The notes beneath the pieces are model-generated. The model was not told the origin of the DNA. It worked only from the letters and a program-made list of their open reading frames with translations, and searched no databases. Of a stretch of DNA of 64,000 nt, positions 1-64,000 are shown in pieces (position 1 is the first letter of the stretch; every line of letters begins with the position of its first letter). Position numbers and translations under genes: made by a program. The DNA comes from Hericium rajendrae (taxonomy: Eukaryota > Basidiomycota > Agaricomycetes > Russulales > Hericiaceae), in the NCBI GenBank assembly GCA_033439255.1, contig CM065890.1, positions 1,550,001 through 1,614,000 on the forward strand, given 5' to 3'.

Positions 1-648
1 CAGGACGTCGTGCACACACGCTACGCACCAGCATGTTCAGTCCCGTCTTGCTGATACAATACGATGCATTTTTGTCCCCATAGTCGAGGCCAATGCTTCC
101 AATGCCACTCGTCAGGTTCATGATGACCTTTCGCTTTCCCTTCTCCAGCAACGGGAGATAGATCTGCGAGACAAACGCCGGGCCCGCGATGTTGGTCTGT
201 AGTGACCTCGTGAGGCTCTTCATTGACATGCTGAATGCCGTGTCGCCCCCTTCGCTCTACAATGCTTTAGTCGAGCCGTCCCCGAGAAATTGACGAGACC
301 TACGATAGCAGCGCTGTTGATCAAGTAGTCCAGACCACGATCGCCCAAGATGCCCTGGACCACTTCAGCGGCCGCTGTGACCGACGGAAAGTCGCTTAAG
401 TCTAGCGGCACGATGTGCAACCTTCCTTTCGCAGAATCGACCAAGGTTTTCAGGGCATCTGCGGAATCGGGCTTGCGGCACGCGGCGAAGACGGTGTTTG
501 CAGGCGACGCGACCAGTTGTCGCACAAACTCCAAACCAATACCACGACTCGTTCTGCAATAGGTCATGGATTAGCTCGATGATAGCTTGAAATAGCTCGA
601 GGCAACGCACCCTGTGATAAGCCAGGTGAAAGACTCAGTCTCGGACAT
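1..648 (-). CDS. Short-chain dehydrogenase/reductase (SDR), 3' end cut by window edge
   Basis: NAD(P)-dependent oxidoreductase of the SDR superfamily, probably cytosolic; substrate not predictable. Three exons can be placed: 611-648, 304-553 and 29-256, with introns of 57 and 47 nt. A donor (GTGCGT) begins at 28, so more exons lie beyond the window. Splicing gives the Rossmann motif TGTSRGIG at residues 12-19, a YLINSAAI segment equivalent to the NNAG region near residue 93, a conserved Asn around 118, a likely catalytic Ser near 146 (NLTSGIG), and the YxxxK pair as YCISK at 162-166. The start chosen is the ATG at 646-648, which puts the cofactor motif close to the N-terminus as usual in the family. 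Introns and motifs are directly visible; SDR membership is secure, subfamily is not. Confidence 0.88.
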
Positions 649-1437
649 GGTGAATTGTCAGTGATCGTCGTGTTGGTCGAGACGAGAAGGTGGTTGGTGT
701 CACACACCGCTCACAACATTCACAGATATAAGAAGTATCTCGTACCGGAGGAACCTGGTGGACTGTAATAGGTCGACGAGAGAACATATCCCCGCGGAAC
801 ATTAGAGCGGGAAATCATCGGATTTTCCTTCGTGGTTGGGAAGGGACACATTTGGAAAGTGCCAGCATTGCAGGACATCGTTCATCGATGATCTTTCCCT
901 CTATGGTCTATTTCGGGCTGTCTGTAACTTGGACGGTGGTGCATGCGAGATAGTAATGAACAACGTTGAGAACGGGTGAATTGAAGGACACAGCAGTCAG
1001 TGCGGCTGGTGCCCGGACCGGGGAGTCCCCGTGACAATGTTTGTTCACATGATCTGGCGCGTCGCGCGGGATGAGGACGGCGCTGTCCCTCCAGTCCTTT
1101 TGCCCTTGCTTCTTCAAGTCGACTTTATATCTGGGGAGACGAAGAACTTTGCAAAAAGGCTGTGAGTTGATCCTAATACGAGCATACAGCTCTGGCATTT
1201 TGTGTAACTATAACTCCGTTTGAATAGCCAATACCCCGTTTCCATGACATTGGCTCATCCTCAAACGCTCGATTTTTTTTTTTTCTTTTTGGTGCCCCAT
1301 GTTAAGTACTGCGCTCATGACATGAAATGCACAGCTTTCTACCAAGTATCAAGTCAAAGAGTCGCCACGGTATGTTTTCCTTCAATTTCTTCGTGGGCGG
1401 GAGCAGCTTAGTAATCTAATGTACGCCAAGAAAGGCA
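649..1437. other. Intergenic stretch between divergent genes
   Basis: No supported gene. Probably carries the promoters of the leftward SDR gene and the rightward RING gene. A T-rich run lies near 1270-1285. A 96-codon open frame on the minus strand (908-1198) has no recognisable motif and was not accepted. Confidence 0.5.
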
Positions 1438-4400
1438 ATGCGCGTCATGGCAAAGGGTCAAGTGCAGCGGAAGTCGACCTCATTGAACCAGCATGCCTTG
1501 CTCTCCTCTCTCGCGATGCAGTCACCCCCTCGCTCCCATTCTGACCAGCGCGTAGCCGACGCTATTCGCGTCGCACCCTACCTCACTCACGTCGTCAGAC
1601 ACCATGGGCAGCTCACCTTGATTCCTCCAGAGAATGCTGGTAGGGTCCGCAAAGAGAAACGCGAGAAGTCTCGCCCCCGGAGCGAGAGGCCTGCGAGGTC
1701 AAATGAAGAGCCTCATTTCAACACTGGTGTCTCCAGATCGCGACGCGGTCAACCAGCCTCGCCAGCCTCTCGCGCGCGTCGTCAGATTGGCCCTGCTGGG
1801 AGACAGAATAGCGCAGACGGAGGTACGTGAAGATATGTTGTTCACGTATTCGGTTCTAATTTGCCTGGTGGTTTTGCGGATACATAGACATTGTTATCCC
1901 TGACTATCCCCCACCTTCCTTCGACGAAGCCATCTCAACAGCAGCAGTCCTCGTGCCTGCCGCTGGACAAGCACCAGCGCCGGGCAGCCCAGCTGGTATC
2001 TCGCTTACGCCGTCGTCCTCAGTGACATCTGAGGTCCGGCCGTCTCCCTCATCTTCACCTATCGAGCAGGGGTCGCGTGGGTCTGAAGCGCGGCGCTCAC
2101 CATCACCACCAGCTGCAGGTCCGTCCACAGCACATGCTCCCAGAACCCCAAGTCGCCTCGCGTTCGCCACGCCCGACCCCGGACCCGACCCTGATGGCCC
2201 GACCCCATCGCCCTCTGTCCGATATAGCACACAGGCAGAGTACAATTCATCCGAATTCTCCGACTGCGAATCCAATCCAGACTCCGACTCGAGCCTCGAG
2301 TTCATGTCGATCATCGATGCGCCCGAAGGCGCCAGTCAATGGGAACAAGATCGGTTGCTAGGACTTCCTTTGGAGGAGCGAATCGCGCGGGAGAATCAGC
2401 GCCAACAGAAGAGGCATCTCTCGGATGTCGCGTCGTCGATTTTCTCCCGCGCGATACGACCATCGCGTTCCCAACTGACGATTGTGCCGACGAAGCATAA
2501 CGCTGAACTCGAGCGCCAAGAACGGGAAGATGAGCTATCTCCGTCTAGTCCATCTGTGGAATCACCACATGGCATGTCACAGCATCGCAATGCGAGCCCG
2601 TCCCCAGCCCGGTCAAACAAGCGGCGACTTCATTTATTCTCGAGCAGTAACCGGAAAGACCGTGAACCATCCTCACTTCCATCTTCTCCTACGTTCTCCT
2701 CATCCCAACTATCTCTTCCTTTACATTCAAAGACATATCCCAGCTCGCCAGGCTCGAAGCCTATCTCAGGTCAGCGTAGCGAAGGCTTTATTTCGAGGCG
2801 ACTCTTCGGCAACAAAGGGAAGGAAAAGGAGAAGGATTCACGTCCAGAAGCTTCTAGCTCAGAATCTTTGACTTTGAGCCCTTAGATTCATGGGAGGTCC
2901 TCGATCAATCCTGGCAGCCAGAAGCAGATAAGAAACAACTCAGCGGTCCGGTTGCTTCCACCTCGGCGGGACCATCGACTTCAGTTCAAGGTAGATTGAA
3001 AGATGACCAGCCCGTATCGAGCAACCAAGTCGGCCCCCTTCCCGCTGCTAGCTCAGCTGTGGCTTCTCCCAGCCGCATTCCGGGCCTTATTCGGCCGAAA
3101 CGCCATTCGATGCATGACAGGCCAGCGCCCCCTCCACCTGTACCAGCCATAGTACAGGTCCAGCAGCGACACCCGCCGCCGCCGCCACCACCACCAGCAC
3201 ATGCTGATCTCCGACGCCCCCGTGAATACAGAGGAGGACGAATCTGACGCTTCACCTGCAACTCCAGACAATGAAGTACCGCAGGGTATGGATCTGCAGT
3301 GTTCGCTCTCGCGTCAGCCAGGTGGTCAGCAGCCACCTCGTGAGCTCAAGCCGTCTTCCTCAATGGTCTGGGTGCGTGGACGGGAGAATCCAAGTAGCGA
3401 CACAACCACGCGCACGCAGCCTGCGACGGTCCTCTCCGCCGCGCGCCTGCCATCACCTGTCGACGCCTCGCGGCTCTCGCCAGTCTCAACGCGGTCAACA
3501 GCAACGTATATCGACTACAACCCTGGCTCGGCATCGATTCCAACGACTCAATACTTCCTCGATGCAGACGGCGTCCTGCGGCGCGGCATACCCATACCGG
3601 TGCCGCGGCTGCAGCTTGCAGAGCCCAACAGCCCTCCCGTTCCGCAGCACGGCCCGGCAGATGGCCTGCTCCACGCACGCCATCCAGCACCACAACAGCC
3701 AGCCCAACCTCATGCAGAGCCGCGTGGAGGCCGTAGACCTCGAGCACGCGGCGCGCACCTACAGCCAGCAGTACACGCCCTCGCACGCGCTCCAGCCCCA
3801 AGTCAACGGCGCAGCTTCCGACCGCCGAAATGGCGCCACGCACCACTTCTCGCCGCCCAACCCGAGTCCGCTGGCGGGCCACCGGCCGACCGTGGCGCAC
3901 AGTCGCGCGAGTCCCGAGCGGCAGATAGTGCCTGCTAGCAGCGCGAGCGATGCGGACTTGCCTCTCGATCTGTACGACCAGATGCCGGCGAACGCTTACA
4001 CCCCCGTGTACAGTCCAGTCCCACTTTGTCGCCTGTTGCAGAATTGCAAGAGCGCGAGCGGGCGGACACCGCGGGGAGCAGGCATCACTATCCTGGTCGG
4101 CCACTTCCCCAGCCGCCGGGCGGATCGAGCTGTGCAGGGCCCGTTCTGCCTCCGGCCGTGCCTGCACTGCCCATGTTAGACGAGAAACTTCCGCCATTGG
4201 ACGACGATGCTGACACCGAGCCGGAGGCCGAACCCCCGTACTGCGAGAGCCCCATCGCCCAGCCACCCTTCGAGCGCAGGCCATGGTGCTGCGGCTGATC
4301 TGAGGACGCAGCCCGCGGTGGAGGCCTATGCCATGAGCCTGCCTCCGTCGCCCCCAATTCAGAGCCAAGAACACCGTTATGCGGGTCCCGGCGTTCGCAT

Positions 4401-5076
4401 GTCGCCCCCTTCTCTGTCGCTCCCTGCGCCCCAGTCCAGAGCGCCCCCTTCCAGCAGCCTGCTGCAGATACCAACCCCGGCGCGCAGCGAGAACCGGGCG
4501 CAGACCCCGGTCGAGTCGTCGACGCCGTCTGTGTACGAGGACCCCCGGGGACCAACCCCCACGGACAGCTACAGCCAGTATACAGACCTCGATGTGCTGC
4601 TCTCGCGCCTTGACGACAATGAGCGCAGTGGCGGTGAGAACTACGAGGTGAGCCGGAGCCCCTTTGGTTTCCCAATGTGGATTTCAGCTGAAGGTTATAT
4701 AGAACTTGTTGCTCGTCGCGGACATCATGGGTCCCGCTGTGGAGGCGCAGATGCACCGGCGCAGCGCGCGCCCTCGCCGCCCGTGGGCCGCGTGGAGGTC
4801 CTGCGCCGGCGCACGACGCGCGACGGGCGCGTGAAGCTCAAGCTGGTCCTGCTCGGCGTGTCGGTCGACCGCTGTGGGATCTGTCTCTCGCAGTTCAAGG
4901 ACGGGCAGCCCGCTGCACTGGGCACGCAGTGCCAGCATGCGTGAGTGGCTCTTTGAGTGCATGCTTGCGCACGGGATGCTAATTGGGCGTGGTGGTGCAG
5001 GTTCCACGATAATTGTATGAGCCGCTGGCTGGTGCGCAACCGGACGTGTCCGCTGTGTCGTGCGCCGTTCGAGTAG
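1438..5076 (+). CDS. RING-H2 finger protein with long disordered N-terminal region (candidate E3 ubiquitin ligase; frame broken)
   Basis: The C-terminus carries a complete RING-H2 domain: CGIC at about 4880, then CQHAFHDNC across an intron (4941-5000), then CPLC about 20 residues before the stop, matching the C3H2C3 zinc ligand pattern. Such domains recruit E2 enzymes, so an E3 ligase role is inferred. Exon 1 ends at 1822; the 65-nt intron 1823-1887 joins it to a segment reading IVIPDYPPPSFDEAIS. The middle is Pro/Ser-rich and low complexity. The frame changes near 2868, 3195, 3640, 4026, 4290 and possibly 4780 without usable introns, and several changes can be explained by one lost or gained base. 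It is either a poorly resolved sequence or a decaying gene. The start at 1438 is the first ATG in the exon-1 frame and is uncertain. An AATAAA follows the stop at 5124. Confidence 0.7.
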
Positions 5077-5123
5077 CGCGGCATGCGCGACGGTTCCTCT
5101 GCGTCTAATTTGCTCTGGCGATG

Positions 5124-5129
5124 AATAAA
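5124..5129 (+). terminator. Polyadenylation signal AATAAA
   Basis: An AATAAA hexamer 48 nt after the RING gene stop codon, on the same strand. Its position suits 3'-end formation for that gene. Confidence 0.5.
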
Positions 5130-6167
5130 ACATACTTACGTCCGTCCGGTCTTTCTTGTTTTCGCTCATTGGAATCGCTGTCTTATCTACCGCGCATCAA
5201 TACTTTTCTTGCAATTCCCGCACATTCACACATCTTCACGGATATGCACATACCTCGCCGTCCTGTAGCCATATACACGCACATGTACATTCTGCATTGT
5301 CTGCGCTCTGACTGGAATCTCAGCTTATACTTTGCTCATTTGAAGTCGTAGCCTGCTGTATCCGGTTTAACTATGTCCCTCCACGGTCCATGTACTTGTA
5401 TGTCAGTTGAGCGATACGATTCATGATCGTCGCTGACTTCTCGCGTCAACGAATTCGGAATCGGCATACGACAGACGAGTTGCTCAACGAGAGGACGGCC
5501 TCCGATATCGACGATCGAATTCTAACTGGACCCACTCGAGGCACTCCCGCCGCCAACCCCATTTTTACCAACGTAAACGGCGCCAACTCGACCGAGCACC
5601 GCGTATTCTAGAACACAGCGATTTGGAGCATAAGGAAGAAATGGAATTCGAAGCATAACTCTATGTAGGTCACATTACTATTACGTCGCAGTCAACCTCG
5701 TCAAGCTTTTGTGTCGCGTACCAAATCCTCCGAACCGGTCCAGCTGCCAGAGTCGATATGTAATTACTGTACGAAACGAAGCACGATCTAACAACGTACG
5801 CAAGCAAGCACAGGACGGAATCGGAGGGTACGGCAACTATGTGTATATATGACGATGCGGGCGAGCATGCAGGACGGATGGACGGATGCGTTAAATAAGT
5901 AGGGAATGAACGTTAAACCGTGAACCGTACGCGTGCGCGAGCACCAGAATCTAAGGAAAGGCCAACCGGCGAGAGACCCGATGTCGTGGAATAATATTGG
6001 CAAAATCGATAGAAGTAGGATATATGCGATGAGACGAAGCGAAGGAGAAGAAAAGGAAAGACATCAGTTCGGTCGTGGTTGCTCTAAACCGAATATTACA
6101 GTGCTGCGGTATACGATCGATTGCGTTTGTCGTGCGGGTCTAACAGGGAACATGGAGGAAGGGACGC
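5130..6167. other. Convergent intergenic region
   Basis: Lies between the 3' ends of the RING gene (+) and PMA1 (-). It is less GC-rich than its neighbours. Open frames here are short and lack any motif or splice structure, so I see only 3' untranslated sequence. Confidence 0.5.
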
Positions 6168-9100
6168 TCATGCGGTGGGACGCGAGGGGTGGCGCGCCAG
6201 CACAGCACCAGACTGCTGAGCCTGGATGCTGCTGAAGCGCGTGAGCTCCTCGGGCCTGACGCGAACCCTTTGCCCGAAGCCAACCTTGCGCGCGGCGCGG
6301 CGCAAGAAGGAGGTACGGTTGGAGTACAGGGACTGGTTGATGGAGGCAGCGCGGGATTGGGTACGAACCATGGGGACACCGCCTTCGGCAGCCTCAGCAG
6401 TCGCACGCATGGCCTCCTGCTCGTGGCGCCTGCGCAACCATTGGCAGACAGTCGCCTTCATACCGAACTTGATCCAGTCGAGGGGAAGGAACCAGACAAT
6501 GTTCTGAACGACTTCAGTCAGCGTAAGTCATAATAAGTGACGGTGAGCACGCTTACCCAAACCCAAACGATACCAATCCAGCCACCAGAGATCCCCTGCA
6601 CCTTGCTGAAGCCCCAGTCACCGTACGCGGCGATGATCGACGAGACAAGCTGAGCCAGGCCAAAGGCACCCATCAGTGCGAACGAGGGACGCTCCATGAA
6701 GAAGAATCCGTGTGAACGAGTGACGAAAATGAGAGCCTGCGAGATGATGGCAACCTGGAGGTAGACGATCATGTGGAGCTGAGGGTCGTTGCGGTCGACC
6801 CTCTCGCCAGGAAGGTTTGTCAGAGAGACACCGAACTTGCGCTGGAACCAGGTCGACTCAATGATGATCACCACGAGGATGACCCTAAAATGCGGATTAG
6901 CGGACCATTAGCTTGAAAAGCAAGAAGTCACTTACGTCGAGGCCGTCAGGTAAAGACCGTAAGCAACGGCGAAGGCGAAGATTTCTGCCAAATCCCAACT
7001 GTCTGGTGTGGAGGACGGGAGCACCCGGTCAACGGAAAGCGTCAAGATGGTACCGTCGTTCAGGAGCGCAATGATCAGGACCATGAAGGGCGGGAACGAG
7101 AACTTATAGCCGAACGCAAGGATGGAGAAGCAAACGACGATACGGATCGTGACGGCGCAAGCGTAGATGGCGTAGTTGCGCATGCGCTGGAAGATGATAC
7201 GGGACCCGCGGATGGCGTGAACGATGGTGGAGAGACCAGGCTCAGTGAGGACAATGTCGGCGGCACCGCGGGCAGCGTCGGTGGCACCCTCGACGGCAAT
7301 ACCGACATTGGCGCGGGACAGAGCGGGGGCGTCGTTGGCACCATCACCAGTCATGGCGCACAGGTGACCGAGACCCTGGAGACGCTTGACAATCTCAAAC
7401 TTGTGCTCGGGGAAAACTCCAGCGAAACCGTCGGCGTCCATGATCATCTCGTCGAGCGAGCGGAACTTGCTGCCGGGGGGAGGACCATCCTTCAGAACCT
7501 TGGCAGGGTACATGTGGTCACCGAGGCCGAGACGACGACCGGTCTCCTTAGCAATTGCGAGCTGGTCACCAGTGACCATCTTGACTTTGACACCGAACGC
7601 AAGCGCATCGTCGATGGTCTGCTTGGTATCCTCACGCGGGGGATCGAAGATGGCAAGTAGACCAATGAGTTCGAAGCCGTTGCCTTCCGCCTCGGGATCC
7701 TGGCCGTCGAGCTCCTCGTATGCGACAGCGAGAGCACGAAGACCGCGGGTAGCGAACTCCTCGACGTCGGTCTCGAGACGGTTCTCAAGTTCCTCGGTCT
7801 TGTTGCGCGTGCAAAGCTCGATAATAATACCGGTCATGCCCTTGGTGACGCGCTTGAGCTTGCCAGACGACTCCTCGCGGTAGGTGATCTCCGTACGCTT
7901 GTCCACAGGGTTGAAAGGCTTGAAGTCGAGCAGCTTGATGCCCGCACGAGCGCGGCCAACATCGCCGAGAGCACCCACGACCGACGAGTCGATGGCGTCC
8001 TGGTTCTCGGTACGAGAAGCGTATGCGGCGAGGAGGATGACGTCGTCGGCGCTGAACGGACCGTAGGTCTTGATTGTGGACCTATCGATCGTGAGCTTGT
8101 TGGTGGTGAGCGTACCAGTCTTGTCAGAGCACAAGATAGTGACACCTGCCAACTCCTCGATGGCGGTGATACGAGTGACGATAGCCTTGTGCTTGGCGAG
8201 CTGTTGAGCGCCGACAGCAAGGGTGACGGACAGAACAGTGGGCATGGCAATGGGAATACCGCCGATCAGGAGCACGAGCAGGTTGTCGAGACCGTCACGG
8301 TAAGAGAAGCGGTAACCCGCGTAAAGGACGAGAATCTCCGCGACAAGGAAGAAACCAATAACGACCAAGCAGAACGTTCCAATCTGGGCAAGAATCTTCT
8401 GCAAATGACCGGTGGTGTCATCGTCCTGGCCGACAAGGGAGGCGGCACGACCGAAGAAAGTGTTGGAACCGGTGGAGATGACAACACCTTCAGCCTCGCC
8501 CTGCTTGCAAGTGGAGCCGCTGTAGAATACGTCATGAGGACCAATCATTACAACAGAAATAAGATAAACTCACGAGAAACATTGGTCACCCTCCTTCTTG
8601 CCAACGGGAAGCGACTCGCCAGTCAGCGCGGCCTGGTCGATGGAGACGTTGATGGCCTCAATGAGACGGCAGTCGGCGGGGACGATGTCACCAATCTTGA
8701 ACGAGACCAGGTCACCCGGAACGAGGATGGACGACTCGATCTCGGACCAACTGCCGTCGCGCCTACACTTGGCCTTGGGCGCGAGCGAATCCATGAGAGC
8801 CTTGACGGCATTACCAGCGTTGTGCTCCTCGTAGAAACCGATGGCCGAGTTGATGAACAGCAGGAGGACGATACCAACGAAATCTTCCCAGTCCGGGGGA
8901 CGGCTTTCACCGTTGGACAAGGCGATAGCCACGAGAGCGGCAGCTTCCATAACCCAGGACAAGGGATTCCACATGAAAGACAAGAACTGCGCGGCCATAT
9001 TAGTGGGGAGCGGCATGAGAATGCTTGAAGGGACGTACCTGAAGGAAAGGGTTCTGCTCTTCGCTTTCGAGCTTGTTGGGACCGAAGATTTCCAGGCGGC

Positions 9101-9504
9101 GCGCGGCCTCTGCGGCCGTCAAACCCTGCTCGTCGCACTGGAGGAGCTTGAAGACATCCCCGATAACGATCGTCTCGAGGTCGACCTTTTCTTTGTCGTA
9201 AAGGTCTTCAGCCTTCAGCTCGATCTGTGAGGAATACGTAAGTAACAGACAGAACCGGAGGTGCGGCTATATGCGTACAGTGGACATGTCGACATTGGCA
9301 TCTGCGGACGCGAGATGATTAGAACTGGAATAGCTACGCAAGATAAGACTAATTGGACATACGGGTCGCCTTCACCTCATCATGGCCAAAATCCTTGTAC
9401 TCGCGCTTCTTCTTGTCGGGAGCGACATCGCCCGACGCGGGGGTCGGAGGCTGAGGATCTTGGGCAGGAGGGCCCGCTTCTTTTTCTACGATCGGGTCCG
9501 ACAT
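6168..9504 (-). CDS. PMA1: Plasma membrane H+-transporting P-type ATPase (P3A)
   Basis: Pumps protons out across the plasma membrane using ATP, energising nutrient uptake and setting cytosolic pH. Seven exons resolve fully: 9363-9504, 9279-9301, 9039-9224, 8574-8986, 6936-8519, 6557-6884 and 6168-6503, all with GT-AG introns of 51-61 nt, giving 1003 residues, normal for fungal Pma1. Motifs in order: TGES actuator loop, [16 protein letters not shown] with the phosphorylated Asp, [20 protein letters not shown], and [11 protein letters not shown] hinge; [19 protein letters not shown] marks the M4 region. The C-terminal tail after the last membrane segments is basic and contains Ser/Thr within the regulatory region typical of glucose-activated pumps (inferred). 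Exon 2 is only 23 nt. No frame break is present. Confidence 0.97.
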
Positions 9505-12500
9505 GATCACCTAGTAATGGGGGTCCTGGGAAGGCGGGAGAGGAGGGGGGACAGGGGAAACCCTGGGAGGGCTGTCTGGGAGTCGCTGGGAGCGAAGGGA
9601 AGACGGGAAACCAAAGAGAGGTGTAGAGGTAGGATGGGAGGACGAGGGGAAACCAGACTGGACGGCCATGCCCTTTTTATTTCTTTGCCCGTCAACCATC
9701 ACCCGGCAAATACGTCCAAACACGATCTTGCCAGCCAGTCTGATCCGCAACACCGCCCGGCTCTCCGGCGCGTCCCCCAAGCTCGTCTCAGAGATCTCCC
9801 TTCTCTATTCCCACTGGCCACTCCCAGCCGTCTTACCGCCTCCCTACGACTCCCAGTCCTCGCTGTCCGCGCTATCCTGCTCCCGTTATTCGCTTAGCTC
9901 TCGTTTCTGCAGCAGCTTGCCATTCGCCTAGCTTGTCCTTCTGATAGCAAGCAATAATAGAACCATCTGTAAATAAATCAGATCTCCATCTATCGTACAC
10001 GAGATCCCTTCACGTTCCTTGCCGTTACTGCATCCCGAATCCGACTCGCGCCTTGCGAAACCCAGCCCTCCGATGTTTCGTCTGCATGTCAGAACCCTCA
10101 TCCTATTCCGCCCGCCTAGACGCCCTTACCCACATCCCTGCCATGACCGCTGGGCCCGGTCCGGAACATGCCAAATGTCGCGAACAGAATACTCTGCACG
10201 AATTCTGAACATGCCTGCTTGGGGCCTGCCGACGGCAGCCGTCTGACTCTGAATTAGCTCCAAGTCGGACGTCCAAGTGTAGCATGCGCCCAACCCACCA
10301 GCGACGAAACAACCACGGATCTTCGACGCCCTGCGCGCCGTCGGGACGACCTCGGGCGACGATGACATCGGTGGCGGGCAGGCGCCTCGCGCAATGTGTA
10401 GCAGCAGTTCCAGTTAATGTTGTGCCGGCGGAACCGGCTTCGCGCCTCCCCGTCGCGATCGACAGCATGCACCCAACGGGTATTCTTATCAAAGTCCTTA
10501 TGTTTTCCCGCGTATCTCGCAACGTTTTGCAAAATAATTGCGTTCAGGAAGGAAGTTTGCTTTCTGACGCGCAGGAGGCCTGCAAATCCTCGCGCTGACC
10601 CCGCGCGCCTGTGTCAGCGCGTGTGCATGCTGTCGTCATGCCACAGGCTCGAGACGGCGAATGTGACTGCCCGTTTGACAGAAGCGCTACTGCTGGGCAA
10701 GGGCTATCGCGATCACTAGTCGGCAGGGCCGGCAGCACCTCTGCGGGTTTTTTGCGTACGGCGTGCAGCGTCCGGGCCATATGCCAGGCATGTGTTGCGG
10801 GCAGCGTCGTCGGCGACTCGGCTTCGTGACCGTTGGGCCATCGAAATTCCGGGCACGCGATAAGCAGATGTGGGTGCTTGATGGGAAGCATTGCGTATGG
10901 AGGATTTAGACTTCCACTTCCTCGCTTGCCAGTGTAGTCTAATGACGTCCATCACTAGAGCTTGGCATCGTCGACCGTGGATGTTCATCCTCCCCCGTTT
11001 TCTTCGACGACCAGCACGGCAAGCACGTCGGACTTTCATGCCTTCGCCGTTCACGATCGTAGCGGTACCCTGCCCCGTGGCATCCCCATATCGCAGACTT
11101 GCGTCCACCGGTGGTATCTCGTAAGTACGCACTAACACTAGACGACACGCTAGGATCACGGCTACTTGTGAGTACCGCCTCGATACAGATCGGTGTCCTA
11201 GTCCCCCCAATCGTGCACAAGCCATCGTCACGCATTTCTATGAACCGTACTACTTACCCACATCGTAGGACCCACCTGCTTCGACGACGACAGCCGTCTG
11301 CGCCGCCAACTGCATCCACTGCGGCGGCCGTCGCCAACGTCCTGTCCCCGTGGACCTCTGGCAGCGCTCGCACGTCCGAAACCCGAGCCCATTCCGCCCG
11401 CCCGCCATTCACTCTCGATCCCCGGACCCGCACCGCCTCCATTCAACGGTGCGGAGCCGGAAGCAAACCTGCAACTGCGCAGCGACGGCATGGCAACCCC
11501 GCGTCGGCCGTGAAATTGCAGCCAGTTCAGGCTCAGCCTACTGGAAGTTTGCAGTGGCGCATGGGCGGCCGTCGAGATGGCGTTCTGGCGGAGGCTTCTG
11601 GCACAGCGGGTCTGGCTGCTTGTCGTGCGCCGGGCGGCCGTGCGTTCTCATGCGGGGTTTGTGCGGCGGGTGCTGGCTCATGCAGTACTGCGCAGGGCGT
11701 CGGATCTCCAAGATTTGGCCTATCCATGCGCAGGCGAGGGATCTTCCATCGACAGTCGTTGCCAATTTGGTGCGCGTTGGTTTAATGTGGTGACGTCGGG
11801 CGGCGCGGGAGCCAGCTTCGCCGTTCTTGGCCTCGCAACAGTTACGCAGCCAACGGCAGTCCCACCAGTCCTGCATGATACGTAGCCGCCACTGATGCAT
11901 TTCTTGCTTCGCGTGAGGCTGTCTCGCCCGCCAGCCAACCGTCGAATACATCCACACGCGTCTGCACCTGCATCACCATCTGCTAATCACCCGCACCTCG
12001 CACAGAAGACAGACGCGAACTCAATTCCCGTCATACACACGAGCATATCAACGATGCCAGCACCATCATCTCGCGCATGACCTGCCACGCCGCGCCATTC
12101 TCATCGCCCAACCGCGCCGCTCAGCCACTCCCGCGTCCCGGTAGCCATCAGATCCAGCCGGCCCCCGATCTCGATTGGCCGCCGTGCCGAGGCGTGCCGG
12201 CGGTACATTAAAATTAAAATTAGATCGCGCCGGCCGATGGCTGGCTCGGCAAGATTCGGAGCGCATCTTGTGTATCTTATCTATCGCATCGTGCCTTGTT
12301 TGTCTAAGCCCAGGGCGGTTGGATCGTTGTGAGGTTGGCCAATTGTCAGGCGGGGATTTGGTGCGCGGTAGGAGGATAGAATGAAATAGTCAGTTGGATC
12401 GTGGTGTTGGGGCTGGCGTTGGGGTATCTTAGTCTTTGTGCGCGATGCAGGAGATGAAGATCTTATTCAGTCAGCTACGGGGCCGAAGTCCGTATCATCC

Positions 12501-12699
12501 GAACGGGCAGGTTATCGACATGTCACCGAACGACGTTGCGAGACTCGGACGTTGTCGACGACACAGTGCACGGTAGTAACCAATGGCAATAGCGCCGATG
12601 ACCGTGCATCGGGAGCAGCGTCGCCGAGGCGCAAGCAGTAACGATCCGTATCGGGCGTCATTGATGGACGTCGAGGAGGTGACCGTGTAATGTGGGGTA
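9505..12699. other. Gene-poor GC-rich stretch upstream of PMA1
   Basis: The first few hundred bases hold CT-rich tracts likely to be the PMA1 promoter and 5' untranslated region. Beyond about 10 kb there are overlapping open frames on both strands (for example 11099-11785 on +) rich in Arg, Ala and Pro. They look like products of GC bias, with no domain, no consistent splice structure and no known motif. I accept no gene here. Confidence 0.45.
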
Positions 12700-12933
12700 T
12701 CAGTACAGCACGGACAGCCATACGGAGAAGGCGCCCCAGAGCTTCTTCGCGCTCAACAGGCGCATCGCGGACGTGAAGAGGACGAAGGCGATCGCGAAGA
12801 CGATATAGGTGCAATGCCGGTGAATTGTGGTGCTGCACGGCTCGGGACTCGGGTCCTGTAGGTACGCAGATAAGTTCCGCAGCGAAAGGAGGCTTTGGGA
12901 TGTGCAGCTGGTGAGGATGAGGACGATAGCGGC
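12700..12933 (-). CDS. Possible last exon of a small membrane protein
   Basis: On the minus strand a frame runs from an acceptor-like CACGAAG (AG at 12934-12935, with CTGAAC about 15 nt upstream as a branch-like site) to a TGA at 12700-12702. It encodes a hydrophobic stretch starting AAIVLILTS and a second membrane segment, YIVFAIAFVLFTSAMRLL, then a short tail ending VWLSVLY. There is no ATG in the exon, so it would be a 3' exon. Upstream exons could not be joined with confidence; open frames at 13314-13596 on the same strand are candidates. The amphipathic patterning looks coding, but I do not recognise the family. Confidence 0.35.
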   Translation of the reverse strand, partial: AAIVLILTSCTSQSLLSLRNLSAYLQDPSPEPCSTTIHRHCTYIVFAIAFVLFTSAMRLLSAKKLWGAFSVWLSVLY

Positions 12934-14142
12934 CTTCGTGTGAGTTCAGGGCCCGTAGACTCGCGTGGTTCGCTCGTTATGGCAGGACTTCTGGCTTTAG
13001 TGCGGGATCATCGTTTCGGTTGGGGATGGGACTAAAGACATGTGCACGTTCAGCTGGTCAGATCGAATATATGGGAGTGGCGCCGGGCGGGGAGCTACGT
13101 GAGCCCCCGACCCGACGCAGACATTTCGTATACTTAACAAAGTACGGGCCTGTGTTCCCGGTGTGAATGGGTTCGGGTGAAATGCGGAGTCCTTGCTTGG
13201 CTATGCGCACGTGTAGGTCCAAGGGCATAGCGGACATGGCATCATGGGCGAACGGGAATATTACGACAGTTGCATGACTCGTGCTGGAAGTCTTTCGATG
13301 ACTTCATCGGATCCTATCTGAAGAGACGCACAGTAAACGAAGACATCGAACCAGAACACACCTTGTCGCTGGGAGTATAGTCATTTGGGGAGTCTACAGG
13401 GGCGGAAGTCTGAATAGCTGTCTTCCAAAGATAGAATAGACGCTTGCTCGACATCTGAGCCTGAGGGTCGTCGAAGTTCAGCGATACGCAGTGCGATACC
13501 CCGCGTGATGCGGCTGCCGTATTCACCGAAGCGACATGAGAATGCCAGATGGAGAATCGAGACCGAGATCGTTAGGATACGGTGAATCAAAGACATTCAG
13601 CGTCATACGGGGATGTCGGACCGTCCACGGGATGCTGAAGTTTCGTAAGAACTTTGACATGAGCCCGGGGCGCCCTAGGATCCTAGCCTAAAATAACTGG
13701 GATCTGCTGTTGCACGGTCGAACGTAAAGACGATCTTATAGAGCGCCCTCGAGGCTATTCGAATGGAATCGATGAGCAGACCTATGTATGCCAAGGGCGT
13801 GAAAGATGAAAGAATGGACGAACGTAAATCGTCAAGCTCGAACGACGTCTGCGAAGATATTAGTCCTGGCGTCGAGCTGAAATGACGCTAGTCTGAGGGG
13901 CCGATATATAAGAGCACCTGCACTCACTGTGAGATTGATAGTTCAACAGAAAAATGTCGATTTCAGCAAGATTTTTCGATGCCGCAGCGATGAAGACGAG
14001 GACCAGGCGAACTTCCAAGAATCAAAACAGCCCTTGTGACGTGACAAACAGGTGACCGACGCGTCTCTTAACGCGTTCAACGCCGCGGCAAGTTCAGTCG
14101 CGCCACAACCATCCCCTCCTATTCGCAGGAAACCGCGACAAG
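12934..14142. other. Intergenic, upstream of condensin gene
   Basis: Contains short minus-strand open frames of unknown value (13314-13526, 13381-13596) and, toward its right end, the presumed promoter of the condensin gene including a TATA-like element. No other feature is supported. Confidence 0.4.
13905..13914 (+). promoter_or_regulatory. TATA-like element upstream of condensin gene
   Basis: The sequence TATATAAGAG lies about 230 nt before the Cnd1 start codon on the same strand. The position would fit a core promoter with a 5' leader of about 200 nt. The motif is common by chance, so this is tentative. Confidence 0.35.
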
Positions 14143-17100
14143 ATGGCCGAGTTCGACCTGCAGGAAGAGCTTCAGTCAATACAAGACCTAGAAAACTACA
14201 CAATCAACAATGAACATGATCTCTCGTCCATGGATGCGCGCGGCATCGCGGCTTTGTTAGAGCGTGCGCCTTTATTTCGTCTGACATCTGCAGAGGATAC
14301 AACTCTTCTTTGCAGAGGTGGTGGCAACGATTGCCGAATCGCACGATAACATCACCGACCCCAGCACCTTTGACATTTACCGGAGCTTCCTCAAATATGC
14401 CGATGCCCTCCCCGGCGCGCTCATGCCCAAGTTGCTCGACTCCATCCTTTCCGGTTTCAGTACAGAGGTCGACAGCACAGTCCACGACGTTGACCATGAG
14501 GACCAGCAAACATATCTCGCGCACAAGGCGCCGCTCGAAATGTATGCATTTCTGCTAAACTGGTTTGTCAGCGCCGCAGAGAAGGTCAAAGGATCGGGCG
14601 AGGATGAGGCGCCGCCGGTGCGCACGCGCCGTGGACGCGGAGGCAAGGCTGCCGCGGCGCGAGGTGCGAGGCAGCGCGGGACGGATTGGAGCTATGTGGA
14701 CCAGATCCCGGCGGTGCTGGCTGCGATTAGCAAGGCGCTCCGATTGAAGAGCAACAAGGTGTGGACGACAACTCCGGAGAGGGACACTTTTATCGGGTAA
14801 GTTACCCTGTCCAATTCCTTTTTGCCCCGACTGTGCTGAGGTCAGAACTGTCCTCAGATGCATAACTCGACCTGCATATCATATCACCGAGTCCGAGACA
14901 TACATGAAATCTAACGAGATCAAAATGGGCGCATACAAAGTCATCTGTCTCGCTGTGAAACACCATGGACATGCCCTCGCCGCGCAGATCAGCATCATGC
15001 AGTCTCTGCAGTACTACGAACATCTGTCAGAGCCCATGGCCGAATGCCTCACCGTGCTCGCAAAGGAGTTCGACCACGCCCAGCTTGGCGATGAAGTCCT
15101 CCGCGAGATCGCAGGCAAGGCTTTCAACGCACAGGACACGAAGGGACCTCGCGCATTCTCGCGCTTCCTGGTTAAGTATGCCGAATGCGTTCCGCGGGCC
15201 ATATTGAAGCAAATCAGCTTGCTGCTCGCGCACTTAGACTCCGAGGTGCGTGAACTATCACTTTCATCTTTTGAATTAAGATGACATAAATAAAATACAC
15301 GCATATAGTCTTACCCTATGCGCATGGCCCTCGTCGAAGTGCTCGGCACACTAATCCGCGAGCTCGCGATATCCGCCGACATCACGACCGATGCCGCGCA
15401 GACGCAGAAGCAGCTCGTCAACCTATATGATCTGCTCCTGTCGCGCACGCTCGACCTCAACTCGTACGTGCGCACGAAGGTCTTCCAGGTGCTCGGGCGC
15501 CTCTGCGACCTGCCTGTCAAGTTCCCAAAGCAGCGCCTTTCTATGACGCGTGCCGCCGTCGCGGCGCTCGAGGACAAGAGCTCGGGTGTGCGGAAGGCCG
15601 CTGTGGGCTTGCTGGTGCGATTGACGGTCACACATCCATATGGACTTATGCATGGAGGTTTATTGGGCTTGCGCGAGTGGGAGGAGAGGTATAGGACCGT
15701 TTCAGAGGACTTGGCGAAGGTTGAGAAGAAGTTAGGCGTTGGCATGGGCGGGGAGGAGGCGGAAGAAGGTGAGAAAGATGGCGAAGAGGAGGAGGACGAA
15801 GAAGCTGAGGGGGAGGAAGAGGATGCAGAGGAAGGAGAAGGTCGAAAGAAGGGAAAGAAGCGGTAAGTGCAGAATGGATGTTCTATCTTCGTTCATGCTC
15901 ATCCTCCGCCTCAGCTCGAAAAGAAGGCGTCAAGGCTCCGATGAAGAAATGGACATCGATGAAGAAGGCTCCGATGCCGAAGCTGACGAAGAGGAGGAGG
16001 AGGCCGGCGAGGAGGCCGAAGCAAGTCAATTTGCGGACGAAGACGTCGAGATGGCTGACGGAGATGGCGAACAACGTCCCAGGAAGAAGTCCAAGACCAA
16101 GAAGAAACGCAAATCCGGTGCTGACGCCCAGCAGCCTCTCAATCTCGCTGAGCTCACCGACGAACAAGCCGCCTTGGCAGCACTTGAGTCAAATCAGATG
16201 TTACATCTCAAGCTGCGCAAGCGATATTACGCAGAAGGCTTGAACTTCATCCGGCAGATTGAAGGTGCGATGGAGATTATTGGACAGCTCTTGGGATCTA
16301 CCAGCAAGGCGGAGGTGTTGGAGGCCATGGAATTCTTCCGAGTAACCCATGAATATCAGTTTGACAGTGCGGAGGTGTGTCTATTTGTTGTCTAGAGCAG
16401 GTAGTTTTGACGTTGACTGCTCCATGGACAGGCTGGCATAAAGAAGATGCTGCATCTATATGGTCGAAGGATAACAACGCCATGTCAGAAGATGGCAAGG
16501 AACTCAAAGGTGTCCGGTCACGACTACTGGAATGCTATCGCAGCCTATACTTTGATGCCCTCCCAGACATGGAGCCAAAGCAGCAGGTCAATCGCATCGC
16601 AAAGAATATGATTGAGTGAGTCTATTCTGACAATACTTGATCTGCACGGGGCTTGATGACTTGCAGGTTAACATATGGTGCGACTCTCGCTGAACTCACG
16701 AGTCTTGAAGAAATGATGCGCTACATGATGGACGATGGGCAGATTCATGGAGATGTCATCGGCAAACTTTGGCAAGTCTACAGTACGTCCATCTCGGCTG
16801 TTCAGAACCCTTCACATATGAATAAACAATTATAGGCTCGGACAGACCACTCCCGAAGCAGCAGAGAAGGGGTGCAATCATCATTTTAGGCATGTTGGCA
16901 CTAGCGCGGAGAAGTGTCGTAGCCGATAGGGTCGAAACATTGCTGAAGATCGGACTGGGCCCTCTCGGCAAGGTAAGATTGCTCTGCTTGCACTGGGGCA
17001 CTTAGGCTTACTCGTCCTCCTCGAAATCCAGTCGGACCTTACCCTGGCAAAATACACCTGTGTCGCTTTACAGCGGTTCAATGGCAGCGCCAAGAAGATC

Positions 17101-19114
17101 AAAGGCTCGCTACTCGACACGACTGTCCGCATCGAGATGGGAAATTCCATCTTTCGCAAATTGCAAGACGCCATCGAGCACCCGTGCCGATCGCGCGACT
17201 GGTTCGGGTTTGCTGAACAGGTCATCAACACGGTGTATGCGCTCGCCGAGCATCCAGACGAGCTCAGCGATACCATAATCAAGAACCTTACGAAACGAGC
17301 ATTCACGCATCATCCTCCACCGCCACCTGCGGAAGACGTGGACGTTGAGAAACCGGGGGGCGAAGAGGATGCGATGGACGAAGACGAACCAGCGAGGGAG
17401 CGCTCGAACTCAGATTCTCAGAAGGGGATTTCGCAGTCGCAGGGCTCCGCGCCGGCTGGCCCGGCAAAGGATGCTGGAGACGCCTTCGAATTGAGCCAGC
17501 TGCTGTTTGTGGTAGGCCATGTCGCGATTAAGCATATCGTCTACCTAGAGCTCGTCGAGAGAGAATGGAAGAGGCAAAAGCATGAGAAGGAAACAGGTCG
17601 GTCACTATCTCTGGCCAGACTGTCTTCCATTCCATTCTTACCTACCGTTTGTACTAACAGCGGAGAAACTGGCGATGAACCAAGGTGGTACACCAAAGTC
17701 GAAAGATGGCGAGGAGCTGGATCAAGTCGCTGGCAACGCGGAGGATGAGATCGGAGATCGTATAGCCAGCGTTAGGGAGACGGAGTTGCTCTACGGAGAC
17801 CAGTCCCTGCTCCAGCTCTTTGGCCCAATGCTCGTGCAGATTTGTGGAAGCCCGCATAAGTTCAAGGTAAGCTTTACTAGAGCCCCGCCATCCGACCTAC
17901 TAACTCATCTGCCGCTAAAGAACCGGACACTACGTGCGGCCGCTACGCTCTCCTTCAGCAAATTCCTCTGTGTGAGCTCCAAGTTCTGCGACGATCATCA
18001 TCGCCTGCTCTTCAAGATTCTCGAGACGTCGAAAGACGCGAACATCCGGAGCAACATCGTCATTGCGCTCGGCGACGTCGCTGTCTCTTTCAGCAGTATC
18101 ATCGACGAGAACAGCAACGAGCTGTACAAGGGTCTCTCTGACGGGGACTTGGTCGTGAAGAAGAACACGCTCATGGTGCTGACGCATTTGATTCTGAACG
18201 GCATGGTCAAGGTCAAGGGTCAGCTTGGAGAGATGGCGAAGTGTCTGGAAGATGAAGAGCCGAGGATCGCAGATCTTGCGAAATTGTTCTTCATGGAGCT
18301 GTCGACGAAGGACAACGCGATCTACAACAATCTGCCGGATGGTGGGTCTTGATTCTTTCCAAGTGCAACGTATTAGTTTGATTGATTTTTTGTGATAGTG
18401 ATCAGCCACCTGTCCGTCGGTGACCACGCTGTTGATGAAGAAACCTTCCAGAGCACTATGAAGTACATCTTCACGTTCATCGAAAAGGCATGCAATCTCT
18501 TTGTTTTCCTTCTTACTGCTTACACCTCCATGTAGGAGAAACAAGCCGAAAGCATCGTCGAAAGGCTCTGCCAGCGCTTCCGGCTCTCGGAAGACCCGCG
18601 TCAAGTGGCGGGATATTGCGTTCTGCCTGTCCCTCCTGCCATTCAAGTCCGAACGGTCGGTCAAGAAACTGATCGAGGGCCTGCAGTTCTACCGGGACAA
18701 ATTGCACGAGGAGACGGTGTATAACCGTTTCCAGGAGATTCTTGCCAAGGTGTGTGACGTATCAGGTGTTTCCGTATTCGTTGCTCAATACAGGGACAAC
18801 CGCAGGCCCGGTCAAACAAGTCGGCAAGTAAGCCTGATACGGAGCTCAATGAGTTCGAGAAGGTGGGTCATGTTCATATGGGTCGAGGCTCGTTGCTTAT
18901 TGTTTCAGATCTTGGACGAGCATCGTCGGCAAGGTGCAGAGGACCAAGCCTTTGAGAAGCGTGTCGAAGGGAAGAAGGCCGCTGCCAAGAAACGCGCGAC
19001 GAGAAGGAGTTAGAAATCTGCCTCCATCCCTCTGGCATTTATATGGCTAACAATCCTTTTGAATTTCCAGCGGCACGCAAGAAGGCACCAGTAGAGGAGC
19101 AAGACTCTGATTGA
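14143..19114 (+). CDS. cnd1: Condensin complex subunit 1 (Cnd1/Ycs4/CAP-D2)
   Basis: HEAT-repeat subunit of condensin, which compacts mitotic chromosomes with the Smc2-Smc4 pair in the nucleus. Exons placed early in the gene: 14143-14263, 14316-14796, 14858-15245, 15309-15862, 15915-16374, 16432-16615, then from 16667. The product begins MAEFDLQEELQS. It has the Cnd1 N-terminal region, an acidic and basic linker near 15750-16120, and the conserved core with KQQRRGAIIILGMLALARRS, LAKYTCIALQRFNGSAKK and WRDIAFCLSLLPFKSERS. The C-terminal tail is basic and probably ends at 19114 after an intron with a weak GTTAGA donor; otherwise it stops at 19013. Two single-base frame breaks occur, near 16455 (between KKMLHL and IWSKDNN) and near 18606 (between EDPRQ and WRDIAF). 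Family assignment is strong. Confidence 0.93.
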
Positions 19115-19893
19115 GCGTCGGCGCATATTTAACATGGTTTCCCCCATTGTCGTTGTTTTGGCATTCTGTCTCGTTCGGTGTATACCTATCCGTTTATGTG
19201 ATATTACCCTGCCTGTCGTTCATTTGTCTGTATCAATGTGTGTATCATTCTATCTACTATCCATGGATTATATAGACTATCGCATCCCCAAATCGGTTGT
19301 TCCATTTTCCATGAGTCCCAGAGTAATATACCAGACCATCGCCATGACCGTCTTACGGCCTAATCCGATGAACGTTTCCTTTCTTCGTACCGTGTGAGAG
19401 CAGAGCAAGAGCATGCTGAAGTTCATTCACAACATATACTCCAATCCATCTTCATACCACTTTCACGGCCCCAACAGGACTCTGCGCATCCAGCGTCATT
19501 CCATCATCACACCACGCAGTCTAAAACACAGGCCATTCTACTTACAGCCCCAACAGAAAGATGAAATGGCAGCACGAGCCGCCCAGATCGATACTAGATA
19601 CACGAAAGCGAAGCAAAACCGGAGCAAGATTCAGAAGGAGCGTGGGCGCGCTGCAGCGCATACTGTAAAATGGTAACTATACACACTGAACGACGGATTG
19701 AAGCAAGGCAGGAAACGAGCGTATTTGAATGCGGGACCGTGCGGGTATAAAATGGCTGATAAGTGGGTAGAATATGCGTACAGAACAGGGTAGAAGGGTG
19801 GATTGGGTCCGTGCTGTGAGCGTCCGAGCGCGAAGGCGAAGTAGCGAAATGAGATGCGATGGAATAAGAGAGATAAAAGATGGGGAGGGGAGA
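19115..19893. other. Convergent intergenic region
   Basis: Lies between the 3' ends of cnd1 (+) and the PIP5 kinase gene (-). It is AT-richer than the flanking exons and probably carries both 3' untranslated regions. No further gene is supported. Confidence 0.5.
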
Positions 19894-22503
19894 CTACTCG
19901 GCTTTGAAGCGTTCGGACCCGCCGCCTCCGCGCATGATGGACTTCATGAACGCAAAGAAGCGGTCCGCATACTCCGTCGGCGGCACCGGGCTGATTTTAT
20001 GCTGCAAAACCCATCAGCATCTCATCTACTCAAAACAAAAATAAAACACGCACCCGGTCCGCGCTGAGGCCCTTCCAGAAGTGCTCGATCTTCTTGAACG
20101 TGCTGTACGGCGTGAGGATGTCGATGACGCCGAGGTAGTAGATCGTGTCGAGCGGCTCGTTCTGCTCGTCCGTCGCCTGCAGCCCGCCGTCGTCCTGGTA
20201 GAAGATGAAGTGCTGCCGGTCGCCCGTGTCGACCTCGGGCAGCTGCAGCGTGTCGAGGCCGAGGCGCTTCGGGTCCGAGGCGCGCATCGCGCGGCGCATG
20301 GCGATCGCTTCGGGCGAGCTGCCGTAGCTCTTCAGCTTGCGCCGGATAACGGGCATGTCGGGCTGCACAATCAAATGGACAGTAAGCACCTGCTTGTTGT
20401 GCAAAAGGAAGGAGAAAGCGTACGCACGGAGAAAACCTTCAGCGTGTTGCGCCGGACGTTGTCCCGGTTGCCCCGCTGCATGTTGTGGATGCCGACGAGC
20501 AGGCTGTAGTCCATGACCCAAAGCTTCTTCAGGAACTCCGAGTCGCGCCGCAGCTGCTCGGTCAACAGCGCGCGCTTCTCCGGGCCCAGCTCGAGGCTCT
20601 TGCTCCGCCCTATCCAGTTCAGGTCCTTGAGCACCGCGCGGGGGTTCTCGCGCGCCTTCTCCTCGGGATACAGCCGGCCGACGGTGCTGCCCTTCAAGTC
20701 GTACGTCTCGTGGATATCCTTGTGCGGGGGGAACAGGTTGTTCATGATCACGAAGTGGATCTTGCGGCCGCGCGGGAGCTTCACGCGGTGCAGACCGTAG
20801 AAGCGGCTGAGCAGCGTGTGCGGGTTCTCCCTGACGTGCTTGTAGTACTGCGGCAGGATCGAGCGCAGGTACTTGTGCTCGCTGTGGTGGATCGTCTTGA
20901 TGATGAAGCGGTAGTCGCGCGAGAAGTAGAAGAACGAGCCCGATTTGCCCGGCGAGCCCAGCTCCGAGAGGATGTACTTCGCCGTGAGCGAGAGCAGGTA
21001 ATCTGCTGGGTCGAGATGGAACGAGTCCTCGCGCAGCTCGCGGAAGACGGAAGGCGCGTAGTCTTTGAATTTAAAGTCGTATTTGGCAGAGGGGGTCAGT
21101 TCGTTGCCGATGCTAGGGGATGAGTCAGCACGCGCCAAACACAAGAGTGCAGAACGTACATGTCAAATGAATATTTGTGACGTGCCGTGAAATCCTCATC
21201 CACCAGTGGCCGTCTGATCTTCGCTTGAGACCTCGAGACCTGAAAGGACGCGTCCACGTCCCGTCAGACCTCAACACAAGCTGACCGAATGAAAAACACT
21301 AACCGCTATCCGGATGCCCGTGAGCATGTTGTACATGAGCACATAGTTCACATGATTCTCTCCGATCAAGTTCCCCACAAGTGGACTGTTATCATCAGCT
21401 CCTTCCCTTCGCGGTGCAGTGAGCGCCGCCTCCGCCTGCTTTTGTGCCTTGACGCGTTTACTTAGACGCTCCCGCCGGATCTGCTCCGCCTGCTGCTCGA
21501 TATCGTCCTCCAGCGCGCCGTCGCCTACCGCGGCATCCCGCAACCCAAGCGTGCTCTGCCCGCGCACCGGCATGCGTGGCTTGCCGGCTGGCATGTATGG
21601 TGCCGCGGAACCTGTCGTATTGCGGCGTGACGGCCGGCTGGCATGTGCGGCTGGCGGGTGCAGCAGCCCGTCACCGACTACCCGCGAGGACTGTGAGTAC
21701 GATAGTGATGAGCGATCATCCGCGGGTGCAGACACGGAATATGCCATGGAGGTATCATCGGACGGGAAGGGGTGTGAACGCGGACCGGTTGTTGAGGTGG
21801 ATATGCGGCCAGTCGCGGAGGAGCCGGTGAAGGAGCTAGGCGGCGCGTGGCGGTGGTCTTTTGATGCGGATGGGTCAAAGGAGACTGTGGGTGCAGGAGG
21901 CGTCGATTGATACTTCACGCGATGTTCTGTGAAGTCTTCATGCGCGACACGAAAAGAAAAATGAGCGAAGGGTGAATCGACGCTGGTTCCAAACGCACCT
22001 GACTCGATCGGACTGATATGCTCCTCGCTCGCAGGCGGTGAAGGAGGTGGTGGTCCAACACTTCCTTCTGAGTGATTGTAGATTCGATCGTGGCCGTCGA
22101 CGACACACATGAGCCCCTCGCCGATCTTGTGCCTAACGGACTGAGGAGGCGCGTCGGCCTGCATCTCCACTACACCCTCCGTCACCTTGATGATGTGTAC
22201 CTCCTGCGCTCGCGCAGACCCCGTCGATGATGATTGTGAGATGATATGCAGAGGGCTGGCCGAGACTGGGCTGTCCGTGAATCGCTCTGGATCTTTTGAA
22301 CCAGACAGGTACGGGGGCTCGCGGGTGCCAGCCGACGATGCCAGATTGGGTGACGATGATGGTGACGTGTGGATCGAGGATGCGGTTATTGTCTGATACG
22401 GTAATGAGGAGTTGGAGACAAGGCTCTGCCTTTCTGAAGCTGGAGCTGGAACTGGGGAAGGGGAACGGGAGGCTGCCGTGGGGGCGAGGGTGAGTGTTGC
22501 CAT
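19894..22503 (-). CDS. MSS4: Phosphatidylinositol 4-phosphate 5-kinase (Mss4/Its3 type)
   Basis: Makes PI(4,5)P2 at the plasma membrane for actin organisation, endocytosis and signalling. Five exons resolve: 21304-22503, 21160-21239, 20428-21112, 20054-20362 and 19894-20001, giving 793 residues with no frame break. The first 400 residues are Ser/Pro-rich and disordered, ending in [20 protein letters not shown], which begins the conserved part. The kinase core shows [32 protein letters not shown], the catalytic MDYSLLVGI and the specificity-loop region [20 protein letters not shown]. The chosen start is the ATG at 22501-22503; an in-frame ATG eight codons upstream is possible. PI4P 5-kinase identity is secure; the symbol follows the yeast orthologue. 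Confidence 0.95.
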
Positions 22504-23939
22504 TGCTGTGATGGCGAGTTGGAGCAATACTTTACGGGGACAGAATGAATAGTGGGAGGTGTAAAGTAGGAGGAGACGAGATGGTGGTGGTAGGTGGAGA
22601 AGAGAGGCGGAGACGACGAGCAGAGCAACCTGGCGCTTATGTCGAGCCCGAAAGTCACTGCCGACGGCTGTCTCACCCCTCCCAACCGACTCGCCTTTCT
22701 CTCTTTCAATTCATTGCCACTTTCTTTTCCCTCAGCACATATCATCTGATATAGCACATTTGTATTGCTCAGAGGCCAAATGCCCGCACGATGAAAATTG
22801 TTTACAGCGAATAAGTCTCGAACTTTTATATTTGAATCCGCTCCGGCCTGACGTGAACACCGCCATCACATCATGTTGCTCACTTGTTCCAAGACCACCT
22901 CTGCATCAGTTGATCAATATACACCAGCGCGATGACATCAAGTAAAAGGTCGGAGGCTCCGTTCAAGCCATGTACTTACAGTGTACTTACATCCACACGG
23001 TCGTCCCGGCACGAGTCTTGCCATTCAACCCGAGACTTTTGCGTGCCGAGACCACCCAGTCCGAAGTCCAACGCCTCTCGGAGTCAGAAGGGAAGTACCA
23101 CGATGCCAATTGGCCGATCCGTTGTAGATTTTCGGCTCGGTCGGACTCTCGTGTCGCCGACATGCTGGGACGAGTGGGAACCGGGACTCATCGGGGAGCC
23201 AATGGCCATCCTCGGCACAGCAATGACGCATCGTTCAGTACCGCAGCGGTTTTGTCGCGATCCTCTTCTCATCAACGGAGTTCACGGGGCCCCGTCCGTT
23301 GATATTGACTGACACGTTGTGTGTCCACCACGGCTCCCGGGGTGAGAGTAATACTGCGCATCGTGGAAAGAACGCCTACCAGGACAGCGGTGGACTCATT
23401 CGTTGTTTTCGGTATGGTAAGATTCAGGACTGAAAGACAAAAAGTGGCATCTGCGAAGGGGCTGTTGAATACAGCGGCACTGCAAGTCTGCAATAGAGCA
23501 AGTAAGAAACAGTGTATCGGTACATGCATCAGCTGCCACAAAGTAGAATCGCTAGGACGTTCCATGCACAGACCTAATAGTAGTAGGCGGCGGAGCACGT
23601 CCATCCATCCACTGTGTATAAATCTAAAAAAAAATTGAACACGCACATAAGAGCCAAAGAAGCCGGAGCATGCGATGAATGGATCACAGCGACGAGAGAG
23701 CAGTACTTATCGAACGGCGAAGATGAAAACTGGACGGCCGTTTGTCGAGCTCGGAGTCGGAGGCGAAACTCAGGCCTCAGGCTGCTCACTGGCAGTGGCT
23801 GCTCCCAACGAAATTCAGCCGTCGGCAAGTCACGTGCGTGCGCGTCCGTCACATCCTGTCATGTCACCTTCTGCCTCTCTCAGCAGCCTCGGATTCGCTA
23901 ACTTTCACCGGATCCACCACCAGGACCTACCCGTTCACC
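22504..23939. other. Divergent promoter region of PIP5 kinase and RPB10
   Basis: About 1.4 kb between two divergently transcribed housekeeping genes. Open frames such as 22932-23312 and 23742-24356 on + lack family motifs, and the latter only overlaps the RPB10 exons. CT-rich and AG-rich tracts are present. No separate gene is supported. Confidence 0.5.
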
Positions 23940-24356
23940 ATGGTCTGTATACCAGCTTCTGCTCGTAGGATATGCACTCATTTTATCCTGCAGATTATTC
24001 CAGTACGCTGCTTCTCGTGCGGAAAAGTCATTGGTGACAAATGGAATGCGTACCTCGAGCTGCTCTCGCGGGACATGAGCGAAGGGTGCGTCTTTACCAT
24101 CTTGCTCCTTTATGCAATCTCTTATCGTCTTGTCGTACCTCTTCATAGTGATGCGCTCGACGAGCTGCAGCTGAAGCGATACTGCTGCCGCCGCATGGTC
24201 CTCACACATGTTGACCTTATCGAAAAGCTCCTGCACTACAATCGTGAGTCCCCGTCTTCTTTTAGTTGCTCTTACCTTTCTGACACGATGGGTTTCATAG
24301 CGATGGAGCGCTCGAAGGAGAGGAGAGAGGCGATCTTGAACAGCACGATGTCATAG
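23940..24356 (+). CDS. rpb10: DNA-directed RNA polymerases I, II and III subunit Rpb10 (ABC5)
   Basis: Small zinc-binding subunit shared by all three nuclear RNA polymerases. Four exons: 23940-23942 (the ATG alone), 23994-24085, 24149-24243 and 24301-24356, with introns of 51, 63 and 57 nt, giving 81 residues. The product begins [18 protein letters not shown], holding the first zinc CxxC, and contains [18 protein letters not shown] with the second Cys pair. These are the hallmark motifs of the family. Yeast Rpb10 has 70 residues and ends just after the NPLE segment; here a Lys/Arg-rich tail of about 12 further residues follows NPMERS. All splice sites are GT-AG. Confidence 0.96.
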
Positions 24357-24867
24357 TGGATGGGCTGTATTGCGTTACGGTGGATTCAGTGTACGTTTTG
24401 TGTTCGGGGAGACCAAGAGTCTCTCGACTATCTGATTTTCCTTTATCTGTATCTCCATTGACGAGTGTCAGGGGCGATACAGCCTTCTAGCTGTTTGAAG
24501 ATCTACACCAATTTGCGGTGAGTCTGTGAGTTCATAGGAATGACCCTGACGGTTTTATGACATCGCCAAGTGCAGGAATCGTAGCTTAGATATGACCTTG
24601 GTCAGGAATTAATGTAAGTGGCCTTTTGTTCTCCTGCGCTGGTGTGCAAAGACCTCGTAGACATTGCCGGACTTCTTGCCCAGCAAGCATACGCAGCTAT
24701 ACCTTCTTTCTTTGCAAGCGAGCCTTTCTCGGAGGCCTTACATATCATTCACCAGTTTTCAAATTAGACTCACAAATGCATGAATCATATCCATACGGCA
24801 CATAAAAACAGATAAATACAATCGCAGATGGTGCTTCCATCCAGTTCGCATATGCACGTGAGTACGT
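24357..24867. other. Convergent intergenic region
   Basis: Lies between the stop codons of RPB10 (+) and separase (-). AT-rich, with no open frame of note; presumably two 3' untranslated regions back to back. Confidence 0.5.
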
Positions 24868-27800
24868 TCATAGGTAGAATGGAATCCCATATATCACCGG
24901 CGCAGCGCCAGTGAGATACTTCAACTTGCAGACCTCGCGTGCTTTGGCCACGGCAGCCACGACCGACGTTGCATCCTCGCCCGCAGCTCCCGCATGCGCA
25001 CCGACGTGCTCCGCCGTCAAATGGATCTCGTCAAACACCGCCTGCGAGAACTTGTCGATGTCGCGATCCGTCACGTCCCACAGGTTCGCGATGAGCGTCG
25101 GGCTGGGCATGCTGTTAGGATCGGCGTGGTGGAAGAACGAGGTGATGACACTCACCAACCAGCCAGCATGTAATTGTTAGGCGTGCCGATGCGGTCGAAG
25201 TCGCCCATGTCTTTGAGCATCCCCGAAGAACACCCCCACAGCATCGTCCACAGCGCACTTGGGCAGGTGGCGGATCTTGTGTGAACGGACGTACTGCTCG
25301 GCGCCGCCATGGCCAAAGTAACTATGCAAATCCACCATCAGTTTGGAAGTCGTCTGTCGACAAGTGAAGACGCACATGAAGAGGTCATTGCGGGACAGCG
25401 CGTCGAGCATCTGCTGCTCGCTGGGCACACGGCCGATCACGCCCTCCCACCCCACGGCATTCATGCCCGTCAGCCAGCTCGCGAAGCGATTCTCCGTCCC
25501 GCCGAGGTCGCCGCTTGGGTTCAGCACGTAGTACGCGCTCTTCGGGTTGAGATCCAGTCGGTCGACCAGGCGAGCTGCATCGCTCGCGGGTGACCGCCGC
25601 CCCTCGTGCTTTCGCTTGCATTTGACGAGTTCCAGGCGGTCGAGCAGGAAGTCGATGCTCGGGATGCGGCTCACGCTCTGCCCGCGCAGGATCGGGATGG
25701 ACTCCCACGGGAACGCCTGCACGTTCTTGTCGAGAATGAGGAACATGTGGCTGTCCTCCTGCAGCGTCTTCTGGTTCTTCGCTTTGGTCGCGGCGGCGTG
25801 CTCCTCGAGCGCGGTGCGCAGGTCCACGACGAGCTGGTCGATGTCGACTTCCGCGATCGCGACCTGACGCCGTGGAACTGGTACAAATCGAAGATGAAGT
25901 AGATGAGGTCTTCGAGCTCTTCGTCGCGGCACTTTGGGGACAGCATGGAGAAACATTCGACTAGGGTGTCGTCGAGCCGGGTCCGCGGCCGTTGTTTCTT
26001 GTCCTGTGATACCAGTCCACGCTTGAACACCTTTTCCAGACGCGAATGGAGATCAGCAATTGCATCGCTGGAAACATTTGCAGGTGGGCTCAAGGTGGTC
26101 TGGAAGTGATCCAAATGAGTACAAGACAGAATGCGATAGGTGGGTATAGCAGACCTTAAAGGCACCAAGCCAACAAAACTCCATGTTCTCCAGCAAGTCC
26201 TGAAGCCTTTTGTCAAGTGTCGTTCGATCGGCCCACCAAGCAGCCCTGGCTTCCTTATCGCCATTCTTGACATGGATCGCCTGCTTCGTGCCCTCGTCAT
26301 TGAGGCGGATAATATCTTTCAACTCCTCGACGGCATCGCTGTAAGCAAGATGTTCGTCGCCGTCACTCTCGCGGCGACCTTTGAGCGGTAGGCAAAAGAC
26401 GACGGGGGCGTGATGCGCTCTCTGACGTGTGATGAACATGGAGCTCTTGTCGTCTGTGACGCCGATGTTGACCACCGTCCAGTTCTCTGGAAGGTCATCG
26501 ACCTTGGAATGGATGAGGCTGTCAAGGTCCATGTTCTGTAGTCGGCACTTTTTCTCTACAGAACTCCAATAGTCCTGAAGCCAAGTGTCATCGTCGACCG
26601 GCTCGTCATCTTCGTCATCAAAACTGCCTCGGCTTTCGAACCTTCGCTTCCGCTGCTCGCGAGCTGGGGCTATTGGCGATCCATTCGACGTGATCGAGGG
26701 CCAGCGCAGGTCGTCAGCAGTCTGCGACAGTGAGAACTTCCTTGGATGACTTCGAGCAATTCGCGTCGCAATGTGATGGCTGTTGACATGTCTTCCGAAG
26801 GATAAAACATAAGCACGTTATCTAGTGCGAGTATGGCAGATCCCTCACCGAGTAAATTCGATACTAGGATAGGAGCCTCAGATAGCGATTTTCCGAGAGA
26901 CGTCGTATACGCTTGGATAAGCGCGAGTGAGTTGGCCACTTCTTTGATCTGAGAGACTCTGCCACGCCGTGCTGTCGTTGACAGAGTCGACCAGAAAAGC
27001 TTCTCGGCGTCAGTGAGGGTTTCCATGATATTTTTTGAACTGATGATGAGAGAGGAGGTCTTTGCTGACGGACATGCCCAACGGCAATGCGATCGCTACA
27101 ATTTTGTTGGAAATGACTGGAGCTGCAGATAATAGTAGCACTCACTAGACTCGGTCAGACTGTTCAAAAACATGTCCTCGCGGAAACAGTCGTACGCGTC
27201 ATGCAACGTCAGCTTTGCTAGCAAGGTATGCTCTTCAGCCTGTGATCGCTAGCTCGTGAATCAACTGAGTTGCGAATTTCTTAGGTCGCCCACCTTGGTC
27301 TCGAGAGAGGCCGGCAATGCCAGGAATTTATCCAACAATAGTTGGTATTCCTCCCCAACATCATCTCGCAGGAGCCAGACTACCTTGATGTCAGCGATGA
27401 ACGTAGGATTTCCGGATTACTTACTGTGCTCGCGCAAGACCGAAGATACAAGCTGGGGAACGAGGGCGTCGGCCTTTGACGGAACGCCTTTCGACAAAAT
27501 GGTCGATCTTCTATGAGAGACATTTGAGTAAGCGCGGTCAAGTGCGTAGCGAATGATGGCATACCTGATACCAAAGCCATCCATTGTCGAAAACATCTTG
27601 TTCAGCTCCTCCAGTATATAAGCAGCCTCTGAATATAGCTTTAGCGCGTCGCTATCCTTGGCATTCAATCGATTGTACTCTGCATGCAGACGACGTATAT
27701 CAGCAGCGTCGGGTCCAGGGACATCTTTCAGAGATTCTGCAGCTTTGAGAAGCGCTTCATGACCCTTCTCCAGCTCTCCAAGATGGAGCTGGAGCTCTCC

Positions 27801-30800
27801 AGTCTTGGCCAGAGCGCGGCATATCATGATCGGAGCATTGAGAGATACTGCTAGCTCATGGGCTTGTTCTGCGAAATACTCGGCTTCTCTGACCGATCCG
27901 CGAGAAGCGTAGTTGTGAGCGAGGCCAAACAGTGTCGTCAGCAGCCCATCGGCAATCCGCCACTCCAGCCCATGCATTAATGGCTGTGGGCGTATGAGGC
28001 CGGTGCGATCGTCTGGAGGAGGGGGCGTCCCATCAGAAGGTAAGGCCTTCTTCAAATCCGAAACGTCAAAAGGATTCTCGCTGTCGACGCTACTTTGTGA
28101 AGGCGTCGGTGGACGAAGGCGTTCTAGTGTGCTCATGGCACGATTCCAAAGGCGAAGGGACTGCAAATAGCCATTTAATGAGGCTGTCGGATCGTCCTGC
28201 ATCATTTTTCGCTGGTGAGAAGACCTAAGACCGTAGAATCGAACGTGGCAATCACCTTCATCAGTTGAATAGATGCAAAACTGTTCGATGCCAAGGCCGC
28301 GCGCTCAAGCCGTTCCACCCTCGTCCTGATTCTTTCTGCAGTCGCCATTGCTTTCTCATCGTCGTCCAATGAGTCGTATAACGATAAGGCTTCGCAGTAT
28401 ATGCCAGAACTGTATAACACTGCTGAGCATAGAACGCAACGCAGATGTAGATTGACATACCTTCGAGATATGTCTCCGACCAATGATAAGGACTCGGCAT
28501 AGCGCAGGAAAAACAAGGCTTTAGTTTCCTCCGACGCCCCGGCGGTGCTGACGGAAGAAAAGACGTGGTTATATATACTACCAGCCTTTACGGTCTTTCC
28601 AAGCTTGACGTATTCATGTGCGAGGTCGATAGAGGCGATGGTGTAATCTTATGAAAAGAGTCAGTTTCAAATATTATGTTCTCAACGACCGTTCACACCA
28701 TCTTCTGCTTTTGGTCTGTATTGGTCGCAGAGGCGCCGCAATATCCGAAGTAGTTGGACTTTGCCAAGGACGTGACCTAGTAAACCGAGAAGGTGTATGT
28801 TCATACCTGGCAGTAAGCTGATTAGCACCGGGTCAAGCGTGGTTCGTTTGCAAGACCATACGTATTAGGTCGGCCATTTTCCGAAAATTATCATAGCCTA
28901 CAGGATCCTTGTGTAGGACTGGCGCCACACCATTTGCGATTACATGCCCCTGAACATCTGAGAAATAAACGTGAGTGAGGAAGCAATAGCCCTGGCGGTT
29001 TGGCTTACCGGGACTAGGTTTGGGCGTCATTGGTGCTTGCTTGACTCGAGCTTTCATCGCAGGTTTACTGCGGATTGCAGCAGGCTTCTGACGGCCAGGA
29101 AGTCCTTTCCCTAGAGCTTTTCTTCCTTTAGTAGTCTGCTCCGGGGATTTCTGCATGCTGACAGCTTGCTGAGACATGAATAGGTGTCTCATTAGATGAC
29201 ATGCATCTTGAATATGCCTGATAACAAGTTGAGATTGTTGAACATCATTGATACGATGGCAATGTAATGCCAGCCACAGATGTGCGGCAGCTTGATACGG
29301 AGAACGCAACGGAGCTAGATTGACGTCATGACCAAGAACCTACAAAACAAAAATGGAGGAGGTTAGAACCGTCACAAGAAGGTGCGCATATACATACCTC
29401 ACTGGCCAGCAAGGTATCAATGTGCTGTCCATATTCCTCTGTTCGCAGAGGAAGGCACGATAGCGAACGATCCTCAGCCTGACCGTAATACGTGAATTCG
29501 AGACAGCGCAGCATGACGGCGGCCCTGCGGATAGGCCTGGATTCCGCGTCGTACACCGACAGCGCGTCTGAAAGTAAACCAGCAATGACATCTTTGACGC
29601 CATCTTTCCAACGACTGCCGTCGAGACTCGCCATCTGCCGTTCAAGGATAGCGCCGAGAATGCATTGCTGGTCGCTCTGCTGCCTGCTTTCTACCCTGAT
29701 AGACCGTTGTTTGAAGATTTGCTTCAGTGATGCTTCGCCTGGGCTACGCAGGAGTTCACAGGTAGCCATGTACGTTATTCTGTCGATGATGGTTCCGATT
29801 TGCTTGAGACCAGGCACCGTCTCAAATACAGCGTTAGGTCCATGTGTCCTGATGTGTTGAACGAGTATCGTCGGGAATGCGTATGAAACGATGGACTCGA
29901 CAAAAGCCTCATATGCGAGCTATCCATAAGACTGTCAACATTGATGATGTACAGGACAGCGGAGATCAAATTGTACCTTTCTATCGCCGATCTTCGAGTA
30001 GCATACGCCAAGAAGCTCCCATCTGCGACTCAGCTGCTCATCCAGCTGCTTCCATGCATCGTCTCGCTTCGGCTTGTCCCCGTCTGTCTGGTCAGTTTCT
30101 GCAGAGCACTGATCCCGCAGCTGCACAGCGAGTGTTCCAAGCACACAGGCCTGGCGCAGAAACCTGACAGAGGTTCCATGTTTGTCCGCCTGGTATAGTG
30201 TCCCTGCCAAGTTGTGAAAGGCACCTGATAAACAGCGGACGTAATTGGCAAAGGTGTCCTCGTCAACAATGCTGGGCCGTGACACGTTTCCAGAGTATTC
30301 GTGGCTATTCTTGAGCTCAAGTCCCAGGACATCCGCAGCTTGCGAGAGGAAGCCATAGGCGGCGTCGTGGGTGCGAGGGTCGCTTGGTACAAGAGACGTG
30401 CGAGCCAGCGCAAAGCATGTATCAAGAGTGGATGTGTAGAATTCTGTACTCGGGCGCTGCGTGAATTCGATATCAGACAAGCAAAAACATGCATTCTGGA
30501 ATTTACGCACCACTTGGACTGCAGCTGCGAAGGCAGTGGCAATTTCTATAAGCACGGCCTTGACCAACTTGACAGAGGTGTCAGAAGGTGGAAATCTATC
30601 GAGGACTTTCAGGCAAGCACGTCGCAACCGTTCAAGAGCACGATCCACTTTGCCCTCGACCCGCAAGTATTCATCGCTTCTATCTGAGCCGTCAGAGGGA
30701 GTGCTAGAAAGTCTGAAGGAGTCGATAGCAGGAATAATCTCCCGCATACGTTTGGCAAATTCGTCCGCGGACCTGAGTATCTGTGGTTAGCAAGTACACT

Positions 30801-32389
30801 CCTGGATGGTCTCATGAAACTCACCTTCGCCAGATTCGAGGTAGGCGCCAGCTTGCACGAAGGAGGTGCCCAGCTTCGTCAGTTGCAAGACGATTTCACT
30901 CAGCTTTCCCGAATTCCCAACAACATCTCGCTTCGTAAGTTTGTTTGATGAGTCTGGAGAAGCCTGCTCTGGCCCTTCCGCGATGGATTCACCGTTTGTG
31001 CTCGGTTGGGGGCTCTCGCGATTGCCTAATTGTACTGATGGGGCTGGCGATGGCGTCAATCGTACACTGTGCACAAGAGCAGTGATTCTATCCAAGGAAT
31101 TGATGTCGCCTGCCTGCCATATTTTCAGCACAAGCCCTTCGTATATGCCCAAACCGTACCTTTTTCGCAAACCCGAGCCAATAATCACAGAAAGCCACAA
31201 AAGACTTTCCGCTCAGGAATGTGTCTGAATCGCTTCGTTTCTCCGCATGTTCCAGGATATCCGAAAATATCGAAAGGGCAAGATCCGTAGCCTCTGCTTC
31301 GTCTTGCTGATTCTTGGTGCCGTTTAGCCACAGTGCAGGTGTCGACCATGCGAAGGCCACAGCAAACTTGACTACCTGATCCCAGAAGGTATTTGGAGCG
31401 ATGGTGGAAGGGCTCGTGTACAGAAGGCAGAGAAGAGCGTAATGTCGAATTCGGAACACGTGTTGTGGGTGCTTCTGTGTCCGTCCCGAAGACTTGGTTA
31501 GGGTGGTATACGTTCGTGTCAATATGGGATCGACGTGACTAGAAGGAAGCCGAGAGATGAAAGGGATCCATGAAATTATTGACGGCGAGCTATGCAGAGC
31601 GGGAATGAATTGCGACAGGATGACTCCGAGAGCAGAGTCTTCAGATGCGAACAGACCAAATGTGAAAGCATTGATGGCGTGCGACAGATATGTTGAGATC
31701 AGGGTCAATAGATCAGAACTGAGAGCAGCAGAGTCTGAAAGTGGAAGAGGTAGACAAAGATGAGCCAAATAACTCTGAATTGGGAGTTTGGTTGGCCTGC
31801 GCGCGGTCGGTTTAGAAGCTTTCGTAGCTATGACGCTCGGCAACGCGTCGTGGCCATAGAGTTGGAAAAGATGTGCGTGTGTATCAGACAGCATCTCGAG
31901 TGCGTCATGGTACTATGGTACCCTCGTCGGTGAGCCTCTCAGCTGCGTCCAGGAGGACATGCTCACCAGTTCTAACACGATCGACTTGCCCACAACACTC
32001 AATGCCGCCTTCTCAACATCCAGATCCTCCGGAGTCATAGTTCTCAGATTCTTCAGAAAGGTGCGCGCGGATGTCGCATGCGCAGCAGCACCCGTAGAGC
32101 CTGCTGCATTCCTCACGATCGGTGGCTTTGCAGTGGATGCCTTCCAACCAGACTGGACGAGACTTGAGAGGCCCTGAAGCGCTGCGTTTATTGCTCGCAT
32201 AGCGGCGACACGCCGTTCTTCGGAGGTTTCAATTGGCACATTCTGCTTCGCTTTTCCTTTGGAGATGGTAAGCCCGGCGGCTAGTTTGTCGGCGAGCTCG
32301 TCAGGAGAGATCTGGACGGGTTTGCTTCTGAGCTGAGGTCGCTTGGTCGCGGTTTGCGTCGGCTTTGCAGTAGCAATTCTGGGAGGCAT
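24868..32389 (-). CDS. Separase (Esp1/Cut1), clan CD cysteine protease
   Basis: Cleaves the cohesin kleisin Scc1/Rad21 at anaphase onset to release sister chromatids. The gene spans about 7.5 kb with many short introns. The start at 32389 gives MPPRIATAKPTQTATKRPQL. A long helical-repeat region (about 32.4-26.5 kb) precedes the C-terminal protease. There the fold shows the catalytic His in HSYFGHGGAEQY (codon 25309-25311) and the catalytic Cys in MLWGCSSGML (codon 25230-25232), followed after an intron by LIANLWDVTDRDIDKF. His and Cys are in different frames: one extra base lies at about 25248. A second single-base break lies near 25866 (between YQFHGV and QVAIAEVDID). Because separase is essential, consensus error is likelier than loss. 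Internal exon borders were only partly resolved. Confidence 0.92.
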
Positions 32390-32671
32390 CGTGCAAATAG
32401 AGTCAGCGAATTAGCAGGGGAAAGGTGCAGGGATAAAGGGAGAATGGCGTCCGGTCAGCAGGAAGAAAGGAAACGTCAAACGACGCGAGTACGACGCGTC
32501 AAGGGCGTGTTTGTTGTCACATGACCGTTATTATACCCCAAAAATATTTGAATTCTGAGAACAGGATTTCTTCCGTGTAGATTTACCGAGCTAAGCTGAC
32601 GTCGCGCAGAGTTTACGCCAAAGGCATCATCATTGGTTGGAAACGTCAAGGGTAACAAGACACCAATATGT

Positions 32672-34646
32672 CTACTCCTCCTCTTCGCGCAGTGTCATCT
32701 CGTCAAACTCATCTAGCAACTCATCTAGCTTCACCTCGGGGAAATCAGGTTCTTCTTCCTCTGGTTCCTCCTCCTCTGTGGAAGCCGCGGCCACCTCCAC
32801 ATCAGCGGTACTCTCGTCAACTTCCATCGAGAACTGAGCTTGTTTCCGCGTCTTTCCTCCAGCCAAACCGGACCCTGCCTTCTCACTCTTCATCTCCTCA
32901 GCCTTGTAGAGATTGACTGCACCACGCATCTCCGGGTCCTCCTCGAGATCACGAAGGAACAGCTCATAATCCTGTTCCACCTTGCGCTGGTCTCTGCCAC
33001 CCATGCGACCGACAACACCGCGACCACCACCCGTCTCGCCCTCCTCGCCAGCCTCCTTCGCAATACTGCGCAGCTTCCAGTTACGCGTCCGGTTCTTCTT
33101 GCGCCGGTTCGGATACGACTTCTTCACAAGCACGATATCGGGGATGCGGTCCTGCGGCAGATTCGCAAATTCGTCCGAGTTGAAGTTCGTGTTGCTGAGG
33201 TGGTAGCCCAATACGGTATCGCCCGGCTGCAGGATCGCGCCGAGGTGCGTGCGCGTGTGGAAAATCTGGTTTGAGAGAAGTCGAACTCTCGTAGTCCATC
33301 ATGCCGTCATTTTCGTGCAGGCCCGTCGAGCGAAACGCGCCCGACAGTGCGACCTGCGCGTCCGCGAGTACCCACTTGCCGCGCATTGCGCCCGTGGGCT
33401 CGACGTCGAGCACAGTGAATTCGACCATGTCCCCAACGTTGGCGAGCGACTCGAATGGCGCGCGCCAGTATATCGGCGACGTGATCTCGCAGAACTGAAG
33501 GGTCGCAGGGTCGAGCAGGTGCACGGAGTTGCCGACACGCGCGCACAAGGTCAGCGGATGGATGTTCCCGAGCTGGCGTGCCAGCTTCTGCGGGATGCAA
33601 ACCAGGTCGTCTTTGCATATCGGCACGATCTCGACCGAATAAGTATGCTTAAAACTCGCGGTGTTGGTGTGGGTATCAGACGAGAGCAGGCGTTCCGAGG
33701 CCTTTGATCTGAACGGAATGAGCTCCTGCGATATTCAGAAGGATGAAAGCCATGACGTACCGGACCGGAACATGATTACCGAGGAATTCCACCATTTTGA
33801 GCGCATGGCTCCGCGAGGAGTAAAAGAAGTCCAATCCGTCTCGCACCTCCTTGACGGAGATAGTGTCCTTCTGGGCGCCATTCTTCAAGATGAGCTGTTC
33901 GAGGAACAAGAACGTCCTTTTATGCGGGACCTTTTGCCGGACCTGCACGAGCGCCTTCCAGGTGTTCTTCGCGGCCAGCTTCGTGCAATCGGGACATTGC
34001 CCGTGTTGGACGAGATACTCGATCTCGAAAATTTGCTCTAGAATAGTTGACGTGAGGACCTAGTGCAGTCAATTCCACGATCAGCCAAGATTATCAAAAG
34101 TCAGCCGCGCACGCACCTCTTTCTGGATAGTCATCGACACCCTCAGGCGCTTCGAATGCGGCTCCGTCCAGATGAAATGTGCCTCGGTGAGGCGAACTTT
34201 GTTGAGTCCTTTCAGCTTCTTCAGGCATATCGCGAGGAGCTCCTGCGACTCAGGGCGCGCGATGATCCACTGCCCAGGAGGCGCCAAAAACCGTTCACAA
34301 TTGCGGCAGTACGACACGGAGGCTGCGCACGGGCGTAACGATCAGTGGCATGGAAGCACGCAAGAATGGAATGACAGACATTGTTTTGGGATGCCTTCTG
34401 TGATGTCCACACTAAGAGAATATTAGGATGGAGATCGTGATGGAAGCCGAGGCTTACGCACCTATTCCGCAGACAGGCTACGCAGAGGTTAGCTGAATTG
34501 GGGACAATGGGGGTGCCTGCCACAGAAAGGCATCAGCATACCCGGAGACCGAGGATATCAGGCTGTCGCCTGGAGTTTGGGAAAGACAACGTACCGCAAT
34601 CTGCACACAGGACGCGATGGACAGGAGGTGCTGGGACGAACTCCAT
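32672..34646 (-). CDS. NMD3: 60S ribosomal subunit nuclear export adaptor NMD3
   Basis: Binds late pre-60S particles and recruits the exportin Crm1 for nuclear export. Exons: 34595-34646, 34462-34516, 34380-34411, 34117-34322, 33761-34059 and 32672-33708. The N-terminus MEFVPAPPVHRVLC carries the zinc motifs CADC and CVAC, then CRNC and CPDC further on. Diagnostic segments are LAAKNTWKALVQVRQKVPHK, RDGLDFFYSSRSHALKMVEF, SVEIVPICKDDLVCIP and DIVLVKKSYPNRRKKNRTRN. The C-terminus is strongly acidic and Leu-rich (KLDELLDEFDEMTL), which fits the export-signal region. One single-base frame break lies at 33268-33273 (TTT where TT restores the frame) between the YESSTSL and FHTRTHLGAIL segments. Confidence 0.95.
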
Positions 34647-35446
34647 TCCAGCGGGTATTTTATGGTCAAATCTGCGCGATTAAATTGATACAAGGACAAT
34701 AGAAATCAAAGATACAGATGGTGGGTCCAAGGATACAGATGATGGTGAGGAGATTGGTAGGCTATGCAGGAATTTTTGAGCGGGCTGCTTACTGACCGAG
34801 AACAGATAAGATGGATTAGTCACATGAGATAAGATTAGATTCCGTAGCTCCTCGGCTCCGAGATCCAATCAATGACCTCGAGAGTAGCGATGAAGACACA
34901 GTCACTCGACTTGTCCCTTAGCGAGGTTACAAATTAGCTTTGCGCTTATTTAACCTGAGCAGCAAAGATGTAAGTATTAATAATTCACAGCTATATTCTG
35001 TTTGGGACGGTGGGAGGGGGGTTAAGGATGGGGCGAGGGATATACATGCTACGACAAAAATCGAGGTGATGTTCCGGGGTATTCGTACAACAAGATGTAG
35101 TGAGTCTGTGAGCTCGGTGGTAAATTTCTTAGCTTTCTACTCTTTCGTCATATACACCTAAAGCTATAAGCGCATGCGTTAGAGTCCGCGAGCTCTGTGC
35201 AGCGAGAGGGACAGTAGGAGTGGGAGTGGGAATAGGAGTGGACGGAAAGGGCGGTTGGGGTATGTGGTTATACAGTGTGCAGCGCAGAGACGCCCCAGAA
35301 AAGGGACGCCGGCGCAAAGGCGCCGAAAGGCGCACAGACGGACGAGTCACGTCCGTATCTTCCCACAGCAGTCGTCGCCAAATCACGCCAAACATGGAGG
35401 GGCGGACGACGGCCTGCGAAACGGGTCTGTCGCAGGACTGGACGTG
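34647..35446. other. Intergenic, upstream of NMD3
   Basis: Holds the NMD3 promoter and the 3' flank of the next minus-strand gene. An alternative end for that gene (stop at 35383) falls inside this stretch. Open frames on + (35220-35714) run antisense to the neighbouring gene and are not accepted. Confidence 0.45.
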
Positions 35447-36124
35447 TCAGCGGCGACGCGAGGTCGCTTCGCCGCCGGTTCCTTGGCGAACGACGGGCCT
35501 CAGAGGTTTCATCCACGTCAGTTGTAAATCGCCCACCTCGGGATCGTCGGAGCGTGCCCGTGTGCAGGACGGCTCCAGGCAGCGGAAGACGTCCTGTCGC
35601 CATACTTCGATGGAACGCGTGGGGTTTGTGGGCGAGAACGCAACCGAGTCGCGCTCGGAGGGCAGGCCTAAATTAAAGCTGCCCGGAGCACTGCCGTCGG
35701 AGAAGGAGTCATAGTCCTTCAGAAGCGGTGCAGAGGGTGGAACGAGGTCGGGGCGATCCCCCAGCAACAGCACATCATTGGCGAATGGTGGCGTGGGTTC
35801 ATGTACTTCAACGGCGCTTGAACGTGATGAATATGAGCGTCGGCATGCAGAGTGCAAAGGACGACTCACGCGTCGACAAGCCTAGGTGGGCTAGGTAGGT
35901 TGTTCTCGATCGTGGTGGGCGTATCATCGAAGAGACCCAGGTACGATAGGCCTGGCAGACTGCAGAATAGGAAGAGAGGTCAGATCGCTCGACACACGAC
36001 AGGCAAAGCGGGGCAAGCACCTAGGGAAGGGTGGGAAAACCGGGAAGGCAGGCTCTAGCGGAATTCCGTCTAACGGTTCCAAGAGAAAAGGACGAGACAG
36101 CGCATTAGTAGCAACATAAGACAT
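35447..36124 (-). CDS. Uncharacterised protein, three exons
   Basis: I do not recognise the family. Exons 36021-36124, 35870-35959 and 35447-35816 join through introns of 61 and 53 nt with good GT-AG borders and matching phases. The product starts MSYVATNALSRPFLLEPL and continues LPGLSYLGLFDDTPTTIENN, then an acidic, Ser/Pro-rich region (LLKDYDSFSDGSAPGSFNLG). It looks intrinsically disordered, with no membrane segment or signal peptide. The 3' end is uncertain: reading straight through stops at 35447, while another frame reading KEPAAKRPRVAADTSSP stops at 35383 and could be reached by an unplaced intron or a frame break. Function unknown. Confidence 0.6.
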
Positions 36125-38317
36125 GACAGGTCGTGAACGGTGGGTCGAGGATATGCACACGGGACAAAAGGGATGACGCGAAAGGGACGACGCGAAAGTG
36201 TGCAACTCGAGCGAAAGCAAAGATGATACAGGTCAATAGTTGGAGGTGGGGGTTAAGAGAAAGAAACGAAGTGCGAAACGAGGACACTATATAGGAAAAC
36301 GGAAAAGAGGGAGGAAGGGGAAACGGAAAGGAGGAAATGCCTCTGAAGCCTGAGGAAGGGGGTGAAGTAGTCACGTACCTTGTTTGCTCTATTTATTAGA
36401 ATGAGATTCGGCGTCTAATGTTACGCGCCCGTATTAGGATTCCGAAGCCATTTCGTCCGGGAACTGGCACAGGAAAGGAAGAAAAGGGTGACAGCACTTC
36501 CCAGCCAGTATCTCCTACATTTGCTACCTTTCTAGTCTGACCTGACCAGCAGAAAGATCTGGAAACCGCGAGACGAGCGAACAGAATCCCACCAAGGGTA
36601 TGTTCATGTTAGCGCTAGCTCTGCGGGCCGTACTCCTCATGGGATTGCCACCAAGAGACCTTGGGGCCACCAAGTCCATATCGAAAAGGATCTTGATGGG
36701 ACGTCAACCCTGATAAGCATGAGAACTCGTCTTGTCCGCTTGTCCGCAGGCGCTGCGCTGATGGGGTACGTGGCTGCATGAGGAACGGCGGGCGGGCGGG
36801 CAAGTATGATGGGGACAGTTTGTGGTCGATGCCATGATTAACTCGAACCTGGCGTGTCAGAGTGTGCGGCATGTGACATGCCGACCGCGGCCTGCCGCAT
36901 TTGGAAGGTATCGTAGTTTGAACACTTTGCTTCCGACTTGCAGTCACCGGAAGGACGTCAGGTCCTGAGCGGACTTCCGCAGTATCAGCCCGCCTGCATC
37001 CCCATTCTGCTAAATTGCAGTCGCGGTTGTGTTATGGTCAGCGGGACCCAAGGATCGCGCAAGTTGGAGCCGGGCAGGCAAAGTACGAAGCGACTTAGGC
37101 ACATACAAGGAACAAGGACTAATACATACTGTTACATGCCGCGCTGTTGCAGCACGGCGTCTTGTGAGTCTCCGAAAGTTCCTCGGAACCCGCCTGTCAG
37201 ATCCTCACAGATAATCTGCTTGGACGTCATGTCGTACCACCGGCATCGTACCACGCACTTACACTTCTCGGCGAAAATGGGGCCGTTGGAGCAGGTCGCG
37301 GACCCGCGATACGAACCCCCCACTCGGCGGCACGGGTCCGTCCTGATATCATCGACGAGCCTCCTTGAAACGTGGCACCGTCTCGCGCCCCATACATACT
37401 GATGATCCGTGCCTTATCTCCCCAAACATCCGGACATGTTCTGCTGCAAAGAGCAGCCTTTCCAGGGCTGTCCTCGGGCGCTCCGCGCGCACGGCACTTA
37501 TGTCCGATAAGTGCGTGCGGAATAGCGCGGGCGCCCCGAGGTGACAAGGGAGGTGGAGGGGGACTCCTTGCACCCGAACCACCACCATGGTCCGGTTTCC
37601 CACGCTTCGCCCCAAGCATGCAAGGGCAGTTTCGACGGTCAATTACGACGACGCTGAATACCACGGCGATCTGAGTTGGGCCTACTCGACCTGCATTAAG
37701 TCCCCATGCCCGTAAAACGGCAAAGTACGACGATCATCCGTACACGACCACCCAAGATAGAGTGTGACGCGCCTAAATTCCAGTTGTCGCACTTATAATC
37801 AGGCTGTCCTACTCCCTGGCCCTCTCTGGCCTTCCACCATGCTGAAAGCTAGGCTCACAGATCACCCTTTCCTTACTCTAGAGACCTACTCCCTATACCC
37901 GCAAAAGTCCTACCACAAATGGCTTTTCACTCCGCGTAACAACGACAGAATAGTATGAATGATTGTGAATGTGCGTCCATGATCTGCCACCTGCCGAACT
38001 GACCCTATGCTGGCGACGACCTACCCTGCCTCCCCCGCCCATACTCTCTGCACCGATCCCCCCAGCCGCCTGAGGCCAACAAATCCAACCGCCAGCACAT
38101 CGCAATCACGTGATCAGGTAAACAAATGCGCGCACACAGTCTAAACCCGACCATAAGCCGACGTCACCGAATTAAGCCCGTTGACTTACTGAAACGAACG
38201 ACAATATAACATCCGGACAACGAACAGGTATTGATAGTCTGTTTCCAGCCTACTGCTATCGATCTGCGCCGTTAGCACCCGCGTCCGACATTGACGATCG
38301 TGACTCACTGATAGGCA
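36125..38317. other. Gene-poor stretch
   Basis: About 2.2 kb without a supported gene. Purine-rich tracts at 36250-36350 (AG-rich on +) probably belong to the leader of the neighbouring minus-strand gene. Open frames at 36615-37664 lack motifs and splice structure. Confidence 0.45.
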
Positions 38318-39001
38318 CTAATCGCGTTGAAATATGCTTCGCAGCATCGCGAATAACCTCCCCACGCATCCCACCTCCACCTCCTCATCCTCCTCCCAAC
38401 TACTCACCTTCAACGTCATCGTGTCCGACGACGGGAGGGTCCCGTGGTATGACTCCTTGCCGTCTGACCCCAATAAGACCGCTACACTGACGAGGAAGGA
38501 CTGGTTAAATTTAGCCCAACCTTCGCCTGTTGCTGGCCCTAATGCGATGCGCATGCTTGTGACCCCCGTCTTGCACCAGATCAGAGGGCACCAAAGGCAG
38601 GTGATGTACTGCAGGACACCACCCCAGCCGACGGTGAGCCGGAAGCAGCAGTACCCCCATTCCCCACCCCGCTCATACTCAACCCGTCCATAATACCTTT
38701 CACCGTCATGCTCCCAGATCAAGCACAAACCATCGCAGTACGCCTCTGATGCTGGCCTGGTCACGATCCAATGTGTGGCCCCATCATGGTATACGTCTCG
38801 TGCCTCCAATGATCCTGCGGTAGAAAGGATGATGGTCCTTGCCTGTACCCCCTCCTCTAATGGCTGCTCCGGCATTGGCCCAGACACGCTTAAGTGCCAA
38901 CCCATCGACCGCTCGATGAAGCTGATGGGGTGAGAATCATTGATACCCGGCAGATCCGGTGCCGGCGAGATATCCAGTGAAAGTTCCTGCCTAGAAACCA
39001 T
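38318..39001 (-). CDS. Uncharacterised intronless ORF, 227 residues
   Basis: A single open frame starting MVSRQELSLDISPAPDLPGI. It is rich in Trp and Cys in the middle (GYCCFRLTVGWGGVLQY, then CLWCPLIWC) and ends with an acidic patch and LFAMLRSIFQRD. No signal peptide, zinc knuckle or known catalytic motif was seen. Length, balanced composition and the lack of in-frame stops suggest coding. The gene lies next to the mobile-element block and may itself be accessory. Function unknown. Confidence 0.5.
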   Translation of the reverse strand: MVSRQELSLDISPAPDLPGINDSHPISFIERSMGWHLSVSGPMPEQPLEEGVQARTIILSTAGSLEARDVYHDGATHWIVTRPASEAYCDGLCLIWEHDGERYYGRVEYERGGEWGYCCFRLTVGWGGVLQYITCLWCPLIWCKTGVTSMRIALGPATGEGWAKFNQSFLVSVAVLLGSDGKESYHGTLPSSDTMTLKVSSWEEDEEVEVGCVGRLFAMLRSIFQRD

Positions 39002-39299
39002 GGTAGGAAGACGGCGAAATTGTCTGACTATTAGACGCCCTACCCTGATGCCCCCCTTATAACGTCTTTCGCTTAACTATATATCTCCGCTGAATTCGCC
39101 TCTTTAACTTTATGACCGCCACCCCCACCTTCCCTTTTCCTGAAGTACGATACGACGATCTTGCCCAGACCTTAATCACCCACTGTCATTATGTTCTGTC
39201 CTACTCAACCCTAACCCTACCCTGACCTTCTCCGGCGGATACCGAACCCCCCGCGTCTTCCTCCCGGCGCTTCTCTAACCCCTGCTGCACTACTACCCT

Positions 39300-40097
39300 A
39301 TGCCTCCACCTCCTCCACGACTACACGCTCATATTGACAATGCCCACTCCCCACGTCATTATCATTCACACCATTCCTTGCCTTCCGAGGTTGTCTTGAT
39401 CATCTCCGACGCATTCGCGTCTTGGCCTACCGCCTATCAACGCCCAGAACGTATGTGCTGTGCCTCCTCCTCCTCCGCTGCGTCAGATGAGTTCGGTATC
39501 CCATGTGCATGTGCTCTCCTTACCCATAATGCCGTCCCAATTTTCCTTTTCCTAGTCAAATCTCCGCGGTCTCTCCTCAACCACCTGTCTCGACCGACGT
39601 TCCAGCCTCTTGCAGCTCTGATATTATTCCTACTGCCTTACGCCTCTAACGGTTCACCATATGCTACATCTCCTTCTATCGAACCTGCCACCCACGCTAG
39701 AACTGACCTCGTTGCTCTACCCCAACTGGACTCCCGTTTCCCATCTGTACTCCCAAAGAATATAAAAACCCGTCCATCCCTTCGTTACTCCCTATCTGCT
39801 CCCAAACACGCTCCTTACTTTCTTGATATCTACGCACTGTCTTTTATCTGCCCTATGTCTAAACGCACTCGCTCTGCTGCAAAGACTGCTGCCCCAGCCG
39901 CGACCTCTCCATCTCCATCCCCTCCGAACCGTAAAAAGAACAAAACCATGTCGCTGCAACAATTCCATGCGGAAACTGCTACGGTCTGCCGCATACTTCC
40001 AACCTTTTCCCTCCGCTCACACTTCCGCTTACCTAGCGCAAGGAAGTCACGCCTGAACCTACGACGACTGCTCATCGTCCTGCGGCAGCGGACTTCA
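39300..40097 (+). pseudogene. Hypothetical reading frame, interrupted at its 3' side by the 22-kb nested insertion
   Basis: An open frame starts at 39300; within it a more convincing start at 39855 gives MSKRTRSAAKTAAPAATSPS, a basic and disordered stretch. Near 40050 another frame carries EPTTTAHRPAAADFS, which stops three bases into the AT-rich insertion. Reading can resume on the right side at 61937 as SPLIFPFAAPEGDTWALETH in a compatible phase. I infer a single disrupted gene; the family is not recognised and the frame is already shifted within the left piece. Confidence 0.35.
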
Positions 40098-40100
40098 GCA

Positions 40101-40480
40101 TCTGAAAAATCTCAAATTTATATAGCCACCAGCCACATATATCTAAGCTATGAGAAGCTATATACATGACTTATACAGATACATAGGGCTATATTGGCTA
40201 TATAGACTATATAGCCCTATATGCCATCTATACAGCCCTATACAGCTAGTTAACACAGCTATAGAAGCTATGGACATGTCCTCACTTGCTATGGAGTCTA
40301 TATAACCTATAGTACCTATGTCATTCATAGATCTAGTCTATGTGCTATGACTTCAATATATTGTATGACAGCCATAAACTTTACAAAGTCTATTGAGTTC
40401 GAGTTGAGGCAAATTATATTATCTCAGAGTCTAATTAATTTACAAAGGAAAAGGTATTTCTAAGCTAAATGCATCGAGCT
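40101..40480. repeat. AT-rich tract of CTATAGCT-like words (left end of outer element)
   Basis: Strongly AT-rich, with repeated words such as GCTATATA, CTATATAGC and CCTATACAGC. Similar words recur at 61630-61920, partly in inverted orientation, framing the block. Confidence 0.6.
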
Positions 40481-40692
40481 CGGGCACCGTTAAGCACCAT
40501 CAAGCGCGGGTGCCTAGAGGTGCACTGGCGTCGGTGCGCAGGGCATATGGATGGAACGAGAGCCGCGCGGAGTGCTGGAGTGGTACTGGCAGCGGGAACC
40601 CGGCGTTGACGCAGCTGACGCGGCCCCGCACGCGTCGGCGGGGTGCATGGCTGCGTCCGTGTGCCCGCACTTACCGGAGTGCACTGACAGGG

Positions 40693-40696
40693 CCGT
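40693..40696. repeat. Left target-site duplication of the LTR retrotransposon (CCGT)
   Basis: CCGT directly precedes the first base of the 5' LTR and recurs directly after the 3' LTR at 59799-59802. A 4-bp duplication is within the 4-6 bp range expected for Ty3/gypsy integrases. Confidence 0.75.
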
Positions 40697-40932
40697 TGTC
40701 GCGCCCAAAACCCGTTTTGAGCATTGACATGATCGATTTAGCAAACTCAACAGCCCCAGAGATTGGCAAAGATCGAAAGACCGATCAGCAAGTACCAAGA
40801 AATTGATGAGAGCCTAGACTCAGGGCTTCGAATTGATTACCGTTAAGCGCGTAGCTAGACGCTCAAGATCTGGCAACGCTCGATCATTAAGCGAAAGCCA
40901 TATTAGAGTAGCATGCGAACACGAGACTTTGT

Positions 40933-41588
40933 TTGCTGGCAATGATGTTCAACTGCCTCAATCCTCGCCGCACATCCTCTGACTCATACCTATTTTCCCT
41001 GGTGCTCAATCAGACCTTCGACCAGTCACCAGCAGAAGTCCGAGTCACCCGCGAATTCACGCGCTCACCGAATCGGGGCAGCTCAGGCGATCAGCTGCCT
41101 CAGTATTTTCCACGCACGTCCATTGCTAGCAATGCATCGATCTCTGCAGTGTGTTGCAGGTCAGGCAGCGCAGCCCCTCCAGATTATGATTCCCTATCTC
41201 TACGCCCCACATCCCCCATCGAGATTGTAAATGACGACGATGACGACGACATTCAGTATCCTTCCCTATACCGTCGTCTCTCAGTACGGGCACACCAATC
41301 CTCCCTCCTGCATCCATGGTTCGTCACTAAGCGCCCCACGCCCTTCATTCGTCAAGGCCAGCTTGTCGAGCTTGCGCTCGAACATGGCGAGACCACTATC
41401 ATTACTCGTGCCCGCATCGCCTCCATCCTCTACATTGGCGCAACATGGACCCACTTCTGCGCTGAGCGCGAAGATGCAGTAGGCAGTGAGGTCACCGAAC
41501 TCAAGCTGATCGTACCTCGTATATGGAGCCAACTCCCTCGCACTCTCCCCATTCGCGACTTCTTCCGCCGTCGACCTCGGGTTGACAC
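40933..41588 (+). pseudogene. LTR-encoded ORF, 5' copy, split by the hAT-like element
   Basis: Same frame as the intact ORF in the 3' LTR, starting MLAMMFNCLNPRRTSSD. The hAT insertion falls after the codons for RRRPRVDT, and the remainder resumes beyond 44279. Two of the four LTR differences change residues here relative to the 3' copy (Thr for Met, Arg for Gln). Confidence 0.7.
41581..41588. repeat. Left 8-bp target-site duplication (GTTGACAC)
   Basis: GTTGACAC lies on both sides of the inserted element (41581-41588 and 44271-44278) and only once in the uninterrupted 3' LTR. Eight bases is the duplication length of hAT transposases. Confidence 0.93.
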
Positions 41589-41683
41589 TAGGGAGGGACA
41601 CGATTCAGAGTCACCTGTGGGTCAACACAGGTAAACCCGTGAAATTGACCCGCAGGTATTGGACCCGCAGATCCGGATCACTC

Positions 41684-41718
41684 GGTGGCTGAAACCCGTC
41701 CAGATCCAGGTCAAGACT
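41684..41718 (+). repeat. Subterminal repeat of hAT-like element, left copy
   Basis: Begins GGTGGCTGAAACCCGT and continues GATCCAGGTCAAG; matched in the same orientation at 44169-44203. Subterminal repeats are typical transposase-binding regions in hAT elements (inferred role). Confidence 0.7.
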
Positions 41719-42485
41719 TTGTTCAAATCCATTGACCCGCGGGTGACCTGCGGGTGACTTGTACTTAAGATTCAATGTTAATTCAACACTCAAACTTTCT
41801 GTGGCAAATAGATATGCATATTGCTACATTACAATCAACATGATTATTACTAAATAACTACTGGGGAGGGTGTTGCAGATATTCACGACATGCAAGCTGC
41901 ATCGAGGCTGCACACAGGCAGATGGTGATGTGACGGGTCGCGAGAGAGCTGGCGCATGTGCGGGAAGGGAGGCAAGAGAGCATGGTGGTCTGCATGCAAG
42001 CGGGAAACCACCGCGGCCTTGAGGTTCCCACCGAGCATGCTGCATGGCAGTGCCAGGGGTGTTGTTTATCATATATTGCATGAACGTGTGCTTACTCGTG
42101 TCACGTCCACCGGCGCAAGGCATACTCGCTCGCACCACGAGAGCTTTGTCGAGGCGGTAGACTGGCATGGCAGAGAAGACAGACGTCGCACTCGATACCG
42201 ACTAGCGCGAGCTCGGGCATGAGCGGGGGCAGCGATAGCAAAGAAGCACGTTGCGTGGACAGCGCGGTGTAGATTAGTTGAGGCAGGACCGGAGATGGGG
42301 AGATGGAGAAGCAGCTGGAGCCACAGAATGGCTCGCTCGGGGTGCAGCTGGCGGCGTCGCGAGGTGTGTCTTGGAGGACTACTGCAACTCCGGAAGGGTC
42401 GCAAGGGCGTGGACAACGAACGGATGCGTGATGTAGGCAATTACGATTGTGTGTGCGTTGATGAAAATGAGAAGAACAAAGAAAG

Positions 42486-42519
42486 CGAGAGTCTCGCTCG
42501 ATAACGAACGAGACTCTCG
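42486..42519 (-). repeat. Hairpin cassette H1
   Basis: 15-nt arms CGAGAGTCTCGCTCG and CGAACGAGACTCTCG around ATAA, with one mismatch that is a U-G wobble on the minus strand. On that strand it is preceded by an intron-like segment starting GTGAGT with GACTAAT before the hairpin. Confidence 0.6.
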
Positions 42520-42653
42520 AGATTAGTCTGATTCAATGTAATTTAAGGACTCCTGAACTCACCTTAGAATTCCCCGTGCTCTACGAGACCCTGCCAGTAC
42601 TTGGTGATGTGGGTGCGATGGCGCAGCGTTGACTGCACAAGGACGACGAAAAA

Positions 42654-42687
42654 CGAGAGCCCCGCTCATTATCGAGCGAGACTCCCG
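42654..42687 (-). repeat. Hairpin cassette H2
   Basis: 14-nt arms around a 6-nt loop (CGAGAGCCCCGCTC and GAGCGAGACTCCCG). Three arm mismatches are all U-G wobbles on the minus strand. The minus-strand flank again has GTGAGT followed by a TACTGAT branch-like site. Confidence 0.55.
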
Positions 42688-42790
42688 TGATCAGTACAGT
42701 ACAACATGAGTCAAGATTTTTTGACTCACCTAAAGTCTACAGAATCTTCAGGGGACTCAAGCATGCAGCCCCCTGCACCATGTCTTGTTA

Positions 42791-42808
42791 TCGTTGCTAT
42801 AGCAACGA
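42791..42808. repeat. Perfect palindrome TCGTTGC-TATA-GCAACGA
   Basis: Seven-nt perfect arms around TATA inside the hAT-like element, followed by GGCTCGACGAGG. A similar word, AGCAACGAGGCTCG, recurs in the gag-pol spacer at about 53208. Confidence 0.55.
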
Positions 42809-43554
42809 GGCTCGACGAGGGAAGAGGGAACGAGCACTCGTTCAAGTCCTTCAGCGCTTCAAGCTTCAGCGCTTCAGCCACCACGGTCCACACGGGGTCT
42901 CCGATCTTCGAGACTCAACAAATCGAGTCGAATCACGCTAAATCCAGAAAAAAAACGCGACATATATATATCATAAAGGAAAGCACGATGAACAAGCTAC
43001 GTAGATTTTATTGTACGGTACGTTTGCGGACAGGAAAGTTCAGTTAGTGAAGTCTAAAGCTTACCCAGCCCTCTTACGACGTGCGGCACTACCCGGCTCT
43101 AGTTCAAGGCCGCACGACTTGTTGCAGCTTGTTGCTGGCCCCTCCGTCTTTCGTCTTGCGCATATCATCGCTCGTCTCGTTCACAGGCCTGCGTACAGGT
43201 GGCGACGTTGTGCTGGCCTCAACACCCGCATATGGCCCCGTGCGTCGCACGCAGGCCAGCCGCTTTGCGTGCGTACATGCTGTCTCGCACGCAGGTTGGC
43301 GGCTGACGTCTCTCACCCCGCCGCTCACGTCTGTGCCCATACCCGTGCGTGCCGGCCGCGTCGTCCGCCCCTCCCTGTCTCTCCTTCACACATGGCCTTG
43401 CGTAGCCCATTCCCTTCCCGCCCTCATGCAAGCATTCAGCATCTGGTGCATGGCCCCTCTGCATTTGCACGCATTCCGGTGATTAGGAGGTTTATCATGT
43501 CGAGGGATCCCAGGCAAGTAATAAACTACACATTCCACTTCTCGTACTAATCAA

Positions 43555-43589
43555 CGAGAGTATTGCTCGGAACTCGAGCGATACTCTCG
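43555..43589 (+). repeat. Hairpin cassette H3 (opposite orientation)
   Basis: Arms CGAGAGTATTGCTCG and CGAGCGATACTCTCG around GAACT. The single mismatch is a U-G wobble on the plus strand, the strand on which an intron-like segment (GCAAGT, then TACTAAT) precedes it at 43514-43551. Confidence 0.6.
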
Positions 43590-44168
43590 GCTTTTGTTCA
43601 TTGACTATGCCTTTGATGAACCTGCCACACCTCTCCTGTCGCCTCCATGTTGCTAGCATGCGTGTTCACCTTCTACGAGTGCGGCAAGATCGACCATGCA
43701 TGCACACAACACCGTACGCTCGAAGGCGCCGCTCATTAGTGTGCTGAATGCGTCGCCGCGTGCGTGTCGGCCCTTGTATTCTCTTTGGATTGCTCAGCCG
43801 GCGCGCGCTCTGCATGCAGTTTAGTCCCCAAGCGCGACAATAGCAACGCCTGCGTGTGCCCTTGGCTCTCCTCATGTGGACTTCCATCCACCAGCATCCT
43901 CAATGGCTGCGTGCCGCCTACAGCATGCCGATGTGTGGTTGCAGCGTCATGCGGCACATCGCTACTCGCGCACGGGCCCATATGCTGTTGACTGAGTCCT
44001 TGGTACTGTGCTAGGCCTCTAGATGTAGTCTTAGGTACAATGTGGTAGATAAATAGCACATAGATTGAGCCACAATGACATTGATTTCCTATTAGTTAAT
44101 TAAGGGATATATGACCTGCGGGTGATCTGCTGCTGCGCGAGTACCTGACCTGCGAGTCCAGATCACCT

Positions 44169-44203
44169 GGTGGCTGAAACCCGTGTGGATCCAGGTCAAG
44201 CCT
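44169..44203 (+). repeat. Subterminal repeat of hAT-like element, right copy
   Basis: Direct-orientation partner of 41684-41718, beginning GGTGGCTGAAACCCGT. Confidence 0.7.
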
Positions 44204-44270
44204 TGTGTGATGCTAATTACCCGCAGGTTCGGATCCGGATCACCCGCGAGTGCACTCGTGTCGGTCCCTA

Positions 44271-44278
44271 GTTGACAC
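44271..44278. repeat. Right 8-bp target-site duplication (GTTGACAC)
   Basis: Partner of 41581-41588; directly follows the CCCTA end of the hAT-like element. Confidence 0.93.
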
Positions 44279-45251
44279 ACATGAGCCCTTCGACCCAGCC
44301 GGTAACAGGCAGGTTGCCGCTCACTCGTTCATCGTTCCCGTCCACCTGGAGGATGAGGAGGAGAGGGTGGTTGAGGCATACAAGCGGAGGACGTGCAAAG
44401 TGGCAATTTTGACAGGACGTAGCAGGTATGTCCTGTGATCTTAGTCGTTGGATGCGGACTCTTTCATCTAGTCAAGCCCACATTCATTCATACTCTCGTA
44501 CTATGCTCTTGCTGTTTCTTTATGCTATCAATCTTTGCTATTGCTCCATGATTATCTGCCAACTATTCCATCTCATTTATCTTCGCGCGCACTCCACCCG
44601 TCGCTTCTGCGTTATTTGCCACCATTTTTCCCCGCATATCGCCGTAAACTTCATCATTGTTCACCTCGTTACGGTAGATTATTGCATCTCGCGTGGCTTG
44701 TACAGCTACGAGCTTTGGGCCACTTACTACTTGGAAGGCTACAAAAGATGCGCATACATTATGATTCCCGCAGAGCTCAGGATAGACTATTTGATGATTG
44801 GAAAAATGCACTCATTCCTGAAAAATATTCAGCCCAGCTCTGAAAGACTCCGGAAATTCAGAGAATGATCCGGAAACTTCTATCCACTTAGTAAGGCATT
44901 TGCCAAGGCATTAATAAGCCTGCAATGACTCAACACCTGCTCTCTGTCATCCCAATTACTCAGTCCAGCCAAATATAAGCGCACAGCCTCATGGAGCTTA
45001 CCAATCATTACCAATCACATGCTCGGCTTACTCAGACACCCATTACCAAGCAGAATTTGGCTTATTAAGGCAGAAAGGTAGTATTACTAAGGAAGGAAAC
45101 AGATTACAGAGCATGTTCTGCCTTACGAAGCAGCTTATTAATCGTAGAAAAATGTAGTCCGGAAATTAAGTAGCTACAAATTTAGTAGTTAGTTCCCACA
45201 GTAGCATAGACCATGTACATATTTGGAATCTCTTTCCCACGGTCTCAGGGG

Positions 45252-45259
45252 TATATAAA
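45252..45259 (+). promoter_or_regulatory. TATA box of the 5' LTR
   Basis: TATATAAA in the last third of the LTR, so transcription likely starts near 45285 and U3 is about 1.9 kb excluding the hAT. The same box is at 59083-59090 in the 3' LTR. Two GTGGGAATAT words lie shortly downstream. Confidence 0.65.
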
Positions 45260-45969
45260 GGCCCTGAAATCGACCGGAACAGGAGGCCACATTAACCACC
45301 CCAATCCACCCCAGTTCTCAGCTTCTATTATTCCAGTCCATTCCCTACCGTGGGAATATTTTCGCTTTCAGTCCCCTAGCGTGGGAATATCCTTGTTTGA
45401 TTACCTAAGCCAGTTCTTGGAGCAACGGCTCAGACTGCAGTAACTCAGTGTTTCGTCTCACAGCCCCAATCATCCTCATCAGCCTATCTCGTTAGTCAGT
45501 AACAGGTAAAATCCCACAGGGGATAAGTTTATCTTTGTTCATCCATTGTTGCATCTAGTCTAGTCTTGCCAGACAGCTAGAAGCCCACTAAAAGTTTAGT
45601 CAAAATTCTTAGATCATATCAATTCTCAGTTCTAGCCAGCCTCGAGTCTTGACAACAGTTACCCAACATCCAGATCATCAAGTCAGCCAAGGTTGAAGCC
45701 ACTATAGGCATTCCCCTAAAATTCGGAGTATATTTCTGTTTGTTTGTATTTGTTTGCTCAAGTCTTGCACAGCTTAGAATAAACATAACCACCTCCTAAA
45801 CTCAGTCAAACAGTCCACCGTCAGCAAGAAAAGGGTATAGTATCCTACATTTTACCTCTCCCGAACAACTAGGTACATCTGGGAAAGTAGGAAAACCTGA
45901 TCGTATCTAGGATAGTGTGTTACTGAGGTATACCAACATTACTTCGGAACCCATCATCGTCACGACATC

Positions 45970-45986
45970 TGGAGCCCACCGCGAGG
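45970..45986 (+). other. Putative primer-binding site
   Basis: TGGAGCCCACCGCGAGG begins two bases after the 5' LTR. TGG is the complement of a tRNA CCA end, and this is the expected position for minus-strand priming. The matching tRNA was not identified. Confidence 0.6.
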
Positions 45987-46026
45987 GAGAGTCAATTTAA
46001 GATTGTAGGACTACCTTGTCTCCCTT

Positions 46027-49000
46027 TTGCTTCAGGTTGGACTCAACCCATTGAGTCTCCAAATCAAGTTTATGACAGGAGAACTATTCCCTTCAGGATC
46101 CATCGCATCAGATCCACCAGAGTCTTCTCAAGGAGTGGAAGTAGGATCTGCTTCTCCAATCACCTCAAGTCACCATTCCCCATCCCCTCAGTTAAATCCT
46201 GTTCACATTCCTAATCCCAATCCCATTTCCCAATCCCATATTCCTACACATCAGCGACATACTACCTCAGCTACACTGCACAGCATGGCTCCCTCAGTTT
46301 TAACCATGCCAATCCCCAACACCAAGCATGCTCCTCTCAAGTTTAAAGGGCAGTATGATATGGTGGAATATTTCATTAAAACCTATGAAGCTCTGTGCCG
46401 CCAGAATAATGTGGTCACAGATGCTGAAAAATGCGAACTCATAACCCAGTACTGTTCAAGAAAGGTCGCCAATCTAATCGAGGCTTTGCCCAGTTATCTC
46501 AGGCCTGACTTCCAACAACTCAAGACTGATCTGCTTACATACTTTGATGCGGATCGCCGAATCAAGAGATATGGTCGCAAGGACCTCCGAAAATATGTTC
46601 ATGATACCAAGTACAAGAGAATGGGTGATCTTCGTGCTTGGCGCAAATACACCAGAGGCTTCGTCAGAATTGCAGGATGGCTCAAAGCAGCTGGAAAGCT
46701 CAGCGACTATGATGAAGCTGGCTATTTCTGGTTAGGCATAGGCCCAGGACTCAGAGACAAAATTGAAGATAGGCTTATTGCTAGCTACCCCAATCATGAC
46801 CAAGCTGATCCTTTCCCCATTGATGAAGTCCAGAAAGTAGTTGAGAAAATTCTGCAACGTAACAAATTCGACATTGACATGGCAGAATCAGACTCAGACC
46901 TAGGAACTGACTGGTCTGGAGATTCAGACAGCTCAGACTCTGACTCTGAATCCTCAGATGATGAGAGGATCAGAAGGAAGAAGAAGCATTCCAAGAAATC
47001 TGGCTCCAGATCTGCAGAGAAGGAGAGGAGAGTCAAATTTGCTAAGGATGAAGAACCAGAAATAAGCAAGTTCAAGAAGTCTTCAAGCCCGAGATCAAGT
47101 TCACCTGCTCGAAAGAAAATTACCAATGAACAAGATAAAGTTGAAGACCTTATTCGCGAACTCAATACTATGCGCGCGGACGATCCGGGATACGGATTAG
47201 TTTATTACAAGGCTTGTAAACTAGATGGGGCCGTTAGAGAAGTGGTTAGCCCACCCGTTCTACGCTCAAATCAAACCGTTATGACTACGCGTGAAGTTCT
47301 TCAGCGTGATCCACCTCCGCATGTCTCGAGTGTCCCGCGCAGCATACCTCCAATAAATCGTACTAGTACAATGTCAGCCTCGCGACCACCTCCAATTCCA
47401 ACAATACGAGAACCTGCTTACCGACGCGAAGACATGACTTGCTTTGGCTGCGGCCTGAAGGGCCATGGGATGGGACTCTGCCCCGACTTACGGAGACTAG
47501 TCGATTCTGGTGAGCTCCGGCGTGACCCACAAGGACGTTACACGTACCCAAATGGTCAGCGTATTGCTCGATTTCCTGATGAGACTCTCCTTGTAGCAAT
47601 TCAGCGCGACAGGACCGCTGCCCAACGCGCTGCGGCTATGTCAAATTTTGTGACTGTGGTAGGCCTAGATGCAGAATCAGAATCCGAAAGTGATGACCAT
47701 GATAACTCACGGTATTATTTCCCCAACGAATATGCCGAGACGGACTCGGAGTACGACGTATATCCCGCGGCAAAGAATGTCGAAGAACCTAAGAGACAAA
47801 CACGTCAGTCTGCAGGAACACGAGCCAAAAAAGAAATATTCGATGGTGTCCACGTACCCTCTAGCCCAAAACAGCGCGCACGAGTCCGCGCATCGGGAAC
47901 CGATCCCCGAGGCTCACAAGTCATACCTACGGCGGATGAAGCAATGGCGGTCGATCCTCCAATGGGATCACGACCGATGAACGCACCAAGGATTCCTGGA
48001 GAACGACTTGGTCATCCCGCCAAGAAGCTCGGACGAAGCTCATGGAACGAGACGGTCGAAACTCGCCACGTACCTCGAAATGCCGATGACCCACCCTCCA
48101 TGCGCCCGATCGACACAAGAAAGCCAGCATATGATTCATCTCGGGATGAATACATTCGCGATGATGTTGAAATGGAGGTAGACAAGGAGAACTCGACAAA
48201 GAACAAGTCAGTAAAGCGATCGGATACGTCACCTTCAAAGAACGACGTACCGGTGCCCGAGATCAAACGGCAAGTCCGCCGTTCGGCCATATCCTCCATC
48301 GTGGAACCCTCCAAGGTCCTCGCACGAGTCTTAGAGTCTCCTATCCAGCTGAAAGTCGGTGAGGTCATCGGGATTTCAAAGGAAATATCTCAGATACTTA
48401 CCGATAGCCTGAAGTTCAAATCTCCTGAGTCTAATCCCATCGCAGCCATGACCGCGGTAGCCATGGTCGGCGGAGGAGAAGGAGACGGGCATGAGAGCCC
48501 GTGGCTCGAGAACTTTCCGAAGGTCGGAAGACCACTGCAAAGGGAGTCCCGGTCAAGCGCGCCGACACGCGTAACGTTTAAACAAGCAAGACATAGCTCA
48601 CCTGGTAGGCACGACTTGCAGGGCGACTTAATACGAATCCGCGTGCGATGTGGAGACAAACCTATTACAGCTATTGTAGACACCGGCTCACAATTAAATG
48701 TAGTGAACCGGCAGGTATGGCGGGAATCCATAGACATCCCGTGCGACATGGCAAAGACTGTGCAGATGAAAGACGCGAACGGTCAGAGTAAGGAGTTACG
48801 CGGACTAGTCCAGAACGTACCTTTGTCAATTGGGAGCCTCAACACAGAAGCCGACCTCTTCTGCGGGGACCATGTTCCATTCCCCATGCTCCTCGGACGA
48901 CCCTGGCAAAGGCAGAACTTTGTTACGATAGACGAGCGGTCGGAAGGAACTTACCTCGTATTCAAAGACCCCTGGGATGTCTCTAAGTCACGTTTCGAGG

Positions 49001-51981
49001 TCATGGTGGATTACCACGTACCCTCGAGCGCAGAAGCTCAATACCTGCAAGCACGACCCACATCTCAAGTATATTCCGCGACGATCGAGGATAACGACGT
49101 ACCTGTGTTATTGAATACCTTGCAGATTACAGGCACCGACGCGCCTGATCAAAACGAGTTAGATAAGATCCCGGAGGCAGATCGGGGCAAGGCACCCAGA
49201 TCCTCGGATCAGATCCAATCTCTGATCGACCCCACCGGAGGTATCCCCGAGGCCGACACCGATCTCATTCTACTAGATTCCTCTGTCTTGTCCTATCCTC
49301 CTCCCGCCACGTATTCCCTCACCGATTTTCAAGGCGCACTTGACTTATTACGCCTCAAGGGTTATCCGGTGAGTACTAGGCTCACTTTGGATGACATAAC
49401 CGAATTTTTAGATATAAATACGAGCCAAGACGGCTCTGCTGAGTCGGCTTGGCCACTCCCGCTTCCACCTCCCGAGTACGTCCCTCAGCCATCGCCCATT
49501 TCCATTGATAAATTCGCCTTCAACTTCATTCCCGTTCGCGAGCGTCGCGCTCAGCTCCATCCCGTTCAGTGGACCGGCGCGTATCGCGGAGGCTCTCCAT
49601 TCGAACTCATCTCGCGTGCTTGGGCCGATCGAGGCTACTTGCGCGACACATCTCAAGTCTCTCAGGCTCTGCTCAACTCGAGCGAGGCCATTCTTCTTCA
49701 CGAGGATCGCGTAGACGGACCGACTGGTAAGCCTTATGCTGATTTAATTATGCTTGAAGCGACCTTAGTCCTCGCTCAGCCAAATCAAGACGTTCACATC
49801 GAGTGTGGTACCGCGCGGATTAGTTTCCACCCGCGGGACGCCGGAGTGTACGTACCACCTCACATGTCACCTGAGCCACTTCATCGAGCCTTAATTCCAG
49901 TTTTTGCACATCATCCGTCCGCGGAAGACCTTTCTGATATGGCGCGTCGCATGCACGGCAGGATCTATCCCCCTGCAGACGCGATCGTGCAACAGCACAC
50001 CAACGAACTCGTGCCCACACAGCCCAACACCCCCGAGCCCGAGGCAGGATCCTCCCAGATCCTCTCAAGACCCACTCTTCCCCGCCAGCCTTCTTTTATC
50101 GACGTCATGGCTCACTATGGAGCCACGATCACGTCCAACGAACTTCGCGAAACCATTGGACCTTTGGCGCCGCTTGTCAGCGGCATCCAGGAAGACAATC
50201 GACGCTTCCACATGTCCGAGCTCCCACCCGCCGTCCTGCGCCAGCACGTCGACCATATGATCACCAAGCGTAAGCTCAGGGACGTCGCGGATAATGTTGC
50301 CATCGAGAATTTCAAGCGAATGTGCCCTGATGAGGACCTAGAACCTGAGCTTGTCCAAGAGTTCTTGCATCGCCGTGATCCACTGGAATTTGAGGAGACC
50401 AAAGAGCCTGAGGCCGATGAAGACCAGGAGATGGAGGAAGGATCCTCCCAGCCGATGAATCCCGGAGAATCGCAAGCCCAGGAGCCCGCTGGAGATGTAT
50501 TGGATGAGATTGCAGAGGAGGGTCTGATGGAGCGTCTGAGGGAGCAGGAGGCCGACATAGTGGAGGTAGACCTGACGGGTATGTCCCCAGGCCTCACCAA
50601 CCACTTCATTTCCACTTATCGACAAAATCTCGTCTGGCTCGACAAAGGTACACGCCCTGTCCTTCGTTTCTTGAAGTCGCACCCTGCCTTCAGAGGTCGT
50701 TTCCCAAACGCACCATCCACGTCCTCGCGGGAATCACCTTCGACATCGTCTGACTCTGAGCCCACGCATGCTGAGCCCGAAGACGTTCAATCCGCCTCAG
50801 TGCTATTCGCTGCTGATGTTAAGCTATCGACGGACTCGCTGCACGAATCAACATTTTCCCTCCATGAAGGTGATGCCCGGGAAACATTCTATGCTCACAC
50901 CATTGTCGACCCCACTCGTTATAAAACGTGCATCGACGATTCCGACTCTGATGCTTCGGAAACGAGTAGTGGCGCTTCAAGCATCGGAACCACTCTCGTT
51001 CACGTCTCTGGACGATCGACGCCAGCTAGTATGCCGTCTCTCGTCGCTATGAGCGAGTCCCCGGAACCCCTCGACGATTATCTTCATGATTCAGTACCTC
51101 CGCGCGAAGTCCCGATTATTGTGCACGAGCCCCGTGGTCCTCATGGCCCAGGCATTATCATTGACGACAAGCCCCTTCATCCTGACCAGCCTGCATACCG
51201 ACGCGAAGGCCCCTGGATCATCAATAACAAGACCGAGGCAGTGGTCTCGACAGATGAAGAACCTCCTCCGTACGGCGCGAAGATCCTCCCATTCCTCAGC
51301 AACGTTTTTGACGAGCTTCGGCGGAACTCACCGGACTCCCTTCATATCTTATTCCCTGACTTATGCGTCAACCACGCCGGCGAACCTATCCTTCCGATTC
51401 CGCGAACTGAATCCTTTAATCCACCTACAAAGCCCCAGGACACGCAGGCCTTCAAAGAGAGGATGCACGTTCAAATGATCAATGGCAACGCAATTGTCCA
51501 GCAGCCCGCACTATTCGACTCCATGTTTTGTATGTACTCCTTCTGGTACCAGCGTTATCATACCTTCGTCGAGAATCTACTCGACAACCTGGACGAGATT
51601 ATGAAGGAACCCCCACTCACTCTGGACCTTCTCAAGCGCATTCGTGACCCGGCAATGGAACAACTTCGCCAGCACCTTGAGTGTGCACGCCAAAAACCTC
51701 CGCGACCATCATTCTTCCATGTCGAGGAAGTCCGATTCCTCCAAGCACTTGCCGCACTGTATAACCTCTGGGGTCGTGCCGCCTTTGCTGAAGGTATCGA
51801 CGGTATCCTCCACCTCCAGTACGGCGATGACTTCGTCATCTCGCAGCTTCGTCAGTCAGGAATCCTTCTCCCCAAGTACCCGTACAGATCATACTTCGAG
51901 CGCCTTCGCAATGCCGAGCAACGTCTTGTTGCCCGATTCAATCAGCAAATGGGTCTGGCGCGTGGAGAGGCCTATCACTAG
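46027..51981 (+). CDS. Gag-protease polyprotein with a long C-terminal extension, 1,984 residues
   Basis: Structural and protease part of the retrotransposon. Residues from about 110 to 250 look like a Gag capsid region (YFIKTYEALCRQNNVV, then RKYVHDTKYKRMGDLRAW). An acidic Ser/Asp tract at about 285-320 leads into a Lys-rich segment. A zinc knuckle CFGCGLKGHGMGLC (CX2CX4HX4C) is near residue 472. A retropepsin-like active site IVDTGSQLNVVN is near residue 884, with MLLGRPWQ some 60 residues later as the ILG-type motif. The remaining thousand residues are Pro/Glu-rich and unrecognised. The true start may be the ATG at 46072 or 46285. Base composition shifts near 47150 from AT-rich to GC-richer. 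A GTGAGC donor-like site begins at 51983, just past the stop. Confidence 0.9.
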   Translation: MLQVGLNPLSLQIKFMTGELFPSGSIASDPPESSQGVEVGSASPITSSHHSPSPQLNPVHIPNPNPISQSHIPTHQRHTTSATLHSMAPSVLTMPIPNTKHAPLKFKGQYDMVEYFIKTYEALCRQNNVVTDAEKCELITQYCSRKVANLIEALPSYLRPDFQQLKTDLLTYFDADRRIKRYGRKDLRKYVHDTKYKRMGDLRAWRKYTRGFVRIAGWLKAAGKLSDYDEAGYFWLGIGPGLRDKIEDRLIASYPNHDQADPFPIDEVQKVVEKILQRNKFDIDMAESDSDLGTDWSGDSDSSDSDSESSDDERIRRKKKHSKKSGSRSAEKERRVKFAKDEEPEISKFKKSSSPRSSSPARKKITNEQDKVEDLIRELNTMRADDPGYGLVYYKACKLDGAVREVVSPPVLRSNQTVMTTREVLQRDPPPHVSSVPRSIPPINRTSTMSASRPPPIPTIREPAYRREDMTCFGCGLKGHGMGLCPDLRRLVDSGELRRDPQGRYTYPNGQRIARFPDETLLVAIQRDRTAAQRAAAMSNFVTVVGLDAESESESDDHDNSRYYFPNEYAETDSEYDVYPAAKNVEEPKRQTRQSAGTRAKKEIFDGVHVPSSPKQRARVRASGTDPRGSQVIPTADEAMAVDPPMGSRPMNAPRIPGERLGHPAKKLGRSSWNETVETRHVPRNADDPPSMRPIDTRKPAYDSSRDEYIRDDVEMEVDKENSTKNKSVKRSDTSPSKNDVPVPEIKRQVRRSAISSIVEPSKVLARVLESPIQLKVGEVIGISKEISQILTDSLKFKSPESNPIAAMTAVAMVGGGEGDGHESPWLENFPKVGRPLQRESRSSAPTRVTFKQARHSSPGRHDLQGDLIRIRVRCGDKPITAIVDTGSQLNVVNRQVWRESIDIPCDMAKTVQMKDANGQSKELRGLVQNVPLSIGSLNTEADLFCGDHVPFPMLLGRPWQRQNFVTIDERSEGTYLVFKDPWDVSKSRFEVMVDYHVPSSAEAQYLQARPTSQVYSATIEDNDVPVLLNTLQITGTDAPDQNELDKIPEADRGKAPRSSDQIQSLIDPTGGIPEADTDLILLDSSVLSYPPPATYSLTDFQGALDLLRLKGYPVSTRLTLDDITEFLDINTSQDGSAESAWPLPLPPPEYVPQPSPISIDKFAFNFIPVRERRAQLHPVQWTGAYRGGSPFELISRAWADRGYLRDTSQVSQALLNSSEAILLHEDRVDGPTGKPYADLIMLEATLVLAQPNQDVHIECGTARISFHPRDAGVYVPPHMSPEPLHRALIPVFAHHPSAEDLSDMARRMHGRIYPPADAIVQQHTNELVPTQPNTPEPEAGSSQILSRPTLPRQPSFIDVMAHYGATITSNELRETIGPLAPLVSGIQEDNRRFHMSELPPAVLRQHVDHMITKRKLRDVADNVAIENFKRMCPDEDLEPELVQEFLHRRDPLEFEETKEPEADEDQEMEEGSSQPMNPGESQAQEPAGDVLDEIAEEGLMERLREQEADIVEVDLTGMSPGLTNHFISTYRQNLVWLDKGTRPVLRFLKSHPAFRGRFPNAPSTSSRESPSTSSDSEPTHAEPEDVQSASVLFAADVKLSTDSLHESTFSLHEGDARETFYAHTIVDPTRYKTCIDDSDSDASETSSGASSIGTTLVHVSGRSTPASMPSLVAMSESPEPLDDYLHDSVPPREVPIIVHEPRGPHGPGIIIDDKPLHPDQPAYRREGPWIINNKTEAVVSTDEEPPPYGAKILPFLSNVFDELRRNSPDSLHILFPDLCVNHAGEPILPIPRTESFNPPTKPQDTQAFKERMHVQMINGNAIVQQPALFDSMFCMYSFWYQRYHTFVENLLDNLDEIMKEPPLTLDLLKRIRDPAMEQLRQHLECARQKPPRPSFFHVEEVRFLQALAALYNLWGRAAFAEGIDGILHLQYGDDFVISQLRQSGILLPKYPYRSYFERLRNAEQRLVARFNQQMGLARGEAYH

Positions 51982-52091
51982 GGTGAGCCTCCATTCGTGT
52001 TTGGAAGTTCCGGGCATTTTCTTATAAAGTTCCCCGCGCCCGCAATCCAGCCTCGCCCCGCGACTCCAACAACACGCGGATCTCAAGCTAG

Positions 52092-52129
52092 AAAATCCAG
52101 AAAAATCGTAAAACTCCCAAATTAAATTC
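52092..52129 (+). repeat. Spacer direct repeat, copy 1
   Basis: AT-rich segment containing AAAAATCGTAAAACTCCCAA; closely matched about 167 bp downstream. Confidence 0.65.
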
Positions 52130-52258
52130 AGTAACGACTTTCATACGCCACGTCTCCGCCTCTATCGTTTCGCGCGACGCGCACCAATACTTTTTTTCTT
52201 GTGCAGTTTAACAGATTTTATTTCGTGCTCACAGGAGTCCGGAAGATACATGCCCACC

Positions 52259-52297
52259 AAAAACCCATAAAAAATCGTAAAATTCCCAAATCAACTC
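52259..52297 (+). repeat. Spacer direct repeat, copy 2
   Basis: Contains AAAAATCGTAAAATTCCCAA, matching 52092-52129 with a few substitutions; suggests a tandem duplication of about 167 bp. Confidence 0.65.
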
Positions 52298-53741
52298 TAG
52301 CGTCGTCTTCGCGACCCATTCTTTGATTACGCCGAGCACTTTCTGGTTCAATGGTCTAGTTTGTTTTACAGGTCCTCTTCTATGCCACGCCTTCCTCCTC
52401 AAGCTTCAAGTCCCGGTTTTTCCCTCTCTTGTTTTTTTTTAGGTGTTCTCTTTCCTCTGCCTGTCCAATGTACGTCAGCTCTTCACATCCGCCATCATTC
52501 CCCACCCCCTTCTGTTCTTGCTGGCCATCATTCATTCGGGCGCGATGACAAGTTCCAGTCTGGTCTCGCACCCGACAAGGACGACTTCAACCCCAACTCG
52601 GAAATCAATTACCCCAGGGCAGGTACCCTCTCGACATCTTGCTTCCTCCATCAGCCACACATCGATTCATTGCTCGGACCCAGCCTCAAGTCCGAGCGCT
52701 CGATTAGAAGCTGTCGAGCTGTCTGATCGAAGGCACCTCAAGGCAGTCGCGTGTCCGATCACGACGACTGTCTATATAAATTCTCGTCCCCATCATTCAA
52801 CTCTTTCAAGACCAGTATCGGCAGCATTGTACGATTAGGGGTGAGTCATCGAGTCTCCCTCGATAGGCTCAGTACTCACCACTCTTCGAAGCGATGACCT
52901 CCCGTTCTTTCGACCCATAGGTGGTCCGTTTCGTGCCTCATCTTTTCTTTCTCCATCTATGCCTCCCCTCGCAGTTCTATTCCGACGTCACTTCGTTCTT
53001 GAGCAATTATCCTAAATACGAGTGCTTGCGATGATCCTTACAAGATGCAATTTAACTCAAGTGAGCATGCCTCGTTCCGTGATCAGGACGGACTATGTGA
53101 CTCACCCCTTGCTAGAAAAAGAATGAAATTTCCTAAAAAAACCTGCGCACCCGGCGCACTCCATAGACGTTCCCCTCCCTCGTACTGTCGCAGTCGCTGC
53201 ATCGCAAGCAACGAGGCTCGTCGACGGACCGCGCCTCGCGGTCCCGCGTACAAGCCCCGAGGCTGGCATTGTTCGACTTGTACGTCTCTCGTTTGTCGTG
53301 CATACGCTGGTGTTTGCTTATCTGCTGCTTGCGTCCTTTCCACTCGACACCATCGCCTTGCACGAATCAGGCAAATTGTTCATCCAGTTCCCCACTCCTT
53401 TTCCCGGCGTCATCGAATCTTTGGCCTCGACAACGCGTGCGCTCAAATTCCCCGCGCAGGCTTGGGACGTTTTTTTTCGGTGCTCATTCTACATTCGAGT
53501 TGTATCTACGACTGTTCCTTAGTCTTAATGCATTTTGTTTGTGACCGAAATGTGTTCCCGTCCGACGACGGACTCCTTCTAAGTTGAATCCCCAGGACAG
53601 CCTTTCCGAGAATTTTGCCCTTTTGAAGATATCGTGCCTTGCAAATACCTTCAATAAATCACACTATCAGTTGCGTTGACATATTCACTAAGCCCTTACA
53701 TTTTGCTCTCAGAGCTTGCCTCCTCAAGGCCTTAAAGATTT

Positions 53742-53812
53742 CTGGCATCACCGAAAATCGAACCACGGACCTCACACAAATCAGACGCCTGATGCTAAGC
53801 GCCTCGGCTCTC
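53742..53812 (-). repeat. tRNA-like relic
   Basis: On the minus strand a 71-nt segment ends GGTCCGTGGTTCGATTTTCG followed by GTGATGCCA, resembling a tRNA T-arm (B box GGTTCGAnTCC) and CCA-like 3' end. A D-arm-like GCCGAGGCGCTTAGC lies upstream. The acceptor arms do not pair and the anticodon arm is degenerate, so it is not a working tRNA. Confidence 0.3.
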
Positions 53813-53816
53813 ATTT

Positions 53817-53836
53817 AAAAAAAAAAAAAAAAAAAA
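53817..53836 (+). repeat. A20 homopolymer flanked by GGCTCTC direct repeats
   Basis: Twenty A residues preceded by ATTT. GGCTCTC occurs at 53806-53812 and again at 53837-53843. The layout resembles the tail of a retroposed sequence with a short duplication. Confidence 0.6.
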
Positions 53837-53880
53837 GGCTCTCGACTTAAGTCAATTCTAGAGTTCTGACTTTTGACTCT

Positions 53881-56800
53881 ATGGATCTCAAGTCTTATAA
53901 TATCAATTCTGTGATCTTTCCTCTATCTAAGAAAATCAAGAAATACATGAAAATCTTCACCGCATATAAGAGAGTGGACAAGAAAGTCAAACCTGTCGCA
54001 GGCACATTTCCAGAAGATGCGCGAGTTGCACGAAGATTTCCAGAAGACCCGTTGGCTTCTTTACCCACTTTGACCCCATTTCCCCCTGAATTTATTCCTT
54101 CTGAGAAAATGACCCTGGACTATATAAAGCAGCTTGAAATAAATAAAGATGGATTCCTATGGCCTGAAGAAGAAAAACTATTTCAGCATATCATGGTCCT
54201 AAATCGTGAAAGTTTAGCCTTTGCTGAAATTGAACGTGGAACCCTCAAGGAATCCTACTTCACCCCATATATTATCCCAACAGTTCCACATGCCCCTTGG
54301 GTGTGTAGGAATATACCCATCCCTCCAGGTATAAAAGACAAAGTTATTGAACTCCTTAAAGATAAAATCGCTGCAGGTGTATATGAGCCAAGTCAGTCTG
54401 CATACTGTTCAAGCTGGTTTTGCGTGTTGAAGAAAAATGGAAAACTTCGAATTGTTCATGACCTCCAGCCCCTTAATAAGGTTACAATCCGTGATGCTGG
54501 ACTTCCACCAATTGTTGATGATTTCGTTGAACCCTTCGCTGGATGCTCGTGCAGTACGGTCTTTGATTTATTCTGGGGATTCGATGCCAGAAAAGTACAT
54601 CCAGAAAGTCGAGACCTTACAGCTTTTAGAACACCTTTAGGATTGCTAAGAATCACATCCATGCCCATGGGATTTACAAATTCTCCAGCAGAATTTCAGA
54701 ATTGCATGACCTTTATCCTTCAGCCTGAAATTCCTGAAAAAGCCAACATCTTTATTGATGATTTAGGAATTCGTGGCCCTCCGACCACATATCCTGATTC
54801 CAAAGGAAATCCTAAAGTACTCAAGGAAAATCCAGGAATCAGGAGATTTATTTGGGAACATGCTCAGGATGTTCACCGCATTATGCATCGTATCAAGCAT
54901 GCAGGTGGAACCTTTGCTCCCAATAAAGCCCAAATTAGTAGACCAGATGTTCTCATTGTCGGTCAAAAATGTACACCTCTAGGGAGAGTGCCTGAGGACA
55001 AGAAAGTTGAAAAGATTCTTGCCTGGCCACCTTTAAAAACCTCCACAGAAGTTAGAGGGTTCTTAGGACTGTGTGGAACTGTGCGCATTTGGATCCCAAA
55101 TTATTCCAAGATAGCCAGACCTCTCACAGAACTAATTCGTCGTGAAGAAGCCTTTCTATGGGATCAGAGAAGACAAGAAGCCTTTGACACCCTGAAAAAA
55201 CTAGTCACCTCAGCTCCCGCCCTACGTCCAATTGATTATCACTCAGGCCAGCCGGTCATACTTTCAGTTGACTCAAGTTATATTGCAGTAGGATTTATTT
55301 TATCCCAGCTTGACAATGAAGGACGTCGACGCCCTGCTCGTTACGGATCTCTACCCATGTCAGAAGTCGAGTCAAGATATTCTCAGCCCAAGTTAGAGTT
55401 ATTTGGACTTTACCGAGCCCTCCGTCACTACAGTTTATACATCGTTGGACTCACCAATTTCTTTGTCGAAGTTGATGCTAAATACATTAAAGGAATGTTG
55501 AACTCTCCAGACATCCAGCCAAATGCAGCTGTCAATAGATGGATTCAAGGCATTCTCATGTTTGATTTCACACTCGTTCATGTCCCTGCAGATAAGCACA
55601 AAGGCCCAGATGCCTTGTCACGTCGACGCCTTGCAGATGATGAAGAAGCTGATTTTGATAATGATGAATGGCTCGACAACATTGCCCTTTATCTAGGATC
55701 AAAACCAGAAGATTTATCTCCAGACAACAATATGTCCAGTTCATATTCACTTTCAAATCTACCCTCAGTTTTGACCTCCACCATTACCCAGCAGGATGAA
55801 ACCCTGCTTCATGTTTTCAAGTTTCTTAGGACACTTGAGTATCCTTCCACTTCTATGTCAATTCAGCAACAGAAGAGATTCCTAAAGAAAGTATCCCAGT
55901 TCTTTGTCAAAGGAGGAATCTTATTCAAACGGAATTCAACTCGACCCCCTCTTAAAGTTATATTCAAAGCATCTCAACGGAATTCAATTATGATTGATGC
56001 GCATGAGAATCTTGGTCACCGTGGAGAAATAGCAGTATTTGAGACCATAAGGACAAGATTCTTCTGGCCATACATGCGTGCTGATATCAAACACCATATT
56101 GCATCATGCCATGAATGTCAAATCAGAAGCACCAAAAGAATTGAACTTCCTCTCATAATCTCTACCCCTTCCACAATTTGGACTAGAGTCTATATTGATG
56201 TCATGCATATGCCAAAAGCAGCAGGATTTACTCACATAGTCGCAGCACGAGATGACCTATCACGAGCCTCAGAAGGACGAGCTTTGACAAGGGTTACCTC
56301 AAAAGCTCTTTCTAATTTCTTTTGGGAACAACTCTACTGCAGATATGGAGCCATAGGTCAAGTTACAACTGACAATGGACCTGAAGTCAGAGCAGCCTTT
56401 AGTGAGCTAATGGACAGGTTAGGACTTCCACATATCCCAATATCCCCATATAATTCCAAAGCAAATGGAGTAGTCGAACGAGGTCATTATGTTATCCGAG
56501 AAGCCATAGTCAAGTCATGCAATCACAAGATGAGCAAGTGGCCAGAGAAGGTAGCAGAAGCATTCTTTGCTGACAAAGTTACCACAAGTCAGGTCACAGG
56601 ATTTTCCCCCTATTACCTCCTGCATGGAATAGAACCTGTCCTCCCATTTGATTTAACAGAAGCCACTTTCATGGTTGAAGGATTTAAGTCAGGAATGTCT
56701 CCTGAAGATCTGCTCGTCTTACGTATGAGGCAATTAGGCAAGAGATCACAAGATTTGAAACATGCTGCTTTCAAGCTCAGTCAATATCGCATGAAGTCAA

Positions 56801-57153
56801 AGGAAGAATTTGAGAAAAAGTTCTTCGCCAAGCTAGTCACCAAAGATTTCAAGCCTGGAGACTTAGTCCTGCTTAGGAATACTCAGGTTGAGAAGAGTAT
56901 GAATCGCAAAGCCAAGCCACGATACCTTGGACCTTATGAAATTGATCGTCGCACCCAAGGAGGATCATATGTCCTTAAAGAGTTAAGTGGTGTAGTCATG
57001 AGAGATGCCGTCGCTGCTTTCAGACTAGTCCCTTATATTGCACGCGATCAGAAGAGACTCAAGAAGTTGATGTCTACAAATTATGATGCAGAAGATTCTG
57101 AGAATGATTCTGAGAAAATGGATGATGCAGATATATTAGACGCCGAAGAATAA
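53881..57153 (+). CDS. Pol polyprotein: reverse transcriptase, RNase H, integrase (1,090 residues)
   Basis: Copies element RNA and integrates the cDNA. RT (about residues 140-380) shows SWFCVLKKNGKLRIVHDLQP, then GFTNSPAEFQNCM, and the catalytic box as FIDDLGI near residue 292, with Phe in place of the usual Tyr of YxDD. RNase H follows (VILSVDSSYIAVGFILSQLD, then FFVEVDAKYIKG and HKGPDALSRR). Integrase has an HHCC zinc domain (HENLGHRGE, then CHECQIRS) and the DDE core: IDVMHM near 770, TTDNGPE near 830, GVVERGH near 864. A GPY/F-like end, RYLGPYEIDRR, follows. The frame is intact with its own ATG, separated by 1.9 kb from Gag-protease, so it is not reached by simple frameshifting. Confidence 0.95.
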   Translation: MDLKSYNINSVIFPLSKKIKKYMKIFTAYKRVDKKVKPVAGTFPEDARVARRFPEDPLASLPTLTPFPPEFIPSEKMTLDYIKQLEINKDGFLWPEEEKLFQHIMVLNRESLAFAEIERGTLKESYFTPYIIPTVPHAPWVCRNIPIPPGIKDKVIELLKDKIAAGVYEPSQSAYCSSWFCVLKKNGKLRIVHDLQPLNKVTIRDAGLPPIVDDFVEPFAGCSCSTVFDLFWGFDARKVHPESRDLTAFRTPLGLLRITSMPMGFTNSPAEFQNCMTFILQPEIPEKANIFIDDLGIRGPPTTYPDSKGNPKVLKENPGIRRFIWEHAQDVHRIMHRIKHAGGTFAPNKAQISRPDVLIVGQKCTPLGRVPEDKKVEKILAWPPLKTSTEVRGFLGLCGTVRIWIPNYSKIARPLTELIRREEAFLWDQRRQEAFDTLKKLVTSAPALRPIDYHSGQPVILSVDSSYIAVGFILSQLDNEGRRRPARYGSLPMSEVESRYSQPKLELFGLYRALRHYSLYIVGLTNFFVEVDAKYIKGMLNSPDIQPNAAVNRWIQGILMFDFTLVHVPADKHKGPDALSRRRLADDEEADFDNDEWLDNIALYLGSKPEDLSPDNNMSSSYSLSNLPSVLTSTITQQDETLLHVFKFLRTLEYPSTSMSIQQQKRFLKKVSQFFVKGGILFKRNSTRPPLKVIFKASQRNSIMIDAHENLGHRGEIAVFETIRTRFFWPYMRADIKHHIASCHECQIRSTKRIELPLIISTPSTIWTRVYIDVMHMPKAAGFTHIVAARDDLSRASEGRALTRVTSKALSNFFWEQLYCRYGAIGQVTTDNGPEVRAAFSELMDRLGLPHIPISPYNSKANGVVERGHYVIREAIVKSCNHKMSKWPEKVAEAFFADKVTTSQVTGFSPYYLLHGIEPVLPFDLTEATFMVEGFKSGMSPEDLLVLRMRQLGKRSQDLKHAAFKLSQYRMKSKEEFEKKFFAKLVTKDFKPGDLVLLRNTQVEKSMNRKAKPRYLGPYEIDRRTQGGSYVLKELSGVVMRDAVAAFRLVPYIARDQKRLKKLMSTNYDAEDSENDSEKMDDADILDAEE

Positions 57154-57217
57154 GCCAATCAGTTGCACCCTTATTGTATGGCAACCGAGGACGGTTGATT
57201 TTCAAGTTCCCCGCGGA
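57154..57217 (+). other. Short stretch between Pol and 3' LTR; polypurine tract not obvious
   Basis: Expected site of the polypurine tract for plus-strand priming. Only a weak purine run (CGAGGACGG) is visible, and the bases directly before the LTR are TTCCCCGCGGA, which is not purine-rich. Confidence 0.4.
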
Positions 57218-57453
57218 TGTCGCGCCCAAAACCCGTTTTGAGCATTGACATGATCGATTTAGCAAACTCAACAGCCCCAGAGATTGGCAAAGATCGAAAG
57301 ACCGATCAGCAAGTACCAAGAAATTGATGAGAGCCTAGACTCAGGGCTTCGAATTGATTACCGTTAAGCGCGTAGCTAGACGCTCAAGATCTGGCAACGC
57401 TCGATCATTAAGCGAAAGCCATATTAGAGTAGCATGCGAACACGAGACTTTGT

Positions 57454-58269
57454 TTGCTGGCAATGATGTTCAACTGCCTCAATCCTCGCCGCACATCCTC
57501 TGACTCATACCTATTTTCCCTGGTGCTCAATCAGACCTTCGACCAGTCACCAGCAGAAGTCCGAGTCACCCGCGAATTCATGCGCTCACCGAATCAGGGC
57601 AGCTCAGGCGATCAGCTGCCTCAGTATTTTCCACGCACGTCCATTGCTAGCAATGCATCGATCTCTGCAGTGTGTTGCAGGTCAGGCAGCGCAGCCCCTC
57701 CAGATTATGATTCCCTATCTCTACGCCCCACATCCCCCATCGAGATTGTAAATGACGACGATGACGACGACATTCAGTATCCTTCCCTATACCGTCGTCT
57801 CTCAGTACGGGCACACCAATCCTCCCTCCTGCATCCATGGTTCGTCACTAAGCGCCCCACGCCCTTCATTCGTCAAGGCCAGCTTGTCGAGCTTGCGCTC
57901 GAACATGGCGAGACCACTATCATTACTCGTGCCCGCATCGCCTCCATCCTCTACATTGGCGCAACATGGACCCACTTCTGCGCTGAGCGCGAAGATGCAG
58001 TAGGCAGTGAGGTCACCGAACTCAAGCTGATCGTACCTCGTATATGGAGCCAACTCCCTCGCACTCTCCCCATTCGCGACTTCTTCCGCCGTCGACCTCG
58101 GGTTGACACACATGAGCCCTTCGACCCAGCCGGTAACAGGCAGGTTGCCGCTCACTCATTCATCGTTCCCGTCCACCTGGAGGATGAGGAGGAGAGGGTG
58201 GTTGAGGCATACAAGCGGAGGACGTGCAAAGTGGCAATTTTGACAGGACGTAGCAGGTATGTCCTGTGA
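57454..58269 (+). CDS. LTR-encoded ORF of unknown function, intact copy (271 residues)
   Basis: Runs from MLAMMFNCLNPRRTSSDS to a stop shortly after CKVAILTGRSRY, entirely within U3, upstream of the LTR TATA box. It has an acidic Asp run (NDDDDDDIQYPSLYRRL) and a globular-looking part (IRQGQLVELALEHGETTI, then WTHFCAEREDAVGSEV). A good donor (GTATGT at 58258) lies just before the stop, and downstream frames (YELWATYYLEGYKR at about 58540; QKMRIHYDSRRAQDRLFDDW at about 58580) look like a further exon, so a spliced product of over 300 residues is likely. No known domain was recognised. It may be a captured host gene. Confidence 0.55.
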   Translation: MLAMMFNCLNPRRTSSDSYLFSLVLNQTFDQSPAEVRVTREFMRSPNQGSSGDQLPQYFPRTSIASNASISAVCCRSGSAAPPDYDSLSLRPTSPIEIVNDDDDDDIQYPSLYRRLSVRAHQSSLLHPWFVTKRPTPFIRQGQLVELALEHGETTIITRARIASILYIGATWTHFCAEREDAVGSEVTELKLIVPRIWSQLPRTLPIRDFFRRRPRVDTHEPFDPAGNRQVAAHSFIVPVHLEDEEERVVEAYKRRTCKVAILTGRSRYVL

Positions 58270-59082
58270 TCTTAGTCGTTGGATGCGGACTCTTTCATCT
58301 AGTCAAGCCCACATTCATTCATACTCTCGTACTATGCTCTTGCTGTTTCTTTATGCTATCAATCTTTGCTATTGCTCCATGATTATCTGCCAACTATTCC
58401 ATCTCATTTATCTTCGCGCGCACTCCACCCGTCGCTTCTGCGTTATTTGCCACCATTTTTCCCCGCATATCGCCGTAAACTTCATCATTGTTCACCTCGT
58501 TACGGTAGATTATTGCATCTCGCGTGGCTTGTACAGCTACGAGCTTTGGGCCACTTACTACTTGGAAGGCTACAAAAGATGCGCATACATTATGATTCCC
58601 GCAGAGCTCAGGATAGACTATTTGATGATTGGAAAAATGCACTCATTCCTGAAAAATATTCAGCCCAGCTCTGAAAGACTCCGGAAATTCAGAGAATGAT
58701 CCGGAAACTTCTATCCACTTAGTAAGGCATTTGCCAAGGCATTAATAAGCCTGCAATGACTCAACACCTGCTCTCTGTCATCCCAATTACTCAGTCCAGC
58801 CAAATATAAGCGCACAGCCTCATGGAGCTTACCAATCATTACCAATCACATGCTCGGCTTACTCAGACACCCATTACCAAGCAGAATTTGGCTTATTAAG
58901 GCAGAAAGGTAGTATTACTAAGGAAGGAAACAGATTACAGAGCATGTTCTGCCTTACGAAGCAGCTTATTAATCGTAGAAAAATGTAGTCCGGAAATTAA
59001 GTAGCTACAAATTTAGTAGTTAGTTCCCACAGTAGCATAGACCATGTACATATTTGGAATCTCTTTCCCACGGTCTCAGGGG

Positions 59083-59090
59083 TATATAAA
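59083..59090 (+). promoter_or_regulatory. TATA box of the 3' LTR
   Basis: TATATAAA, identical in context to the 5' LTR box. In the 3' LTR it could drive read-through into the outer element. Confidence 0.6.
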
Positions 59091-59608
59091 GGCCCTGAAA
59101 TCGACCGGAACAGGAGGCCACATTAACCACCCCAATCCACCCCAGTTCTCAGCTTCTATTATTCCAGTCCATTCCCTACCGTGGGAATATTTTCGCTTTC
59201 AGTCCCCTAGCGTGGGAATATCCTTGTTTGATTACCTAAGCCAGTTCTTGGAGCAACGGCTCAGACTGCAGTAACTCAGTGTTTCGTCTCACAGCCCCAA
59301 TCATCCTCATCAGCCTATCTCGTTAGTCAGTAACAGGTAAAATCCCACAGGGGATAAGTTTATCTTTGTTCATCCATTGTTGCATCTAGTCTAGTCTTGC
59401 CAGACAGCTAGAAGCCCACTAAAAGTTTAGTCAAAATTCTTAGATCATATCAATTCTCAGTTCTAGCCAGCCTCGAGTCTCGACAACAGTTACCCAACAT
59501 CCAGATCATCAAGTCAGCCAAGGTTGAAGCCACTATAGGCATTCCCCTAAAATTCGGAGTATATTTCTGTTTGTTTGTATTTGTTTGCTCAAGTCTTGCA
59601 CAGCTTAG

Positions 59609-59614
59609 AATAAA
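59609..59614 (+). terminator. Polyadenylation signal in the 3' LTR
   Basis: AATAAA about 520 nt after the LTR TATA box, about 185 nt before the LTR end. The 5' LTR copy is at 45778-45783. The spacing gives an R region of several hundred bases. Confidence 0.55.
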
Positions 59615-59798
59615 CATAACCACCTCCTAAACTCAGTCAAACAGTCCACCGTCAGCAAGAAAAGGGTATAGTATCCTACATTTTACCTCTCCCGAACAAC
59701 TAGGTACATCTGGGAAAGTAGGAAAACCTGATCGTATCTAGGATAGTGTGTTACTGAGGTATACCAACATTACTTCGGAACCCATCATCGTCACGACA

Positions 59799-59802
59799 CC
59801 GT
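59799..59802. repeat. Right target-site duplication of the LTR retrotransposon (CCGT)
   Basis: Partner of 40693-40696. Confidence 0.75.
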
Positions 59803-60260
59803 GCGCGGCTGTGGTGCGCATGAGGCATGGTGCGCACGCATGCGGCGTGGTGCGCTCAAGTGGGGTCTTGTCCCCGCGTGCGGGGCCTTGTGCACGCATG
59901 CAAGACATTGCGCACGCGGCAAAGAGATGCGGCATAGGTGCAGGGCGCTGTGCGCGCATACGAGGCTTGGGGCGCGCGGGCGGGACGTTGTACGCATGGG
60001 GAGGCACGCGGCCGGGCGTGGCGGATATGTCCCGGACGTTGCGCGGGAGGGCTGGGTGTTGTGTGCGTGTGCGAGGTGTGGGGCGCGAGCGCTAGGGTTG
60101 CACGCATGGGCGGGGTGTTGCTCGAGCAGGCGAGGGGCGTTGCCCATGCATACGGGGCGTTGAGGGCAAGTTCGGGGCGTAAGGCACGCGGGCGGGATGT
60201 TGCGCGCGATCCAGGCCTTTGTGCGTGCATGCGGGGCGTGAGGCGAGCGTGCGGGGCCGG
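59803..60260 (+). repeat. Degenerate GC-rich tandem repeat, about 20-bp unit
   Basis: Roughly twenty imperfect units resembling TGCGCGCATGCGGGGCGTTG. The period is not a multiple of three, so the open frames across it are not meaningful. Similar G-rich words occur left of the retrotransposon at 40500-40690, so the retrotransposon probably landed in this array. Confidence 0.65.
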
Positions 60261-60277
60261 GAGCACGAACGACATCC

Positions 60278-60305
60278 GAGTCCCGTTGCTACGGCAACGA
60301 GACTC
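60278..60305 (-). repeat. Hairpin H4
   Basis: Arms GAGTCCCGTTGC and GCAACGAGACTC around TACG. The single mismatch is a U-G wobble on the minus strand. No clear intron-like flank. Confidence 0.5.
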
Positions 60306-60607
60306 TACGGCGCGCGGACGGGCGGTGACGTAGCCCATGCGCGCATCGTTGACAGCATGTAGGCGGCGTGGAACGCGGCCCGTGCGTAGACCGTGGCTGT
60401 GCGGGCGAAAGGGGGTATCGGGGTGCGGGTGACGAGGCGGTTTGGGCGCGGGGCGTTGGGGTTGCGCGCGTAGGCAGCAGGAGACATTGGCGGCGTCGTT
60501 GGGAAGGCGGAGGGGCGTAACTAACGGCGAAGGGGACGACGGTGACATGGGATGGGCGACGGGAGACGTGGAGGTGTCGATGGAGGACGTGGAGGTGTCG
60601 AAACAAC

Positions 60608-60635
60608 GAGTGTCGCTCGAAAACGAGCGACACTC
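60608..60635 (-). repeat. Hairpin cassette H5
   Basis: Perfect 12-nt arms GAGTGTCGCTCG and CGAGCGACACTC around AAAA. On the minus strand it is preceded by an intron-like segment starting AGGTAAGT (about 60683) with TACTAAT (about 60645). Confidence 0.65.
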
Positions 60636-61058
60636 TGTATTAGTACGAAGAGATAATGAAATAGCATAACTTTTACTTACCTGCCACCTTCTGCCTGCTG
60701 CAATTCCATTCCTGCCGTGTTGATGCTCGAGAGACGACGAAAGAAGGGGACAGAGGGAAGGAACACGGAGGAGAAGGGAGAGTGGTGAGAGAGTGTTAAG
60801 TCTCGACGCGTTGTCTCGGTGCTTCAGCCACCGAATCCGCGAAAGGACTCAACAAATCGAGTAAAATAGCTATAAATACGAAACAAAAGGAAAAGAGATA
60901 TATCGTATATCTAAGTGCAATACATGAGCTACATTTGTAGCAAGCTTACGGTATATTACTGGACAGTAGGGTCAAGACAACAAAATCTAATACTTAGCCT
61001 CTGACGCGGCGCTCGGCAATGCCCGGCAGCCACGATTCTCGGCTTCGCCCGGGATTCG

Positions 61059-61067
61059 TATATAAGG
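61059..61067 (+). promoter_or_regulatory. TATA box of the micro-intron module
   Basis: TATATAAGG in a GC-rich context, followed by a CT-rich leader and TCGTCG/GCTCGC microsatellite-like repeats. It suggests an RNA polymerase II promoter about 170 nt upstream of the first intron-like segment. Confidence 0.5.
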
Positions 61068-61089
61068 CGCGCGCGACGCGCGTTGCCTC

Positions 61090-61538
61090 TTACTCTTTAA
61101 TCCCCACCATCTCTTGCCACGTCGATGCTTCGTCGTCGTCGTTGCTCGCTTGTTGTCGTTGCTCGCTCGCTCGCTCATCATCGTTGCTCACTCGCTCGTC
61201 GTCGTTTATTGCTCATTGTTGCTATATTTATTAAGGTAAGCTTATATTCTTAATCTCTTATGTCTTGTGCTAATGTCTTCATACTTGTTACAGTGCCTTT
61301 GTATGCTTACTAGGTAAGCTTTATCTTGTCTTATACTAATGTCTTCAAATTGTCTTGTAGATTTTCGCTTTTGTGTCAGTTTAGTAAGCTTTTATATGTT
61401 ATCTTTGTTATCTTTTAATATTAATGTTTTTCCTTAGAAATTTTCGCACTTTTGTAGTACTGGCAAGTCTTATAATGTTTAATATTAATCTTTTATTATC
61501 TTGTATTATGTAATATAATGTTGTAGTTAGTCAATAAA
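61090..61538 (+). ncRNA. Candidate non-coding transcript with four tandem intron-like segments and 20-25-nt micro-exons
   Basis: After the TATA box a first exon would end at 61235. Intron-like segments follow at 61236-61293, 61314-61360, 61384-61437 and 61463-61526. Three start GTAAGC and the fourth GCAAGT. Their branch-like sites are TGCTAAT, TACTAAT, TATTAAT and TATTAAT, and they end CAG, TAG, TAG and TAG. The intervening exons are 20, 23 and 25 nt; the last two are similar (ATTTTCGC followed by CTTTTGT or ACTTTTGT), so the array may have grown by tandem duplication. AATAAA follows at 61533-61538. No coding potential is apparent. Transcription is inferred only. Confidence 0.4.
61533..61538 (+). 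terminator. AATAAA after the micro-intron module
   Basis: A polyadenylation hexamer 7 nt after the last intron-like segment, on the same strand. Confidence 0.4.
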
Positions 61539-61539
61539 A

Positions 61540-61932
61540 ATCTTGCTGTTCTTTATCTTTTGTGTGATCTTTATGTATTGTTTACTTTATGAATATGTAG
61601 ATATGTGTAAAATTTTATTAAGTCTAGTATGACTATAAATTCATATTATAACATTGTCATCTATTATGAATATATAGAGTACTCAGCTAATTGTAATCAC
61701 CAGAGCATCTATAATATCTGTAGTGAATATAATCTATATAGCTATTCTCATAGCTCTATAGCTATGTCTTGTAGCTCTATAGCTATCATAGCACTCTATA
61801 GCTATCCTAAGTAGCTCTATAGCACTCTATAGATGACCCCCTTCTATGGCCATCTATAGAATAGGTGGCATAGCTATGGCCCTATGACATTTATATAATC
61901 TATATAGAGCTCTATAGCCATGTGGATTTTCT
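61540..61932. repeat. AT-rich tract of CTATAGCT words (right end of outer element)
   Basis: Dense in CTCTATAGCTAT and TATAGC words, mirroring the left tract at 40101-40480. Confidence 0.6.
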
Positions 61933-62136
61933 CAGATGAGCCCTCTGATTTTCCCATTTGCGGCGCCTGAAGGCGATACCTGGGCCCTCGAAACCCACGC
62001 CCTGGGCACGTTCATTACACCCAGGGGCATCGTCACCGACATTGGCATTGCTCTTGGCCATCGGGGTCCAGAGACCTTTGATGTAGCTGCCCACAGCGCC
62101 CCCCCTCATCGTTCCACCGACCCCTCCGGACCCTGA
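61933..62136 (+). pseudogene. Right-hand piece of the interrupted hypothetical frame
   Basis: Reads SPLIFPFAAPEGDTWALETH and then GTFITPRGIVTDIGIALGHR before a stop. It can follow the left piece (HRPAAADFS) in phase if the insertion is removed at a shared AG. Coding-like composition; family not recognised. Confidence 0.35.
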
Positions 62137-62159
62137 CGCGCCTGAACGACAGGCATTTA

Positions 62160-63299
62160 TTGATGCTGAGGTCTGCTCAATCCTGCCATTCTCATCTCCC
62201 TTGTCTCATGTCACCTCAGATCCGCCTTCTGCACGACGATATCTACGGGAGTGAACCTGACACACCGGCCTCCCAGCCGGCCACTCCACCCCCCCCACAG
62301 ACCTCCCTGCTCACGTCTCCGCCCGCATCCCCACCGGCGACTCTGCTAGGACCCATAGTTGATGTCACTGCATCGCACCGCCCTACAGCTCTTGGTCTCA
62401 CTTGGACTGCGATCCTTAATGAAGGACGTGAAACCACGCCCGGCCTCTCGGACGCCGCCCCACGTCCAGCGTGGAATGCCTTTACGCCTGAACCTGCTGG
62501 TGGCTGGCCGGTAGTCACCTTCGCCGACCACTGGGGCGCTTGTAGCTCCCAAGATCCGGAACAACTTCGCCAATGGATTGGCACGCCCGGCGGTCTTCTT
62601 GCCCAGATCTTTGACCGCTCTGCCATAGACCGCCCGTCTGAGTCGATGAAGTACATTAAGGATCTCCTTGAACTCCTTGGTATCCTCGGGGCCAGCATTG
62701 CTCCTGCCAATCCTGACCCTTCCCTCCCAACCCCTCTTCACCGTCATCACCGCCCACCGGCCTTCCTTATTTATAATATATCCGACGCAGACGCTGATAG
62801 GCTCATCTCGGGTCGCGTCTTCTCTCACCGCTCGGTCACGATCCTTACCTATGACCGTAACCCGCATGCCCCGCGCTCTTTGGGCTACTTTGATGGCTTC
62901 CCGGGTGTGACACTCTGTCACAGATCGCTCCATTTCTCTCCGCCTTCTTCTCTGCCATCAAGGCATCGCGTCGGTCATGTGCTCCAGCAGCCCCATCACA
63001 TGTTCACTTCCTCACATGACCTGGGGCTATCCTTCACCCATGCCCTTGTTCCCCTTTGGGACATCCTATTGTTCTCCCTCCCATTGTTCTCCTTTTGGCC
63101 ACCATTGTTCTCACTCTATTGTTCGACCCGTTATGGTGTCCATTGTTCTTTTCCCATTGTCGTCCCAGTACTTATAGGCTCCCTGTCGCTCGCCTATTTC
63201 CCTAGATTGTCCATTTCGTCTGTACCGTACTGTACCTCCAATACAGGTCACTGCGCTGCTAGTCGCTCTCTGCTCTCTCGCTCCCATCATCGCTGGTGA
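62160..63299 (+). CDS. Uncharacterised ORF, likely element-associated
   Basis: A 379-codon frame; the first 260 or so codons look coding (HDDIYGSEPDTPASQPATPP, then PTALGLTWTAILNEGRETTP, then FLIYNISDADADRLISGRVF). The last hundred residues are hydrophobic and Ser/Phe-rich (FSLPLFSFWPPLFSLYC), probably beyond an unplaced splice site or frame break. No domain is recognised with confidence. The neighbouring frame 63526-63891 may belong to the same gene. Confidence 0.35.
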   Translation: MMLRSAQSCHSHLPCLMSPQIRLLHDDIYGSEPDTPASQPATPPPPQTSLLTSPPASPPATLLGPIVDVTASHRPTALGLTWTAILNEGRETTPGLSDAAPRPAWNAFTPEPAGGWPVVTFADHWGACSSQDPEQLRQWIGTPGGLLAQIFDRSAIDRPSESMKYIKDLLELLGILGASIAPANPDPSLPTPLHRHHRPPAFLIYNISDADADRLISGRVFSHRSVTILTYDRNPHAPRSLGYFDGFPGVTLCHRSLHFSPPSSLPSRHRVGHVLQQPHHMFTSSHDLGLSFTHALVPLWDILLFSLPLFSFWPPLFSLYCSTRYGVHCSFPIVVPVLIGSLSLAYFPRLSISSVPYCTSNTGHCAASRSLLSRSHHRW

Positions 63300-63525
63300 C
63301 TTGGGTGGTTCTCTGCTGTCTACGACCGAGTCTTGACACCTGGACAATCTCTCATACACCCGCCTCACCTCCCTACTATCGCCCATCATACCTTTCTTCT
63401 TTGAACCCTTCACCGCCGACATCTTCACCGAATCCCGACATCCATTCCATCAACCTCATCTCCCCTTTCCCATCGCCAACACCATCGAGGGTAGTGCACT
63501 CATCCCCCTCCTCCGCTATTGTGCT

Positions 63526-63891
63526 GTGAAGCGTTGGGAAGCCGAAGGAGTTTGGTTTCGATTGAGGTCGTGGAAACCACGTGCAGGTGCTATCTCCATT
63601 GCCTTATACGTTCGAATTCGAGTTTCCTTTGACGTCGACTTGCAAGAATTCACGTTCGGTGCCTCGGATATCGCTTACCACTGTCGCCAACCCAACCGAG
63701 GATCCCCTGCAAGTATCCTACCATCGACCTCGTTCCCCTTTTGCACACTAGGTCTCTTCACCCCCGAACCCTCACCTGAGCCTGTGTGGGCCAGAGAACG
63801 CCTCGGCCACCGATTCCTCAGAAACCCGTACTCGGACCCCCTGTACCCTCGTGCTCTTGGTCGTCGCCCAGTTGCGGCTGACTTCTTCTAG
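63526..63891 (+). CDS. Uncharacterised ORF at window edge
   Basis: A 121-codon frame starting MKRWEAEGVWFRLRSWKPRA and ending GRRPVAADFF. It probably continues an upstream coding segment (FFEPFTADIFTESRHPFHQP at about 63400 in another frame). Not recognised; could be a later exon of the preceding ORF. Confidence 0.3.
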   Translation: MKRWEAEGVWFRLRSWKPRAGAISIALYVRIRVSFDVDLQEFTFGASDIAYHCRQPNRGSPASILPSTSFPFCTLGLFTPEPSPEPVWARERLGHRFLRNPYSDPLYPRALGRRPVAADFF

Positions 63892-64000
63892 ACCTCACCA
63901 TTGATCCCACCGACCCCCGTTTCCAGACCACAGAACCATACCCACTCGGCGTCTTCGCCTCGCTCGACGAATACTTCATCTACACCCTTTCTGGCATCGT

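Follow-up and report, generated by a model that had tools for sequence, protein, structure and literature searches.

The window, the whole 64,000-nucleotide stretch of DNA analysed here, contains a DNA transposon of about 3 kb with the ends CATCTGA..TCAGATG. A tandem array of short introns and microexons lies inside it, in agreement with a sequence-only reading of this DNA that had placed the array in an outer mobile element. The window copy spans 40099–61938 and later insertions interrupt its inside, so that the outer element is seen as the following parts:

40099–40111, plus strand: left terminal inverted repeat CATCTGAAAAATC, with target duplication AG at 40097–40098
40099–40357, plus strand: left end of the outer transposon, TA-rich with CTATAG subterminal repeats, the alignable part before the nested insertions
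44271–59798, plus strand: Ty3/gypsy LTR retrotransposon that splits the outer element, LTRs at 44271–45967 and 58102–59798, outside the array
59799–61938, plus strand: the outer transposon's right fragment; other copies align with it from about 60183–60320 onward
61926–61938, plus strand: right terminal inverted repeat ATTTTCTCAGATG, with target duplication AG at 61939–61940

The Ty3/gypsy insertion has reverse transcriptase, RNase H and integrase domains, and with LTRs that are 99.88% identical over 1697 bp it is a young element. Part of its inside recurs at 40697–41588, 99.8% identical to 57218–58109.

Comparison of 20 loci gave the fixed ends CATCTGA(A/G)AAA.. and ..TTT(C/T)TCAGATG. An exact 2-bp target duplication flanks 19 of 23 full copies, the window copy included, and a 3-bp duplication flanks none of them; 22 of the 23 copies with both ends are 2.7–3.1 kb long. 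In the source genome, 46.77 Mb on 19 contigs, the 601 bp around the array have at least 41 matching places (40 of 305 candidates scored), and 18 genome matches of this query enter the comparisons below partly or not at all. The end pattern CATCTGARAAAWTY has 223 matches genome-wide and its reversed form has none.

From left to right, the element consists of TA-rich CTATAG repeats, a GC-rich stretch of about 1 kb, minus-strand features and a plus-strand promoter with the array. The array lies about 400–700 bp inward of the right end and is followed by a poly(A) signal (in subfamily A) and then by the TA-rich right end. About eight full-length members outside the subfamily of the window copy share this layout and the length of 2.7–3.1 kb (L021B, L035D, L036E, L036F, L037E2, L037H, L040G). 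The GC-rich part (59850–60600 in the window, 3080–3900 in L009) resembles degenerate repeats of about 20 bp (GCGCGCATGCGGGGNGTTG-like) and is CpG-rich and fast evolving. Some elements form head-to-head pairs a few hundred bp apart with their right ends outermost (L036, 142–2873 and 3235–6349; L037, 89–2920 and 3681–6645).

The array and its conservation among copies

In the window copy, the array and the signals around it are composed of:

61059–61065, plus strand: TATATAA, within a conserved core promoter and leader start (61000–61119)
61236–61293, plus strand: intron 1, 58 nt, GTAAGC..ACAG; the aligned columns show two intact ends in 27 of 33 copies
61294–61313, plus strand: microexon 2, 20 nt, ATTTTCGC motif absent
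61314–61360, plus strand: intron 2, 47 nt, GTAAGC..GTAG; both ends intact in 21 of 33 copies
61361–61383, plus strand: microexon 3, 23 nt, with ATTTTCGCTTTTG at its start
61384–61437, plus strand: intron 3, 54 nt, GTAAGC..TTAG; both ends intact in 17 of 33 copies
61438–61462, plus strand: microexon 4, 25 nt, with ATTTTCGCACTTT inside
61463–61526, plus strand: intron 4, 64 nt, GCAAGT..GTAG; both ends intact in 25 of 33 copies
61533–61538, plus strand: AATAAA poly(A) signal

The sequence-only reading had described four consecutive introns of fungal type, each with donor, branch-like site and acceptor, framed by TATA and AATAAA. Both framing signals are read directly in the sequence and all four introns are present. 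Introns 1–3 are chained by a strict model (G[TC]AAG[TC], then [CT]T[AG]A[TC], then YAG). No strict chain of three or more arose when the local 400 bp were put through 5000 dinucleotide shuffles, and 200 shuffles of all 64 kb gave strict chains of at most two. A looser model returned exactly four segments, of 58, 47, 54 and 64 nt. The GT donor of that description is present in introns 1–3 (GTAAGC). Intron 4 has a GC instead of a GT donor (GCAAGT, common to six other copies among the 33) and ends at a substitute AG (61526) because the usual acceptor of the family is deleted in the window copy.

A motif recurs in microexons. In 32 members, 83.7 kb altogether, ATTTTCGCTTTTT with at most 2 mismatches has 62 matches from +80 to +560 relative to the TATA box, one match elsewhere and none on the reverse strand. 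Every one of the 32 members has at least one match, and in 51 of the 62 G[TC]AAG occurs within the next 22 nt; a few of the 62 lie beyond the array proper, e.g. at +505 in L040G and +413 in L038x. Microexons of L042 and L043 start with ATTTTCGCTTTTTT directly after the AG, or close to that. When up to 3 mismatches are allowed, the whole genome has 230 matches to YAGNNNNTTTTCGCTTTTTN9GGTAAG and 3 to the reversed pattern.

The array had also been suggested to be a non-coding RNA, and the tests run agree with a non-coding array. Among the longer ORFs of the full copies compared, no frame of at least 170 codons was consistently common to the subfamilies. A leader ATG is found in only 11 of 33 copies, and the predicted spliced RNA of L014A has no ORF beyond its open leader, whose frame runs for 47 codons to a stop in microexon 2. 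Long minus-strand ORFs in the GC-rich part of most members were rejected as coding, with blastp between subfamilies returning only short or shifted similarities. The predicted spliced L014A RNA, the one member folded, folds no better than shuffles (z −0.1). Rfam covariance models gave 0 matches at gathering score within the window, and at E values up to 5 the interval 60200–61940 had one chance-level match, to mir-122 (E 4.4).

Conservation between subfamilies is uneven along the element. Identity to L009A in the 60 bp at the upstream part of the TATA block (1981–2040) is 0.92 for L021B, 0.95 for L035D, 0.85 for L036E and 0.58 for L036F. Over the array (2221–2400) L021B and L035D are mostly at 0.57–0.82, and directly behind it (2401–2640) these two drop to 0.25–0.40, with many other stretches near 0.3–0.5; between subfamilies in general, identity after the array is down to 0.25–0.53. 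The array of L036F is at background (0.40–0.47), yet its donors, acceptors and microexon motifs are readable, and array-region blastn matches of L037H cover its two microexons only (L037 656–697 and 559–627). Intron bodies of the divergent subfamilies are at background identity, while donors, most acceptors and the microexon motif are kept. The same array plan recurs in further lineages (L038 4200–4800, L042 and L043). Under the looser model, 26 of 35 members have plus-strand chains of at least two introns, and the reverse strand never has a chain longer than one in any of the 35.

Single columns were compared in an alignment of 33 rows, which left out the truncated L027A and L020x and could not take in L036F, L037H, L038, L042 and L043. 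Many copies are decayed: all four introns are canonical in 6 copies, three in 11, two in 8, one in 6 and none in 2. The intron 3 acceptor is absent from the aligned column in subfamilies B and C. At the +2 base of the intron 4 donor, 23 of 33 rows have T and 7 have C, both usable donors. Mismatch in splice columns versus other intron columns was 0.064 vs. 0.102 in subfamily A (620 of 20000), 0.152 vs. 0.166 in 15 subfamily representatives (5979 of 20000, not significant) and 0.124 vs. 0.148 in all 33 copies (2901 of 20000). Donors alone gave 0.049, 0.091 and 0.076 for the same three sets (795, 197 and 136 of 20000). Across subfamilies only the donors stand out when letters are not matched, and aligned acceptors are worse than other intron columns (0.213 vs. 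0.166). This unmatched comparison is confounded, since T columns, the majority in introns, vary less (0.087) than A (0.191), C (0.206) or G columns (0.278). Each splice-core column was therefore compared, under strict counting, with array columns of the same majority letter. Mismatch was then 0.113 vs. 0.197 in the 33 copies (11 of 20000) and 0.054 vs. 0.114 in the 20 copies of subfamily A (83 of 20000), figures that describe columns and not independent events because the rows are related by descent and some are nearly identical. The sequence-only reading had staked its proposal on splice sites that are conserved in other copies, and they are indeed kept beyond the letter-matched background.

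Growth by intron–exon duplication, likewise proposed from the sequence, is borne out for part of the units. When donor, branch and acceptor were fixed and the rest was shuffled 1000 times, no shuffle reached the likeness of two adjacent unit pairs, 1/2 in L036F and 2/3 in L014A, and for these two arrays growth by unit duplication is well supported at the sequence level. Two more pairs are weakly alike (1/2 in L014A and 1/2 in L037H, with 22 and 40 of 1000 shuffles), and three are not alike (1/3 in L014A, 2/3 and 1/3 in L036F, with 182, 240 and 286 of 1000 among the three). Loss is seen as well: L025A has cleanly lost exactly one intron and microexon unit between two GGTAAGC sites, and L019A is without a stretch spanning one microexon. 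In L036F an AG is missing at the microexon of unit 1, and a canonical donor is missing from unit 2. Because neither the AG of the duplicated first microexon nor the donor that follows it has survived, the first two units of L036F may be read as one longer intron.

Relation to known elements

The element resembles PlavakaB, fungal DNA transposons of the CMC superfamily, in its CATC..GATG ends and 2-bp target duplication; a passage of PMC12730594 gives PlavakaB the termini CATCA..TGATG and a target duplication of 2 or 3 bp. It differs in its fifth terminal base, which is T and not A (CATCTGA, 23 full copies), and in having a conserved putative RNA gene instead of a transposase, which was found in no member examined. 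On account of these two differences we name it PlavakaB-like and not a member of PlavakaB. CACTA/EnSpm elements were rejected because they require the ends CACTA/CACTG (the CACTA core is named in PMC1636069). KDZ elements (Zisupton) were rejected because they need the 8-bp target duplication given for Zisupton in PMC12730594; here it is 2 bp, and extension to 3 bp fails in 23 of 23 copies.

We infer a mobiliser for the element. The source genome has 132 Plavaka and 172 KDZ domain matches; judged by this richness and by the type of its introns, it probably belongs to a basidiomycete. No autonomous partner with matching ends was found among the TIR matches listed (two end patterns, candidate pairs 6–10 kb apart). 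Candidate large coding elements at L035, L036, L037 and L038/L039 proved to be either a pair of ~3-kb elements or a single one next to a Helitron-like gene. The Plavaka genes beside L040 and in L041 were rejected as partners as they have no matching ends. At L035, an 889-codon ORF (617–3283) with matches to DUF6570 and Helitron_like_N starts 464 bp inside a lone CATCTGAAAAATTTGCC end.

An introner is an intron in its own right that arises by inserting into a gene, and its splice sites are at or near the element ends. The introns described here lie within a larger element and none is at its ends, and an introner was rejected on this ground. In Cryptococcus, poorly spliced introns in transposon transcripts feed RNA interference. 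The likeness is that introns of a transposon RNA may be the contact point with host silencing; the Cryptococcus transposons are protein-coding, whereas here consensus introns lie in a putative non-coding RNA. Transposon RNA, introns and silencing in Cryptococcus are the subject of PMC6643885 and PMC5851062, and a passage of PMC9860276 ties introners, as mobile DNA, to short introns. Stwintrons of Hypoxylaceae and Xylariaceae are treated as cases of fungal intron duplication in passages of PMC12403724 and PMC8469720; they are nested, whereas the introns of the array stand side by side with microexons between them. No description of a transposon with a tandem intron and microexon RNA gene was found in the open-access literature, with some search terms perhaps too narrow and subscription papers and Repbase outside the scope.

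A putative spliced RNA and a possible divergent one

Comparison of the copies establishes the transposon with its ends and target duplications, the conservation of promoter, splice sites and motif, and the lack of a common protein frame. On these sequence data we consider it likely that the array is a spliced non-coding RNA gene of repeated microexons, transcribed by RNA polymerase II and carried on a non-autonomous PlavakaB-like transposon. Transcription and splicing of the array would proceed as follows. Initiation by RNA polymerase II would occur a little downstream of the conserved TATA box, and the spliceosome would take out two to four introns of about 45–90 nt. The mature RNA would then be a pyrimidine-rich leader joined to a string of 20–31-nt microexons, one to three of them with AUUUUCGCUUUUU. 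Array length would shift via gain or loss of whole intron and microexon units, and the element would be retained if a functional RNA gene improves the persistence or spread of the copies that have it. The repeated U-rich motif might act multivalently on an RNA-binding or silencing factor of the host, as its docking site or as a decoy, a guess that we hold to be rather unlikely.

Several results argue for the reading as an RNA gene. The TATA block and the array are kept between subfamilies while the stretch after the array decays; added to this are the letter-matched splice conservation, the array-bound motif, the intron chains on the plus strand only and the genome matches (230 vs. 3). Against it stand the weak unmatched column test, the fact that only 6 of 33 copies are fully canonical, the missing motif of microexon 2, the shifted intron 3 acceptor in subfamilies B and C, the broken units of L036F and the lack of an autonomous partner among the listed candidates.

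Non-autonomous elements often originate via internal deletion, and with so many Plavaka and KDZ matches in the genome the array could be the leftover 5' end of a lost transposase gene, a functionless leader with its first small exons. This is unlikely, as a relic would not be kept while its flanks reach background and about eight members outside the window subfamily share the layout; moreover, no coding copy was found among the loci compared and subfamily A has a poly(A) signal after the array. The segments could also be a feature of the DNA itself that merely looks like introns, either T-rich repeats near the promoter or binding sites for proteins. The T-richness of the array and the weak unmatched column test would suit such a feature, but chains of donor, branch and acceptor at intron spacing that shuffles do not reach, letter-matched conservation, a tolerated donor change to exactly GC and the absence of reverse-strand chains make it very unlikely.

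Short introns can lead lives of their own and introns fill most of the array, and the sequence-only reading had entertained the introns as the product, e.g. as intron-derived small RNAs with the microexons as spacers. We give this a slight chance, since the intron bodies decay to background between subfamilies while the microexon motif persists, which indicates the exons as the product. An even smaller chance is left for a spliced RNA that encodes a small peptide: the leader frame is open in copies with an ATG, closing in microexon 2 in L014A, but two thirds of the copies have no such ATG (present in 11 of 33), leader indels are frequent and the motif lies in different frames in successive exons.

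The putative non-coding RNA of the plus strand may have a divergent counterpart, to which the following feature belongs:

60606–60637, minus strand: hairpin H2, which shows compensatory changes between members and closely follows a donor (60675–60680) and a branch-like site (60639–60645)

The order on the minus strand is the same across members, with the donor followed by the branch-like site and H2 directly after it. The donor has GT in 15 of 16 rows with sequence there, and L018A has ATAAGT. Among 21 chosen members, of which 17 are distinct, both partners change in 8 of the 14 pairs of H2, and the covariation score is 0.215 vs. 0.125 in shuffles (reached in 0 of 500), a signal that sliding the partners destroys; a measure of further pair types is no higher than in shuffles (457 of 500). 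In a wider scan 25 of 32 members have an H2 that reaches the score threshold, with the hairpin at −449 to −490 relative to the TATA box. Of the seven below it, four have less than 500 bp of upstream sequence, L040G has an imperfect hairpin (9 of 12 pairs) and L026A and L016A have none. A 500-nt minus-strand region of L014A, the one member folded, folds better than shuffles (z −3.2).

According to a passage of PMC4299874, the 3' end of telomerase RNA is made in some fungi by a donor and a branch site at which splicing does not run to completion. Because donor, branch-like site and hairpin occur together here, a telomerase RNA was considered for the minus strand; it was rejected as no template-like sequence was noticed on reading, and telomerase RNA serves as an analogy for 3'-end formation. 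By this analogy, a divergent non-coding RNA on the minus strand, perhaps with spliceosomal 3'-end formation, is possible.

All parts taken jointly, the elements might be a class of mobile non-coding RNA genes with two RNAs per element, a proposal that we put forward tentatively and hold to be rather unlikely. The transposon family, with at least some hundred copies, would spread with no protein of its own and owe its survival to its RNAs. On the plus strand tandem unit duplication would build a spliced RNA of repeated 20–31-nt modules, on the minus strand the 3' end of the RNA may be cut by the spliceosome as for telomerase RNA in some fungi, and both RNAs together would disarm or redirect a host factor. 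The usual view holds non-autonomous transposons to be passengers whose inside is irrelevant. Since promoter, splice sites, microexon motif and opposite-strand hairpin outlast their surroundings across diverged subfamilies, we argue that an RNA is part of the persistence of the element. The arrays are also a countable natural series of duplication and loss of intron and exon units, and bear on the origin of tandem introns and microexons.

A second inverted repeat, H1 (GAGTCCCGTTGC..GCAACGGGACTC type), lies at 60278–60305 in the window and at −754 to −830 in other members. At that place 11 or 12 of 12 pairs are formed in 10 of 15 members scanned, and L038x has a similar repeat at −597.
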